From Branchiostoma floridae (taxonomy: Eukaryota; Chordata; Leptocardii; Amphioxiformes; Branchiostomatidae), in the NCBI RefSeq assembly GCF_000003815.2, contig NC_049994.1, positions 4,568,534 through 4,632,533 of the forward strand: a stretch of 64,000 bases of DNA, read 5' to 3'. Every line of letters begins with the position of its first letter. The first letter of the stretch is position 1. Positions 1 to 64,000 of the stretch are shown piece by piece. Under the pieces are notes generated by a model. It did no database searches, was not told the DNA's origin, and worked only from the letters and a program-made list of their open reading frames with translations. Position numbers and translations under genes: made by a program.

Positions 1-2
1 TA

Positions 3-87
3 GGGTCGCTGATTGCTGGCCTCTCTCATAGCCGCCCATTTTAGGGCCAATTGGGCGGCTATGAGAGAGGCCAGCAATCAGCGACCC
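3..87. repeat. Perfect 36-bp inverted repeat (hairpin)
   Basis: Positions 3-38 and 52-87 are exact reverse complements (arm begins GGGTCGCTGATTGCTGGCCT), separated by a 13-base loop. This would form a long stable hairpin. It looks like a young fold-back element or MITE rather than a terminator. It lies about 850 bp upstream of the JAZF1 start codon. Confidence 0.9.
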
Positions 88-345
88 AGTACAAAAAGAA
101 ATGGCCAGCAAAAGTGCCAAAAAAGCCCATAGAGAGCCTGCTATGGAGGCTACCTTCTTTTAGAGAACGGCCCAAATCATTTGAAACGGACTTCAATTAT
201 CACGGTAGCAGTTCTCTCTATCATGTACATTGTTGTGTTTTGTACCATGTATGTAAAAATTGTGTATATAGACTAACAGGCCAAGGTCAAGCTGGAAACT
301 CGGTATCCGGCCAAAAATCCATTAATAACTTCTTTACTATTTCCG

Positions 346-388
346 CAAACAAACAAACAAACAAACAAACAAACAAACAAACAAACAA
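346..388. repeat. (CAAA)n microsatellite
   Basis: About ten tandem copies of CAAA. It explains the KQTN-type peptide repeats that open frames show here; I see no gene in 88-931. Confidence 0.95.
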
Positions 389-931
389 GTGATCGTTGAA
401 AAGAACCATATTTGTAGAGAAGATCAACCGAGAATAGGTCGCTCATATTGCTTTCTGGATCGTCTGGATCCACTAAAAATGTTACGTTTACGTTTTGTGA
501 AGTTCTGATGTAAAAAAAAAGTGTCTGCATGAGATATACATTTCATTTACTCTCATGACCACACGAAACAGTTTTGCATCTAATATACAGAATTACTTAT
601 TCATAGATACAAATTACTCATTGACCTCTAATCCCCTGGGGCCGTTATGGACTGGGTTAGCACAGCACAGGTGGGCCGCATAGGTCGGGCGATACCACTC
701 GTACGTTCGGTAACATCTCTTTAAAATTTGTTTTCACGAAATCACATCCAAGCAGTCTTCGAGAATATTGTAAGACTATTTATGGGAAGTTTTATTTTGG
801 TTGGGTTTGTGTATGTCGTGATTTGAATCTCTAGATAACTCGCTATCTTTGTTTTTTGTGTGTTTTGAGCCCGGGCGTCCATTTAAATGTAACCTGCCCT
901 CCCCCGTAAGGTGCCGCGGCCCTAACAAAAG

Positions 932-1031
932 ATGGCGGCGTTCTTCGTTCACGTCTGCAGATTCGGTGGTTGCGGGTTGACCTTCCCTTCCCTGGGCGAC
1001 CTCATACTCCACATCGAGGACCAACATATAG
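932..1031 (+). CDS. JAZF1: JAZF1 exon 1 (zinc finger 1)
   Basis: First coding exon of the JAZF1 orthologue, a nuclear C2H2 zinc-finger protein known in vertebrates as a NuA4/TIP60 complex subunit and a TR4 (NR2C2) corepressor. It encodes MAAFFVHV followed by CRFGGCGLTFPSLGDL and HIEDQH, a C-x4-C-x12-H-x4-H finger (C9, C14, H27, H32) nearly identical to the human N-terminus. The ATG follows a CpG-rich stretch, with GCAAAGATGG-like context. The exon ends in phase 1 at the donor G|GTAGGA. Joined to the other three exons it gives 672 nt and a 223-aa protein (human about 243 aa). The gene spans only about 8 kb. Confidence 0.95.
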
Positions 1032-1048
1032 GTAGGAGCCGTCCCGCG

Positions 1049-1163
1049 ACGTGCACGTCTCACGTGCGTGCTTTACGTGCACGTAGAACGTCACCGACGC
1101 TCGCGTCCTACAATCATGCGTCACGTACTGACAAAATGCGCAGCTTTGCTAGGTCACGTGACC
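1049..1163. promoter_or_regulatory. Cluster of ACGTG / CACGTG motifs
   Basis: Within 115 bp there are about seven ACGTG or CACGT cores. They include two full CACGTG E-boxes, and the last sits in the 12-bp palindrome GGTCACGTGACC at 1152-1163. Such cores are bound by bHLH factors (USF, MITF/TFE, MYC, HIF families). The cluster starts 18 bp after the exon 1 splice donor, where proximal regulatory elements are common. Which factor acts here is inference. Confidence 0.5.
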
Positions 1164-3201
1164 GACACAGTTTAGAGACTCTAGGGCGTAGATTTGACCG
1201 ATTTTGAACTAGCGAATCAGACAGATCGTTGTTTAGAGTTTAGCTACTTATTGTGCGTGAGATATGGTTGCCATGGTTACGCACCAGTGCTTTGATGTCG
1301 CCGGTAATCCAGGTGATGTAGAGTTGGACCTGTCCATTTATCCAGGTCAGCGGGGGTGGGCAGGGTTGATTTTATGAAGGTTGGAGAAGGCATGGTCCAT
1401 TGGGGCATTGATGGATCTAGTGGTAGTGCTTAATTAATATCTCGCAAATGCATTTCAGTTTGCAGTGTATCCATTTTGCGGTTAAGTGCAAATTAAGTTT
1501 TTGTGCTGGTTTTGAGTTAACAATAGCAATAGTCATGTAACGTTACTGCTACTAGTAATTAAAGGAAGCATGTAGAGTGACGCCTCTTTGGACAGCCAGT
1601 TAGAAATCTCCTACTGACAATTCTGTTACAGACATAACATTGTTTACAGCACATTTTTACATTTTGCTGTATTAACCATCACCAGAAGGTAACAAAATTT
1701 ATCGTTTGTTTTTTTCAAAATCAGACAAAAATCAATGCGTGTGCTGATGTCATCTATGAAAATGTACTTGCTAATTGGCCTTACTGAAAAATATAAGGAT
1801 TTTGCAAATAAGAATATATAGAAAAAGATCGTTTTGATTTTGGTTCAGTGAAAAGTTGTTGTTTTTTTTCTGATGCACTTGCCCTTTAGAAGTTTAGGGT
1901 TAACGGCACTGAACTTTAATCCAACACATTCCAGCATATTCAAAACTGAACCATAAATAAACGAGCAGGCTTTTGCGCATTCCAAAAACTGTTTAGTGCA
2001 TAGTTTACTATGTTTCTCCGGCTATTGCTACACATGCATTGGCCTGCAACTTTCTGTGGTGTCGCGAGAAAATAACACTTAAAAAAGAGTGTAACGGATA
2101 GCAAGTCCCTTGGGATTCTATTCCCAGTGGAACTTTAATCCAACATAATAATATAACAAGGCTGTTTATCTATGGATTTCATATTTACAACGACAAATTT
2201 GTATCAATTGGCAGGCACTTACTCAAGGTTAAATTGGCAAATCGGCATGTCAGTAAACTGCTGATAGTCGCGATCAAAACATGGCCCAAAAATGCTTCAA
2301 CCAGCGGCAAATCCGTTCTGCTGTTCTACTACACAGTTATGACGTTCTATGAAACTTTTCATCAGTTGTTTGGTAAGCAAATGGTGGCAAAATACGTTGT
2401 TTGTGAATGGCTCCCAAAAAATATACCCGCAAAACACAGTACAAACTCCCTACAGTACGTCCCCCATGTGGGGGCTGTTGGTATCGCCGGTGAGATCCAT
2501 CCTACTGGCCTTTGGATGTGATCACTTTCATAAATAGGGGTGAAGGGGCGTGCTGAAATATGATTCAAAATGGCGCGTGTTCGGATTTCCACTGAATTTG
2601 TGTAACAAAGCCTGGCCCTGTACTTTAAAGAGGGACACTTCAAGGCAGGTTGGCTGTGCTGGATGGACAGTTTATTAATATTTCGCTATATTCACTGTGA
2701 TGATTAATGTGTAATGTGAGGACAAAGAGTAGAATTGCTTGAAATTACAATCGCTGCCCTCCTCCCACGGCTTGATTAACGGCATGAAAACATACCGGAA
2801 GATTGATTAACTTGTCGCTGCAACGTGTGATCTTTGTGAGCTCAAACTTGCAAGGTTTTAAGTCGTATACCTTACTGGTTTTGTAAAGCACTCAAAAGAA
2901 TTTGCATACCGGAGCTAGTTTTTGACTGACAGATGGGTTCTGAAAAGTGTTGGATTAAAGTTGCGTTGGATTAAAGTTCAGTGCCGTTACGGGGTATTTG
3001 AATTTTTCAAGACTTGCCAACCCTTCCAAGATTATTACCATAGAGTGTGGACCACAATCTCAGTCATGTTCTGTACCATAACTGTTTGTCCTGAATCAAT
3101 AAAATTGTAACATCCAACCCAAAAGACTTAACTCAAACTTTTGACTGTCCAATCGCAGCATGCAATCTGCGGGCTCTTTGATGTCACGTTATACAGATAT
3201 A

Positions 3202-4752
3202 AGGGACCGTACGGTATTTAGCGAGGGGGGAGGGCCGGTCGCCAGGGGGGGGAGGGCCAAGCAAAAAAATATTTTGCCAGGGGGAGGGCCTAGCAAAAAA
3301 ATTTTGACTTGGGGGGAGGGCCAAGCAAAAAAAAATAGCTTGGTCTGCCAGCAAAATATGTCCCTTAAAATCCAAGAAACGGCGTTTCAGAGGGTCAAGA
3401 TTTCAAAATTTTTCTGGACCTCTGCAAGGGATCGCCCAAGGTTGGCGCTCGGGACACAGCGAAAATGCGAAAGGGAGGGGGCGGGGCTTATGCATGACGC
3501 CCTCGAAAACCTTTTTCACTTACAGAAATGTTATTAAACTCTAGAATTAGTCTGCCAGCAAAATTTACTCCTGTCTTATTGCCCTCAAAATGTAAGAAAT
3601 GGCGTTTCAGAGCTCGAGGGTAAATATTTGCAAATTTCCCTGGATCCCTTTTGACGTGACCGGCCTCGCGCCTTTGGTGACCGACATCGTGATAATGTGT
3701 TTGGGGGGATTTAATTTTGTATTTCTAAATTGAAATGCCATTAAAGTTAGCTTTGTTTGTCAGCAATATATTTCCCTCAAACTGAAGGAAATAGCTTTTA
3801 AGAGGGTCAAGATTTCAAAATTTTCCCGGACCTACCTTGCGATTCTTCGTGCCTTTGGCGCCGGACATGGTGTTCGGAACGTCGTTCTCAAAAACTTGAA
3901 ACCCTCGTATTTTTTTTTCATAGAAATGTCATCTAACCAGCAAATTTTCCCATAAAAAACTTAAAGCAATGCAGGAAATCGTGGCAAAAAAAAAGCGTGG
4001 CATTTCTAAAAGTAGTAAAAGATCTCCTGCAAGTCTGCGTTCTCACGCCCGCCGGCGGCTAGAGAGAGGCGACCGGTCCACCCCGCCGTGGGAAAATCAG
4101 AGTCACGCGTCGGCGCCCCCCTCCCCACTACAGTTTTGGTTAGTCGAATCGTGCTGTCGTTTTGGTTTTCATTTTTTTCCCCGATTTACCGTAAGTTATT
4201 ACCACCACAGAACCAAGAAAAAGTCCAAAATATATGTAAATTAAAAATAGTTTCCGTCAAGCCGCTCAGGCCCGCGAGCTTGCAATACGTAAATTTAGGG
4301 AGCGGGGCGCGCGCCGCTTCGTGGCGCAAATTTACTAGAAATTCAGATACAAATGCTTTTTAGGTGTTGTTTTAATATCAAAACAATGAAATAGCTTCTA
4401 TAAAGCAAATATTTATGCCTCTATGAAGCAGATATTTATCCCTCTATTAAGCAGATATTTTGAGCCATTCTGTTTTCCTATTTTTACTAGGGGTGAGAGA
4501 TCTGCTTCTCGATGGAAATCATGAAAAAGTATGACGCAAAGCACATTTCCAAATGGGAGCGCAGTGTTCTATTGGCGTCTTGAATATTTTTTTCAAAGTT
4601 GATAGGAGGGGGAGGGCCAAGCAAAAAAATTTTGACTTGGGGGGAGGGCCTAGCAAAAAAAAATTTACCTAGGGGGAGGGCCTAGCAAAAAATTTTTGAC
4701 CCGACCCTCTGGCGACCGGCCCTCCCCCCTCACTAAACGCCATACGGTCCCT
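3202..4752. mobile_element. 1.55-kb inverted-repeat DNA element
   Basis: The ends are inverted repeats of about 44 bp beginning AGGGACCGTA, with about four mismatches, followed inward by (G)n-rich blocks GGGGGGAGGGCC alternating with A-runs. The interior has about four degenerate copies of a roughly 200-bp unit containing CAGCAAAAT and GTCAAGATTTCAAAATTTT, starting near 3340, 3550, 3760 and 3930. No transposase frame is present and no clear target duplication was found, so this is a non-autonomous DNA transposon of unassigned superfamily. Confidence 0.75.
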
Positions 4753-5439
4753 AAGAACACGTGACTTGGTGAGCAGTGGACCATAAATTGCAGAAAGTCA
4801 ACGGCGCATCCCATCTGTGTTGAGAGATGTGAAGCACTGATGTAGATGGCATCTTTCATGCTAATCTTAGACTTTCTGCAACAATGTTAAGATCCTCATT
4901 ACAAATTTACATCTCACTCCTTGACAAAGACTGGATTTAGCCAGTCAAAAATTTCCACAAAAAAAGTCCAATTTTTGTGTTAGAATATTACAGTTCACCC
5001 AGATTGACAGTGTACCGGTACAAAACCATCTTTTTCTTGTTGGGCTGTTCCAGAAAAAACGGACCTGCATAAATCGATGGACGGGATGTTGGACCGATTC
5101 GAAAATGAACAGATTATACCGGCAGCCGTTCACATGTTTGAGGGCTTTCTGGTCCAAGAAAATAAGAAGAGTGAATTAAAGGAGAGTTGATAGTTATTGA
5201 ATTCTTACCAAGCTTCTACAGTCTTGGTCTAAAACAGAGGCATTTAGTGTTGTCTACATGACGAAATCCTTTGTACTTGTAGCGACATGTACCATTGTTT
5301 TGAGTATTGCCCGCTCACAAGTTTTCACAGATGATAAGACCTGATCCTCTGGACCTGGACCCTACCTGTACCTGAATTTCCTGTACCCACCCCTGACCAA
5401 CACAGATGAACTTTCATGTTATAAAACTCTTTGCTGTAG

Positions 5440-5619
5440 AATCGGACCCACTGACACTGGAGAAACAGGAGTTACAGCAGCCGTCCTCGCTCGCTCTGAG
5501 CTACATCCACCGCTTCATCACGGACGCGGCCCGGCGGGAACAGCTGGAGAACCTGAAGCGGAAACCTTCGCAGCGAGCGCTCTCTCCGGTGGCAGCTATC
5601 AGGAGCATCACTCCCACAG
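5440..5619 (+). CDS. JAZF1: JAZF1 exon 2
   Basis: Begins after the acceptor TTGCTGTAG and completes a split Glu codon. It encodes ESDPLTLEKQELQQPSSLAL, then SYIHRFITDAARREQLENLK, matching the human LEKQELQQPTYVALSYINRF block closely. The remainder is a basic and Ser/Pro linker that ends SITPT plus a split Gly at the donor GTAACA. The length is a multiple of three (180 nt), so exon skipping would keep the frame. The invertebrate linker is shorter than the human one, which explains most of the overall length difference. Confidence 0.95.
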
Positions 5620-6305
5620 GTAACATGCATGGGAAAGGCCGCCACCTTTCTGTTTGTAGCAGAACTGCAGTTGTATGTGTACCGTCCTTGAATCTTTGGA
5701 GCAAAAGTTATAGTTGAGTTGCGCAGTAGAAGGCGCAAAATGGGAATATGATTATAGAAATCCTTGGAAACCCTCGTTTTCCTTGAACATTTTGGCCCAA
5801 CCTGGAGCCTTTTGGGGTTAAAAGGAACAGGTAGGGTCTAAGCTTTCCCATTTTGGTCAAAATTTGCTCAGGTTAGTGCAGAAGGGTTTTAGTTGTTGGT
5901 TCATAGGTGGTATCAGAAGAAAACTGTTGTCAAAGGTGAGGGTTTTTTTCATAGAGGGAGTTTGAACCAATCAGCACCCTGTTTTATTCTAATGTTTACA
6001 AAGATGACTTGGAACTGTCTGGTGGAAAAAAATTTATACCTATAGGCTATAACTTTTCTTTTGCATTGTCATATAACAGTAACTGATGTTATACTAATTG
6101 CATTTTCTACCAACCATCAACAGTGTTTTCTATGCTTATAACGCACAGAAAACACTTAGCAGCTATCATTGATGATTTTGAATATGAACTACATAGTGTT
6201 AAAGTTAACAGCATGCCAACATTACTTCTTAATGTCTTCTTTCTCTGCAAAAGTAGTGTTACCATCAGAGGACATTGTTTACCTGTTTGTTTGTTTTGGA
6301 TGTAG

Positions 6306-6475
6306 GGAGTGAGTTTGACGATGATGACCTGTCTAGCGAGTCTTCAGACAGCGACAACTCGTGGACCACGAGCGATGACTTCACCTCCGAACTCATCCTC
6401 AACTCCATGACTCCATCCAGTAATGAGGAGAAACCATTCGCCTGTCCAATTCCAGGGTGCAAGAAAAGATACAAG
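6306..6475 (+). CDS. JAZF1: JAZF1 exon 3 (acidic region, start of zinc finger 2)
   Basis: Encodes the acidic and Ser-rich stretch GSEFDDDDLSSESSDSDNSW, followed by TTSDDFTSELIL and EEKPFACPIPGCKKRYK, the first half of the second C2H2 finger (C-x4-C). The same order occurs in human JAZF1. The exon starts after a TGTAG acceptor in phase 1 and ends in phase 0 at AAG|GTAGTT, so finger 2 is split between exons 3 and 4. Confidence 0.95.
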
Positions 6476-6830
6476 GTAGTTTATCACTCTGTGAAGGAGG
6501 CTGATGACCTCTCACAGGAGTATTGGTTTTTGTCTGTGTTTGTTCTACAGGTATAACCTCAAGATCCTTTGGATGGATTTGTTTGAATTTTGGCATGTCG
6601 GTAGTTATTGAAGGTTCTGGTGATGCATGGTGATTTTGCATTTCATTTTTAGAGTTATAGAATGACACCCCCATCTTGACAGTAGTATGGTACAGTCTAT
6701 TTTAACATCTGGTGATAGCCTGTACAACACCATCTCTAACTGCCTAGATCTTATTAGCTACTCTCCAAGCAGAGGTTAGGCAATCGGTCCTGATTACTCC
6801 TGAATGAAATAAAGGATTTTAAAGGAGTTG

Positions 6831-7311
6831 TTAGAGGGACATAATGTAGAAATATGGCGCCAAAATTTCAAATGTTCTGAACTTGAAAATCTGGGTCTTT
6901 TTATTACATTTCTAGTGCTTATTAACAACGTCAAAGTAAGCCGCGACCAAATTCACTTACTTCCGGGTAGCCTACCGGAAGTAAGGCGACCGTAGATTTC
7001 AGAATCGACCGTTGTGGTCGCAGATCTTCGGAGCTTAGCGGGGACTTTCAACAAACTTCAGTAATTATTCGAGCGAACCACCGAACGCGTTCTAAAGCGC
7101 ACTTTTGCTCGCCGGCGAGTTGAATAAAATGGCGGACAACTCAAGCGGCGGAGGGCTCATATTTCAAGACATCCTCACGGCTCAACAAAGGCAACAAAGT
7201 CGTATCCATACGTTGTAAATATTGCAGTGCATTGTAATAAGGTAGACTCAACTCATTATGTAGAGAAATGACCGAAAACAGTAACTATAATTTTACATTA
7301 TGTCCCTTTAA
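6831..7311. mobile_element. TTAA-type (piggyBac-like) MITE, copy 1
   Basis: A 481-bp element bounded by TTAG/TTAA with terminal inverted repeats starting AGGGACATAATGTA. A second copy lies at 53179-53682 in the opposite orientation. Inside are a GGCGCC motif near one end, a 30-bp palindrome at 6956-6985 (CTTACTTCCGG, 8-nt spacer, CCGGAAGTAAG), and ATGGCGGACAAC near 7129. The TTAA target preference is the mark of piggyBac-type elements. It has no coding capacity and lies in JAZF1 intron 3. Confidence 0.8.
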
Positions 7312-7454
7312 GAAATTGTTAAATAGGGTACCAAACACCTTAGCTCACATAGCAAGCAACACAATTTCTTTACAATTACAGAGGTTATTGTCCTAGGAAC
7401 TCTCCTTCAATATGCAATTGATATCATTGTGTAAAAAAATCATGGAACATGATC

Positions 7455-7810
7455 TGGTATCAAAGCCTGCAAAAAACAACAACAAAGCAACAGAAGAATA
7501 AGATTTTTAAAAAGTTTATTGTCTGTTCTAGTACTAGTATCTATCTTATCAGGTGTCCTGAAAGTAAAGTCACTGATCGCTGCTTACACCTGTGGCCTAA
7601 GGTGATAATAGATGCTTCTAAGGGTATCAAGTATCAAAACTTGCAAAAAATAACAACAAAGCAATAGAGAAAGCAAAAAAAAGTATTTACAAAAAGTACA
7701 CAAGAGTTTATTGTCCTTGTATCTATTTTATGAGGTGTTCTGAAAGTAAAGTCACTGAACGCTGCTTACACCTGTGGCCTAAGGTGATTAAGAATGCTTC
7801 TAAGGGTAAG
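7455..7810. repeat. Tandem duplication of about 180 bp
   Basis: Two adjacent diverged copies share TATCAAA.CTTGCAAAAAA, AACAACAAAGCAA, TGAAAGTAAAGTCACTGA and CACCTGTGGCCTAAGGTGAT. It lies in JAZF1 intron 3 and has no coding signal. Confidence 0.75.
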
Positions 7811-8392
7811 AATGTTCAGTCATTAAGTCTCAAAGCCCAGATGTCTTGGGGATACCTTAAACCCTTAAGATTGCCCATTCTGTTTGTCCTTGACATAAGG
7901 GTTTGGTCCTCTGCTTTCTTGGGTATTGATGGCGCATTAAGAGAATGCTGTCTGACAATCCTTTATGGCTATTTCCTTCTTACATGCATTTTCTGGCAGT
8001 GTCTTGGCTTGAAAATGCTTTTAGGTTCTTAACTGGCCATTCTACTGATGTAAGCATTAAGACAATAATCTGTCAAGAATAATGTCTTGAAGTAATTTCC
8101 TTGAAGGAATTTGGTACCAGTATTGAGATAAATAACACTTGTGTAACAACTGTCCTCCAAAAAATGCTTTGTCTTCTTACAAATATTGTGTACTGTTGAC
8201 TTTAAAGCCCTTGAAAAATAATAATTATTGTAAGGAGTAGGAAGCAGCTGTAAAATGAGCAAATTTGTACCATAGATTGAAAAAAAGTTTCAGAAAACAG
8301 ATGCTGGTGCCATTTCCAAGGCCAAAGAATAAGAATGCAAAAGAACAAAAATGAAGACCATACTCTGTGTGTTTAGTCATTTGTTCATCCAA

Positions 8393-8482
8393 TTAGATTT
8401 CATAATAAAGACAACCTGACTAATTAGATTTCATGATAAAGGCAACCTGACCAGTTAGATTTTATAATGAAGGCAATGATTT
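8393..8482. repeat. 31-bp unit, three tandem copies
   Basis: Three copies of TTAGATTTCATAATAAAGRC plus AACCTGACTAA-like sequence. The unit resembles the interior of the MITEs at 11134 and 52371, so this is probably a fragment of that family. Confidence 0.65.
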
Positions 8483-8609
8483 TTTGGCCAAACTTTACCA
8501 AACGAACACTCAGCCATTGCACTCAGTCACACAGTACCTGTATGGGCATTGTTATCCAGTGTTTATACTTGTTTGTATGACTTTATTCCCTTGTTGTGTT
8601 CTACTCCAG

Positions 8610-8831
8610 AACGTGAACGGTATCAAATACCACGCCAAGAACGGACACAGAAACGACGGCAAGATCAGGAAGGCGTATCGCTGCCACTGCGGAAAGAGTT
8701 ACAAAACTACTCAGGGTCTGAAAAATCACACGCTATCCCAGCATCCACCGATATCGCGCCAGTTGTCGGGGGCAACGCAAGTTGGACACGCCCTGATGCC
8801 GATGCTCCAGCATCCGGAGATGGCCAACTAG
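8610..8831 (+). CDS. JAZF1: JAZF1 exon 4 (end of finger 2, finger 3, C-terminus)
   Basis: Starts after CTACTCCAG in phase 0 with NVNGIKYHAKNGH, completing finger 2 (H-x4-H). Next comes the short-loop finger YRCHCGKSYKTTQGLKNH...H (C-x-C-x12-H-x4-H), as in human. The C-terminal tail SRQLSGATQVGHALMPMLQH ends PEMAN at TAG (8829-8831). The tail after the fingers differs from vertebrates. The presumed 3' UTR continues rightwards and begins with a fold-back repeat about 40 bp after the stop. Confidence 0.95.
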   Translation, partial: NVNGIKYHAKNGHRNDGKIRKAYRCHCGKSYKTTQGLKNHTLSQHPPISRQLSGATQVGHALMPMLQHPEMAN

Positions 8832-8873
8832 TAGCGGTTAGGAAAACGTGGGAACTTCGACTCACCCAAAACT

Positions 8874-9160
8874 CATTCTCCTACGTAGAGACATCCAACA
8901 GCGCCAGCAACTGCCTCTTGTCTGTACTCTGCTATCTCAACCATCACCATCTGTTCCTGACCCCCTTGCTTATTGATATCAATGAGCTTACCCTTATATA
9001 TATGCAAGATCCCTTTTGAAAATTGAAAGTCCTATTCTCTGATTGGCTGACATCTGGTTTGTGGCGATGCCCACAGGAACTGATGGTGACGGTTGAGATA
9101 GCAGAGTATGGACAAGAGGCGGTTTGTTGGCGCTGTTGGATGTCTTTGCATAGGAGAATG
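8874..9160. repeat. Fold-back repeat in the JAZF1 3' flank
   Basis: The left arm (8874-8962) and right arm (about 9075-9160) are near-perfect inverted copies of almost 90 bp. They share CATTCTCCTA, GACATCCAACAGCGCC, CTCTGCTATCTCAACC and CACCATC. It lies just downstream of the JAZF1 stop, so if it is in the 3' UTR the transcript would carry a long hairpin. Confidence 0.85.
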
Positions 9161-9491
9161 CCAAGACTCAGGCTACAAAATACAAACCCTTCTAGAAACT
9201 CTAACATTAAGATATTATTCGCTATCCTTTCACTGTGGTATTGTACTAAGTACAATATTACTTAAAAAATGCTCACACAATGCAAAAGCTTACGAGATTT
9301 GTTATATAAATGGTCATGTCTCAGATAGCGTTCGTTATCTTTGGTCTGTCACTGATGAAAGATAGTTGATGTTATTTGACTGTTTAAGAAACTTATCCAG
9401 GAGCTTTTTGTATTGTATCTTCTTACCTGGATGTCTAACCTTCATCGGCAAAAGCACATGAAAGCAGTTTAACAGAAGGCAGGCATTAGAC

Positions 9492-9848
9492 CAGGGCTGT
9501 AGCCAGCCTGAAATCATTTTCCGTCCCCTTGATTTTGAATCCCAAGGCGCAAGATGTTGCAATGTTTCTAAGGTGGTTCGGGTGCATGCACCCCTTGAAA
9601 ATTTTGAAATCTAGACCCTCTGAGACGATGTTTCCTGCATTTTGAGGTGTACATTTTGCTGATAGACTAAGCTGCTCAATGGTACTGTATCTGTTTGGGT
9701 GAAAAATTACACAAGGGAGACAGTCTTATTATACCTTTTCATATCAATTTTTGTCCGTCACAGAAGACGAATTGGTCAAATTTTTTTTCCGTCCCCAGCT
9801 GCAAAATTCTGTCAAAGGACAGAAGGATGGGTGCTGGCTACAACCCTG
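9492..9848. mobile_element. hAT-type MITE (CAGGGCTGTAGCCAGC ends)
   Basis: A 357-bp element with inverted ends CAGGGCTGTAGCCAGC and GCTGGCTACAACCCTG. It is flanked by CATTAGAC (9484-9491) and TATTAGAC (9849-9856), an 8-bp target duplication with one mismatch. CAGGG ends with 8-bp duplications are typical of hAT transposons. A second copy is at 20743-21076. Confidence 0.85.
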
Positions 9849-9856
9849 TATTAGAC

Positions 9857-11133
9857 TCATGTACTAGTGAAGATTTGGGGTTCGTATTTTGAAAGCCTGA
9901 CTTAAAGTGAGCTAGATGACCACCCATTGTTTCCTAACTGCCATGTTTTTTCCAAGATGTTGCATATTGCTGTGATTTTTAGAGGACCAATAACATGTCA
10001 TTGTTGCATAGTTTTAGCGGTTTGTATTGTGATGATCTTATTGTAATTGTATTGCCTCTATTTTATGCTCAGATGTATATACTATATATATTATATATAT
10101 TCTTGCATAGTGTTGCAAGGTTTTAATGCTCAGTTGATCATCTGATTGTGATTTGAAGTTGTTCATTCTCCTTATACTGTACTAGCTTAGGAGCTTTGTT
10201 TAAGTGTCTTTAATCAAGAAGTAGTCATTAATTGGCTAGCATTCACATTTACATGTTATAAGAGTTGACCTCTTAATCTAATTTTTAAAAAGTTCAAACA
10301 TTTTGACCTAGTATTTGGTACAAAGGGATATAATTTAGTATAGACTTCCATGCCAATATTTTCCTCCCTTTGTTTGCTATATCCACATGTGTATTTTCAT
10401 GCATGTGTATGTACATGTATAGTTATGTTGAGTATTTTCAAGGTCATGTGATATGTTATCTTATACAGAGAACTTTCATCGGAAAATAGTTTTCATCAAG
10501 TTGGTAGAACATGACTGCTGGTACATATATGGCCTTCTTCGGTCAATATTGACCATGGTAAAATCCTAATTGATATCAGCCCTACAACGTTAACTGTGGC
10601 TAAACAGTCCTATACGAGAATGACAGTCCCTGCCACATAGGGCACATCTGTAAGCTGACTCAGGTCTGTTGCAGAGTTCTTTTCGCAGGATTTACAATGT
10701 AGTTTCTTTTTTTCATTGCCAAGAAGTATGATATACTTGACTCTGAAGGTGCTTTTGAAAACAGTCTATTTTGTGTAATAGGCAAATTTGACAAGGAAGC
10801 TGCTTGTTTCAAATTGTTTATTGTACTAACCCATTTGTACAAAAGTGCCATCTGACACCCCTCTAATTGTCTTTGGTTTAAACCGTGCATATGTGCCCAG
10901 CACTGCCAGGAACATACCATGATGTATCTTAGGGGGTATGTTAGCCTTTGCTGGTTTGAATGATGGTCAAAAAGATGTGCATATTCAGACATGGGGAGGA
11001 ATACCTTTTTTCAAACCTATATGTAAGAAACGTAACAAAACAAAACATGTTAATGTTTAACAACAGTGTTAAACATTTCATACTATCATAGGCTGTTAAT
11101 TTGAAGGGATACTTTTGCTGACATTCCTTTCCA
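9857..11133. other. JAZF1 downstream region, no gene seen
   Basis: AT-rich DNA that may include the JAZF1 3' UTR. It has a short TA-rich patch near 10077-10100. Open frames here are short and show no family motif. Confidence 0.6.
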
Positions 11134-11421
11134 GGGCCATGCTAATTTGAATATAAAGATGACATCCCTATGGTGATCAAGTTTTGTCCATTTCCAAAAA
11201 AGAAAGCTTTAGATGGACCAAACCATGTGAAAGAACAAAAACGAAGAATCAATTGTTTTGTACACCAAACTCAATGTTGTCATATGTTCAACCTTCCTGA
11301 CCACTTAGATTTTATAATGAAAGCAACCTTTTTTTTTGGCAAACCTTTTTTACTTTCCGTGCTCACATGAGCTTTTGGGTTCTCAGAGGATGTCATCCGT
11401 ATAATCAATTCAACATGGTCA
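11134..11421. mobile_element. MITE with GATGACATCC-containing ends
   Basis: Inverted ends GGGCCATGCTAATTTGAATA and TCAATTCAACATGGTC each abut GATGACATCC or its complement. The interior shares TATGTTCAACCTTCCTGACC and a T-run plus GGCAAAC with the element at 52371-52834. It is a diverged, internally deleted copy of that family. Confidence 0.7.
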
Positions 11422-11963
11422 TAATGTATGAAAAAGTGGAGAATGATATACATACAGTGATATGATGATGATTTATTAAGTGTGGTAGATGTTGTAACAT
11501 GGCATCCATGTATTTTTCTTGTGGATTTTTGAGAGGACTTGATTTTTGAGCAGTGAATTTTGTACATGTATCATTCAAGAGGCATATTTGATGAGAATGA
11601 CAATATGGCCTTTAAACAGTAATGTGATGAAAGTTTTTAAAAACGTCATGTAAATGTGCTTTAGGAGTATGTGTAAAGTCAATTTTTTTTATGATTAATG
11701 TTTAGGCTAGATTGGTATATTATTTTGATTAGCAATCTGATTTAGCTAACAGTTAAACATTTTTGAAAACCTATTCAGTTTTTATCCTAAAGATTAATCG
11801 ATGGAAGATAAACCTTGTTTTGTTTCAACTGTTTTTGTAGTAGGAAAGATTTGTTATACTAAATGGTATGATGGTCTATTCTATTTGAGATGTGAGGACT
11901 GTGATATGAAGTGAGTTCTAAATGTTGTATTTGTCTGTATGGTAGCTACTGTTAGTAAGGACT

Positions 11964-12333
11964 TTCACGATTCTAAGTGCGCATGTGCACCGAAATGCAT
12001 TGTGGGTGATATGTCAAAGTTGAACTTCAAGGCTCCTGAAACACAAAGGAAACATCTTCATGCAACTGAAGACAATGGTCGAAGTAAGACTGTTTACAAG
12101 TTAGTGATTTTCACCTTTGACATATTACCTACAATGCATTGTGGGGAAAATACAGTATGGGTAATATATCAAAGGGGAAGGCCCCTGAAACAAAAAATAC
12201 ATCTGGACATTTTTATGCAAATAGAGACAATAGTAGAGATAAGAACTGAATTTGAGACAAAAATTTGGGACTTCCTTCTTTGACATATTACCCATAATGC
12301 ATTGCACTGCGCAGGCGCACTTAGAATCGTGAA
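11964..12333. mobile_element. 370-bp MITE with long inverted ends
   Basis: The ends are inverted copies of about 55 bp starting TTCACGATTCTAAGTGCGC and including AATGCATT.TGGGT.ATAT and GTCAAAG. The inner part repeats the TACAATGCATTGTGGG motif in inverted order, so several nested hairpins are possible. No clear target duplication. Confidence 0.75.
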
Positions 12334-13508
12334 CCTCCATATTCTCTACGTCATAGAGTGGCGAGAGAATTCTGAACTGATATGCTGGTGCTCAGGAGAA
12401 AGGACACTATGTGAGAGAACTGTTCTTTATCAGGTAGTGGCTGTGTATGAGTAGAAAGAATCATGATGTGTTGACCTAACTTGCAGTGTGTCATATTTTC
12501 GTTGTAACGGAAGAAAGTCTAACAAGACCACAGCATGACCAGGACAAAAGATACTAGTACACAAACTGGAAGTTTGTGCAGTATGAAGAACAGTCGCCAG
12601 GGGGCCCAAAATGAACCTGGACCTTCGCGTCCACAACACCAGTACTCATATACCAAACGCAATTAATCCAGAGGTTCTCTTGTTATAGTTGTGCACACAC
12701 ACACACAAACACACACAGAGGCACACTGCAATTTTTTATATGTAATAAATGCCATCCTATCCACGACTGCGATAAAAGAATAGCCTCTACCAGGCTCCAA
12801 AGGTCGCTTGAAAAATAGTAGAAACTGGCCAAATAGGACAGAAAACACACCAGAGCAGTTAGATGACCGAGGAGTACAGTTTGCGACACTCCAAGGCCAA
12901 TTATCTCCTACAAGGCTTTTATTCCTAACTTGGCCAAAGTCTCCTTTTTTCAGACAGGCGGGAGTCTGGTAGAGTCTTTTAAAGAACAGGTCATTCGGCG
13001 CGTCAATCTGTCCGGTCTATCAAGGTACCACGAGGTTTTAGGGGAATATGTGGGAGGGGTCCTTTGCGAGGCATTTGCGTATGAAGATCACATGAGCCAA
13101 ACAAAATGGCCGCACTGGGAATGTCACAATCTCAGTTTCGATACAAGCTAACTTATGTTCTCGTGAAGAGTTCACATAGTTGTGACGATGTGACATTCTC
13201 CGTGAGCAACGGCAACTTCTGCCTCCAATAACAGTTATTTATTGATTATATTTTAGGTGTCGAAAATCATAAAAAGATATTTGCTCTGATAGAATGATAT
13301 TCGTTTGGAAATTCCTACTTATTTTTAGTGTGGAAAATATTGTAATTTAATTTCAGACGAGAAATTGGCACCTGTTTATTGTAACTAAATTTTCAACACT
13401 TTGCGAATGCTTTTGAATAGTCATCAAACACATGCATTACCTGCGCGTGATGCTGGATCTTTAAACTATTTTTGGCGCAGCCAATGAGACACCCATTTAA
13501 TAGCTCCC
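12334..13508. other. Intergenic, no convincing gene
   Basis: Holds an (AC)n run near 12693-12717 and a fragment near 12960 (GGGAGTCTGGTAGAGTC) resembling the end of the MITE family at 29052 and 47872. The open frame at 12930-13151 has no recognisable motif or splice context. Confidence 0.5.
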
Positions 13509-13520
13509 ACTGTTATGCTT

Positions 13521-13795
13521 GTGGGAGGGGGGAAGGAGGGGGGGCGCGTGGCGCAGTGGTAGCATGTTCGGATCTGCACCGAGAGGTTGCGGGTTCGAAT
13601 CCGTCTGTCGTGCCACCGATCTTGTGCCCTTGGGAAAGGCACTTTACACGACTTTCCACGCCCCGGCGAGGAGGTAGGCGCCGCCAGGGGACTAAAATGC
13701 CTATTGATACAGCATAACATGTTGTGCTGCCCCTACGGCTAATTAATCAACCTACGGCTAATTAAAAGGCTATGGCACGAATGAATGAATGAATG
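13521..13795 (+). mobile_element. tRNA-derived SINE with 12-bp target duplication
   Basis: The 5' part is tRNA-like: A box TGGCGCAGTGGTAGC and B box GGGTTCGAATCC, 34 bp apart, as for a Pol III promoter. A body with CTTGTGCCCTTGGGAAAGGC follows, and a (GAAT)n tail. ACTGTTATGCTT occurs directly before (13509-13520) and after (13796-13807), a perfect target duplication from LINE-driven insertion. Resembles amphioxus tRNA SINEs; the family name is inference. Confidence 0.9.
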
Positions 13796-13807
13796 ACTGT
13801 TATGCTT

Positions 13808-15535
13808 ATAGGATGATATGATTCGACGAAATATTTCCCGACCACTGTACATATGGGCAAAATAACGGTGATATAATTCATATACACATGCAGGGTCGGG
13901 GTTATGTAACCTTATCATTATCAATTCTCAAACACCCCGTATGTTTTGAAGTGCCCCTTAAACAATTTCATCCCAAAAATCTTTCCTTGACGTTGTCAGT
14001 GAACATGCTCTACATCCTCTCCTATCAATGCCAATGGTTTACGGAGATTGTTATAATGCTGTGGAAATCATAAAGGAAAGTTTGTGTTCAAGTACAAAAT
14101 GTACAATTTTCAAGACATTAAATTTTGGGTCTGTCCTCAAGGTGCATCACCTCAATATGTGGTTTGTTATCATTATGTAATTTTCTGTAGAAAAGTGAGG
14201 GGCTGAATGGTGGGAAATAAAGCGTCAAACGTAAAACGTACTAGTATTGTTTTCTTATTTTTTTTGCATATATCATGATAATTAGCTGGAATGATTCACT
14301 CCTACACATGTCAAAATATATTCCTCATACGTTTGTGAAGAAATAAGCTCACCGGAAAATGTAAAAAAAACATAAGAAGATATTATTGAACAAAACATAA
14401 TGGGGGTAAGTTTGGACCCCGTTCGGTCATTTTATCAATCATGAATATGTTGTTCAAGGTAAAGGCATTTCTCTCTTTCTTTTCTCTTTTACTGTTACAA
14501 ATAGTCTTGTCGGAAATGAATCAATGGAGAGAATGATGAAGAACAATAATAACGGCAGAACAATGTCAACGTTTCTGGAAAAGAGAAAAAAAAATGGCGA
14601 ATTTAGCCCAAATCGCAGAAAAGAAATCTCCAAACGTCCTTGTTAAAGGTCTAACGCCATGATTTCAGTCCTTTGGGTTCGGCAACTCCTGCGACAAAAG
14701 ACCCAAGAGCCTTCATACAACTGACGGATCAAGCGAACATTTGTCAGAAGTCTTTGAACTGAACACTTCAATGTCACGAAGAGGGAGGCAAAGCCGTGTT
14801 TTATTTGATTGGTGGAGTGTCGGACCAGCTGAGCGCACGGTGCCTCAATGTGCCGGGGGCGAGACGACTTACCGTGGGTGAGAAGATTAGCATCTACAAA
14901 CCACCTGAGGATGGACTCATCCATTGTCCTAGCAGGGGGGAACTTAGCGACCCTTTACACACAGGAAAAACTTTATTTTGACATCGCGTTCTTGAACAAA
15001 AGCAAACCGTCTCTTTTGGCATACTTGTACTAAAATCTGTCCAAATTTCGCATTAAAATGATTATATATTGATATCCATTCATCGTTTAGAACAAGTCAT
15101 GTACTCCCCTTACAGCCAAAAAGAAAGGACGACTGAATATATTGAGGCAACACCCCCATTACTCTCCTAATGGAATGACCCTAAATAGTTGTATTAATAC
15201 GCGTATGCCCGCTACCTTACAACTGTCGGAAGCCACGTGCCAGAGATAACAGTAGACATTCGAGAAGATGGCACCACGGGGTAAGTTCCAGTAACTTCTC
15301 TTGTTTTTTCATAGACATTAACATCTATGTGGCTACAGTATGTTTTGTGAGACAATGAAACGATGTAAGGTCATTTAGGTAATCTATTGGGTGAACTAGA
15401 GCGTTTTTTGTTTAACTAAAACAAGCTATTTTTTGGTCGTTCACACTAACGGCTGAAAGCTGTATTGGTCAGCATGAAGGATATCTTTTTGGTTACGCCA
15501 CATATTGCATTTTGTTTTTTCATCTTTTTTATATA
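13808..15535. other. Intergenic, no convincing gene
   Basis: Low-complexity AT-rich stretches only. The short open frames near 14643-15033 lack motifs. ATGGCACCACGGG at 15268-15280 followed by GTAAGTT could be a tiny first exon but has no partner exon. Confidence 0.5.
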
Positions 15536-15709
15536 CAGTAGTAGCCGCTTAATTGCACGGCCTATTTGCCAGTGAATTTCGTGCAATTATCCGACTGGTG
15601 CAATAATGCGAAGTTATCTTGCTGGACCACACTGTTTTAGGATTTTAGGATTCCGTGCAATTAACAGAAGTGTGCGGTTATCCGGCGTGCAATTACCTGG
15701 CTTCTACTG
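15536..15709. mobile_element. pogo/Tigger-like MITE
   Basis: A 174-bp element with inverted ends CAGTAGTAGCC and GGCTTCTACTG flanked by TA on both sides (15534-15535 and 15710-15711). The arms continue as TAATTGCACG and CGTGCAATTA, with TTATCCG motifs inside. TA duplications and CAGTAG ends fit Tc1/mariner-pogo elements. Confidence 0.8.
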
Positions 15710-16139
15710 TAGCACTTTTCTTTCTGGGTATGATGTGCTTACAGGCTGTTGTATGCGCCAGTCCAAAGTTCGACGACGATAAAATACCGAAACATATTGT
15801 GCGTTCCTTGTGCTACACAGCATGCACACAATGCCTTCTGCGTCAATGTTAGAGAAAATACACTTCCTCGATTTTTGTAAGGAGTGACCGAAAAGTACAG
15901 ATGAAAGATGCCTCCAATTCATAACAGTGATACGCCGAAGTTAGGATCAAAACATTAGACAGCTAGTTCATTGGCATCATCATCTAGATCGAACGAAGTA
16001 AACACGAGAGAGGTCTGACCAAAAACAAGGTCAGGTTGTGCGAGAATTGTTCAAATCAAATGGATTCTAAAGGTCATGACAAGGGTAACCGTAATTGGAG
16101 GATGATACAGTTGATCGTTGCTTCAGAGGATCACAAGAT

Positions 16140-17062
16140 TGGGTCATGATTAGGCAGTAACGTTCCCTTTGGGGGATCTCCTGGTAGATTCACGATGAGG
16201 AAGTCCAAACGCCTCTGGTTTGATTTCGTGATCAAGAACTTACCCTAAATCTAGAGACTATAAGCCTGTTACCACTCTTCTGTTTACGACAGAATCTTCA
16301 TTTTGTAACTCATATCTAATGATGAGGAACTCCAAATGCCTATGGTTTCATTTCGTTATCAAGCGCAGAACTTGTCCTGGATTTAGAGACTAAACCTGCT
16401 ACCATTCTTCTGTTTAGGGCAGAATCATAATATTATTAATATGTATTTACTCATATATAAACATTGGTTGAGATGATTTCTGGGTGTATTCACGGTAAGG
16501 AGGTTCAAACGCTTCACGAGTTCATTTCGGTTTCAAGTGCAGAACTTGCCTTGGATCTAGAGACTATAAACCTGTTACCATTCTTCTGTTTAGGGCAGAA
16601 TCCTAACTTTATTACTTATATCTAAATATCGGCTGAGAGGATTTCTGGGTGTATTCACCATGAGGAGGTTCAAATTCCTCTGGTTTGATTTTGTTATCAA
16701 GCGCAGAACTTGCCCTGGAACTAGAGACTATAAACCTGTTACCATTCTTCTGTTTAGGGCAGAATCCTAACTCTATTACTTATATCTAAATATGGGTTGA
16801 GAGGATTATTTCTGGGTGCCTCATGTTTAGGTGGTCCAGACGCTTCACGAGTTCATTTCGGTTTCAAGCACATAACTTGCCCTGGATCTAGAGACTATAA
16901 ACCTGTTACCATATTCTCCTGTTTAGGGCAGAATCGTAATTTTATTAGTTGAGAGGATTACTGGTTGGATTCACGGTAAGGAGGTTCAAACGCTTCACAA
17001 GTTCATTTCGGTCTCAAGTTCAAAACCTGCCCTCCGTCTAGAGACTACAAGTATGTACTGGT
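16140..17062. repeat. Tandem array, unit about 165 bp
   Basis: About six degenerate copies carrying GAGGTTCAAACGCTTCACGA, TCATTTCGGTTTCAAG, GCCCTGGATCTAGAGACTAT and TTCTTCTGTTTAGGGCAGAA. Each unit differs by small indels. No open frame persists, so it reads as a local satellite. Confidence 0.85.
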
Positions 17063-20000
17063 ATATTTCTTGCATTAGCAAAGCCGTCTTATCATTAGTC
17101 ATATTTGGATAAACGATAATGCTAAGCGGTGATAGCCACCATTTAAAAAAAACATCAAATTAAAATTGACCTAAAACGATTCTGAAATAAATTGAACTGT
17201 AAATTCCAACACAAAAAATGGGCTTATCCAATTTTTGATCGACTGTCAAATGTAAGCATCAAAGAAATACGCAACCAATCGCTTCTCTGACACTTTGAGC
17301 GGTAAATTTCGTATTACTTGTCAAATATTTGGAGAATTCCAATTTTATATATTAGTGTTGGGGATTACAGTCCAAATTTGCTTTAGAATGATTTTTATCA
17401 ACACAGAGTAACTTTTATCCGGCCAAAAGTGAATGAAGAATTGTGCCTTGAGACTTCATCAGTATTCGAGTGGACTTGCAGCCTGATATCACGAGACATC
17501 AAAATATCTTTAGTACCATAAAAAGACGCTAGGAGGCTCAAAAGCTAAGGATTATGAGGTCTCATTAACAGCTACCCACATAGTAAATGTCAAGACAATC
17601 CATTCATGCATCCTCCAATTATCGTCTTGGTAGACAGATAAGTGCAGAAAAGATAACCTTCTTAGCAAAGGTAATAAGTGGATGCTGCGGGATAAAATTG
17701 CATAAATAGGTAATGTCTGTCGAGCACAGATTGTAAAGACTGTCTCTCTAGCTAACAATCAAACTTTGTGAGCCTCAGATGGCGAGGGAACTCTTGATAA
17801 TAAGAATGATCACAGCCTCTAGTTCCTCTGTTGCAGAAAGGAGATACAATAATAACTCTACAAAATAAAACTTTTTGAAGACAAGGGAATTCTAGATAAG
17901 AATGGTCATGACTTCCAGGTCCTCTGCTGTAGACCATAGCGGGAATGAATCCTCTGGTCAAATGAATGTCAATCGATACCTGTCATTTTTTTCTGATTTC
18001 AACGTGACTTTCACCAAGTCTGATGTCATTTCGACAAGTGGTACTCACGTTATGCTGCTTTATTTTCAATTCTGTGCACATTAGCCTAATTTGCATAAAT
18101 TTGCATAAAGAGCCCTAGAAGCATGATGACCCATCTGGACTATGGAGCAACATGCCTTAAAATGATCGGGAGACACCAAGCTATCATTCTATGATAGTGA
18201 AATAGATAACTACGGTGTGGGCTACGAAATGCTATTTCTAGGCCTCTTCTGAGAATCTCCTCCCGGGCTATAGAACAAGACTGGATTTCCCTTACATATC
18301 CTATAGGGAAAGAGGTTATGGTTCGCAGGGGATTTCGATCCATAGCTGTGAACCTGCGTAAGTATGGCAAAGCAAGCATGGGCTGGGGCACATATGATCG
18401 ATGGTTTTACTTTGATTTTATGACAGGTAAAATTGTCCACCATATATTGTTTTGATCATAACATTTATCAATGTCAATGGAGTGAATGGACTCCAGGAAG
18501 ATTAGTGTGACACCATTGTAATACCAATGGAGATCTTACTTAATAAAACAAACATAAAAACAGGGATAGTATGGGTGACACATGTTGCATACAGTTTAAG
18601 GATGTCCCTGTATGTCAAATGGTAACAACCTCACAGAACCTTCATTTTAGTCATTCATGAGAAGCTCAAATCGGTCTGAAGGACGCTTTTCATTGAGGTC
18701 ATGAGGGAGGTAAGGGTCAAACTAGACAAAATATAACAGAGATGCAGATTACATCAAGTCCTAATAAATCTATGAGCATATATCATTACATATACATGGT
18801 ACAAAACGTAGTAGAACAGAAGCTCAGGGTCCATAGACCGCAACCGTTCCTAGTTTCGTTGGTCATTTCATCCTCTCTAAAAGGAGGTCAGATTTGGAGC
18901 CGTACCTGTGTATGAAGACATGTCGATTTTTTTCTGTGAGAATTTGTGGATTTCACGACTTGAAAAAGAAGTAGCTTTCTGTTCGGTTATGCACATGTGA
19001 ATGTGAAGGTCAAAAGAATGGGAAGGTCATGGTTACTTTGTTGGTCCTCTACTTTAGTTCAAAACATTGCGCAGAATCAAAGTGTAGTGAAAAACACGTT
19101 CTTGTGTTAACATGCATTGGCATAATACCGGTAGTAAGACTTATACTGGTAGATTAAAAATACTGGAACTTAAAGAGATCTACACATGCAACAATAGTTA
19201 TTTCTGAGCTGTGCACACTTCAGACATCTAGGTGTCCAATACACCATTTACAAAGCATCGATAACAATGCATTCGAAGACAACAAGGCCAAAAGTTTTCA
19301 GTATACTTTTTTTTAAATTTCGGGGTAGGCAGCTCGTCGTGGGACGAACACACTGTCACATTCATTGCCAAATTTATATAGATCATAATTACACATGCTC
19401 ACGGCACAAGACGAACATGATTCAACAACAATCTTGAATTTCTGTTGGTGACCTACAACTCATGTAAAAGTGTGAAGAACCGTTGCATAACAGCCCGGAT
19501 CTACGACTGAATGGGCAAAATTGAACGTACGCGGCCATTTTCCCGCCATTTTTATATCTACGCTAGCAGTGAAGTGTTACGTCATAGCGGTTGTGACGGA
19601 CAGAAGTTAAATGAAAATTCTTGACAGTGTACGTCCGTTTTCTCATGACATTTTGTATGCTCATGCAGGTTTATGTTTTATGCATTTACTGACAGAAAAG
19701 GAAGGAACATCAGAGGATGTATAAATGTACATAGCGGCAGTTAATTGTGCCGTGTTTCTTCCTACCGGTATTTTTTACCCCCTCCCAACCACGCGCCCGT
19801 TCGCCGTGTAATTCCGCGGCGTGTTACAATTAAAATATTACGCTTTTAGCAGGACAAGAGTGGCAGAAATGTTACACAGAAGAAGTGGCAAGGGTAACCT
19901 ATAACAGCAACATGTAACTGGAGAAAATGATGCGTTGACAATTTGTCAAATCAGTATGGCTAGAGAAATCGTCGTAAACGTACCGGTATTATGATAATAG

Positions 20001-20742
20001 ATGTTACATATTCACATGAATGTAATTTTGAAGCTTTATGTTTGTCGGTAACGTTAGCAGGTGGCGTGTCCATTAGGAATACATAGCCACCGCCAGTTAT
20101 CAAAGAAATAATGTTATCTATAAGTTTAGTTCTCTTTAATCTTTAGTTGTTTACACATCCAACGATTTGTGAGAGACTACGAGCGTAATGATGCAGGTTT
20201 CACAATTCTTAAATGTACTGTATCGATTACTTTTGATTATTTTGAATAAAGACTTTTGTATCGCGCACACTATGTTATCATTTTACCATTGACGCAGAAG
20301 TGAAAACTTTTTTAGCGATCTTAAGGTTTTTTTTAACTTAAGGAAAGCGCGTCTTTATTTATACATTAGCCGAACTACTTTACTAGATCACAACCCTAGT
20401 ATTTGCGGTCAATCCTACAATGCTATTCCATTACTGTGGTCTGTTATTATTCTACTTATAGTGTTTTACGTGTGAACGACCCTCTGGTATTCATTTTAAG
20501 GATAAAACTTGTTTCCCCTGGCTTTTGTCAACATACTAGCGGGATTTAATTGATTTATAATGTTCTTTGAGAGAAATCCTTGCTGGGAGTCGGTACAACA
20601 AAGGGATTAGAGAAAAGAGGAATAAAAGTATTTACAGGTCCAAATGGCCAGATGTCCCCGGATTTGACTTTCAATTTTTTTTGAATTTCAATCAATGGTC
20701 TCTGGATTCAACTTTTAAATCAATTGACACCTGAGTTCAGGC
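17063..20742. other. Intergenic, no gene seen
   Basis: AT-rich. A diverged duplication of about 120 bp lies near 17760-17940 (GGGAA.TCT.GATAA.AATG repeated). ATGGCGGGAAAATGG on the minus strand near 19555 opens a frame of only about 30 codons. The rest shows no coding or RNA-gene signal I can support. Confidence 0.5.
18645..18722 (-). repeat. Retroelement 3'-end family, copy 1
   Basis: Read on the minus strand it carries TTTGACCCTTACCTCCCTCA, GACCTCAATGAAAAGCG and GATTTGAGCTTCTCATGAAT. Related copies lie at 28700-28808 and 34122-34235 on the plus strand. Confidence 0.65.
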
Positions 20743-21076
20743 CAGGGCTCTAGCCAGCTCGAATTTTTTCCCCGTCAGCCAATTCCCATTGTCGCGAAAA
20801 CACTCTTAGAAAGACTGAACTGAGACCTTGAAAAACGGGTTTTTAATGAGATTATCGCATGCTATAGGGCGCCGACACACTTCGTCAACAATAATAACAA
20901 TAGCAAAACAAACAGTGTGTGGCTTTTACGGCCGTGGACGGCGTCCCCAAGCCGCCTGTAGCTTCAACCAAGGATTTTTGTCCGGCAAGGTTGACGGATT
21001 GGTTTTAAAAATTTTTTCGTCACACGCAGCAAATTTCCGTCAATTGACGGAAAAACGGACGCTGGCTAGAGCCCTG
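20743..21076. mobile_element. hAT-type MITE with perfect 8-bp target duplication
   Basis: Inverted ends CAGGGCTCTAGCCAGC and GCTGGCTAGAGCCCTG, flanked on both sides by GTTCAGGC (20735-20742 and 21077-21084). Same family as 9492-9848. The interior includes TCCGTCAATTGACGGA, a palindrome near 21036. The intact target duplication suggests a fairly recent insertion. Confidence 0.92.
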
Positions 21077-21418
21077 GTTCAGGCTGACCTTTCTTTTAAA
21101 TAACTCGCAGCATTAGTCTGGGATCAGCAAGGCGAATGACAGACACTAAGTGCAATTCTGATGAATGCCGAATTGATCTTCTTCGGATTTTCTGCGAGTC
21201 TTCTTTTTAGACATGGCCCTTGCCTTGGGTATAGTACTTGATACGAAGGCCTGCTACATGTAATGCTATACGCGCATTCTCAGTACGATTTGGGTTATAT
21301 GAATGAATGAAAGACCTTTATTGTACATTCATGCCTCGACGGGCTAGGTACAGGTCACTGATAACAGACATGACTGATAACAGACATAACAAACATATGC
21401 AAAAACAACAAGATACAA

Positions 21419-22945
21419 TTAACTAGCTGAAGGTACTAAGCTAACAGGATGGTCGACATCTTCTCGCTTCTTTGTACAGGTGTAGATATAGGAACAGATA
21501 ATGTTTGATATACAGGGTTTGTCTAGGCGCATCAAAAATAGAAATTTATCCGTTGCATTAAGGTGTTCAAAATATGGGAACTCTTTTCTTATATATTCAT
21601 AAAGCACAATCCGTTCATTATGGTACAGTTTACAGTGTAAAATAAAATGCTGTTCATCTTCTACTTGTTGCAAATCACAAAATTGGCAGACTCTATGCTG
21701 CAGAGGGGTGCGGTTGTGCCTTCCAGTTTCGATATGTAACTTGTGGCAACTAATCCGGAGTTTAGTGACAGCCACTCTGTGTTGTATGTTTTTCACCATC
21801 AGATATTCTTCTTCTTTATAAATAGTCTTGAATAATCTATAGGTTCGTAATTTGTTACCGAAAGATTTGTCCCGGTTGTCATTGTGTATTTCAGCTTTAA
21901 ATGTTTGAATATAAATATCCTTTAATCGTTGGCTGATGGCGTTGGTTATAGGTAATAGGTTTGTTCCTAGAGATATCTGAGATCTCCATATGTAGGCAAA
22001 ACCGCATTCCTCCAGTATCTTACGAACGCCGGACGCCCAGCACTTGTTTCCATTTGCATCTAGTTGTAATTGACAAGATAGGGCGTCGGCTTGTAGACTG
22101 TCAGCTGGCACGTTTTGACGGATTCTTAGAAAGTGTTTGATAGCGTTCAGGGAGGCTTCCAGTTGAATGGGGTACCTCCCTAATTCCGCTCTTGTGGCAA
22201 GGTTAGATGCTGGTCTGGGGATATTTAGTGCTTGTTTGCAGAATTTAAGGTGAACAGATTCAATGGGACAGGTTTTAGGGCTTTTTAATGCGCCCCAGAT
22301 TTCTGAGCCATAAAGTAGAATAGGTTTGACACATGCATCGAAAAGTTTGTTTCTAACTGGTAATGAGGCGGTGGCTTTATCTAAAGATTGTTTTATTCCG
22401 AATAAAGCCTTCAGACCTTTGCCACTCAGGTATTTGTTGTTAGCTTTAAACGTGCCAGCTGCACTCACAATAATACCGAGATAAGTATAACAAGTTACAA
22501 TTTCTATTTCACGATTATCAAACAGGAGAGAACAGTTTTTAGGTAGACTGCCACCCTTTTTAAATACAATAATTTTTGTTTTCCTAAGATTTACTTTTAA
22601 TTTCCAAAGTGCACAATAATTTTCCAGATTGTTCAAGGAATGCTGTAATCCCTGTTTGGACTCGGAAAAAATTACCAAGTCGTCAGCATACAACAAGCAA
22701 GGGACAGTTTTGTTGTACATAAATGGAGGATTACAGGGAGCACCGTCAAATTGGGACACAATATCGCTAAGAAAAAGGTTAAATAATGTAGGGCTTAAAT
22801 TACACCCTTGTCTCACACCACAATTAGTAACAAAAGTTTCAGTCAATCCATTTTTAGATTTAACGCAGTTTATAGTCTTTGAATACATGCCTTCTATTAC
22901 TTTTAGAAATTTACCACCAATACCGAGCTTACTCAATTTAAACAA
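21419..22945 (-). pseudogene. LINE reverse transcriptase, C-terminal part
   Basis: Downstream part of the broken polymerase. It includes GVRQGCNLSPTLFNLFLSDI (motif B region), the catalytic LLYADDLVIFSE (YADD, motif C), and GCxSP-like and LRKTKIIVFKKGG thumb motifs. At the C-terminus is RISCHKLHIETGRHNRTPL, then CQFCDLQQVEDEQHFILHC, a zinc-binding-like segment common in these elements. The open frame continues upstream of 22945 to about 23060 and includes FIDFSKAFDS (motif A, catalytic Asp). There are no internal stops in 508 codons, so the decay is recent. Confidence 0.92.
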
Positions 22946-23043
22946 GAGGCCGTTTCTCCAAACAGAATCAAATGCTTTGCTAAAATCAATGAAGCAAGCG
23001 TAAAGTTGACGATTTTTGTTTAGATATTTGCTAACTAGTGTAC

Positions 23044-24147
23044 TTAAAACAAACAGATTATCGGTAGTTCTAAAGTTTGTCTGAAGCCTGCTTGGTGTGG
23101 CTGGAAGAGGTTATTGTGTTCTGCGTATTTGACAAGGCGTGAATTTAGAATGGAGGAAAATAATTTCCCTAAACAGCTGATTATAGAAATCCCTCTGTAG
23201 TTATCTGGCAGGGAGGTGTCTCCTGACTTGTGGATAGGAACAATATGACTTACTGACCATTCTTGCGGAAAATGACCATTTTGTAAGCAAGTGTTAAACA
23301 AGTGGAGTATAGGTTCTTTAAGCAACATTTTACCAGATTTTAGCATTTCATTCAAAATTCTGTCATTGCCGCTTGACTTATTGTTTTTTAGTTTTAAAAC
23401 TGCGGTGTCCAATTCTTCTGGAGTAATTGCGGAATCTAGTTCTGACGAGTTTGGTGGGGTGTTCGAAAAGTCTGTTTGAACGTTTTCACTGGGAAGGTCG
23501 TTGTCTGTAGAGCTATCAGGAAATTTGTCAAGATTCTTGAAGTGATTTACCCATTCCTCTTCTGTAATCTGGTTATCGTCATTTGGCTTTCCTGGTTTCA
23601 GTTTATTTATCAAGTTCCAGAATGCACTCGGGTTTCTTTCCTTTAGTGAAGACAATTGATCCATGATTTGTTGGTGGAAATCTCGTTTTTTCTTTTTTAA
23701 CAATTTCTTATATTCTTTTTTACTTCTGAAGAATCTACCCCTTATGTCTGGATTCGAAGGATTTTTTTCCAGTAAAGATGCTATGTTTTTCACTTCCCTT
23801 TTCATTTCCATGCAGGTTTTGTCAAACCATTTCTTGTTTTGTCTTTTACGTGGGCGTTTCCTTACCCTTTTCAAACATAGCGACTGATCACCTGCTTCTC
23901 TCAGAATGGAACCAAACTCAGACACATAATCATCGATTTCCGAAGTGCTGTTTATGTTGTTTGGAACATTAGAACAAAGTAAACGTAGTCTGTCGACGAA
24001 ATGAGACTGGCCGAGAGAAGAAAGAAACTTCTGGGCTGATTTATCGTTCCATTTATACTGTTTGGGGAGAGGTTTTGCATTTGATATTTTCCGGCTTTCT
24101 TGATAGGAGTGATTTGTTGATTTTGATTGGATTAATGCCCAAACCAT
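23044..24147 (-). pseudogene. LINE polymerase, N-terminal part before a frameshift
   Basis: Carries the linker after the endonuclease, with a basic coiled stretch (KSKKEYKKLLKKKKRDF-like), NPSAFWNLINKLKPG, and RT fingers LKNNKSSGNDRILNEMLKSG and DNYRGISIISCLGKLFSSIL. It runs into HQAGFR, after which a single-base indel near 23090 shifts the frame and leads to a stop at 23044. The same strand then resumes in the next frame with TTDNLFVLSTL. The protein is therefore not made intact from this copy. Confidence 0.9.
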
Positions 24148-24341
24148 GCAGTGATCAGAGAATAACGTTAATGGTTTTATGTGAAACGATAAGATATGTG
24201 GGATCAGGGACTGACTGCAAATTATGTAGTCGTTAGACCTCTAGTGTCCGAGATTGAAGTGATAACAATAATGCCTTGGAGTAACGTCAGCAAATTTGTT
24301 GGCGGCTTCTAAAGTGAAATCGCACGCCACTTATTGATAGG

Positions 24342-26336
24342 CTACCACATATTTGTGCGAGTGAATCTAGTGGCCCAATACGCTGTGCTAGTTGAATGCC
24401 CATCACCCCCCCCCCCGTATCCAATAGGGCTGGGAATTTTAAACAACCGCATTAGAAAAACTGATACCAGTAATTTAGCTATATCATTCAGTACCAAGGA
24501 TAGTAACAGCAGTGTTGTAGCTGTATCATTCAGCACCAAGGACAGGGGCACCAGTCTTGTTGGTTTATCATTCAGCACCAAGGATAGTAACAGCAGTGTT
24601 GTAGCTGTATCATTCAGCACCAAGGACAGGGGCACCAGTCTTGTTGGTTTATCATTCAGCACCAAGGACAGGGGCACCAGTCTTGTAGATATATGATTCA
24701 GCACAAAGGACAGGGGCGCCAGTCTTGTAGTTAAATCATTCAGTACCAAGGACAGGGGCGCCAGTCTTGTAGTTAAATCATTCAGTACCAAGGACAGGGG
24801 CACCAGTCTTGTAGTTAAATCATTCAGTACCAAGGACAGGGGCACCAGTCTTGTAGATATATGATTCAGCACCAAGGACAGGGGCACAAGTCTTGTAGAT
24901 ATATGATTCAGCACCAAGGACAGGGGCACCAGTCTTGTAGGTTTATCATTCAGCACCAAGGACAGGGGCACCAATCTTGTAGATATATGATTCAGCACCA
25001 AGGACAGGGGCACCAGTCTTGTAGATATATGATTCAGCACCAAGGACAGGGGCACCAGTCTTGTAGGTTTATCATTCAGTACCAAGGACAGGGGCACCAG
25101 TCTTGTAGATATATGATTCAGCACCAAGGACAGGGGCACCAGTCTTGTAGTTAAATCATTCAGAACCAAGGACAGGGGCGCCAGTCTTGTAGTTAAATCA
25201 TTCAGTACCAAGGACAGGGGCACCAGTCTTGTAGATATATCATTCAGCACCAAGGACAGGGGCACCAGTCTTGTAGCTATATCATTCAGCACCAAGGACA
25301 AGTGCACAAGTCTTGTAGCTATATTATTCAGCACCAAGGACAGGGGCACCAGTCTTGTAGATATATCATTCAGCACCAAGGACAGGGGCACCAGTCTTGT
25401 GGCTATATCATTCAGCACCAAGGACAGGGGCACCAGTCTTGTAGGTTTAGCATTCAGCACCAAGGATAGGGGCACCAGTCTTGTAGCTATATCATTTAAC
25501 ACCAAGGACGGGGGCACCAGTCTTGTAGCTTTATCATTTAGGACCAAGTACGGGGGCACCAGTCTTGTAGCTATATCATACTGTACCAAGTACAGGGGCA
25601 CCAATCTTGTAGTTAAATCATTCAGAACCAAGGACAGGGGCGCCAGTCTTGTAGTTAAATCATTCAGTACCAAGGACAGGGGCACCAGTCTTGTAGCTAT
25701 ATCATTCAGCACCAAGGACAAGTGCACAAGTCTTGTAGTTATATCATTCAGCACCAAGGACAGGGGCACCAGTCTTGTAGGTTTATCATTCAGCACCAAG
25801 GACAGGGACACCAGTCTTGTAGATATATCATTCAGCACCAAGGACAGGGGCGCCAGTCTTGTAGATATATGATTCAGCACCAAGGACAAGTGCACAAGTC
25901 TTGTAGCTATATCATTCAGCACCAAGGACAGGGGCACCAGTCTTGTAGGTTTATCATTCAGCACCAAGGACAGGGGCACCAGTCTTGTAGCTATATCATT
26001 TACCACCAAGGACAGGGGCACCAGTCTTGTAGCTATATCATTCAGCACCAAGGACAAGTGCACAAGTCTTGTAGCTATATCATTCAGCACCAAGGACAGG
26101 GGAACCAATCTTGTAGTTAAATCATTCAGAACCAAGGACAGTGGCGCCAGTCTTGTAGTTAAATCATTCAGTGCCAAGGACAGGGGCACCAGTCTTGTAG
26201 CTATATCATTCAGCACCAAGGACAGGTGCGTCAGTCTTGTAGTTAAATCATTCAGTACCAAGGACAGGGGCACCAAATTGCTAGCACTGCCGACAGTGAC
26301 AGACACTATACAGACAATACAAATTGAATTAGACAT
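24342..26336 (-). CDS. Uncertain 664-codon repeat protein encoded by the minisatellite
   Basis: From an ATG at 26336 the minus strand is open for 664 codons. The start MSNSICIVCIVSVTVGSAS looks like a signal peptide. About 43 copies of a 14-residue unit follow, consensus LSLVLNDIATRLVP with variants NDLTTR, NDKPTR, NHISTR and DTATTL, then a non-repeat tail with GYGGGGDGHSTS. Unit variants that put stops in the plus-strand frames (GATATATGA) stay open here. No intron or promoter signal was recognised and I know no family with this repeat. It may be only a by-product of a 42-bp unit divisible by three. Confidence 0.25.
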   Translation of the reverse strand: MSNSICIVCIVSVTVGSASNLVPLSLVLNDLTTRLTHLSLVLNDIATRLVPLSLALNDLTTRLAPLSLVLNDLTTRLVPLSLVLNDIATRLVHLSLVLNDIATRLVPLSLVVNDIATRLVPLSLVLNDKPTRLVPLSLVLNDIATRLVHLSLVLNHISTRLAPLSLVLNDISTRLVSLSLVLNDKPTRLVPLSLVLNDITTRLVHLSLVLNDIATRLVPLSLVLNDLTTRLAPLSLVLNDLTTRLVPLYLVQYDIATRLVPPYLVLNDKATRLVPPSLVLNDIATRLVPLSLVLNAKPTRLVPLSLVLNDIATRLVPLSLVLNDISTRLVPLSLVLNNIATRLVHLSLVLNDIATRLVPLSLVLNDISTRLVPLSLVLNDLTTRLAPLSLVLNDLTTRLVPLSLVLNHISTRLVPLSLVLNDKPTRLVPLSLVLNHISTRLVPLSLVLNHISTRLVPLSLVLNDKPTRLVPLSLVLNHISTRLVPLSLVLNHISTRLVPLSLVLNDLTTRLVPLSLVLNDLTTRLAPLSLVLNDLTTRLAPLSFVLNHISTRLVPLSLVLNDKPTRLVPLSLVLNDTATTLLLLSLVLNDKPTRLVPLSLVLNDTATTLLLLSLVLNDIAKLLVSVFLMRLFKIPSPIGYGGGGDGHSTSTAYWATRFTRTNMW
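24452..26280. repeat. 42-bp minisatellite, about 43 copies
   Basis: Tandem units of ATCATTCAGCACCAAGGACA plus GGGGCACCAGTCTTGTAGCT, kept at 42 bp with no frame-breaking indels over 1.8 kb. Most variation sits at the unit junction (GCTAT, GTTAA, GGTTT, GATAT before TCA/TGA). Repeated blocks of the same variants show amplification of multi-unit segments. Confidence 0.97.
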
Positions 26337-27959
26337 TGACGCAATCAAAGGGGTAAGACGATGACTCTATTTACCTGCCAACGCACTAACGCAAAAGTAC
26401 GTTTACCCGTAGGAACACCATATGACGCAGGGACGTATTGAAACCAGACGTCCAAGTGGCCTCTAATTGTCTGTAATGACTATCATGGGCACCTTACCAC
26501 GCTCACAGCTCTGCTGTGTCCTTCACGTTTGAGGCTGCAAAAGATCAGTGGATTTATATGATTTATACGTAACGTAGACACGGTCTTTTTGTTGGCGCTT
26601 TTTAAAACCATTAGAAACCCTCTTGAGAAATTCGAACAGAAAAAACAACATAGGAAGATAATGGAAAAGACACAGTTGTGAGCCTGATTGATGTAAAGGT
26701 TTCTTTTACGTAGTGTTTTGAAGAAATACGTCGTAGTTAATAGAGCCATCTAGTCTTGGAGAAAATCTGTAAATGCAGGACTCTTCTTTCTGTTACCATT
26801 TGAATGAATCCGAAGAGATTCTGATCGAAACAAATTTAAAGTAACTCCTTGCGAAGACAATTGAGAACATTTCAACTTCGATTCATGTCACTTTCGATAT
26901 ATCAATAGAACGACTTGAATTTAAGAATTTATCAATGGGAGACTAGAATATGTTTCCTATTATGATTGTCATCTAAAATCGTTCAATTGACTAGACATTT
27001 AGGAGGGACAACCCTATTATACGTTGATTTTATCATACTTAATTTTCCTTACACCCTATCCCCTATCACAGATAGACTCGTACTCTGAAAACTTTGTCGG
27101 TTGAATCGGTGACTTCACCAGTTTGAAGTCACTTTCCTTTGAAATATCATCAGGAAGGAAATATTTTGCAACAAAAATCACATTCTAAAATTTCATACAA
27201 CAAACTTAAGCTGATATTTTGAAGCTAACATTTCACATGTATATAATGATACACATGTTTTAGGTCATTTTGGGAAGGGTGACTTATTCGACGGATATTC
27301 CCATTCAATACATTAGTCGTACTCTATAACAAAACATGAATGTTCTTTGCGGGCAGGAATATAAGTTTTGCATCAAACTTATGCATCAATCTGACATGTG
27401 TAATACTTTTATTCTATTTTGACAACAGTTATACACCATGTATACACTTAGATCGAGTTTAAAATCCATCTGTCTCTTGTTGACAGACATGCTGAGCACA
27501 CCAGGTGAGATATTGATCTTCATGCCGTTTCCTGGAATTTAAGAAGACCTTGCGTTACTCCCACGATGTGGGCGTGTTCGTTCATTTGGTCCCCTCGGTT
27601 ACAGGTTGTTTCGCAACAATGCCAGTTCGAAAACGTCAGTTAGCAACAAGGTACAAGTCATTTCGCAACAAGATATAAGTCGTTTCGCAACATTTAAATG
27701 TTATCAATCTTGATAGCCTACCTGAACTAATCTGAAGTCAAGGTCCTTATCGACTCCCGATGGACGAACATCAATAGTATCAGAAATCATATTCCTAATA
27801 TAATTATACTCGCACAGCGTAAAAATCTTACCTGGTGCGAAACTAGCCGAAAGACAGTCCCGGCGGCAGAATCTCTAGTGTCTAGTGTCAAGTTTCCTCG
27901 CTGTTTCCGTATCAGTGTATCTTCTTATAGGGAGGGATTGCTCGTCGTTCCCATGTATT

Positions 27960-28107
27960 AAAGATAGATTGACTTTATTACGTCAATTACCAAAGACGGG
28001 TGCACCCCGAACCGGGATGCCCTACCCATGTTTGAACCAAGGTCTTGCAACTACTAACTGATTGGAGCCAGGAGGCTGCTACCAGTTGATCCACAAGAAC
28101 ATCCCTA
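27960..28107 (-). mobile_element. tRNA-like SINE, second family
   Basis: On the minus strand the head is GGATGTTCTTGTGGATCAAC TGGTAGCAGCC (A-box-like), then CCTTGGTTCAAACA (B-box-like), then GGGCATCCCGGTTCGGGGTG and a tail GTCAATCTATCTT. Parts of the same family recur at 49185-49325 and 49440-49556. Confidence 0.7.
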
Positions 28108-28699
28108 TGATAGGGGGTTGTCGTGTATAATGATGTAACGGAGATGTCAAATGTTTTTCTAAAGATGTCAAGTTTTCTGTCGTAATAGTCGACACAAAGC
28201 TTTTAAGTTCAAGTTTAAGAGATTTTTTAGAACAGAACCACCCGAATGAAACTTATCAATTTTTAGCAACGAGATAACGTCGACATGATTTATGTAACAT
28301 TCTTCAAAAGTGTTGTTTGAAATCTAATTGAAAGTTAGAATATAAGGAGAGGCGTAACATTAACAAGTTTCTAAGTGTTTTAAAATACTACTACGGACCC
28401 TGTTCGCGGAAGAATTTGTATATCTGATCCAGCTTCTATATTTATATTATTCATCCCTCTAAGAGCACCGGCGTCAGTATTTTGCGCTGATTAGTGATTC
28501 ATGGACAAGTTTTTCTTATGTTTAAGTGATCGTTTACGCCTGCCTTGAACGCTAGCCCATGTTCAAAATCCCACCAAAATAAATCCTGCGTTCCCAGAAG
28601 GCCTGCGAAAGAGAAGAGCATTATTAATATTTTGCTATACCTATGTCGACAGATCTAATAGGACTCTAAATGGATGTAATCTGTATCTCTCTTATATGA

Positions 28700-28808
28700 T
28701 ATCTGACCCTTACCTTCCTCATTACCTCAACGACAAGTGACTTGCAGGTCGATTTTAGCTTCTCATGAATAGATAAATGTTCAAACGTTAGTTCAAACAA
28801 ACATACCA
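28700..28808 (+). repeat. Retroelement 3'-end family, copy 2
   Basis: Shares ATCTGACCCTTACC, ATTACCTCAA, GATTTTAGCTTCTCATGAAT and a trailing GTTCAAAC with the copies at 18645 (minus) and 34122 (plus). Confidence 0.7.
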
Positions 28809-29051
28809 GAAATTTTAGATCTGCCCCTTCATCTCGCATGCGATTCCTTTTACCTCGCTCATCATAGGATAAACTAAGCAGATGTGACTGCAATTCCACG
28901 CCAATCCATTACCACATATTACCTTACTGGTACACAGGTGCTCTCACCCTTAGATAATTGGAGTAGCTATCTCTCTCCTTTCATACTTCCGGTATGTGAC
29001 TGCCTTCAGACGAATACTCCCTCATTCGTGCAAAACAGATTCCGACAAACC

Positions 29052-29249
29052 CTTAGTACTATAGTCTCTACCAGACTCCGCGTCACTGGAAAACCGTAGA
29101 AATTGAACAAATAGAGGAGTAAGCCGGCCAGAGGAGAATAGCCGTAGGTCGCGTACTGTTCCCTGGCCGGCTGCACTCCTCTGGCCGGCTTACTCCTCTA
29201 TTTGTTCCATTTCTACGGTTTTCCAGCGACCCGGAGTCTGGTAGAGACT
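29052..29249. mobile_element. MITE with 75-bp inverted ends, copy 1
   Basis: Arms starting AGTCTCTACCAGACTCCG continue through AACCGTAGAAATTGAACAAA and TAAGCCGGCCAGAGGAG. The flanks show GACAAACC at 29044-29051 and 29250-29257, an 8-bp duplication of hAT type. The left end has a short insertion before the arm. A second copy is at 47872-48085. Confidence 0.8.
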
Positions 29250-29257
29250 GACAAACC

Positions 29258-29639
29258 TTCAGCTTAGAGCAGACCTGTACGTGGTCATTGTCATGCGCTT
29301 GCGCCATTTGCCTTGCTACAAGACCATGCTAATTTGTCCTATCTAATAACTATTCTATAGATTTGACTTAATAATGTATGTGTGTTGTTAAGTTGATTTA
29401 TTCTGATTTGAGCTTTATGTTGATTACGCTATTTGTTCTTATATTGTATTTATGTATATCATTATCTTATGTTTCATTGTTATGATTTCGGTATGGCTTT
29501 TTAAAAATGTGTCTTCTGACAGCTGTTCCGCCATACCCTCCATTGTCATTGTATAAGGAGAATCTCAATCAATAAATGAATAAAGTAAACATCTTGATAT
29601 TACAGTGTTATGGTGATTTAAAGCATAATTGCAATATCA
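29258..29639. other. AT-rich spacer, possible LINE 3' end
   Basis: Ends in CCATTGTCATTGTATAAGGA followed by AATCTCAATCAATAAATGAA. This resembles the 3' tails of the LINE fragments in this window, but no coding part is attached. Confidence 0.4.
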
Positions 29640-30480
29640 CATTGGTGATTGGACGCCAGAGCTACCCACAATGCCAATGTGTATTACACCGGTCAAGCTT
29701 TGGGACTTTCACACTACCCATAATGCCATTGCGTATTATACAGATGGCAGCTTAAGAGCTTTAAAATTACCCACAATGCCTTTGTGTATTACGCTGGTGG
29801 CAGCGGTCGCACTGTATACAAGGACACTCACAAAACCCACAATCCCTTTGTGTATGGTGGCAGCGATGGTATTTACACACTTCCGGTATACCCACAATGC
29901 CATTGTGTATCATACTTGAGGCAACGGTGGAACTTCCACACTAGCTACAATGCAATTGTGTATTACACTGGTGGCAGCGGCGTTACCTTCATACTTCCGG
30001 TATAACCACAATGCACATGTGTATTACATTGGTGGCAAAAGTGGAACTTTCATACAACCTGCAATTCCATTTGTGTATTATTCTGGTGGTACTTCATACT
30101 TCCGGTATACCCGCAATGACATTGTATACTACTACTTGTATTACACTAATGACAACGGCAGAACTTTTTATACTTCTCACGATCCCTTTTTGCAATACAC
30201 TAGTGGCAGCGGTGGTACTTTCATACTATACCTACAATGGCATTGTATACTAGTACATACATGTATACAAATGTATTACACTAGCTTGAGGCAACGGTAG
30301 AAGTTTCACACTACCCACAATGCCAATTGTGTATTACACTGGTGGCAGCGGTGGGAACTTCACACTTCCAGTATATCTATAATGACATTGTACATGTAAT
30401 ACACTCGTGGCAACGGTGGAACTTTGGTACTACCCACTATCGCATTATGTATTACACTGGTGGCAGCGGTGTCCACAGTA
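29640..30480. repeat. Degenerate tandem array, unit about 52-60 bp
   Basis: About 14 copies of CCCACAATGCCATTGTGTAT TACACTGGTGGCAGCGGTGG-type sequence, each with ACTTTCACACT or ACTTCCGGTATA at the junction. The array ends 28 bp before the first recognised exon of the EF-hand gene, so it is probably in that gene's intron or promoter region. Confidence 0.85.
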
Positions 30481-30508
30481 CTCTAACTGACTTCCCCTGT
30501 CTCCCCAG

Positions 30509-30650
30509 ATTGGTGCGTGTCTGTGCTGAGCCTCATGCTGATTATGAACGCCTTTGGTCACCGCTGCGTTGCTCCTTTCCATGCCGGTCAGCTGATTCGT
30601 GTGGGGAAATCCGGAGAGTGGAAGCGCCCAGCGAGAAGGCCACCATTTAG
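30509..30650 (+). CDS. Small secreted EF-hand protein, N-terminal exon
   Basis: Open exon between the acceptor CCTGTCTCCCCAG and the donor TTTAG|GTAAGA. It encodes WCVSVLSLMLIMNAFGHRCV, then APFHAGQLIRVGKSGEW and KRPARRPPF, ending in a split Arg codon (phase 2). The hydrophobic VSVLSLMLIM stretch followed by small residues looks like a signal peptide. Met9 and Met12 of the exon could start translation, or an upstream exon may supply the start; I did not find one. The following KRP and RR sites could be processed. Phase and sense continue exactly into the exon at 31461. I do not recognise the family. Confidence 0.65.
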
Positions 30651-30828
30651 GTAAGAAACCCACATTTTCACATTTCTACACATTCAAGTTCATGCTCGCA
30701 CATACAGATATACTGTACATGTGGAGTCGGCAATATGGATGTGTACATGTGACTTATCCCTACGTCATGTTTAAACTTCAACGTCTTCATTGTTGAGGAG
30801 GTTCATCAGTCACGTATGTGTATAATTG

Positions 30829-31055
30829 CTAGCAATTTTCTTCCAATAGTAACTGTTTTAAAGGTAGAATACGTACCTCCAAATTGTCGATGTCTGACAA
30901 CACATCTTGGTCACGGAGAATGGCCTAGTCTCCATCTCGCGAGAGAACACGAGACTAGACCAGGCTTGTGTGACCAACATGTGCTGCCTGACATCGAAAA
31001 TTTTGAGGTACGTTCTCTACCTTTAAAACAGTCACTGTTGGAAGAAAATGGCTAG
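30829..31055. repeat. 227-bp fold-back with arms over 100 bp
   Basis: Left and right halves are near-perfect inverted copies: CTAGCAATTTTCTTCCAA, ACTGTTTTAAAGGTAGA, ACGTACCTC, TCGATGTC, TTGGTCAC and CCTAGTCTC on the left, matched in reverse on the right. Only a short centre (about 20 nt) is unpaired. It lies in the intron between the first two known exons of the EF-hand gene. Confidence 0.9.
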
Positions 31056-31460
31056 TAACCATTCAACATCTTCAATTTCCATTTCCATGTTTATTTCATA
31101 TGATAGTCAATAAATGCGGCACCATTGAAACGGCCATGATTGAAATTACAATATAACTTACCACCTTTACCAAAAAGACTTCGTTCAATTGACTTCTAGT
31201 AATCATTGATTTGTAGAAGGTCTGAGATGATTATTAGGAATAAACATTGCAAGAAAGATAGATATTCATTATTTTATACCACTTACTAGACTTCTAGTTC
31301 TTTGTAGGGCTAAACATGGAAGGGGTATTAGAAATTCTGAACATAAGCGAACAACATGTTTCATACTAGGGCTTATGACATAGACTTGTTCTCTGTAGGG
31401 ATACACATGGAACATGTATTTAAAATTCTGAATATAAATGAACAATATGTTTTATATCAG

Positions 31461-31573
31461 GACGTACGATGTAGACTTAGACGGAAAAGTGTCGTCCGAC
31501 GAATGGCATCGTGTTGAGGAAATGTTATCCGGATGGCCTGCTGCCGAGATCTTCTCTCTCTTGGACAGAAACG
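31461..31573 (+). CDS. Small secreted EF-hand protein, exon with EF loop 1
   Basis: Follows TTTTATATCAG and completes the split Arg, then TYDVDLDGKVSSDEWHRVEE, MLSGWPAAEIFSLLDRN. DVDLDGKVSSDE is a canonical 12-residue EF-hand calcium loop (Asp at 1, 3 and 5, Gly 6, Val 8, Glu 12). The exon ends in phase 1 at ACG|GTGAGT, inside the second EF loop. The helix EIFSLLDRN leads into that loop. The conserved ligands indicate calcium binding; its partner and site of action are unknown. Confidence 0.85.
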
Positions 31574-32064
31574 GTGAGTCAAAGTTACAGCTCCTCAAAG
31601 TCGTCCGATTTCTCGAAAACGAAATTTTTCTTAACCCCAAGCCTGCTAAGGTTGGTACCAAATTCGTATTGGTTATTTGATTAGGCAGCAGAGAGAGGTT
31701 CCAAATGGAAGAAATACAGGCTCTTCAACAAAGAACAATGTATAGCCTGTAATTTTTTCTCCGTCGTGCACGCATGCATGCTCTCATTGAAACTTTTCGT
31801 CGTCTTCGTTTCAAAGTTGGCTAAGGAGTTTTCCTTTCGAGGGAAACTCCCTCTCTTCTTTCTAGACAAACTTCCATCCGCGGCAAACACCCTTTCCCGT
31901 GGCATTCGAGCCTACTTTGAAACAAGCCAATTAGCGCCCCTAACCCCATAAAATAAAAGCGGCCCCGCTAGAAGTCTGCTAATTAAATAAAGAGGCTATC
32001 ACGATGATCGTACATTTGTTGAAAATATTCTACTAATGCTCGACATTTTTTTTTCCTGCTGCAG

Positions 32065-32180
32065 AAGACGGTTGGCTGACCAAGCCCGAATTCAACACCG
32101 GAAAGCAGCGACTTGGCGCTAAAGACTGGAATTTTGCAAGGCCTACATCCGGGATTTCCAAACGCCTGATCGGAGTTTAG
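32065..32180 (+). CDS. Small secreted EF-hand protein, terminal exon (EF loop 2)
   Basis: Starts after TTCCTGCTGCAG and joins to give DRNEDGWLTKPE, a second canonical EF loop (Asp 1, Asn 3, Asp 5, Gly 6, Leu 8, Glu 12). Then FNTGKQRLGAKDWNFARPTS and GISKRLIGV to TAG at 32178. The two loops form a standard EF pair. The three exons give a protein of about 115-123 residues. A 112-bp fold-back MITE sits 16 bp after the stop, likely in the 3' UTR. Confidence 0.85.
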
Positions 32181-32195
32181 AACAACAGATCAATC

Positions 32196-32308
32196 ATAGC
32201 CTGGTATACATCCGTATTGCAGCTCCCTAGTCTCTTCTGTTCTCTCCGCAAATACTTCGAGAGGACAGAAGACACTCGGGAGCTATAAAACGGCTGGAGC
32301 CCAGGCTA
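32196..32308. mobile_element. Fold-back MITE with AGCCTGG ends and 8-bp duplication
   Basis: Arms ATAGCCTGG...CAGCTCCCTAGT and its imperfect reverse copy, ending CCAGGCTA. The flanks are GATCAATC at 32188-32195 and 32309-32316. Almost the whole element can fold on itself. Confidence 0.8.
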
Positions 32309-32316
32309 GATCAATC

Positions 32317-32963
32317 GACGATATTAACTCATGATTCTGCACAGGACACACTGGATGGACAATGACCGTTATAAGACGGAGAAATGAGAACACATAAGAT
32401 GTAAAATTCACACGTTCAGTCAACCACAAAACAATGTAACAACAAACAGTATAGCTAACAGGAAAAGGGCTTTGAATGTATCAAGCCTTAAAAGTCATCC
32501 ATCACGACACGGCATGATCATGTGAAATATAAAAAAACAGAACAATGATAGTTATGATAATGTGTTTAGAAGGAGCATGTGCTGTATCAACCGGCTAAGA
32601 CAGAAATAATCTGCTTTGAAACCTTAACGCTCAACTTCGTGTGTGTACATTGCATTTGCATTAGTATGAAATAACAGGACTAGTGTATTTGTGACATCTT
32701 AAATTACAGGGCCGACAATGGTTTAGGATAGATATGCTAGATCCGACTGCAATATCGCTTGTTGTGCATAACTACAGTAACGTTTAATTTTGTGTTCAAA
32801 CGACGTTTCGGTAACAGTTTCACACCTTCCCCATGACAATACTAACTGCTTCTATTACGCCCTGCAGCTAGGCGTCGCTTTTAAACGTAGAGTTTAAACA
32901 CCATACACATTGATGTTTACTTACTTTACGTTTGTGTCCACATTTGTAAGAAGCGACACCTAC
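32317..32963. other. Intergenic, no gene seen
   Basis: AT-rich. CTGCAGCTAGGCGTCGCTTT near 32862 echoes the exon-donor sequence at 32964 and 35044 (CTGCAG|GTAGGTGTCGCT). This hints at a further decayed copy of that exon end. Confidence 0.4.
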
Positions 32964-33074
32964 CTGCAGTGCGTAACAGAAACAGTCAATATTGCCATGA
33001 CGAATGTGACAGACGGTCACAAAAACTACAGTTTGACTAAAACACTTGGTTTCTGTAGAAAGAACTTTGTTTCC
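32964..33074 (-). pseudogene. Decayed copy of the signal-anchor exon at 35044-35170
   Basis: The minus strand shares CCAAGTGTTTTA, GTCTGTCAC and the identical junction CTGCAG|GTAGGTGTCGCT with 35044-35170. Relative to that exon it has small indels that disrupt the matching frame (stops TAG and TGA in the hydrophobic part). Another minus-strand frame is open through it but has no ATG. It looks like a duplicated exon that has lost function, or an exon with a changed frame. Confidence 0.5.
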
Positions 33075-34121
33075 CAGTGACTCACCAAAATATTCTCGGA
33101 AATATGGCTTATTGCACGTGCTATGAAACAAGGGACAGTTCGTTTGTCATTATTTAGGTTTCCCACGGAATACAATGTCTACCAATATTTTCCTTCGCGT
33201 TATAGAGGCATGATGACAAACTTCTGATGACTCTGTGTTTCTTCAAATGCTTCAACACTCAGTAACCACACTGAAATTTACTTGTGTTTTGTTTGATTTG
33301 GTTCCTTCTTAGGTTTCACGATAGCTATAACTTTGCACACATATAGTAATAGACGCCAGATGTCACTTTAAAAATTTATTGTTACTTTCACACTGTAGCT
33401 GATCAACTATTGGTAGCTTCACAGTTGAGCTCCTGAATCCAATTATTTAGTAACTGAGACCACGGTTAAATACGTAGGGCGTTGTGTTGCACCCTTTTGT
33501 CGCAAAGGTGGCATCTCACTGCACTTGGGGCACCCGTGCGGCACTGTGTGGGGTTCGTTTACTGCGGCACTGTTGTGTTATTTCTTTAATAATTTAGATA
33601 TTTCGTAATACGTAAAAGTATAATTTAGAAGACAACAAAATACAAAAAACGTACGAAAATTCGTTCTTTATCTCTGAAATTCGTTGAGGATCTTTCAAAC
33701 CCTGCAGTGCCGCACCGGTTCTCTAAGTGCAGTGAGATACCACCTTTAGGAACGTAAAATGTGGGTCCACGGTGTTCTAAAAGACCTGTGCCTCGGGCTC
33801 GTTTAGTGGGAAGGGCTAGCTGTAGAAATATACCCCGCTACTGAAACAGCACTACAAGTGTGATTTAACAAACTGTCAAACAAATGAACGACCACCTCCT
33901 GTATCCTCCCCCAGTTCCTCCTTTATTATGTCGTCACAAGTTACGGTTGCAGCATTTGTCTATCGCCCACACCACCCACTCACTGGATCACCCTTGTGGC
34001 ATACCATCATTACGTCAAACCATATACTGTAACAGTGGGATTCAATCACCGCCAACCGACAATGCCAAACGGCTGTCAGCCTTTTAGCGTAATCGGTTGC
34101 CTGTAGCTTTATTACATTGTA
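33075..34121. other. Intergenic, no gene seen
   Basis: No motif-bearing frame. GTGCCGCAC and CAGTGAGA sequences near 33510-33560 recur in inverted order near 33700-33745 (CACTGCACTTGGGG... versus ...AAGTGCAGTG). This suggests an inverted-repeat element of about 250 bp with degraded ends. Confidence 0.4.
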
Positions 34122-34235
34122 TCTGACCCTTACCTCTATTATGACCTCAATGAATAGCGGCCTGCTGGCCGATTTGAGCTTCTCATAAATAAATAAAGGT
34201 TCAAACTAACAAACAAACAAACAAACAAACAAATC
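34122..34235 (+). repeat. Retroelement 3'-end family, copy 3, with (CAAA)n tail
   Basis: TATCTGACCCTTACCTCTAT, GACCTCAATGAATAGCGG and GATTTGAGCTTCTCATAAAT, then AATAAAGGTTCAAACTAAC and (AAAC)n. The AATAAA and the tail mark it as the 3' end of a retrotransposed sequence. Confidence 0.75.
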
Positions 34236-35043
34236 ATCAAACGGAGGGTTGTGTGTTTTGGGGGTATCTTTTCAACTCAACTATATTCGTCAATGAGCAT
34301 TCCTTCTACATTCTTAAAAAAAGGAGCTAAAACTTTATTAATTAATAGCCCTGCACCACGAGAGAACCACCAAGTCTTAAAACCGCTGTAGTTAATTCCA
34401 GAAACTGCGTGAAAATCAACAATCTGTCTGGTGTGCACAGCACAGGGTTCAGTACAACTGTTGGGGAACAGATGGGTTATAATATATTGATTAACCAGAT
34501 GCTGCATCCTTGTTATAGTGAAATAAATGTACTACATATGGCAACTTATTGCATAACATCATATTCGAAGCAAAACGTGGTATCTGTCCTGCTGGCTATT
34601 TTTGACGGATTCAACCTCCTATACCTGATGGCTTCATCAGATACGTAAAACTTGACCTGTTCTGTGCTGCTGCTGCAGATTTACTCCCCCATTCGTTGGG
34701 CTTTGCAGCGGTGTGTAACTTTTACATGAGAAATATCCCAAACTCATGACAATACAGCTCAGCATGCCATGGCTTAAATATGTCGATCCCGTTTATAAAC
34801 GGACCTAGCAGGACAAGGGTTTTAAGATCCACAAAGAGCTGACTAACTGCGTTAAGATTACATCCAAAAGATATTGTTGCGAATTACCCTGAAGCTTTAC
34901 TTGTGGCTACTAGTAATATCTTACTCTTCCAAAGAACAATGGCAGCCAAACGACACAATTAACGAAAAATAAGCCAGCACATGGACTTTCTACGTGTATT
35001 TGTAAATACGTTTGGGACCGCATCTGTTAACAGCGACACCTAC
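34236..35043. other. Intergenic or intron, no assigned exon
   Basis: If the exon at 35044-35170 is real this is its first intron. A minus-strand frame at 34277-34507 (CTEPCAVHTRQIVDF, FKTWWFSRGAGLLINK) follows an acceptor-like CCCCAACAG. I cannot link it in frame with confidence. Confidence 0.4.
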
Positions 35044-35170
35044 CTGCAGACCACAACAGAACGTCAGAATTGATCTGAGGAAAGTGACAGACGATCATCA
35101 AAACGACGAAGATCTTGATTAAAACACTTGGTTGTGTATAAAAATCTTTGTTATCCAAGACTGTAGCCAT
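35044..35170 (-). CDS. Candidate first exon with a signal-anchor-like segment
   Basis: On the minus strand, AAAATGGCTACAG starts a frame of 42 codons plus one base: MATVLDNKDFYTQPS, then VLIKIFVVLMIVCHF (15 hydrophobic residues), then PQINSDVLLWSA. It ends at a strong donor CTGCAG|GTAGGT. Sequence before the ATG is GC-richer and untranslated. This looks like the first exon of a secreted or type II membrane protein transcribed leftward, just 3' of the RFamide gene. The rest of the gene was not identified. A decayed copy lies 2.1 kb away at 32964-33074, so a local duplication occurred. Confidence 0.45.
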
Positions 35171-35934
35171 TTTAAAACTCGCGAAAACGAGGGCGTGAGC
35201 TTTAGGGCGTGTCTAACATGGCGTCTTCCTCCAGCAGCAATGATTTAATCTCATACAGAAAAGATTTTCTTTCAAACGAGAAAAATATCTAATTTTATTT
35301 ACACATACCGGGTGTAGAGAATGTTGTTGTGGACTTAGTCAACTGTCATCAGCTATTTCATGTCAATTAATCGATAATAAACTAGATATGGACTTCCTAT
35401 AGCGAAAGATAACTTTACCCATTGAAGGACGTTGACAACAATGAACACATCAGTCTTGATGAAGTTTTTTTACTTTTTTTATTTGCCTTTTTAAATGTTT
35501 TTAGTTCCCGGTGTAACAACATAGGGTGTACTGACTGTGCCGTACATTGGTTGACACCGTACAAGGTGGGTCTACTGACCATCAGGTATGACCACTACCT
35601 CAGCTTGACCACTTGTCTTGGCCTATCTGTAGTTGTCTTTGGTCTGGGCTCTTTGGCCTCAATATCTTTGAATGAACACTAATCTGACTGTAATTTATTC
35701 TTGTATATCGTTCAGCCTTCTAGTGACGCTGAAGAAGAGTGATAGATATCACTCAAAACGTCCTGAAGTAATTCTCCGTTTTCATCCAGTTGTAGAGATT
35801 GAATTGTATTTGAGTAATGTTTACCTGGATGTCTAACCTTCATAAACGTATCGCCCAGTCTGGCAAGGCCGTTTTCTTTTCATCAATAGTATGACGTCAT
35901 TTGGCATGACGTTTTACATTGATTTTTGGACATA
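35171..35934. other. Spacer between the candidate exon and the RFamide gene
   Basis: 35428-35463 (+) encodes DVDNNEHISLDE, which has EF-loop ligands at 1, 3, 5 and 12 but Glu instead of Gly at 6. It lacks a proper flanking exon. The rest is non-coding, and part is probably the RFamide 3' UTR. Confidence 0.4.
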
Positions 35935-38716
35935 TCAGTCCGCCGTCCCACCGTCCCAAGTCCCTTTTGAGTAAGTCTCGGGTAGACGTTGCGCTTTGAC
36001 CAATTCCTCGTCAAATCCTTCGATAAGAAATACGTTGTTACCATGGGTACTATTTCTAGTTTTTATGTTCGTCCTTTTCTCGGTGGCTTCTCTTTCCTTA
36101 CCTTTGCCAGGGAGTAGTGGACTAGGATGATTGGCCTCTGATTTAGCTGAATTAGACTTGCGTACAATGATGTCATGTGGACTCCAATGCTGTTCTATCT
36201 GTTCTTGATTTTTGTGAGGCTTAATGCCTTGACGAGGATGCCCATTGTTGAGGATGTCGCCTCCTGTTTTCGATAGTTTGATATGATTCGTGTTATCTGG
36301 GGAAGTGCTCTTTCTAGAACTATGCGTACGCTTGAAGGGTGGGAGGGCATCATGGTGGTCTCCAGGAATCGTCGTCATGTGTTCATGTGTAGGCAGATTG
36401 TCGCTAAGAGAACGCTGTCTCTGTCCACTGTTGTTCAAAACCTTACGGAATGGACCATGGACGTGAGCTACGATGTACGCCTTGGGAATCTTCCATTCTT
36501 TCTTCGCTCTTTTCCCCAGTCGCAGAATGCGGCCATTCAGTGCTCTCTTCTGAGGCCCCGAGTAGTTTCTACCCACGGACTGGTATCTCCCCTTAGCCCT
36601 TATGCTGTCATCGCCAGAGAGATATTTTCCGATTCTCCACTTCTTGCCTAGCCGGATGACGGGACGCAGGTACTTCTTTTTAAGCCCAAAGATGCCGCGT
36701 TTGGCTCTCTGATGCTGATGAACTTGGCCAGAAATCGTGCCGATCAGAGGAGGTTTTGAGTCCGAGCCTTTGTGAATCGCTTCGGGGGTGGTTAGTATTG
36801 GAAGCTTTGACTTACCATCTGGGGTCTGGAAAGCTTCTAAAGTACTGCCGTTATCCGGTGGTATTACTGATCGACGTTCTCTGTGCGTTGGAGCGTCGCA
36901 GCTTGAATTATGCACTAAGCCAAGGCAGTCTTGGGATGGTTCTCCCCGATGGTTAAGAAGAGGTAACCGTGAATGTTGGTTGTCCTGACCACGACCTAGA
37001 AGGATCAATCGACCCCTTATAGGTTTTTTGTCGATACTCCTACGATCAATTCTGATTACCTGTTCTGTTGGATGTGACCTCTTCACCTGTTTGATTTGAC
37101 CTTCTGGTTTCCAACCTTTTTCATTTGGAACGTCATGGTGGCTGACTTTGTCGGAGATCTTTTCAAAATTGTTTCGTGTTCCAAACCGCTGCATGAAGAT
37201 CAACTTGTTATTTTGAAGGTCTCGTTTTCTGGAAGAGTCGTCCTCAATCTCACCGCCTGTTCGTTTTCCAAATCGACTGGCAAAGTAGTCGACGTTTTTG
37301 CCGCCATTCCGTTTCCCGAAACGACTTGTGAAGTCGCCATCTTTATTCCAACTGTCGCCTCGCTTTCCAAACCGACTGGAAAACTTGTCGCCGACCCAAC
37401 GGTCATTTCGTGTCCCGAAATGGTTTGTATCTTCCTCTTCATCCCAACTGTTGCCTCGTTTTCCGAACCGGCTTGCAAACAGATCATCAACCGCATGGGG
37501 GCCTCGTTTTTCGAAACGGCTTGTCAAGTCAGCTTCATCCCAACTGTTGTCTCGTTTTCCAAACCGACTTGCGAACAGTTCTGCTACAACATGGTTCCCG
37601 ATTCGTTTCCCAAAGCGGCTTGTAAAGTCGTCTTGATCAAACCTGTAACTTCGTTTTCCGAACCTACTGGCAAACTGGCTGATGGCCCCTCGGTTTTCTC
37701 GTTTTCCGAAACGGCTGGTGAAGTTGTCCTCATTTCCATTAACCCTTCGTTTTCCAAAACGACTGGTAAACTTGTCGTTGTCCAGAGGGTTGCTTCGTTT
37801 GCCGAAACTGCCTCTGGCGTCGTCTTGGTTCCAACTGGCGTTTCGTTTTCCAAACCGGCTTGCAAACAAGTCGTCAACCCAGCGGTTGTTTCGTTTTCTG
37901 AAACGGCTCGGAAATAAAGCTCCTGGCTCCCGTCTTCCAAAGCGAGTCATGAAATTCCACGACCTGCGCTGCCAGTTCCAAAGTGTCCGGGGAAATTTTT
38001 CCGAAAGATCTCTTTTTCCCAAACGCATTACAAAACGCCTTTTTGAGAAAGGGTTCACGAAATTTGGCAACAGACTTTTCTTTCCAAAGCGACTGACAAA
38101 TTGTGACCGCTTCTGGCTCAGTGGCTTTGTTACAACACTCTCAAGCTCAGAACGTTTGCTATCGGGGTAACTAAATGCAAAAATATTCCAAAAATCCGTT
38201 TCTTTTTCAAGTTTCCAGACATTGTCATAGATTTGTCTATTGTCATCGCTAGTAACAAAGGACATTGGCCAAATGTCAAGCTCTCGTTTGCCTAGAAATA
38301 CGAGTCTTATCCATCTCTCCTTGTATTGACCTCTGATTGGAGGAGCTTTGTCATGTTGTTTCTGCGTGCGAGCCCGCTTCCACTGATTATGGGTCAGGTT
38401 CCACGATTGGCTTTGCTTCTCGATGATGGGGAGTGAGACCGCATTTTCGTCCAATGGCTGACGTTGTTGGTCAGGATTGCTGGGCTGGATGCCATCTTCT
38501 CCAGGCGTAGAGATACCGTACCTTCTGTTACGAATCCTCTCATTGGTTGCAAGAGGGACGTTGACTACTTGCTCTTTGGCGCCGTTCATATCATCGCTCG
38601 ATTCTGCCTTACCAGCCATTTCCGCCAGGTGGCTCCAATGACACGTTGGGCATATTTGGTACAACTTTGACTTCTCTGAATCTTTCAAATCTTTTGGCCA
38701 TTTACGGATACTGCAA
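35935..38716 (-). CDS. RFamide-type neuropeptide precursor, main exon
   Basis: Large terminal exon of a secreted prohormone, entered at ACACAG|TTGCAG and joined in frame to 38928. A proximal part with one WIRLVFLGKR site is followed by a block of about 19 modules (37177-38106). Eleven read xSRFG plus KR or KK (VSRFGKK, FASRFGKR, FTSRFGKR, FSSRFGKR) and one reads SWNFMTRFGRR. Gly before dibasic residues predicts cleavage by prohormone convertases and C-terminal amidation, giving peptides such as NNRWVDDLFASRF-amide. Decayed modules include FPSRFRKR, LTSRFEKR, TNHFGTR, DSSRKR and MQRFGTR. A distal part has RFVMRLGKR-like ends in VIRLGKK and RILRLGKR. The stop is at 35935. The C-terminal 190 residues are hydrophilic with few sites. 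Confidence 0.92.
37177..38106 (-). repeat. In-frame RFamide module array
   Basis: Modules of 14-17 codons repeat without frame breaks. The variable N-terminal spacer (NRWVDDL, DNSWDEAD, NGNEDN, SYRFDQDD) is rich in acidic residues and Asn, while the last seven to eight residues are constant. FAS and FTS endings partly alternate, suggesting duplication of two-module blocks. Confidence 0.9.
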
Positions 38717-38927
38717 CTGTGTAAAAAAAATGGAGATTTGCTCATCAGAAAAACATGCATATGCGATATGACCCGAAATACATGAAATGATGAATAACAA
38801 ACAAAACGTGTGTAAGCTACCACGAGAGGTCTCGTTACAAGAGTCATAATGTGTAGTGGTAGTTATGCAAATTCACTATGGATGAACCAATCATTGCGCA
38901 GGAAAGTTAATAGGATCATCTCCTTAC
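38717..38927 (-). other. Phase-2 intron of the RFamide precursor gene
   Basis: Donor GAGGG|GTAAGG at 38927 and acceptor TTTTTTTACACAG at 38717. Joining 38928 to 38716 makes a Gly codon and keeps the frame into CSIRKWPKD. Confidence 0.8.
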
Positions 38928-39568
38928 CCCTCACTGTGACAGAGAGTTGGCCAGCTCACGACTCCTCTGTTCTGATCTTTCCTTCCTGTCGTAAAGACTT
39001 TGTTGGGCAAGCTTCTTAATGTGTTTCCTCCTTGGCGATTTGATGGCAAGGGAGGAGGCTCCTTAACATCGCGTCCTGGATATCCTGTCGTCTTCGTTTT
39101 GCGTCTTCCATCGTGCTGTAACTTCTTAAGACGTGGATCACCTGTGATCTCTCTTATTACACCTGTGTGAGGAACTGATGCCTTGACGGCGTCAGAAAGC
39201 TGACGTCTCAACCGTTTTTGGTACCTAGGAGCGTTAGCTCCTGTCATCTCGTCCGGTGCCCATGGTCTCACGGCGTTTCCTCTTCCATAACTTCTTCCGA
39301 CTTCCATCTGATTGGTTACCGCTGGGGGACTTGTCTGCGTCATGGACTGATCTTCGTCCCCAAGCCACTTCCTGTTTGCTGCATTCTTTGTGACGTCACT
39401 TCCCATTAGGGTAGGACTGTGTGGTCCCTGATTGGCTGATCTTGTAACCTTGGTGATGAGCTGGTTGATTGATTGCCGGTTGTGTTGTCCATGAGGGAGG
39501 CGGTCGTGAGGATACGTTGATGCCAGGACAGTAGGATGGCCCACCACGGAGACCAAGAGGATCATCAA
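38928..39568 (-). CDS. RFamide precursor, signal-peptide exon
   Basis: Encodes a hydrophobic start LMILLVSVVGHPTVLAS, then the polar TYPHDRLPHG. A long basic, hydrophilic propeptide follows, with dibasic sites (YQKRLRRQL, DPRLKKL, DGRRKTK), to CHSEG at the donor GTAAGG. The exon starts after a strong acceptor (CTTTTCTTGTCACAG|TTGATG). Either the ATG at 39565 is the start, giving a 16-residue signal and a 1,139-aa precursor with the main exon, or an upstream exon adds the n-region. No upstream exon was identified in 39569-42000. This exon supplies the secretory signal that the main exon lacks. Confidence 0.8.
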
Positions 39569-39854
39569 CTGTGACAAGAAAAGCAGTTATGGTGTCATTC
39601 GTCAATTAGGAGAGTACCATTGGGTATAAACGCGAATCTACAAGACTTTTATGACCGCAGATGCAATAGACACAGTGTTTTTTTTTCTTCTGGAGATGGT
39701 TTTGCTTTCTTCTGCGAGCACAATTCTTTCTTCTTTGGGCAAAAAAATGTCACAAAACTCTACATCCTCTGAAACGATATCCATGGTGTGTATAACTTCA
39801 ATTAACGGCTTTTCGCAAGAGGCCCCCTCATGTCACCAACGCCTGACCGCAGTA
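39569..39854. other. 5' flank of the RFamide precursor, no exon seen
   Basis: Searched on the minus strand for an ATG exon with a compatible donor. None was convincing. A MITE begins at 39855. Confidence 0.4.
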
Positions 39855-40253
39855 TACACCTTTCTCACGCGGCGTCCATGATAGATCGAAGACGAGGTCA
39901 ATGAGGCAAGCAGACAGAAATTATTTCTAAAGTTAGCTCCCATTTAGATTACCTCCAAACAACACAGATTTTCGCAATATAAGATCAAATAATAAATATC
40001 ATAACAAGTGTTATGCACCAAAAGATGTAGCAGTTTATAGTAGGCGTAGCCTGATCCCACAGTCCATTAAGAGATGCAAAATAAAAACATGATAATGCAA
40101 ATATTTGACAGACATGTAGCCGAATCTCTTATTGGTTGCTTTCCTAATTGGCAGGCTATTATTGGTTGAACTGCTAATTATGATTGATAGTCTTTCCTTT
40201 GCCTCATTGAACTCGTTTTAGACATATCATGGCCGCCGCGTGAGAAAGGTGTA
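39855..40253. mobile_element. 399-bp MITE with TA target duplication
   Basis: Inverted arms of about 53 bp start TACACCTTTCTCACGCGGCG and include CCATGATA and TCAATGAGGCAA. TA flanks both ends (39853-39854 and 40254-40255), so it is probably Tc1/mariner-like. It sits directly upstream of the RFamide gene. Confidence 0.8.
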
Positions 40254-41389
40254 TACATCACAAAACTTCCTTCTCAATCCATTCCTCTATAGTAAACTAA
40301 ACACTCTTTCATCTCAAATTACTCTTTTTATCAGATACATCAGAATCGATAAAATGGGAATTATGCGTGACCTAGATCGATAAAAGAAGAATTAAATAAA
40401 CATCATATTTGATGTTTTGTTTGTATATTGCGAATCGTTTTTCGTGCAACTTCAACAACTCCGAGAGAACCGGAATTCCTGGTGAGATCATATGATACAG
40501 TTGTTACATAATATGATATGATATGATATCATAAGATATGATGCCGTATGATACGTCACACACACATACAGAAATACTTTCCACAAGTTAAAAGGCGGAA
40601 ACTATTGAACCCGAAACGTTCTTATACAGCTATTATCTTCAAGGACAATCGTGAAATAAACCCCCCACATTCTTAAAAGTGCAGCAAGCAAGTAAACAAC
40701 AACCTAATGATACTCATGGGACATTCAGACGGCCTTTGGAACTATCTGTAAAAAGGAGTAAATGTGAATAAGAACTTGCTGTATTGTGAAACAGCGGGAG
40801 AGTTCTTATGTAATGTTTTGTTTCCTTTTACCGTTAATTTAACTGCCAATCCTAACCCTTTTTTTATCAACCACTAGCAAGAAACATAAAGCTTTTTATC
40901 AGGCATCTGAGTAATGAAACAAACCAGAATTCCACGTAGTCTTGCAGATTTTCATTCTGGTTACGGATCACGGCTTCGGACAATCGATGTAAGAATGTGC
41001 AGTGAAAATAACTTCTCTGAACAGTTTATCGAAATAACTGTGCGTGCACGATGTATATCTGTGGATGGTGTACATTTATGCTTTTAGATTGTTAGAAATA
41101 CCAATGTTCTGATACAGTTTTACATTGTTTAATTGTAGTTTGTTGGATCGCGTCAACTGAAATTTAAAGAAAAGAAAAACAACAAGAGCACCTAACACCC
41201 CAAAATCGTGACAATAGCTTGTTCAGAACGCGAGATATTATAACCGAAAGTTACGCTGCAGTACCAAAGACGTAGCTAGGGGCCCAAAATCTCATCATTT
41301 CCAGCTTTCACCACACCCTACCAACACGCCAAGTATGAAACCAATCCATCTAGCCGTTCTTGTGTTTCTTTGTGATCTTGTTGACAGGC

Positions 41390-41425
<36 letters not shown>

Positions 41426-42167
41426 GCGGCTGAAAACATAACCTCCATGAAATTGCATGGAGGTAAAAAAAAGGGAGAACAAACCCTGATTTTTCTCAGG
41501 ACCGTATCAGAAACACAGTACTAATGTTCCTAGGCTTGAGCACCCTCGTGCGTTTGGATGTCCCCCAAAGGATCTTCCCTGCAATGCTAATGGTTAGGAC
41601 ATTTCCTTGTAGGCCTACAATTATAAGTGTCCATGGCTGCGCTTCACTTTTGTTAGTGCTTAACTATTTATGATTTTGCGGTGTGGATGTATTTCTAACA
41701 GCCGATATGGGATTTGGTTCTCCAATATCTAAATGTCATGCCTAAGTGGCTGCAATTTGAGTAGAGGCCTCCCTGTTACAATGACGCATGGAAAGACGGG
41801 CGCGTTTCAACATTAGGCACTTCTAGTGGTGCGTACCTAAAGCCCGGACTTGGAATTGGACCTAGAAATGTTTAGGTCCAAGTCCATAAAAAACCTAAAT
41901 GCCCGGACTCAAGTCCGGACTTATATTCCCTTTTCTTGTTCTAAACCATCTAAAACCAGTGAAATTTCCACTGGAAAAAGAAAAAAACATTTCGTGTTGA
42001 CACTGGCTGTATATAATTTGCATGTATTTTTCACATTGCATTTCAGTTCATGCTAACATGCAATTTCATATGCACCACCCTCCTCCCCTTCAAAAAAGAA
42101 AACTTTCTAGCGCACATAACACGCATGGTTTCTAAGACTAATCTAAAACATAAATTCTAAAACTATT
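40254..42167. other. Intergenic with simple repeats
   Basis: Holds (ATATG)n-like sequence near 40505-40530 and a (CAGA)n run at 41388-41422. An inverted/tandem patch of GCCCGGACTTGGA and AAGTCCGGACTT lies at 41841-41925. No gene recognised. Confidence 0.5.
41388..41422. repeat. (CAGA)n microsatellite
   Basis: About eight uninterrupted CAGA units. Confidence 0.95.
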
Positions 42168-42283
42168 CTAATACATTTGTTCGGCTTCTTCTCGTTTCTT
42201 AGTTATGTTAAATATGTAGCTTGAGATGTGTTTGTATAATGTCGTTTGATCAAAGCTCATAAGAAAAATGAATTTTTCAACAC
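42168..42283 (-). pseudogene. LINE ORF2 C-terminus cut by the gap
   Basis: The minus strand reads KFIFLMSFDQTTLYKHISSY, then IFNITKKREEAEQMY and a stop. This matches the pattern of the LINE at 21419 (KFLFLMRLDKP...SYIYTCTKKRED). The upstream part is hidden in the N gap. Confidence 0.8.
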
Positions 42284-42811
42284 NNNNNNNNNNNNNNNNN
42301 NNNNNNNNNNNNNNNNNNNNNNNNNNNNNNNNNNNNNNNNNNNNNNNNNNNNNNNNNNNNNNNNNNNNNNNNNNNNNNNNNNNNNNNNNNNNNNNNNNNN
42401 NNNNNNNNNNNNNNNNNNNNNNNNNNNNNNNNNNNNNNNNNNNNNNNNNNNNNNNNNNNNNNNNNNNNNNNNNNNNNNNNNNNNNNNNNNNNNNNNNNNN
42501 NNNNNNNNNNNNNNNNNNNNNNNNNNNNNNNNNNNNNNNNNNNNNNNNNNNNNNNNNNNNNNNNNNNNNNNNNNNNNNNNNNNNNNNNNNNNNNNNNNNN
42601 NNNNNNNNNNNNNNNNNNNNNNNNNNNNNNNNNNNNNNNNNNNNNNNNNNNNNNNNNNNNNNNNNNNNNNNNNNNNNNNNNNNNNNNNNNNNNNNNNNNN
42701 NNNNNNNNNNNNNNNNNNNNNNNNNNNNNNNNNNNNNNNNNNNNNNNNNNNNNNNNNNNNNNNNNNNNNNNNNNNNNNNNNNNNNNNNNNNNNNNNNNNN
42801 NNNNNNNNNNN
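42284..42811. other. Assembly gap (528 N)
   Basis: All bases are N; nothing can be said about content. Long reading frames through it are artefacts. Confidence 1.
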
Positions 42812-43049
42812 AGAATGAATGAAAAAAGCACGGCGATGTCATGACCAATCAAATGTCTTTTTACGGCGTAACAGGTTAGTGACCCTTAAACACCCACTCT
42901 ATTACCACAGGCGCCATATTTTGTTTCCACAATTATCTCTCTCGCTCTCTCTCTCTCTAAACTCAAACAGTCGAACCGGTACTAGTGACCAGCTCTGCAT
43001 AATAATGACCACCTGCCTACTATGGCCGTTTATTAGAGGTCCCTTTGAT

Positions 43050-43425
43050 ACTTTTCCTCAGTGTACATTATATGAATACGAACGCCAATCCCTATTTAAT
43101 ACTTTACAAATAGACAATATCTGTAAGAAAATGTCAAAAAAAGACTTGTTTAAGTACTTGATGTTATGCAAGGACGATCATGCTATCGACACAATATGTA
43201 AATATGTCTCCATGTGTTTCAAAAAGAGAGAAGAACATGTTAGAAGCAGCCATTAGAGATTGTAACACATAGTGCCTTAGTTCCTTTTCCATTTAGACTT
43301 GTTTAAACCCATTGTAGTAGTCTAGTTTCTTTTTTCCTCTGCATCCATAAGACCATATGTGGTCCCTTTTTGCATTTAGCCGGGCATGAATATGCAATAA
43401 AGATTATCATTATCATTATTAACAT
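43050..43425 (+). mobile_element. 5'-truncated LINE, C-terminus and 3' end
   Basis: Plus-strand CTLYEYERQSLFNTL, MSKKDLFKYLMLCKDD and ICKYVSMCFKKREEHV resemble the C-termini of the LINEs at 21419 and 55167. After the stop at 43254 a 3' UTR ends GGGCATGAATATGCAATAAA and (GATTATCATT)-type tandem repeats. A short TC-rich microsatellite lies at 42933-42958, before it. Confidence 0.8.
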
Positions 43426-43679
43426 AAGCATTAAGAATCCATTGAGTCCCCTGAGTGGTCACTATAGACAGTTTTTGGTTGTGGAACGCCCGTAATTATA
43501 ATACACCAGCTTCGTACAGAGTTTCTATTAAAGCAAAACACCAGCTGGAAGAGTGAAATCTTTTATTATTTCACGCAAAGTACCCCAAAGTATAGATTTA
43601 CAAGTTGTTGGTTTAGGCTTTTGTACTTACGAGCGGTGTGTTTTGCTTTAAGAACGTGGTCACAGTGAACAACATGAAA

Positions 43680-46130
43680 ATACATGTACCACGTAATTTC
43701 CCTCAGCATAGACGCAAAATCGACGGAAAGTGTTGAATTTTGGGAAAGAAATCACTAGAAATCACATAGATTAACATGTATAGTCCCTCAGTATAGTGGT
43801 CAATAAAACATATGGACTTCCGACCAAGGATGCAAGGGGTTCCTCCTACCCCTAACGCGTGTGTCATGGCGGGTGCGTCATGGTCGAACATGCCCCTATG
43901 GCCGGTCACCACCACAAAGGCCTGTCACTGCCATTAGCCGCAGCTAGGTACTCATTCACACCCGGCCTGACTTAAGTGAGGAAAGTCGTGTAAAGTGCCT
44001 TTCCCAATTAGTAAGGGCACAAGATCGGTGACATGACAAGCGGATTTGAAGCCGGGACCTCTCGGGCCTGACACCAACGCGCTGCCGATCGTGCCACGCG
44101 GTCCCACTAATTCGCCTCAATTGCCACTATAAATGTAACCAAAATACTCAAATGTTTCTCATGGAAACCAATTAGTAGAACTATAACAACTCCTTAGAAT
44201 TCAACATAGACAGATTTTATAAATTCTCTCAGCATAGACGCAAATTGACTGGAAGTGTTAAGTTTTGGGGAAGAAATAACAAGAAATCACATAGAATTTA
44301 GTACAGTCCATCTAATAAGTATGTTGGTCAATCTAACATATGTTATTCAACAGTTCATAGATAAAGGGTTTTAAACGTTTTACCAGTCTAAACCCGGAAG
44401 CAATTCAGTAATGCGCCTGTAAAATATTGCCACTGTAAATGTTACCAAAATGTAGGCAAATGTAGAAACAAATTAGTAGAATTATAACAACTTCTTCGAA
44501 TGACAGATGTATTTCATCAGTTCCATCAGCAAAGACACAAAATTGCCTGGAGATGTTATTTTTTATGGAAGAAATCACTAGAAATCACATAGATAAACAT
44601 ATATAGTCCCTCAATATGGTGATAAATATAATATATGACATTGAATAGTTCATAGATAGCGGATTCTTATGTTTTATGGAAGAAATCACTAGAAACCACA
44701 TAGATAAACATGTCTAGTCCCTCAATATGGTGGTAAATCTAACATATGCTATCAAATAGTTAAAGAATGAAGGATTCTTGTGTTTTATGGAAGAAATCAC
44801 TAGAAATCACATAGATAAACATTTATAACCCCTCAGTATGGTGGTAAATCTAACATATGCCATTCAACAGTTCATAGATAAAAGTTTTACAAAACTTGAA
44901 ACCAATTCAGTAATGCGCCTGTAGATATTGCCACTGTAAATGTTACCAGAAATGTAGGGAAATGCTAACGTTACGCGTAGAAACGAATCAATAAAATTAT
45001 AACAACATCAGTTCCATCCAGGATAGACACAAAATTGACTGGAGGTGTTACATTTTGGGAACAAAATCACTAGTAATCACATAGATAGAAACTCATAATC
45101 AATCAAAATGGTGGTAAATCTAACATATGCCAATCAACAGTTCAGAAGGATTCTAAAGGTTTTACCAGTCGATCTAAACTTGAAACCAATCCCGTAGTTA
45201 TTGCCACTGTAAATGTTACCAAAATGTAGGGAAATGTTACTCGTAGAAACAAATTAGTAGAATTATAACAACTTTTTAGAATGGTAGATGTATTAATCAG
45301 TTCCATCAGACGCAAAATTGACTGGAAGTGTTAAGTCTTGGAAAAGAAATAACTAGAAATCACATAGAATTTCACATGTATAGTCCATCAATATGGTGGT
45401 AAATCTAACATATGCCAGTCAACAGTTCATAGATAAAGGATTCTAAAACTTTTACAAGTCTGATCTTGAAACCAATTCAGTAATGCACCTGTAAATGTTA
45501 CCAAAATGTGGGCAAATGTTTCTTATGGAAAGCTTTCTTATGGAATTAGTAGAACTATAACAACTCCTTAGAACTTAACACAGATATATCATATAAATTC
45601 CCTCAGCATAGACGCAAACTTGACTGGAAGTTTTAAGTTATTGGGAAGAAATAACTAGAAATCAAATAGATAAAAGTCCATCAGTATGGTGGTAGATCTA
45701 ACAAATGTCATTCAACAGTTCAGAGATTAATGATTCTAAAAGTTTTACAAGTCTAATCTTGAAACCAATTCAGTAATGCACCTGTAGATATTGCCACTGT
45801 AAATGTTACCAAAATTTAGGCAAATGTTAGCAGAATTATAACAATGATAGATGTATTTCATCAGTTCCATCAGCTTAGTCGCAAAATTGACTGGAACTGT
45901 TAGGTTTTTGGTAAGAAATAACTAAAAATCTAACATATGCCATCCAACATTCCTTAATTCTAAAAGTTTTACAAGTCAAAGCTTAGAAGCAATAAGGCAC
46001 CTGTAGATATTGCTACTGTAAATGTTAGCAAAATGGAGAAAAGTGTTACTAAAACGTAGAAAAGTATTTCCGAAATGTAGGAAAGTGTTACCAAAATGTA
46101 AGAAAATGTTACCAAAATGTTCACCGTTAT
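43680..46130. repeat. Tandem array, unit about 200-300 bp
   Basis: Eight or so degenerate copies with TTGCCACTGTAAATGTTACC, AAATTAGTAGAATTATAACA, CAAAATTGACTGGAAGTGTT, GAAATAACTAGAAATCACAT and GGTGGTAAATCTAACATATG. Some units are shortened. A SINE interrupts it at about 43803-44106. The array runs up to the acceptor of the exon at 46138, so it is probably intronic. Confidence 0.88.
43803..44106 (-). mobile_element. tRNA-derived SINE inside the tandem array
   Basis: The minus strand begins GGGACCGCGTGGCACGATCG, with a B-box-like GGCTTCAAATCC, then CTTGTGCCCTT and GGGAAAGGCACTTTACACGA. This is the same body as the SINE at 13521. It splits a unit of the surrounding array, so it inserted after the array formed. 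Confidence 0.82.
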
Positions 46131-46137
46131 TTTGTAG

Positions 46138-46275
46138 CGGCTGACCATCTTTGTCGAGGAGGACACCGACGTCCCTCGCAGGTTGCCGGACAGACACTAC
46201 GGAGTGGACGGCGAAAAAGCTCCCCTACCCCGCCTGCATGTGTGGCTGAAGTCCGACCCTCGCTGCGATAGCTAG
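46138..46275 (+). CDS. Terminal exon of an unrecognised gene
   Basis: Following the acceptor TTATTTTGTAG, a GC-rich open frame encodes 45 residues: RLTIFVEEDTDVPRRLPDRH, then YGVDGEKAPLPRLHVWLKSD and PRCDS, stopping at TAG 46273. The base composition and codon use contrast sharply with the AT-rich array before it, and an in-frame TAG lies exactly at the splice AG, so the exon boundary is well defined. The incoming phase is unknown and no upstream exon was found, perhaps because the gap and array intervene. I do not recognise the family. Confidence 0.6.
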   Translation, partial: RLTIFVEEDTDVPRRLPDRHYGVDGEKAPLPRLHVWLKSDPRCDS

Positions 46276-47604
<1,329 letters not shown>

Positions 47605-47871
47605 AAATGGTAAAAGCTTGGTGAAATTGTGGTAACAATTAGTACTCCAGAGCTGACTGCGACTCAGGGTAAACAAAGTGATCATTTTTCATAGCTGTGC
47701 ATTCAGCAAAATCATTCACTGGCACATTTTGTATTAGCAAGAGTTCAGATACCACATAGTTCCGTGAGGTACAAGAATACTAAAGATAGTCGTATCTAGG
47801 TATTCTTGTACGCTTCTTTTTCTTTATCTTGTCTCATTATTTGATGGACTGTGTTGACAGCTAGCGAACGC

Positions 47872-48085
47872 TAACCTCTACCAGGCTTCGTAGATCGGTG
47901 GTCCAATTGTAGAAATTGGACAAAGATAGTCAATGGTACACTAGGGGAGTCAGCCGGCCAGAACAATCATTTCCTCGTAGGTTGCAAGCTGTTCCCTAGC
48001 CGGCTGTACTTCTCTGGCCAGCTTACCTTTATTTGTTCCATTTCTGTAGTTTTCCCAGCGACCTATGGAGTCTGGTAGAGACTAA
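47872..48085. mobile_element. MITE with 8-bp target duplication, copy 2
   Basis: Related to 29052-29249. Ends TAACCTCTACCAGGCTTCG and GGAGTCTGGTAGAGACTAA, with GCCGGCCAGA and TTTGTTCCATTTCTGTAG inside. It is flanked by GCGAACGC at 47864-47871 and 48086-48093, exact. The left arm is more diverged than in copy 1. Confidence 0.85.
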
Positions 48086-48209
48086 GCGAACGCGTACATC
48101 CTAAAAAACTGATGCTATCACCGGTCTAAACCCAAAAATGAAACGTCACAGACCTAGCCATATATTTTTACAACACCTTTATTTCCAGAAAATAGAAATA
48201 AAAATCTAG

Positions 48210-48778
48210 TTCAAGTACAATGGATAGATATAGATACATATTTCACTTCAAATATAGTGGGTAGATCCATATTTCAATTCTATTACAATGGATAGATACA
48301 TATTTCAGTTCAAATACAGTGGGTGAAATGCGTATTTCAGTTCAAATACTGTGGGTAGATACATATTTCAATTCTAATACAGTGGGTAGATACATATTTC
48401 AGTTCAAGTGCAATATTTCAGTTCAAGAACAATGGATAGATACATATTTCAGTTCAAATACAGTGGGTGAAATGCGTATTTCAGTTCAAATACAGTGGGT
48501 AGATACATTTTTCAATTCTAATACAGTGGGTAGATACATATTACTGTTCAAGTTCAATATTTCAGTTCAAGTACAATGGGTAGATACATATTTCAGTTCA
48601 AATACAGTGGGTAGATACATATTACAGTTCAAGTTCAATATTTCAGTTCAAGTACAATGGGTAGATACATATTTCAGTTCAAATGCAGTGGGTAGTACAT
48701 ATTTCAGTTCAAATACAGATACATATTTCAGTTCAGGTACAATGGGTAAATACATATTACAGTTCAAGTATAATAGGT
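48210..48778. repeat. 31-bp minisatellite
   Basis: About 18 copies of ACAGTGGGTAGATACATATT plus TCAGTTCAAAT, with several 5-10 bp deletions. Most copies remain open on the plus strand, but the peptide has no family features. Confidence 0.9.
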
Positions 48779-49184
48779 AACGTTGCATGAATATTTCGGT
48801 CTTTAACAGGTGACCATATCTGCACTGTGTAATGGAATATATCAACAATAGAATTCGCATATATTTCAACCTTAGCTACCAGGTTCTAATGGCTTATATC
48901 ATGTGGCATGCAGCCATTATTTGTTGCACCGACTACCTCACATGCGATTGTCGTTGTTTAGTGTGTAGTGCCTAGTGGCACATAGGCAGTCCTTGTTATT
49001 TCAGTAGAAGGGTTATTTTCTACAGGTAGGGGTTGCTAGCCCTTCCCCTTCTAAAACATACCCAAAAGTAGAAAAATTTTTTTGCCTGTTTGCCTGACCT
49101 GCACATGACTTTTTATGGTGAAGGAGGGGTGTGCAATTCCTTCTCCACCCTCTCGTCTACTGGAGCACTAAGTCTCACAGGGGC
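48779..49184. other. Spacer, no gene seen
   Basis: No coding or RNA-gene signal that I can support. Confidence 0.5.
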
Positions 49185-49325
49185 AACTGTATGCAAAGTG
49201 TGAGGCGGCTCCAGCAGATGCATTTTACGCCCTCCGAAAGACAGGTGCAGCCCCAACCGAGATGCCCTTCCCAGGATTGAACCAGGGTCCTTCCAGTTTA
49301 GCAAACGTCACATTGGCAAACCGGG
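49185..49325 (-). mobile_element. SINE fragment, second family
   Basis: Minus-strand GACCCTGGTTCAATCCTGGG (B-box-like), AAGGGCATCTCGGTTGGGG and TGCACCTGTCTTTCGG match the body of the SINE at 27960. Confidence 0.65.
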
Positions 49326-49439
49326 CTGTTAACGTTTGTGAAAATGAAAAATAGAAAGAAATGTATACGTAAAAATATACACAAATAATTTCACGACTAT
49401 TCCCTTTACGTCTTGTGTAGCTTGATGCCTTTTTTTATC

Positions 49440-49556
49440 ATACTTTTCGTTTCCGAAAGCTGTCCTGCCGCGGGCCCCTTTATGTGACATAGACAACTTC
49501 AAGTTCAACTGTGAGGCTGCTAAAAGTTGAGCTACAGGGACATCCCATGTGACAAT
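49440..49556 (-). mobile_element. SINE fragment, second family (head)
   Basis: Minus-strand GGGATGTCCCTGTAGCTCAA and TTTTAGCAGCCTCACAGTTG match the tRNA-like head of the SINE at 27960. The B box is lost and the end GACAGCTTTCGG resembles the fragment at 49185. Confidence 0.6.
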
Positions 49557-50372
49557 GGGACCATTACAAATGCTGAAGAATAATCTAAACATTACAAGAC
49601 TTAACTTTTCATCGTGACCTACTTCCGACGTAGTTGTAGAGAACCACGATTCGTTTTATTTGTTTTTTCGTGGAAAGATATGGAGCACTTAGGGTAGGAG
49701 CCGGTATAATTCCTGCAACTTACGCCTTGCGTATCAAACATGAGTGCTAGGTCGGACAGGTAAAGCACTTATGCACTTAGACGTACATTACTTACATCTA
49801 GAGTCAATGGAAATTCCGACCTTTGGTTAGCTAAGACTACATTTATGTCGCCAGGTGGGTGACTTTTGTGCGTGTGTTTTAATGGAAATTTTCTTGAAAA
49901 GGCGCCAGCTCTAACGAGTGAAATTACGCTAGATCTTTTAAAGCTCTTTTCAAAGTACGTTTTCCTTTTAAAGCGGATATCCGGAGTGTCAAAACTACCA
50001 TCATGTAACGCCTCCTTGCTACGCTGAGATCATGGATGATTTTTGAGCTTAGGAGGCCTAGGGGGCTTGAGATTAAATAAACAAAAAATCGCCTTTGCCT
50101 TTTAGTGACAAAAATAGACAAGATGACACATCAGGGATCCACCCCTGCCTCCCTAACATCTACCCACATACTGCATTTCATCACAACCCACCCAGAGGTT
50201 CTTAAGCTATGCTGACCACTTTTACAGAAAAAAAATTAAGACAGAAACACAGACTATCAGACACGCCAAAAGCAATGTTTCCATTTTTCATGACCCAAAG
50301 AAAGGACTTGGACCGGCATTTGTTTGGAATGATACGTTGCTATTGGTTAGAATAACCTTTACAAGACGTCCA
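49557..50372. other. Intergenic, no gene seen
   Basis: No motif-bearing frame and no clear repeat. Confidence 0.5.
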
Positions 50373-50995
50373 TATCAGACTCTCTCTTGTCTTTCTTTTC
50401 TTTATTTCCTTTCTCCGTTCCTTTTTTCTTTCATAAGTTGCACAAGTATGTCTCTGCCTCTCATTTATCTACTTTCCAAGTTTCTTTCTCTCCTCTCTCT
50501 CGAATTCTTTTCTTTCTTTCTTTCTATCTTACTTACTTTCTTTTTCTTTTCTTCTTTTTTCCTTCCTCCTTTCTTTCATTCTTTCTTTTAAGACTTAAAA
50601 GTTACACAAGTATTTCTCTGCCTCTCCCTTCTCTACTTTACAATTCTATTTCTTTCCTCTCTTCCTTTTCTTTCTTTTTTTCTATCTTTCCTCTCTTTCT
50701 TGCTCTCTTTCTTTCTTCTTATTGCTCTCTTCTCTCATCCTTTTCTTTCTTTCTTTCTTTCTTCTTTTTTTTTCCATCGTTCGATCGTTCGTTCGTTCCT
50801 TCTTTATTTCTTTCCTAAGTTACACAGCAAGTATTTGTCTGCCTCTCCCTTCTTTGCTTTCCAATTTTCCTTCTCTCCTCTCCTCTCTTCTCTCCTTCTT
50901 TTCTTTTCTTTCTTTCTTTCTTTCGTTCGTTCTTTCTTTCGTTCTTTCTCTTTCTTTATTTTCCTTCCTTTCTACATACCCCACCATTTCTTCCA
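50373..50995. repeat. Polypyrimidine (TTTC)n tract with 160-220-bp period
   Basis: Over 600 bp of almost pure C/T on the plus strand. AAGTTACACAAGTATTTCTC plus TGCCTCTCCCTT recurs near 50436, 50600 and 50817, so the tract grew by tandem duplication. Such mirror-like pyrimidine runs can form triplex (H-DNA) structures. Confidence 0.9.
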
Positions 50996-51358
50996 TCTAT
51001 AGCAGACTAAATGATAATAAAGTACACCTTTATTTCGATAAGACCACCCCAAGTCATGATGTATGGTTTCATTTGTTTTACAACTTCATGCGTACGCGTC
51101 TAAAAGCGATAACTTGGTCACTTGTGGTATCAGCAGTGTGGTGTTTTTACGTGCGCACGAAGACTGTACCGACATTAAGAAGCGATAAGAGGTAAATCTC
51201 ATTTCCTCTTGAGGAAGGGCTTCAAGTGCGTGCGTTTTATCTTTACAACGTCTTGTGATTTCCTTCAAATCTCAAGATACATACATACAACAGTCACTAC
51301 TTTATCTTTCTTTGGATGTTTTTATGATGCTTGATTGTCATAATGGAGGTTAGATTAT
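50996..51358. other. Spacer, no gene seen
   Basis: Short open frames only. Confidence 0.5.
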
Positions 51359-51934
51359 GCCACAGCAAGTAAATTTTATGGATGACATCAGAGCGCTTAT
51401 TAATTTTCGCCTGATTTCAGAAAAAAACAAGATTTTTTTTCTTCTTCGGGGATGGTCAGATAGACCAAAATAGGCAAAAGTGTTATATTGCAGCCTAATA
51501 ATCATACTTGTAGATGTGCCACTAGGGAGGTAGCCATGACAATAGTTTCAGAAGTGAAACTTGTTGGATAGTTGTAAAAGTGCCACCAATATGGAAGCCA
51601 TGCACGACTGATTTAAGCTGGTGTGTTACGCCGAAGGGCGGTTATACCGGCTATATAGATACAGATACAGAGAGACTGTAGTTGCCAGCTTGGCAAGGGA
51701 TACCAGTGTAGTATCACTTTTACTACTAGTTCACTTCTATAATACAGAAATGAATGCCTTGTTAGTTGTGATGTCACGTTCTGTCTCTTCAAATCTTGTT
51801 ACCACATTTATGGTGTTTATTTTGAAAATTTAGCTATCTTGTTTTGTTTTTACCCATCTTGTTTTTTTTTCGCACTATCTCATTATTTTTGCACTCTGTA
51901 TAAGATGTCATCCATAAAATTTACTTGCTGTGGC
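51359..51934. mobile_element. MITE with perfect 31-bp inverted ends
   Basis: 51359-51389 and 51904-51934 are exact inverted copies starting GCCACAGCAAGTAAATTTTA and ending GGATGACATC. The inner end ATGGATGACATC is shared with the different element at 52371-52834, so the two families are related at their termini. Confidence 0.88.
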
Positions 51935-52370
51935 CTTAGCTTTAGAAATGGACACATCCCATTACTGTGCCAAGAGAACCCTAACCATTTGTCGTGACTG
52001 TATCAGTCCGACACTTAGTCTTTTTAAGTGTCAGAGGGAAATATCTTGACGTTGTTGTTGCACCTTGACGCAGGATTATATCTTCTTAGAGGGGCTCACA
52101 AAGCCAAGAAGGTTGACGCGAACTTCGCACACAAACAACATGTCTAGCCACTGCCATGTAGGCTGCATAATACCTCAGCATTAATACTAATCTTGCTCTT
52201 TTATCCATGTTCGAGGGGTGATATAAATCCTCGGCATCACCCAGAAATAATGAGCACAACTCATGAAGATTTTGAAGCATATATGTCAAGGATAAAGTAT
52301 TTTACGAATGTGTACCAAAATTCTGATTATTGTGATATTCAATTTACAGGCGTCACCCAGTAATGGTAAG
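51935..52370. other. Spacer, no gene seen
   Basis: No supported feature. Confidence 0.5.
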
Positions 52371-52834
52371 TAAGGCCATGTTGATTTGATTATATGGATG
52401 ACATCCTCCAGGAACTCCAAAACTGATACGAGCGAGCGAATAAAAAAAAGTTTGGCCAAAAAAAAAAGTTGCCTTCAGTATGAAATCAAAGTGGCCAGGA
52501 AGGTTGAACATAGGACTAAACACACATAGTATGGTATACCATGATCCTCTGGACCTGAATTTTCTGTACTGGTACCTCCCCCAACCAACAAGAGATTTTT
52601 TTTCTTTCCGTCCTTTCACATCTTATTCTTTGACTTTAGATTCATTTTGGCATTCTATATATGGCATTAGTTATCTGTTTTCTGATACTTTTTTTTTAAT
52701 ATACGGAATATTTGTGCTCATTCTACAGCTGCTTTGCACAATTTATTGTGTGGTCGAAAACTTTTTTGTTGGAAATGGCCAAAAATTGGTGCGAGCGCGG
52801 ATGTCATCCATATAATCAAATCAACGTGGCCTAA
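52371..52834. mobile_element. 464-bp MITE with about 36-bp inverted ends
   Basis: Left end TAAGGCCATGTTGATTTGAT and right end (reversed) TTAGGCCACGTTGATTTGAT, both continuing TATATGGATGACATCC. The interior has A-runs, GAGCGAGCG and AGGAAGGTTGAACATAGG. A shorter relative is at 11134-11421 and fragments occur near 5340 and 8393. Confidence 0.88.
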
Positions 52835-53178
52835 GAGAGAAGGAAAAAAATATGGACAATTGAGCTACGACCCGAGGTGTGCGGGTCAATTGCTCTTCTG
52901 AAAGTCAGATACCCACTTCTTTCTTGAAATACAAAGTGAATCCTTAGTAAACATTTTGATAAGGTCTTCAATGAATTACACGGTGTAATGACATTTTGAT
53001 AAGGTCTTCAATGAATTTACGCGGTATAATGTCTTAATGAATCTATGGGGAAACTCGACCCACACACGTCTGATCACATTTCACCCTTGTTTTTTTTCCT
53101 CGCAACTCACCTACCGTTACTGATTTTCAAAAAGACGTTGCCTGGAAAGTAATGACTACAATGATTTGAAATTTAGCG
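52835..53178. other. Spacer with a short direct repeat
   Basis: ACATTTTGATAAGGTCTTCA occurs twice (near 52951 and 52991). No gene seen. Confidence 0.6.
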
Positions 53179-53682
53179 TTAAAGGGACATAATGTAAAAA
53201 ATAAAGTCACCGTTTTCGGTAATTTTTCTACATTATGAGTTGAGTCTACCTTATTGCACTGCACAGCAATATTTACAACGTATTGATACGGCTTTGTAGT
53301 GCCGTGAGGACGTCTTGAAATATGCGCACTTCCCACCGCCGCTTGAGCAGTCCGCCATTTTATCCAACTCCCCGACGAACCAAAGTACACTTTAGAACGC
53401 GTTCGGTGGTTCGCTCGAATCGTTACTGAGGTTTGCTTAGCTCCGAAGATCTGCGACCGCAACGGTCGATTCGGAATCTACGACCGGCTTACTTCCGGTA
53501 GGCTACCCGGAAGTAAGTGAATTTGGTCGTGGCTTACTTTGGCGTTGTTAATTAGCGCTAGAAATGTGATAAAATGACGCAGATAAGTTGGAAATAAGTT
53601 ACAAATGTCAATCTAACTGGAGATTTTAAAGTTCAGAACATTTGAAATTTTGGCGCCAAATTTCTACAATATGTCCCTTTAA
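53179..53682. mobile_element. TTAA-type (piggyBac-like) MITE, copy 2
   Basis: Perfect TTAA at both ends (53179-53182 and 53679-53682), inverted ends AGGGACATAATGTA and ATATGTCCCT. It is inverted relative to the copy at 6831. It keeps the 30-bp palindrome (53488-53517) with CTTACTTCCGG arms and has TTTTGGCGCCAAATTT near one end. Confidence 0.87.
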
Positions 53683-53799
53683 CAATACCATTGTGGGGGA
53701 CACAGTCAACATCACTATCAAAAGAAAAGTTCGTGTTATATAAATGCATTGGAACCGAGTGTTATCAAATGAGTCTCAAATGTGTCTCAAAAGTATCGT

Positions 53800-54225
53800 T
53801 GATCAGCACCAAGGACAGGTCCACTCTCCTGCAACCAGACAGGACAGATTTGGGGTGGGATACTTTACGCAACAGAAGGACAGCAAATAGATTAACAATT
53901 TTACAGAAAGCAAGACACCATAAAGTAGCCCTACCGGTCGAAACTCATCTAAAGCCTGTACCGCGCCAATCGCGACACTCAAACCCAAATTCTTACAAGG
54001 CTCTACCTTTTCACAAAGACTGCTACAGACATTCCTTCTTCCCACAAACCGTGAGAGATTGGAACTCTCTACGAGGTTACGGAGATCACAGACGCTCCAA
54101 AGTTCAAGGAGGCAGTTCTCCGACGCCTCAGGGGACATTAAGGCGCAGCACTCTCCCTGGACGCTTTGCCCCAACTGAGGGGCGTTGTCCAGTACTCAAT
54201 CAAGATCAAGATCAAGAAGACAGTA
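53800..54225 (+). mobile_element. Truncated LINE, polymerase C-terminus and 3' tail
   Basis: STKDRSTLL, LGWDTLRNRRTANRLTILQK, HHKVALPVETHLKPVPRQSR and DCYRHSFFPQTVRDWNSL form the typical C-terminal block of a LINE polymerase. It shifts frame and continues as EVTEITDAPKFKEAVLRRLR, then a stop. The 3' end is (ATCAAG)n. The element belongs to a different family from the 21419 LINE. Confidence 0.85.
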
Positions 54226-55069
54226 CTATACAGTATACACCCACCTCGGCCAACCCGTCTAACGCTATATATTTACAGTGTGCCCGTCGTTTTCTGCCAC
54301 GGCTAAATCCCATTCACTCACTCGCGAATGAATCCCAACAACAAGGTGTCTCCAAACATAACGTTACCGCATCTCATGGCAGCTTGGATTTTGACAACGC
54401 TAAAAATAAATGTCAAGAATAAACGGCGCACGTCACGTATAAAGTTTTACATTTTTGTGTTGACTATATATTCATGAAAAGAAGGGAATCAGCTAGGTGT
54501 ATTAACTATATTTTGACTCGCATATATTGCATGAAAACAGGCTCATAAAGGAACGAAAACGAACGCAAGAACGAACGCATTCTGCCCACGAGAAAACCCC
54601 GGATGCGACACACAACTTTGTGTGTTCCACAGAACATGCCAACAGAACACCGGCAGTTGTCGTTGTTTCTAACGTTCTTTGCATCATTGACCAGCCGTTT
54701 TCTTACACATTCACCGTAAAGATAACGTTATGGAGCCCTGAAACTGACCAAAACGCAGCGAAGGACTATCCGCAGCATGTAATCGCAGGTCAAGCGCAAG
54801 GGCCGGAGAGAGGAGCAGCCAAAGTGTGCACCTAATCTATTCCGCAAGGCGACGCACTTAACCTATGCGGTTTCTTTGGGGTCCAGCATGATGCCAGCTT
54901 CGTCTGCCAACCAGGTACAACACTCCACCAATGGTGGAGACACAAGGGAACTAGCAGGGGCTTTTGATTGGGCCCTAGAGACAGGCGAAAGACTTGGACG
55001 CCAGGAAGAGTCATGGAGAACTTTGCATGCGAGAAGGTACGGCAACCGTAGTTTATCAAAAGCAAAATA
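54226..55069. other. Spacer, no convincing gene
   Basis: Two plus-strand frames (54527-54835 and 54876-55070) have ordinary composition but no recognised motif. The second abuts a LINE 3' end and may be retroelement-derived. Confidence 0.4.
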
Positions 55070-55360
55070 GACAATGACAATGAATTTTATTGCATATTCA
55101 TGCCCCATTGTGGCTAAATGCAGTCAGTTTGGTACAAAAGGTAGTAAACGCAAAGTTATACATATACTATAGTTTACATGCATCTTCTCTCTTCTTCAAA
55201 CATTTGTAGATGAACTTACAGAGATTTTCCAGTATATCGTGGTCAGATGATGACATGAGATATTTGAACATATCTTCCTTCGTTATGTGTAAATAGTTCT
55301 GATCTACATGTGTAGCATTAACGAATGTATTGCAAGCAACTTCTTTTGACGCTTTTTATT
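55070..55360 (-). mobile_element. LINE C-terminus and 3' end
   Basis: Minus strand: KEDMFKYLMSSSDHDILENL, CKFIYKCLKKREDACKL and a stop at 55167. Then a 3' UTR ending GGGGCATGAATATGCAATAA and AATTCATTGTCATTGTC. It is related to the fragments at 42168 and 43050 and shares the GCATGAATATGCAATAAA end with the latter. Confidence 0.82.
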
Positions 55361-58300
55361 GAAAAACTGTCTGTTTAATTTGGTGATCTGTAAACTGTAT
55401 ACGTATTGCCATGAACTGTCATCTATCCAAACGGAAGATAACACATAACATAAGCTTTTGACTACCAAAATGAAGAAACAAAAAGGACAGGATATTTTGA
55501 AAATCATTCAAAGAAAATATGTAATTTTTTTTATCAAATCCAAGTTGAAACTTTCCCTCATCTGTTTCAACATTGTCAACAGTTTGAAAATTATTCTTTC
55601 TAATATCAATCAGTTCACATATGTTACGATATTTGGTGTTGTTATTACGTTATATTTTTTGCGCCAAATGTCTTCTTGTTCGTCCGTTCGTCAAATATAC
55701 ACTGTGATGGGTCCTGTATTAGTTAAAGTTAGGTTAAAAAGCCTCTTTGGCATTCACCTTGCATATTCACCTTGCATCCAGCCGGTAGGTACCCTTCGTC
55801 GGGTAATGAGGCTGGTAGAATCGGTATGTAACAGATGGCGCAGGCATTCCAAAATAAATTTGTCTACTCGTGTGGTTTATCATTTATGTGCACTTTGAGG
55901 ATTAGTTACATGATTGGGGCAGGAAACTAGACCAAACTACTCTCACTGTCAGTATCCATATTTTATGACTCATCAAAATCAAATCAACGTGAATCCTTTT
56001 GTATTGGTGATTGGGACAAGCTGTTACAATAAACAACGCGCCAGTATTGTCCCCAAACTTCCGAAACACAGAATTACGCTTGGATTGTGTTTTAGTCCTC
56101 GAATACCCAACACAATGAGATACAAACGATATCATAAACACGCTCCTTGGGCGAAATTGCCTTACAGAAATGTTGAAGCTGAATTATGTAAAAGATAACT
56201 TTTGGCGCCAAATTCTCACATGTTTTTGAGGTGTGAGTTTCAGTCTGGCGGAGTGATAAACACTCTAACCAAATCACTTGAATTCAAAGATGGATCAGAA
56301 TCATTTTTATATGTAATTCACAATACTTATTGTTAAACGTGTTTATCGTAATAGTATTTGTAGTAAAAGTGGTAGAAATATGCCTACATCGTAAATTATA
56401 TTTCATAGAGTTCAGAACTACTTTGTATACGCGCATGAATAGAGAGGTGCTGTGGCCAAAACAGCTGAGTTGAAAGTCGCGGCAAATTTTCAGTGTCTCG
56501 TGGACACTTTGTCAACTTTATGTCGTTTTTGGCTCAGCAAACTCTTTATTTCCTCTCCACAGTGTTTCAAAGAGTGGAGAACCGTGTACTGAAGGACTGT
56601 ACTCAAGGTAAACAGTTTAAACAACTCATAGAAAGCTTGTTTACGTTTGTTTTGGTAGATGTTGAAGAATATGGTCCTCAAATTTTAAATGGCGAGCAAC
56701 GTTTTGGTGGCCCAAACATTTAGAAGTTTTTCTTTTACAGTAGTTTACAAGTTTCTAGACTATCTTTGGCCTCTGAATTCTTTATCAGATGGGTATGGTT
56801 GTTTTCTTATCAAATTTCCGGGCCCACATGTGGTGTGAAAAAGTGACGCCTTTTGTAATGGAAATTTATGGCCTTTGGTGACCCCGAAAACTTTTCATTT
56901 AGCGTGGGTTTGGAAAATGCAGATGTTGTACCACCAAAACTACTAGTAAGAAGAAGACTACAAAATTTACTTTCTCCTTTTTTTTTTGCCAACGATGTTA
57001 AACGGCATTAGTTTGATTTGATCTGCATACATCTAAGTTTTGTAAAATCTTCCCTTTTTTCTATCCCGTTTTGCAAGAAGTCAAAATAGTTATTTTTTTA
57101 CAGTGACAAGGAAGAAAACAGTGAAAGAAAAAAAAGGCCTCTTCTCCAACTTTCTAGTACCAACTTTCATGGGAATAATACTATACAAACTTAGCACTTA
57201 GCTTTGTCGTTGTTCAGGGGATTTCCATGTATGTCCCAGAGGAAGTTTTCTATTTCAAAACAAAGTGATTTGTCTTGTTCGCCCACATGGTATTTGAAAC
57301 GGCCCCTGTCTCTAAGGATGTTGCTAGACGTGACAAGACCAGGGTTTTTTTTTGTGACATACTATCCTGTGTGACACTGTGTGGAAAGAATTAGCTATGG
57401 GAGTATGTGAAAAATGTCAAATCGCCCACCTCAACTGACACCGTGAATTATTGTTCTATATCTATCATGTCCAAGGACCTTCATTTAATCTTCTTGCTTT
57501 TAATATCTGCAAATAGAACTGCCAAGAATTTAGAAAAAAAAATAAACTGAGAAAAAAATAATCATCAACCCATAGGTTTCTAATGTCGAAAAAATACTAA
57601 AATATTTGTAGTCTGTTACTACTGAAATTTTATATATATTTTTTGGTCCATTGAGTTATGTACGAAATTTATGTATTTTAATGTCTTTTCGATATCAGAA
57701 AATATATTTGTTATCAATATGGTATGGGTGTGGAGTTTTAGTACATAATGATTGATTAAAAATTGTTGCAAAGTTAGATAGAATTATTAGAAAGTCACTA
57801 CTATCGATCATGCCTACTCCATTGTAATTCAATTTAAGAGTATTTGATATGACAATACTGTTGAACTACAATGGAAGGAGTGTGAAAGAATGTCATGAAT
57901 GACAAATTGTACAACACGGTGGTCAAAAAGGCCCTCAAAAATCCTCACTGGCAAATCATGCATATGGATGAGGAAATCAATGTCAATCATCCATTTCACT
58001 ACTGGCAACAATAGCTGATTGGTTTACGCCGTTGTAGGCGGGGATTACATTTGTTTTGGTCGCTCCAAGTGGAGCTATTTTTTGACGCGAACTTGCTCCT
58101 TTGATATGCGCGTCTTTTCTCCGCCCCCATTGTTCTCCACTTAACAAGTTAACAATACCTGAGCTTTTCTGTCGGTCATTCTCACGCTGGAGCTCGGCAT
58201 TGAAACCACCGTTTTAATTCTTTCTGAGCTATATATTTGTCTATATATTACCCAACATGCTAAAACTAAACCTTAGGTGATCAAAGATCGAAGGAGTTAC

Positions 58301-60483
58301 CGTCACTCCCGGGTCACCGCTTGGGACGGAGCAGTGGGCGTCGTTTACAGACACAACCGGGAAAATTACCCGTGCCTTTTTTTACATACACACACACACA
58401 CACATACAAAAAGTTGAGTGATAGAAATTCAGTAGTTTTTCGGCGAAGATGAGTATCTATATATCTAGAACATGAAAGATCACCATACTAGTATACTTAG
58501 ACCCAAACGTAACGAACCCCTTGATATATTGCGTCTTTGACCAAAGTCCGGATCCCGGCGTGTCTGTTCCTGTCCTGTATACACAACGACTCAATTTAAA
58601 TATAAGACAATAATTGCAACCTACGTTTTTTTGATAAACGTGTTCTCTCAAATAACAAACTCCTTATATTCTCGTCATTCTGTAAATGAACTAGGGCCAT
58701 ACCAGCGCTTGACGTGGCGAATGTATCGATATCGGTAATACGCTGGGCATTACATCACATAACTTCAAACTGGCGTCCTTTGCCCCGCAATTTTCTTTGT
58801 TTAAATTATACCTTATACTATAGAATGGATTTGAAGTAGTAATAAAACGCATGGTAACACGGACGAAAGCATAGCAACCGCAACACCATGAAATTTCACC
58901 CAACTTACCGTGACCGTGACTGCCGGGCGCAGCTGCAAGATTCAGCGGGGGCGGCGTAGAGCCCGCCCGCCCGTAATATAAACACAACCGGCCGGCCTTT
59001 CCTACGGAAGTCTAATATTCTCCCCCTCTCTCTCTCACTCCACACGCACACATAGACATACAGACACACAATTGAACGACAGAACACCAGTTTAGTTTCT
59101 TGGTGAAGTGAAATTCATATTTTGAACATTTGCACGGAAGCTTACCGCACACGGAGAATGCTATGCACACTGACCTCACGACAAAGTGCGTCTTCAAATC
59201 AAGATTCACGAACCGGCGTGTCTAGTCCTGTCCTAAAAAATAACTAAAAAAATGAAGAAAAAACTTCGTTCTCCGCTATTTGTAGAAACAATTTTATATT
59301 CCCGTGAATTTTGTAACAGAATCTGCAGTTCGCAATTCACTAAGCTTTGTAACATTACACACCCAAGCGTTTGATGTGCTATCGGCTTGCATACACCAAG
59401 GAGCATACACTAGACGAAAAAACTCAACTTTTGGCGCCCTTGGTAGAAAAATGAAAACGGTTCATTACTACAAAGAAAAAGATTTAGACTTAACTATCAA
59501 AGAAGCACAGTAGTAGATCTAACTTTTGTGAATTAGGGGGTCAGATATGTAGTGTTGTTACCTGACAGCGGAACCGGATGAAACCGGTTTTCTCTTTTGT
59601 TTACAAAAGTCGAAAAGACGCCATTTTACTATTTGGGACCTGACGTTCAAAATTTCTAAAATAATCTTAACTATGGGAGAAAGTGCAGCTGTGAAAGTGC
59701 AGTAAAGATCTTGTAGAATTAATGGTAGCTTCTTGCAGACACAACAAACTGTACAAATAATTTGCTACAGCCAATTCTCTCTCAAATTTCGCGCCCGGGA
59801 CGACAACAATGGGGCCACGCCAGCTCATTTCCATATCACTGCCGTCCCAGGTAAGTTGTTGTTGTAAGAAAGTACGGAGGCAAGAACAAACCGCTCTGAT
59901 GTTCGCCGACAACCTAATTATAAGTCAAGAGCATAGCTATTCTTCCACGTGAAAATCTGAGCCAAACGTACAATTCGTATTTTGAGCCATATCTCCCGGT
60001 AGTTAACACTTAAGCTGACCAAAAAAACTCCATCGTGAAGAAAAAACTATCGCTGCCATCTTGGAGAAAAATCAATCGATTCTCTTCCATCGCTGTGGAA
60101 CTATGGGACAAAACGTAGTGAAAATGTGACAAATTTAGCTAAAATGTCGTAGACACTTAAAACTGCATAAGGTGAAATATTCTTAGAGGTCCTAAAGTCT
60201 AAAGCATAGGTCAAAGCTTTGCCTGGTGCGTAAAATAGAGCATTAAATTCAAAGTTCAAAGTTCAGTGACCCAAAACGACCTCCAAAACGCACATGGAAC
60301 AGCGGGCGATTTGAAGCGTTTTGCACATGGTCATCCCAAATAATTGAGATATTTTTAAGGCGAACTAATGTAATTTTCGTGTGCATATATTTTTTTCCTG
60401 ATGTGATAATCATATCGTGCGTTATGTTGGATGAAATTTGTGTCGTTTTTTTCACACCGCCACGGCTCGCGCGGGCCGGCTTG
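55361..60483. other. Long region without a firmly supported gene
   Basis: Weak exon-like signals only. 56565-56610 (FQRVENRVLKDCTQ) lies between a good acceptor TTTCCTCTCCACAG and donor GTAAAC. 59809-59850 (MGPRQLISISLPSQ) ends at CAG|GTAAGT. Minus-strand donors CACG|GTAAGT (58909) and TGCG|GTAAGC (59137) follow GC-rich sequence. A (CA)n run is at 58387-58404. GGCGTGTCTRKTCCTGTCC recurs near 58557 and 59215. These may be first exons of unassigned genes. Confidence 0.4.
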
Positions 60484-60536
60484 GGGGCGGAGCACTCTGG
60501 CCTAGCAACGCGGATAATACCCTAGCAACGTGACCA
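60484..60536. promoter_or_regulatory. GC box plus two RFX-type (X-box) half sites
   Basis: GGGGGCGGAGC is followed by CCTAGCAACG at 60501 and again at 60521, exactly 20 bp apart. CCTAGCAAC (GTTGCTAGG on the other strand) is the typical half of RFX X-boxes that drive ciliary genes. The surrounding GC-rich DNA suggests a promoter, but which gene it serves is not clear. Confidence 0.4.
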
Positions 60537-63039
60537 CCGTGACAAATTATAATTTGAATTTGAAAAAGACAATTAACAAGGGAGCATATTTTTGTCATTC
60601 AAAAAGAAGGATGACTGGAAATTTGATATTGTCGCTAATTTCAGTGGTTGTATTGATAGCGAATAGCTCACAGCTTCTCTCTATTTGGTGATGATGAAAT
60701 TTTAGCAGTTTTTAAAGTAAAATTTGCTGAAGTTGCTGTTGTGGACTCAAAATCAAGAATTACAATGCGTGTGTAATACAGTAGTGTATTTAAGTTTGCA
60801 GTGGTTTTAAGTTCGCAGTAGCCATACTGCCATGGAAAAATGTTTGTGATGGTTTTATGTTGAAAACCGTGAACATAAAACCTCTGCAAAAATTTCTGCA
60901 TTTACAGTGCTAGTACTATTGATAGCGAACATTACAGATCAGTTACAGATTATTTCTTACCTGTCTGAGTTAGGCCCTGTGCATAATGCAAAAATTCAAA
61001 CGGTTTTATCTAGCCTGGATACCAGACCCCAGTCTGATCTCAAAAATATCTTTCCCCACACAATAGATAGTTTTGAGATCGAGCTGGGGTTGGAAAATTC
61101 AAACAAGTCAAAAGAACTCTGTTTGCTTGCACCTGTGATCATAAATAGCAATGGTGGGCATGGAGTGCTTTCCATTTGATCCATGGAAGCCTGTGCGATA
61201 CGGAAAATTATTACCTGGTCCAGCACATCCGTATCAAATGTTGTCGCGGCTGAAATATAACATAAAGCTAGTTATTACCTGGTCTGGAATACTATCTCTG
61301 TAACAGTTAAAACCTGAACCACAACAACGTTCCATACATGTAACCTTTATTGAATGTTGTTGTGGTCTAGGTTTTACCAAGGACGTTATATGGTTTTACA
61401 GAGATTGAATATATATGAGCCATTTGCTATGTTGCTGGCAGACTAATTCAGACAAACTATGCATCATTTGCCATTAGAAAAATGTGCTTTTATGTTGCCA
61501 TAGCAACAGTAGACGGTACAAGGCAATTGCTAATATCAAATGCATGCCACGGATAACTGCCTCCCCTCTGTGATTATGTGCACCTTCAAATCTTTTCTAG
61601 CTACTACGTATAGACTAATAGAGTCAGAACTCTTGCCACCTTATATCTGTATATGCCCGGTCTATATTGCTGTAGTCATATCCTCAGATGTCAACTAATC
61701 TTTGTTTGCATTTCTTCGAAACTGTGGTGAGGCTGATATGTTCTTTGTATATGTATCACCATTTTACATACCGTCATTCTGTCCCAGGTACGTGTATTTG
61801 ATAGCACCATACTTGCTATATCATGTTGTACATCCAGGGATATTATTGGTACGCACTGTTATAATACTACCCCTGATATAGTTCCCAACCCCTCTGCTTG
61901 TTTATAGGAATAATCTTCAGATTCTCTGATCTCCAAGTGATGCACAATGATCATCCAAGCTTGCTGTTCATTGGCTGCTCTTGTGCATGTTGAATGTTCC
62001 CACCCTAGCTTTTTGGTGACGCCTCAAGGGTGGAGCCTCATTACCGCTGCTTTCTTCTTACCTATCTGCCTACTTGCCTAAGTGTTCAGGCCAGGGACAG
62101 CTTTCTTCTCACACTAGCCTCAAATCTATGTGGCTTTGAACTACATCTTTTAGACCACGTTGCTGATCTCACTTCGAAGCTTCTTAGCTTGTGCCTACCT
62201 TTCCTGTAACACACCTGCTTGTATTGTTGTCACTGGCATTGTTCAGAAAATCCCTGAGTGTAGTGTGTCCTATCACCATCCAGGGTTGGACAAGTTTTCT
62301 AAAATTCACTTGTCTTATTTCACTTGTCTGGACATTTAAATGACATTTGTCTAAGTATTTTTAATTCCATCAATGGAATTCTTTTATTGTTGGCTCTATT
62401 TTTCTGTGTTGACCAATGCATGATGCTATGACTATGAGAGGTAACAACAAGTACAGTTGTATATCAAAATCTCTATCATGGAAAAATCTTACCTGACCAC
62501 TCGGACAGGTGGGCTAGGACATGCACTTGTGGCTGACTTGCCCGATTAGCACTTTCAGTTCACTTGCCCTGGACATTATGTGGCTAGTGGACTTGTCCAA
62601 ACCCGCCATCTATTCTATGTTGTCGTCTTCTGCTTTGTCCATGTGCCAGCTACATGTACATGATCATCAGTACAATGTAGTATGTTGGTGGCTACCATGA
62701 TTTTACAATGTCTTTGCATCCTTTGCTACACTGTTGAGCTCCTGTTGATAATTATCTGAACCTTAAAGCTTCCGTCTGTCAATTTCCTGAATTCTGTCTA
62801 GATGACATGGTGACTTTGGTACATAATATGCATGGAATTTCTCTAACGCTTATAAATCAGTTGTCATATCATGAGCATTTCCTGATTCAGCCCGTATGTA
62901 GCTGCTGCTTCATGGGCCTTGCTTTCGTCCGTCTCACCTGAGGGAAAATGTTCCTGTGTACTGCAGGGTGTCCGGGAAATCATGAACCGTATGGCTTCCT
63001 TCCTCATAATTAGGAGACATGAAGTAGCATGTCGCTTTA
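60537..63039. other. Possible intron, no exon recognised
   Basis: AT-rich with TAGCCTGGATACCAGACCCC near 61009 and TTATTACCTGGTC twice near 61207-61285, remnants of a repeat family. If the right-edge exon belongs to a gene starting near 59.8-60.5 kb, this is its intron. Confidence 0.4.
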
Positions 63040-63403
63040 CAGGGCTCGAAATACTGGGTGCATGTGCACCCAGGTGCACCCAAAATTGGAGCTGTGCACC
63101 CAATTTTTTTTCAGTGGGTGCACAGGGTGCACCCAAATATTTTCTTAGGTTTATGTATGGAAAGATATCAAGTATACTAGTATACATCATATTCTTGACA
63201 TCTAAGTGTTAGAAAGATAATAAAAATGTCTGTCATGTTAGTTGTTTAAGAACTTGATAGCTTGTAAATAAGTTTTTTTTTATTAGGCTTTTTTGACATT
63301 CTACTTAAATTTAAGTGGTGCACCCAAAAAGTTTTTGGTGCACCCAATTTTTTAAACTGGGTGCACCAGTGCACCTAATCCCCAAATCGGATTTCGAGCC
63401 CTG
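63040..63403. mobile_element. MITE with CAGGGCTCGAAAT ends
   Basis: Inverted ends CAGGGCTCGAAAT and ATTTCGAGCCCTG. CTTTA lies just outside both ends. The arms are packed with inverted copies of GTGCACCCA separated by A/T runs, so each arm can also fold alone. The ends resemble hAT elements, but the 5-bp flank match is shorter than usual for that superfamily. Confidence 0.8.
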
Positions 63404-63898
63404 CTTTAGAATGTAGTGATCTGATTTCACTGTGCATATGGTAACTGATCTGAATATATACTAGATGCTCATAAATATAGACAAAAGGCTGATGATCTAG
63501 TCTCTAAGAGTCTTTATTCTTTCTTTATTCTTTATTTTGTTTGACCAGGTAAATACACTGAATACAGTCTAATCTCAGATTCCTTCAGTTTCAAATCAAA
63601 TCTTGTCTCCCTTTTAGCAATATGAATCAGGCAAATTTGTGAACTCACTGAACTGTATTTTTATTTTGCTGGAATGAGAATAACCTTGCAAGAGATTGCC
63701 TGTCTTCTTACATATAAACATGCATGTATATTTCAAGCAGTTGAGTATAGATGGACATAGTGCATGTATCTATTACAGGATGAGATGACAGGAAATGCAT
63801 AGAATTTATAAACATATTAGATGGAAGAGAGATGGATCCATAATTTCATTGTCTGCCTTGAACTTGTTTTCAATGAATGTTTTTCCTTTTTATTCCAG
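63404..63898. other. Spacer before the right-edge exon
   Basis: No supported feature; it ends in a good polypyrimidine tract (TTTTTCCTTTTTATTCCAG). Confidence 0.5.
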
Positions 63899-64000
63899 AA
63901 GGTCTGGGCAGCAGTGTGTTCCTGCGTCCATGATTGGCTTTGGTCAGCAAGTGTCCAGTGGGAATCCACAAACTTTTGGAAGGCCCCCCAACCAGACATC
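63899..64000 (+). CDS. Candidate exon of an unidentified gene, cut by the window edge
   Basis: A strong acceptor (TTTTTCCTTTTTATTCCAG) is followed by 102 bases open in two plus frames. The more protein-like one reads RSGQQCVPASMIGFGQQVSS, then GNPQTFGRPPNQTS, rich in Gly, Gln, Ser and Pro as in disordered regions of nuclear proteins. The other is Trp-rich (VWAAVCSCVHDWLWSASVQW). Incoming phase and gene identity are unknown. Confidence 0.4.

Follow-up and report, generated by a model that had tools for sequence, protein, structure and literature searches.

The 64,000-nucleotide stretch of Branchiostoma floridae DNA analysed here (the window; C16:4568534-4632533, NC_049994.1, from a genome of 513,431,437 bases) very probably carries a lancelet (amphioxus) gene whose single large, secreted product is cleaved to yield about 12 similar Phe-x-x-Arg-Phe-amide signalling peptides. 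In our gene model, positions 39568-38928 and 38716-35935 of the minus strand are spliced in phase to give a frame of 1140 residues followed by a stop codon.

Gene structure

Exon 2 (38928..39568, minus strand) encodes a hydrophobic start (LMILLVSVVGHPTVLAS) and the N-terminal spacer, and was delimited by its 213 open codons, its codon score and the splice scores; it is immediately preceded on the same strand by TTTTCTTGTCACAG, which ends at 39569. A phase 2 intron placed by splice-site scanning (38717..38927, minus strand, GTAAGG...TTTTTTTTACACAG) separates it from exon 3 (35935..38716, minus strand), which holds the peptide-bearing part and the stop codon within a stop-to-stop frame of 975 codons. 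The junction of 38928 to 38716, on which the preliminary description depended, finds support at the sequence level: the donor GGG/GTAAGG at 38928 has the top score among the 49 GTs scanned, the acceptor at 38716 has the most pyrimidine-rich tract among 15 AGs, and both are in phase 2. On these signals, the two exon ends are plausible.

The length of the frames points in the same direction. When the window was shuffled (order-2, n = 100), the longest frame reached 244 codons (mean, 170), to be compared with 975 for exon 3, and the 213 stop-free codons of exon 2 were matched in none of 20,000 simulations. The codon score of exon 2, trained on exon 3, was equalled by 9 of 2000 background stretches; since the two other sense frames also exceed the background mean, this score alone cannot single out the reading frame of exon 2.

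The weakest part of the model is the hydrophobic secretory start described previously for a separate exon. Of all 12-residue stretches in the precursor, the most hydrophobic (LMILLVSVVGHP) does lie at its start, but the putative signal peptide is short and contains His and Pro, and the first Met (39565) may be other than the true initiator. None of 32 candidate coding exons within 12.4 kb upstream was compelling. It is conjecture only that a TATAAA (40034..40039, minus strand) upstream of exon 2 and a donor GAG/GTAATC (intron from 39952) mark an untranslated first exon. About 235 bases beyond the stop codon follows an AATAAA polyadenylation-like signal (35694..35699, minus strand), and just downstream of the gene a short exon-like frame with a hydrophobic stretch (MATVLDNKDFYTQPSVLIKIFVVLMIVCHFPQ; 35027-35212, minus strand) was seen, for which no Pfam match was found.

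Genomic surroundings

Open frames at 926..8828 on the plus strand, about 27 kb from the precursor gene, contain CRFGGCGLTFPSLGDLILHIEDQHIG, LEKQELQQPSSLALSYIHRFITDAARREQ, EEKPFACPIPGCKKRYK and NVNGIKYHAKNGHR; by their likeness to the vertebrate protein we take them to be exons of a JAZF1-like zinc-finger gene, and they give weak C2H2 matches under the Pfam cut-off and one weak zinc-finger match in PDB. Farther along the same contig (4.66 Mb), some 55 kb past the precursor gene, lie the exon-like frames L034 9256-9480, presumably an ATXN7L3/SGF11-like exon, and L035 4082-4357. A search of the genome with PF07888 yielded no TAX1BP1-type neighbour. Elsewhere in the window, a reverse transcriptase is read in two overlapping frames at 21422-24240 on the minus strand (RVT_1, E 1.3e-30), in our judgement from a non-LTR-like retrotransposon. 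Adjoining it at 24345-26366 is a minisatellite with, by eye, a unit of about 14 codons; several of its frames, on either strand, are free of stops over as many as 674 codons, and it is probably non-coding. Six-frame Pfam searches of window positions 1-21001, 26401-35400 and 39601-63902 gave one doubtful match, to DUF3915 (E 0.0054).

A homeodomain query found 43 matches in the genome, the four closest to Antennapedia (86-98% identical) at 10.46-10.58 Mb of contig C16; we take these for the Hox cluster. The precursor gene, at 4.60 Mb, is on the same contig, more than 5 Mb away, and this sharing of the Hox-cluster contig is new. A WRPQRFG-basic pattern has a single match in the genome, at position 6501678 of contig C6, in a frame with three WRPQRFGR repeats of which the first is WDEAWRPQRFGR. 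The amphioxus peptide published as PQRFa-1 is WDEAWRPQRFa (PMC6200920, PMC4133751), and by its sequence the C6 frame is the counterpart of the published PQRFa precursor; the assignment of our DNA to a cephalochordate, made from the letters alone, accords with the presence of this Branchiostoma precursor in the same genome. The PQRFa gene (C6) and the Hox cluster (C16) thus lie on different contigs, which is relevant to the Hox-linked synteny argument in the literature.

Peptide complement of the precursor

The precursor contains eleven SRFG modules (ten followed by KR, one by KK) and one MTRFG-RR in a single open frame, exactly as first described, and when all 64 kb were scanned in six frames, the 12 RFG-dibasic motifs found all fell inside it. 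The eleven SRFG-dibasic motifs compare with 0.05 per shuffled window. RFG motifs account for 12 of the 19 X-Gly-dibasic sites in the precursor.

On the minus strand, and read from the N-terminal side, the predicted peptides SQFVSRF-amide (SRFG-KK, 38077..38106), FVMRL-amide (RLG-KR, 38011..38034) and SWNFMTRF-amide (MTRFG-RR, 37930..37962) stand before an array of thirteen 16-17-residue units (37261..37890), which was defined by period and codon analysis and consists of ten FxSRFG-KR, one GSFG-KR, one LTSRFE-KR and one NHFGTR. The C-terminal third adds YLRPVIRL-amide (RLG-KK, 36640..36672) and ALNGRILRL-amide (RLG-KR, 36508..36543), both again on the minus strand; together with FVMRL they make up the three RLG-dibasic peptides, and these predicted R-L-amides are a second, smaller peptide class in the precursor. 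The array is partly decaying, because several units have lost the Gly or the cleavage site: FPSRF-RKR and LTSRFE-KR are without the amidation Gly, and NHFGTR and FMQRFGTR are without a dibasic site.

All 12 RFamide peptides share the form F-x-x-R-F-amide. Each has an F four residues before its end, and this F played no part in choosing them. For the amidated peptides, calculated MH+ values are 1430.7175 (GPHAVDDLFASRF-NH2), 1638.8135 (NNRWVDDLFASRF-NH2), 1539.7550 (SNPLDNDKFTSRF-NH2) and 869.4628 (SQFVSRF-NH2).

Selection on the repeat units

For codon comparisons we used thirteen of 22 basic-site segments, namely those spaced at 16-17 residues. Nine segments, with ends at residues 426, 439, 448, 464, 471, 475, 487, 710 and 727, were omitted; among them, FPSRF-RKR (residue 487) keeps the spacing to its neighbour and was dropped because it has no Gly slot. 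Among the thirteen, pN/pS is 0.23 in the eight-residue F-x-S-R-F-G-K-R slot (pS 0.60, pN 0.14) vs 0.79 in the eight preceding linker residues (pS 0.68, pN 0.53), and the core value was below that of the linker in 300 of 300 bootstraps. The peptide is therefore conserved, and its sequence is, as judged from these codon comparisons, under purifying selection. The contrast shrinks to 0.53 (core) vs 0.87 (linker) when all 22 segments are compared, among them decayed and unrelated ones. A first codon comparison (pN/pS 0.03) was set aside, its 11 modules having been chosen by the same residues that were compared. Because their synonymous sites are strongly diverged, the units look old, with the amidated ending kept while the linkers drifted.

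Database and literature searches

When the exon 3 protein was searched against its own genome at E 0.001 or better, it matched only itself. An SRFGKR pattern with Ser coded as AGY only, loose enough to accept SSFG and a Ser at its end, gave 25 matches in the whole genome vs 22 for its reversed control; ten of the 25 lie within 600 bases in the precursor gene, and the other 15 are scattered singly in about the number expected by chance. For eleven of these 15 the surrounding frame has no more than one Gly-dibasic site, and the other four were viewed for context only. Neither the protein search nor the pattern search, which misses arrays using other Ser codons, found a second SRFG array in the genome.

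No Pfam family for the precursor and no PDB match for the exon 3 frame appeared up to E 1, and nothing reached the gathering score in Rfam. The two exon frames, searched apart, had no NCBIfam match either, a null that carries little weight because the library is prokaryote. In the open literature searched, no precursor named for SRFamide turned up, and SRFGKR-type strings occurred in papers on phage lysins only and in no neuropeptide precursor.

Comparison with known RFamide families

Protostome FMRFamide precursors carry numerous short RF-amides set off by dibasic sites, and the resemblance in layout to which the preliminary description pointed stands. It does not reach into the sequence, because the FxRFamide ending, whose FMRFamide-type bearers have been termed a uniquely protostomian invention (PMC4062910), is absent: it occurs in 0 of 12 peptides, F being placed one residue further out here, and the protostome FMRFamide type was rejected by motif. 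The same description had held up the high copy number as a contrast to chordates. This was overstated, because the B. floridae NPFF/GnIH precursor 2 has seven peptides, Bflo2_1-7, according to the legend of Figure 2 in PMC4062910. That precursor is likewise cephalochordate and multi-copy, but its peptides are reported there as PxRFamide/LRFamide. Since the GnIH/NPFF type is defined by a C-terminal PxRFamide (PMC4062910), which none of our 12 peptides has, it too was rejected by motif. The amphioxus PQRFa precursor (Osugi et al., 2014; PMC4077772) resembles the present one in being from Branchiostoma and in holding several amidated RFamide peptides, yet it has three peptides with a PQRF ending where we find 12 RFamide peptides with F-x-S-R-F, and the contigs differ.

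QRFP, PrRP and F-type SALMFamide were likewise rejected, by copy number, gene structure or ending. In the QRFP type, a 25-residue peptide is present once only (PMC4062910), to be set against about 12 shorter ones here. In precursors of the PrRP type the peptide region is interrupted by a phase 1 intron, and one candidate with such an intron is reported for B. floridae (PMC7314547), whereas the intron modelled here, at the exon 2/3 junction to which this comparison applies, is in phase 2 and outside the RFamide peptides. F-type SALMFamides end in FxFamide (PMC9400282); in our 12 RFamide peptides S or T, not F, precedes RF. The deuterostome RFamide WFMRFamide of Saccoglossus (PMC10508912) resembles one unit, SWNFMTRF-amide, in a comparison at the peptide level only. 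Counted from the amidated residue, the published kisspeptin rule (PMC4062910) places Asn at 7-8 and 5-6 residues and F/W at 3-4 residues. Chordate kisspeptins share with our peptides an F placed four residues ahead of the amidated one, and the vertebrate ones also the amidated RF, but both Asn together with the aromatic residue are present in just one of the 12.

Alternative explanations

Might the array be nothing more than a minisatellite that happens to be open in one reading frame? It has a 48-base period, of which Tandem Repeats Finder reports three copies with 67% matches. However, the core residues are kept in spite of strong divergence at synonymous sites, the open frame runs far past the array, and the equal pN/pS in core and linker that a neutral repeat would lead one to look for was not found, so that we consider this explanation close to negligible. 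A former neuropeptide gene, now decayed or silent, would account for the units without Gly or cleavage site, but the 1140-codon frame is uninterrupted, the splice signals are good and the core is constrained, and such a fate appears very improbable. The remaining alternatives accept a working gene and concern its descent. Kisspeptins end in N-x-F-G-L-R-F-amide, and our peptides have their F position in common with kisspeptin and QRFP sequences. The present gene could be a kisspeptin-type precursor expanded to many copies, in which F-x-S-R-F-amide, with an acidic residue two before F, derives from this ending, and its products could be ligands for some of the amphioxus kisspeptin-type receptors, of which B. 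floridae has 16 vs 4 precursors (PMC4062910). Many-copy SALMFamide precursors have likewise been proposed to encode ligands of echinoderm kisspeptin-type receptors (PMC9400282). Because the F position is shared in this way and 7 of 12 peptides have N or D at each of the two kisspeptin Asn positions, an origin on the kisspeptin side is the best single rival; against it, the two-Asn plus F/W arrangement is confined to one peptide and the third position from the end is Ser/Thr instead of Leu, and we regard it as possible though unlikely.

Human NPVF lies near HOXA and JAZF1. This makes it conceivable that the precursor gene, on the Hox contig and with a JAZF1-like neighbour, belongs by descent to the GnIH/NPFF side and has lost its PxRF ending, all the more as the published PQRFa gene is on C6 while the four closest Antennapedia-like matches share C16 with our gene, and vertebrate GnIH and NPFF are found by HOXA and HOXC (PMC4077772). 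Yet C16 makes up 3.7% of the genome, the co-location was spotted after the fact, the distance to Hox is large, and PxRF is missing throughout. Moreover, the PQRFa peptides already act on an amphioxus PQRFa receptor, and the scaffold of their gene is reported with GnIH/NPFF neighbours (PMC4077772); in the literature searched, no paper joins NPVF, JAZF1 and synteny. We therefore hold such a descent to be improbable, somewhat more so than one from the kisspeptin side.

Proposed function and biological meaning

That the locus contains an RFamide neuropeptide precursor, as originally proposed, is upheld by the repeated X-Gly-dibasic modules in one frame and by their constrained core, and a functional neuropeptide precursor gene of Branchiostoma is, on this evidence, highly likely. 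With no PxRFamide, no FxRFamide and a single kisspeptin-rule peptide among 12, it works like a multi-copy RFamide precursor yet fits none of the families tested, and it may represent an undescribed or lineage-specific RFamide family. Following established processing rules, the precursor should enter the secretory pathway, be cut by prohormone convertases at the dibasic sites and then trimmed, whereupon PAM would convert each exposed C-terminal Gly to the amide. The predicted products are about 12 peptides, 7-14 residues long, that end in F-[A/T/S/V/M]-[S/T]-R-F-amide, and a few R-L-amides, with one product of 29 residues where NHFGTR breaks the series. These peptides presumably act jointly on a single RFamide-type G-protein-coupled receptor or a small set of them; our guess would be an orphan from the kisspeptin-type or NPFF/GnIH-type sets of amphioxus, the latter of which is likewise reported as expanded (PMC4062910). 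The many near-identical copies suggest dose or redundancy, not many separate messages.

It is a speculative and rather improbable extension of these findings that the gene belongs to an undescribed Hox-linked chordate FxSRFamide system whose peptides are ligands for orphan amphioxus RFamide/kisspeptin-type receptors, and that it is the positional counterpart of vertebrate GnIH/NPFF; the PQRFa gene on the other chromosome would then be a paralogue and not the sole ancestor-like gene. The placement of the precursor gene on the Hox contig makes a GnIH/NPFF origin testable by synteny. RFamide-like immunoreactivity has been reported in lancelet neurons, and the FxSRFamide gene might explain it. Its peptides are candidate ligands for the amphioxus RFamide and kisspeptin-type receptors, which outnumber the known precursors. 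The lancelet FxSRFamide precursor shows that many-copy RFamide genes arose in the chordate line as well, in a layout comparable to that of protostome FMRFamide.
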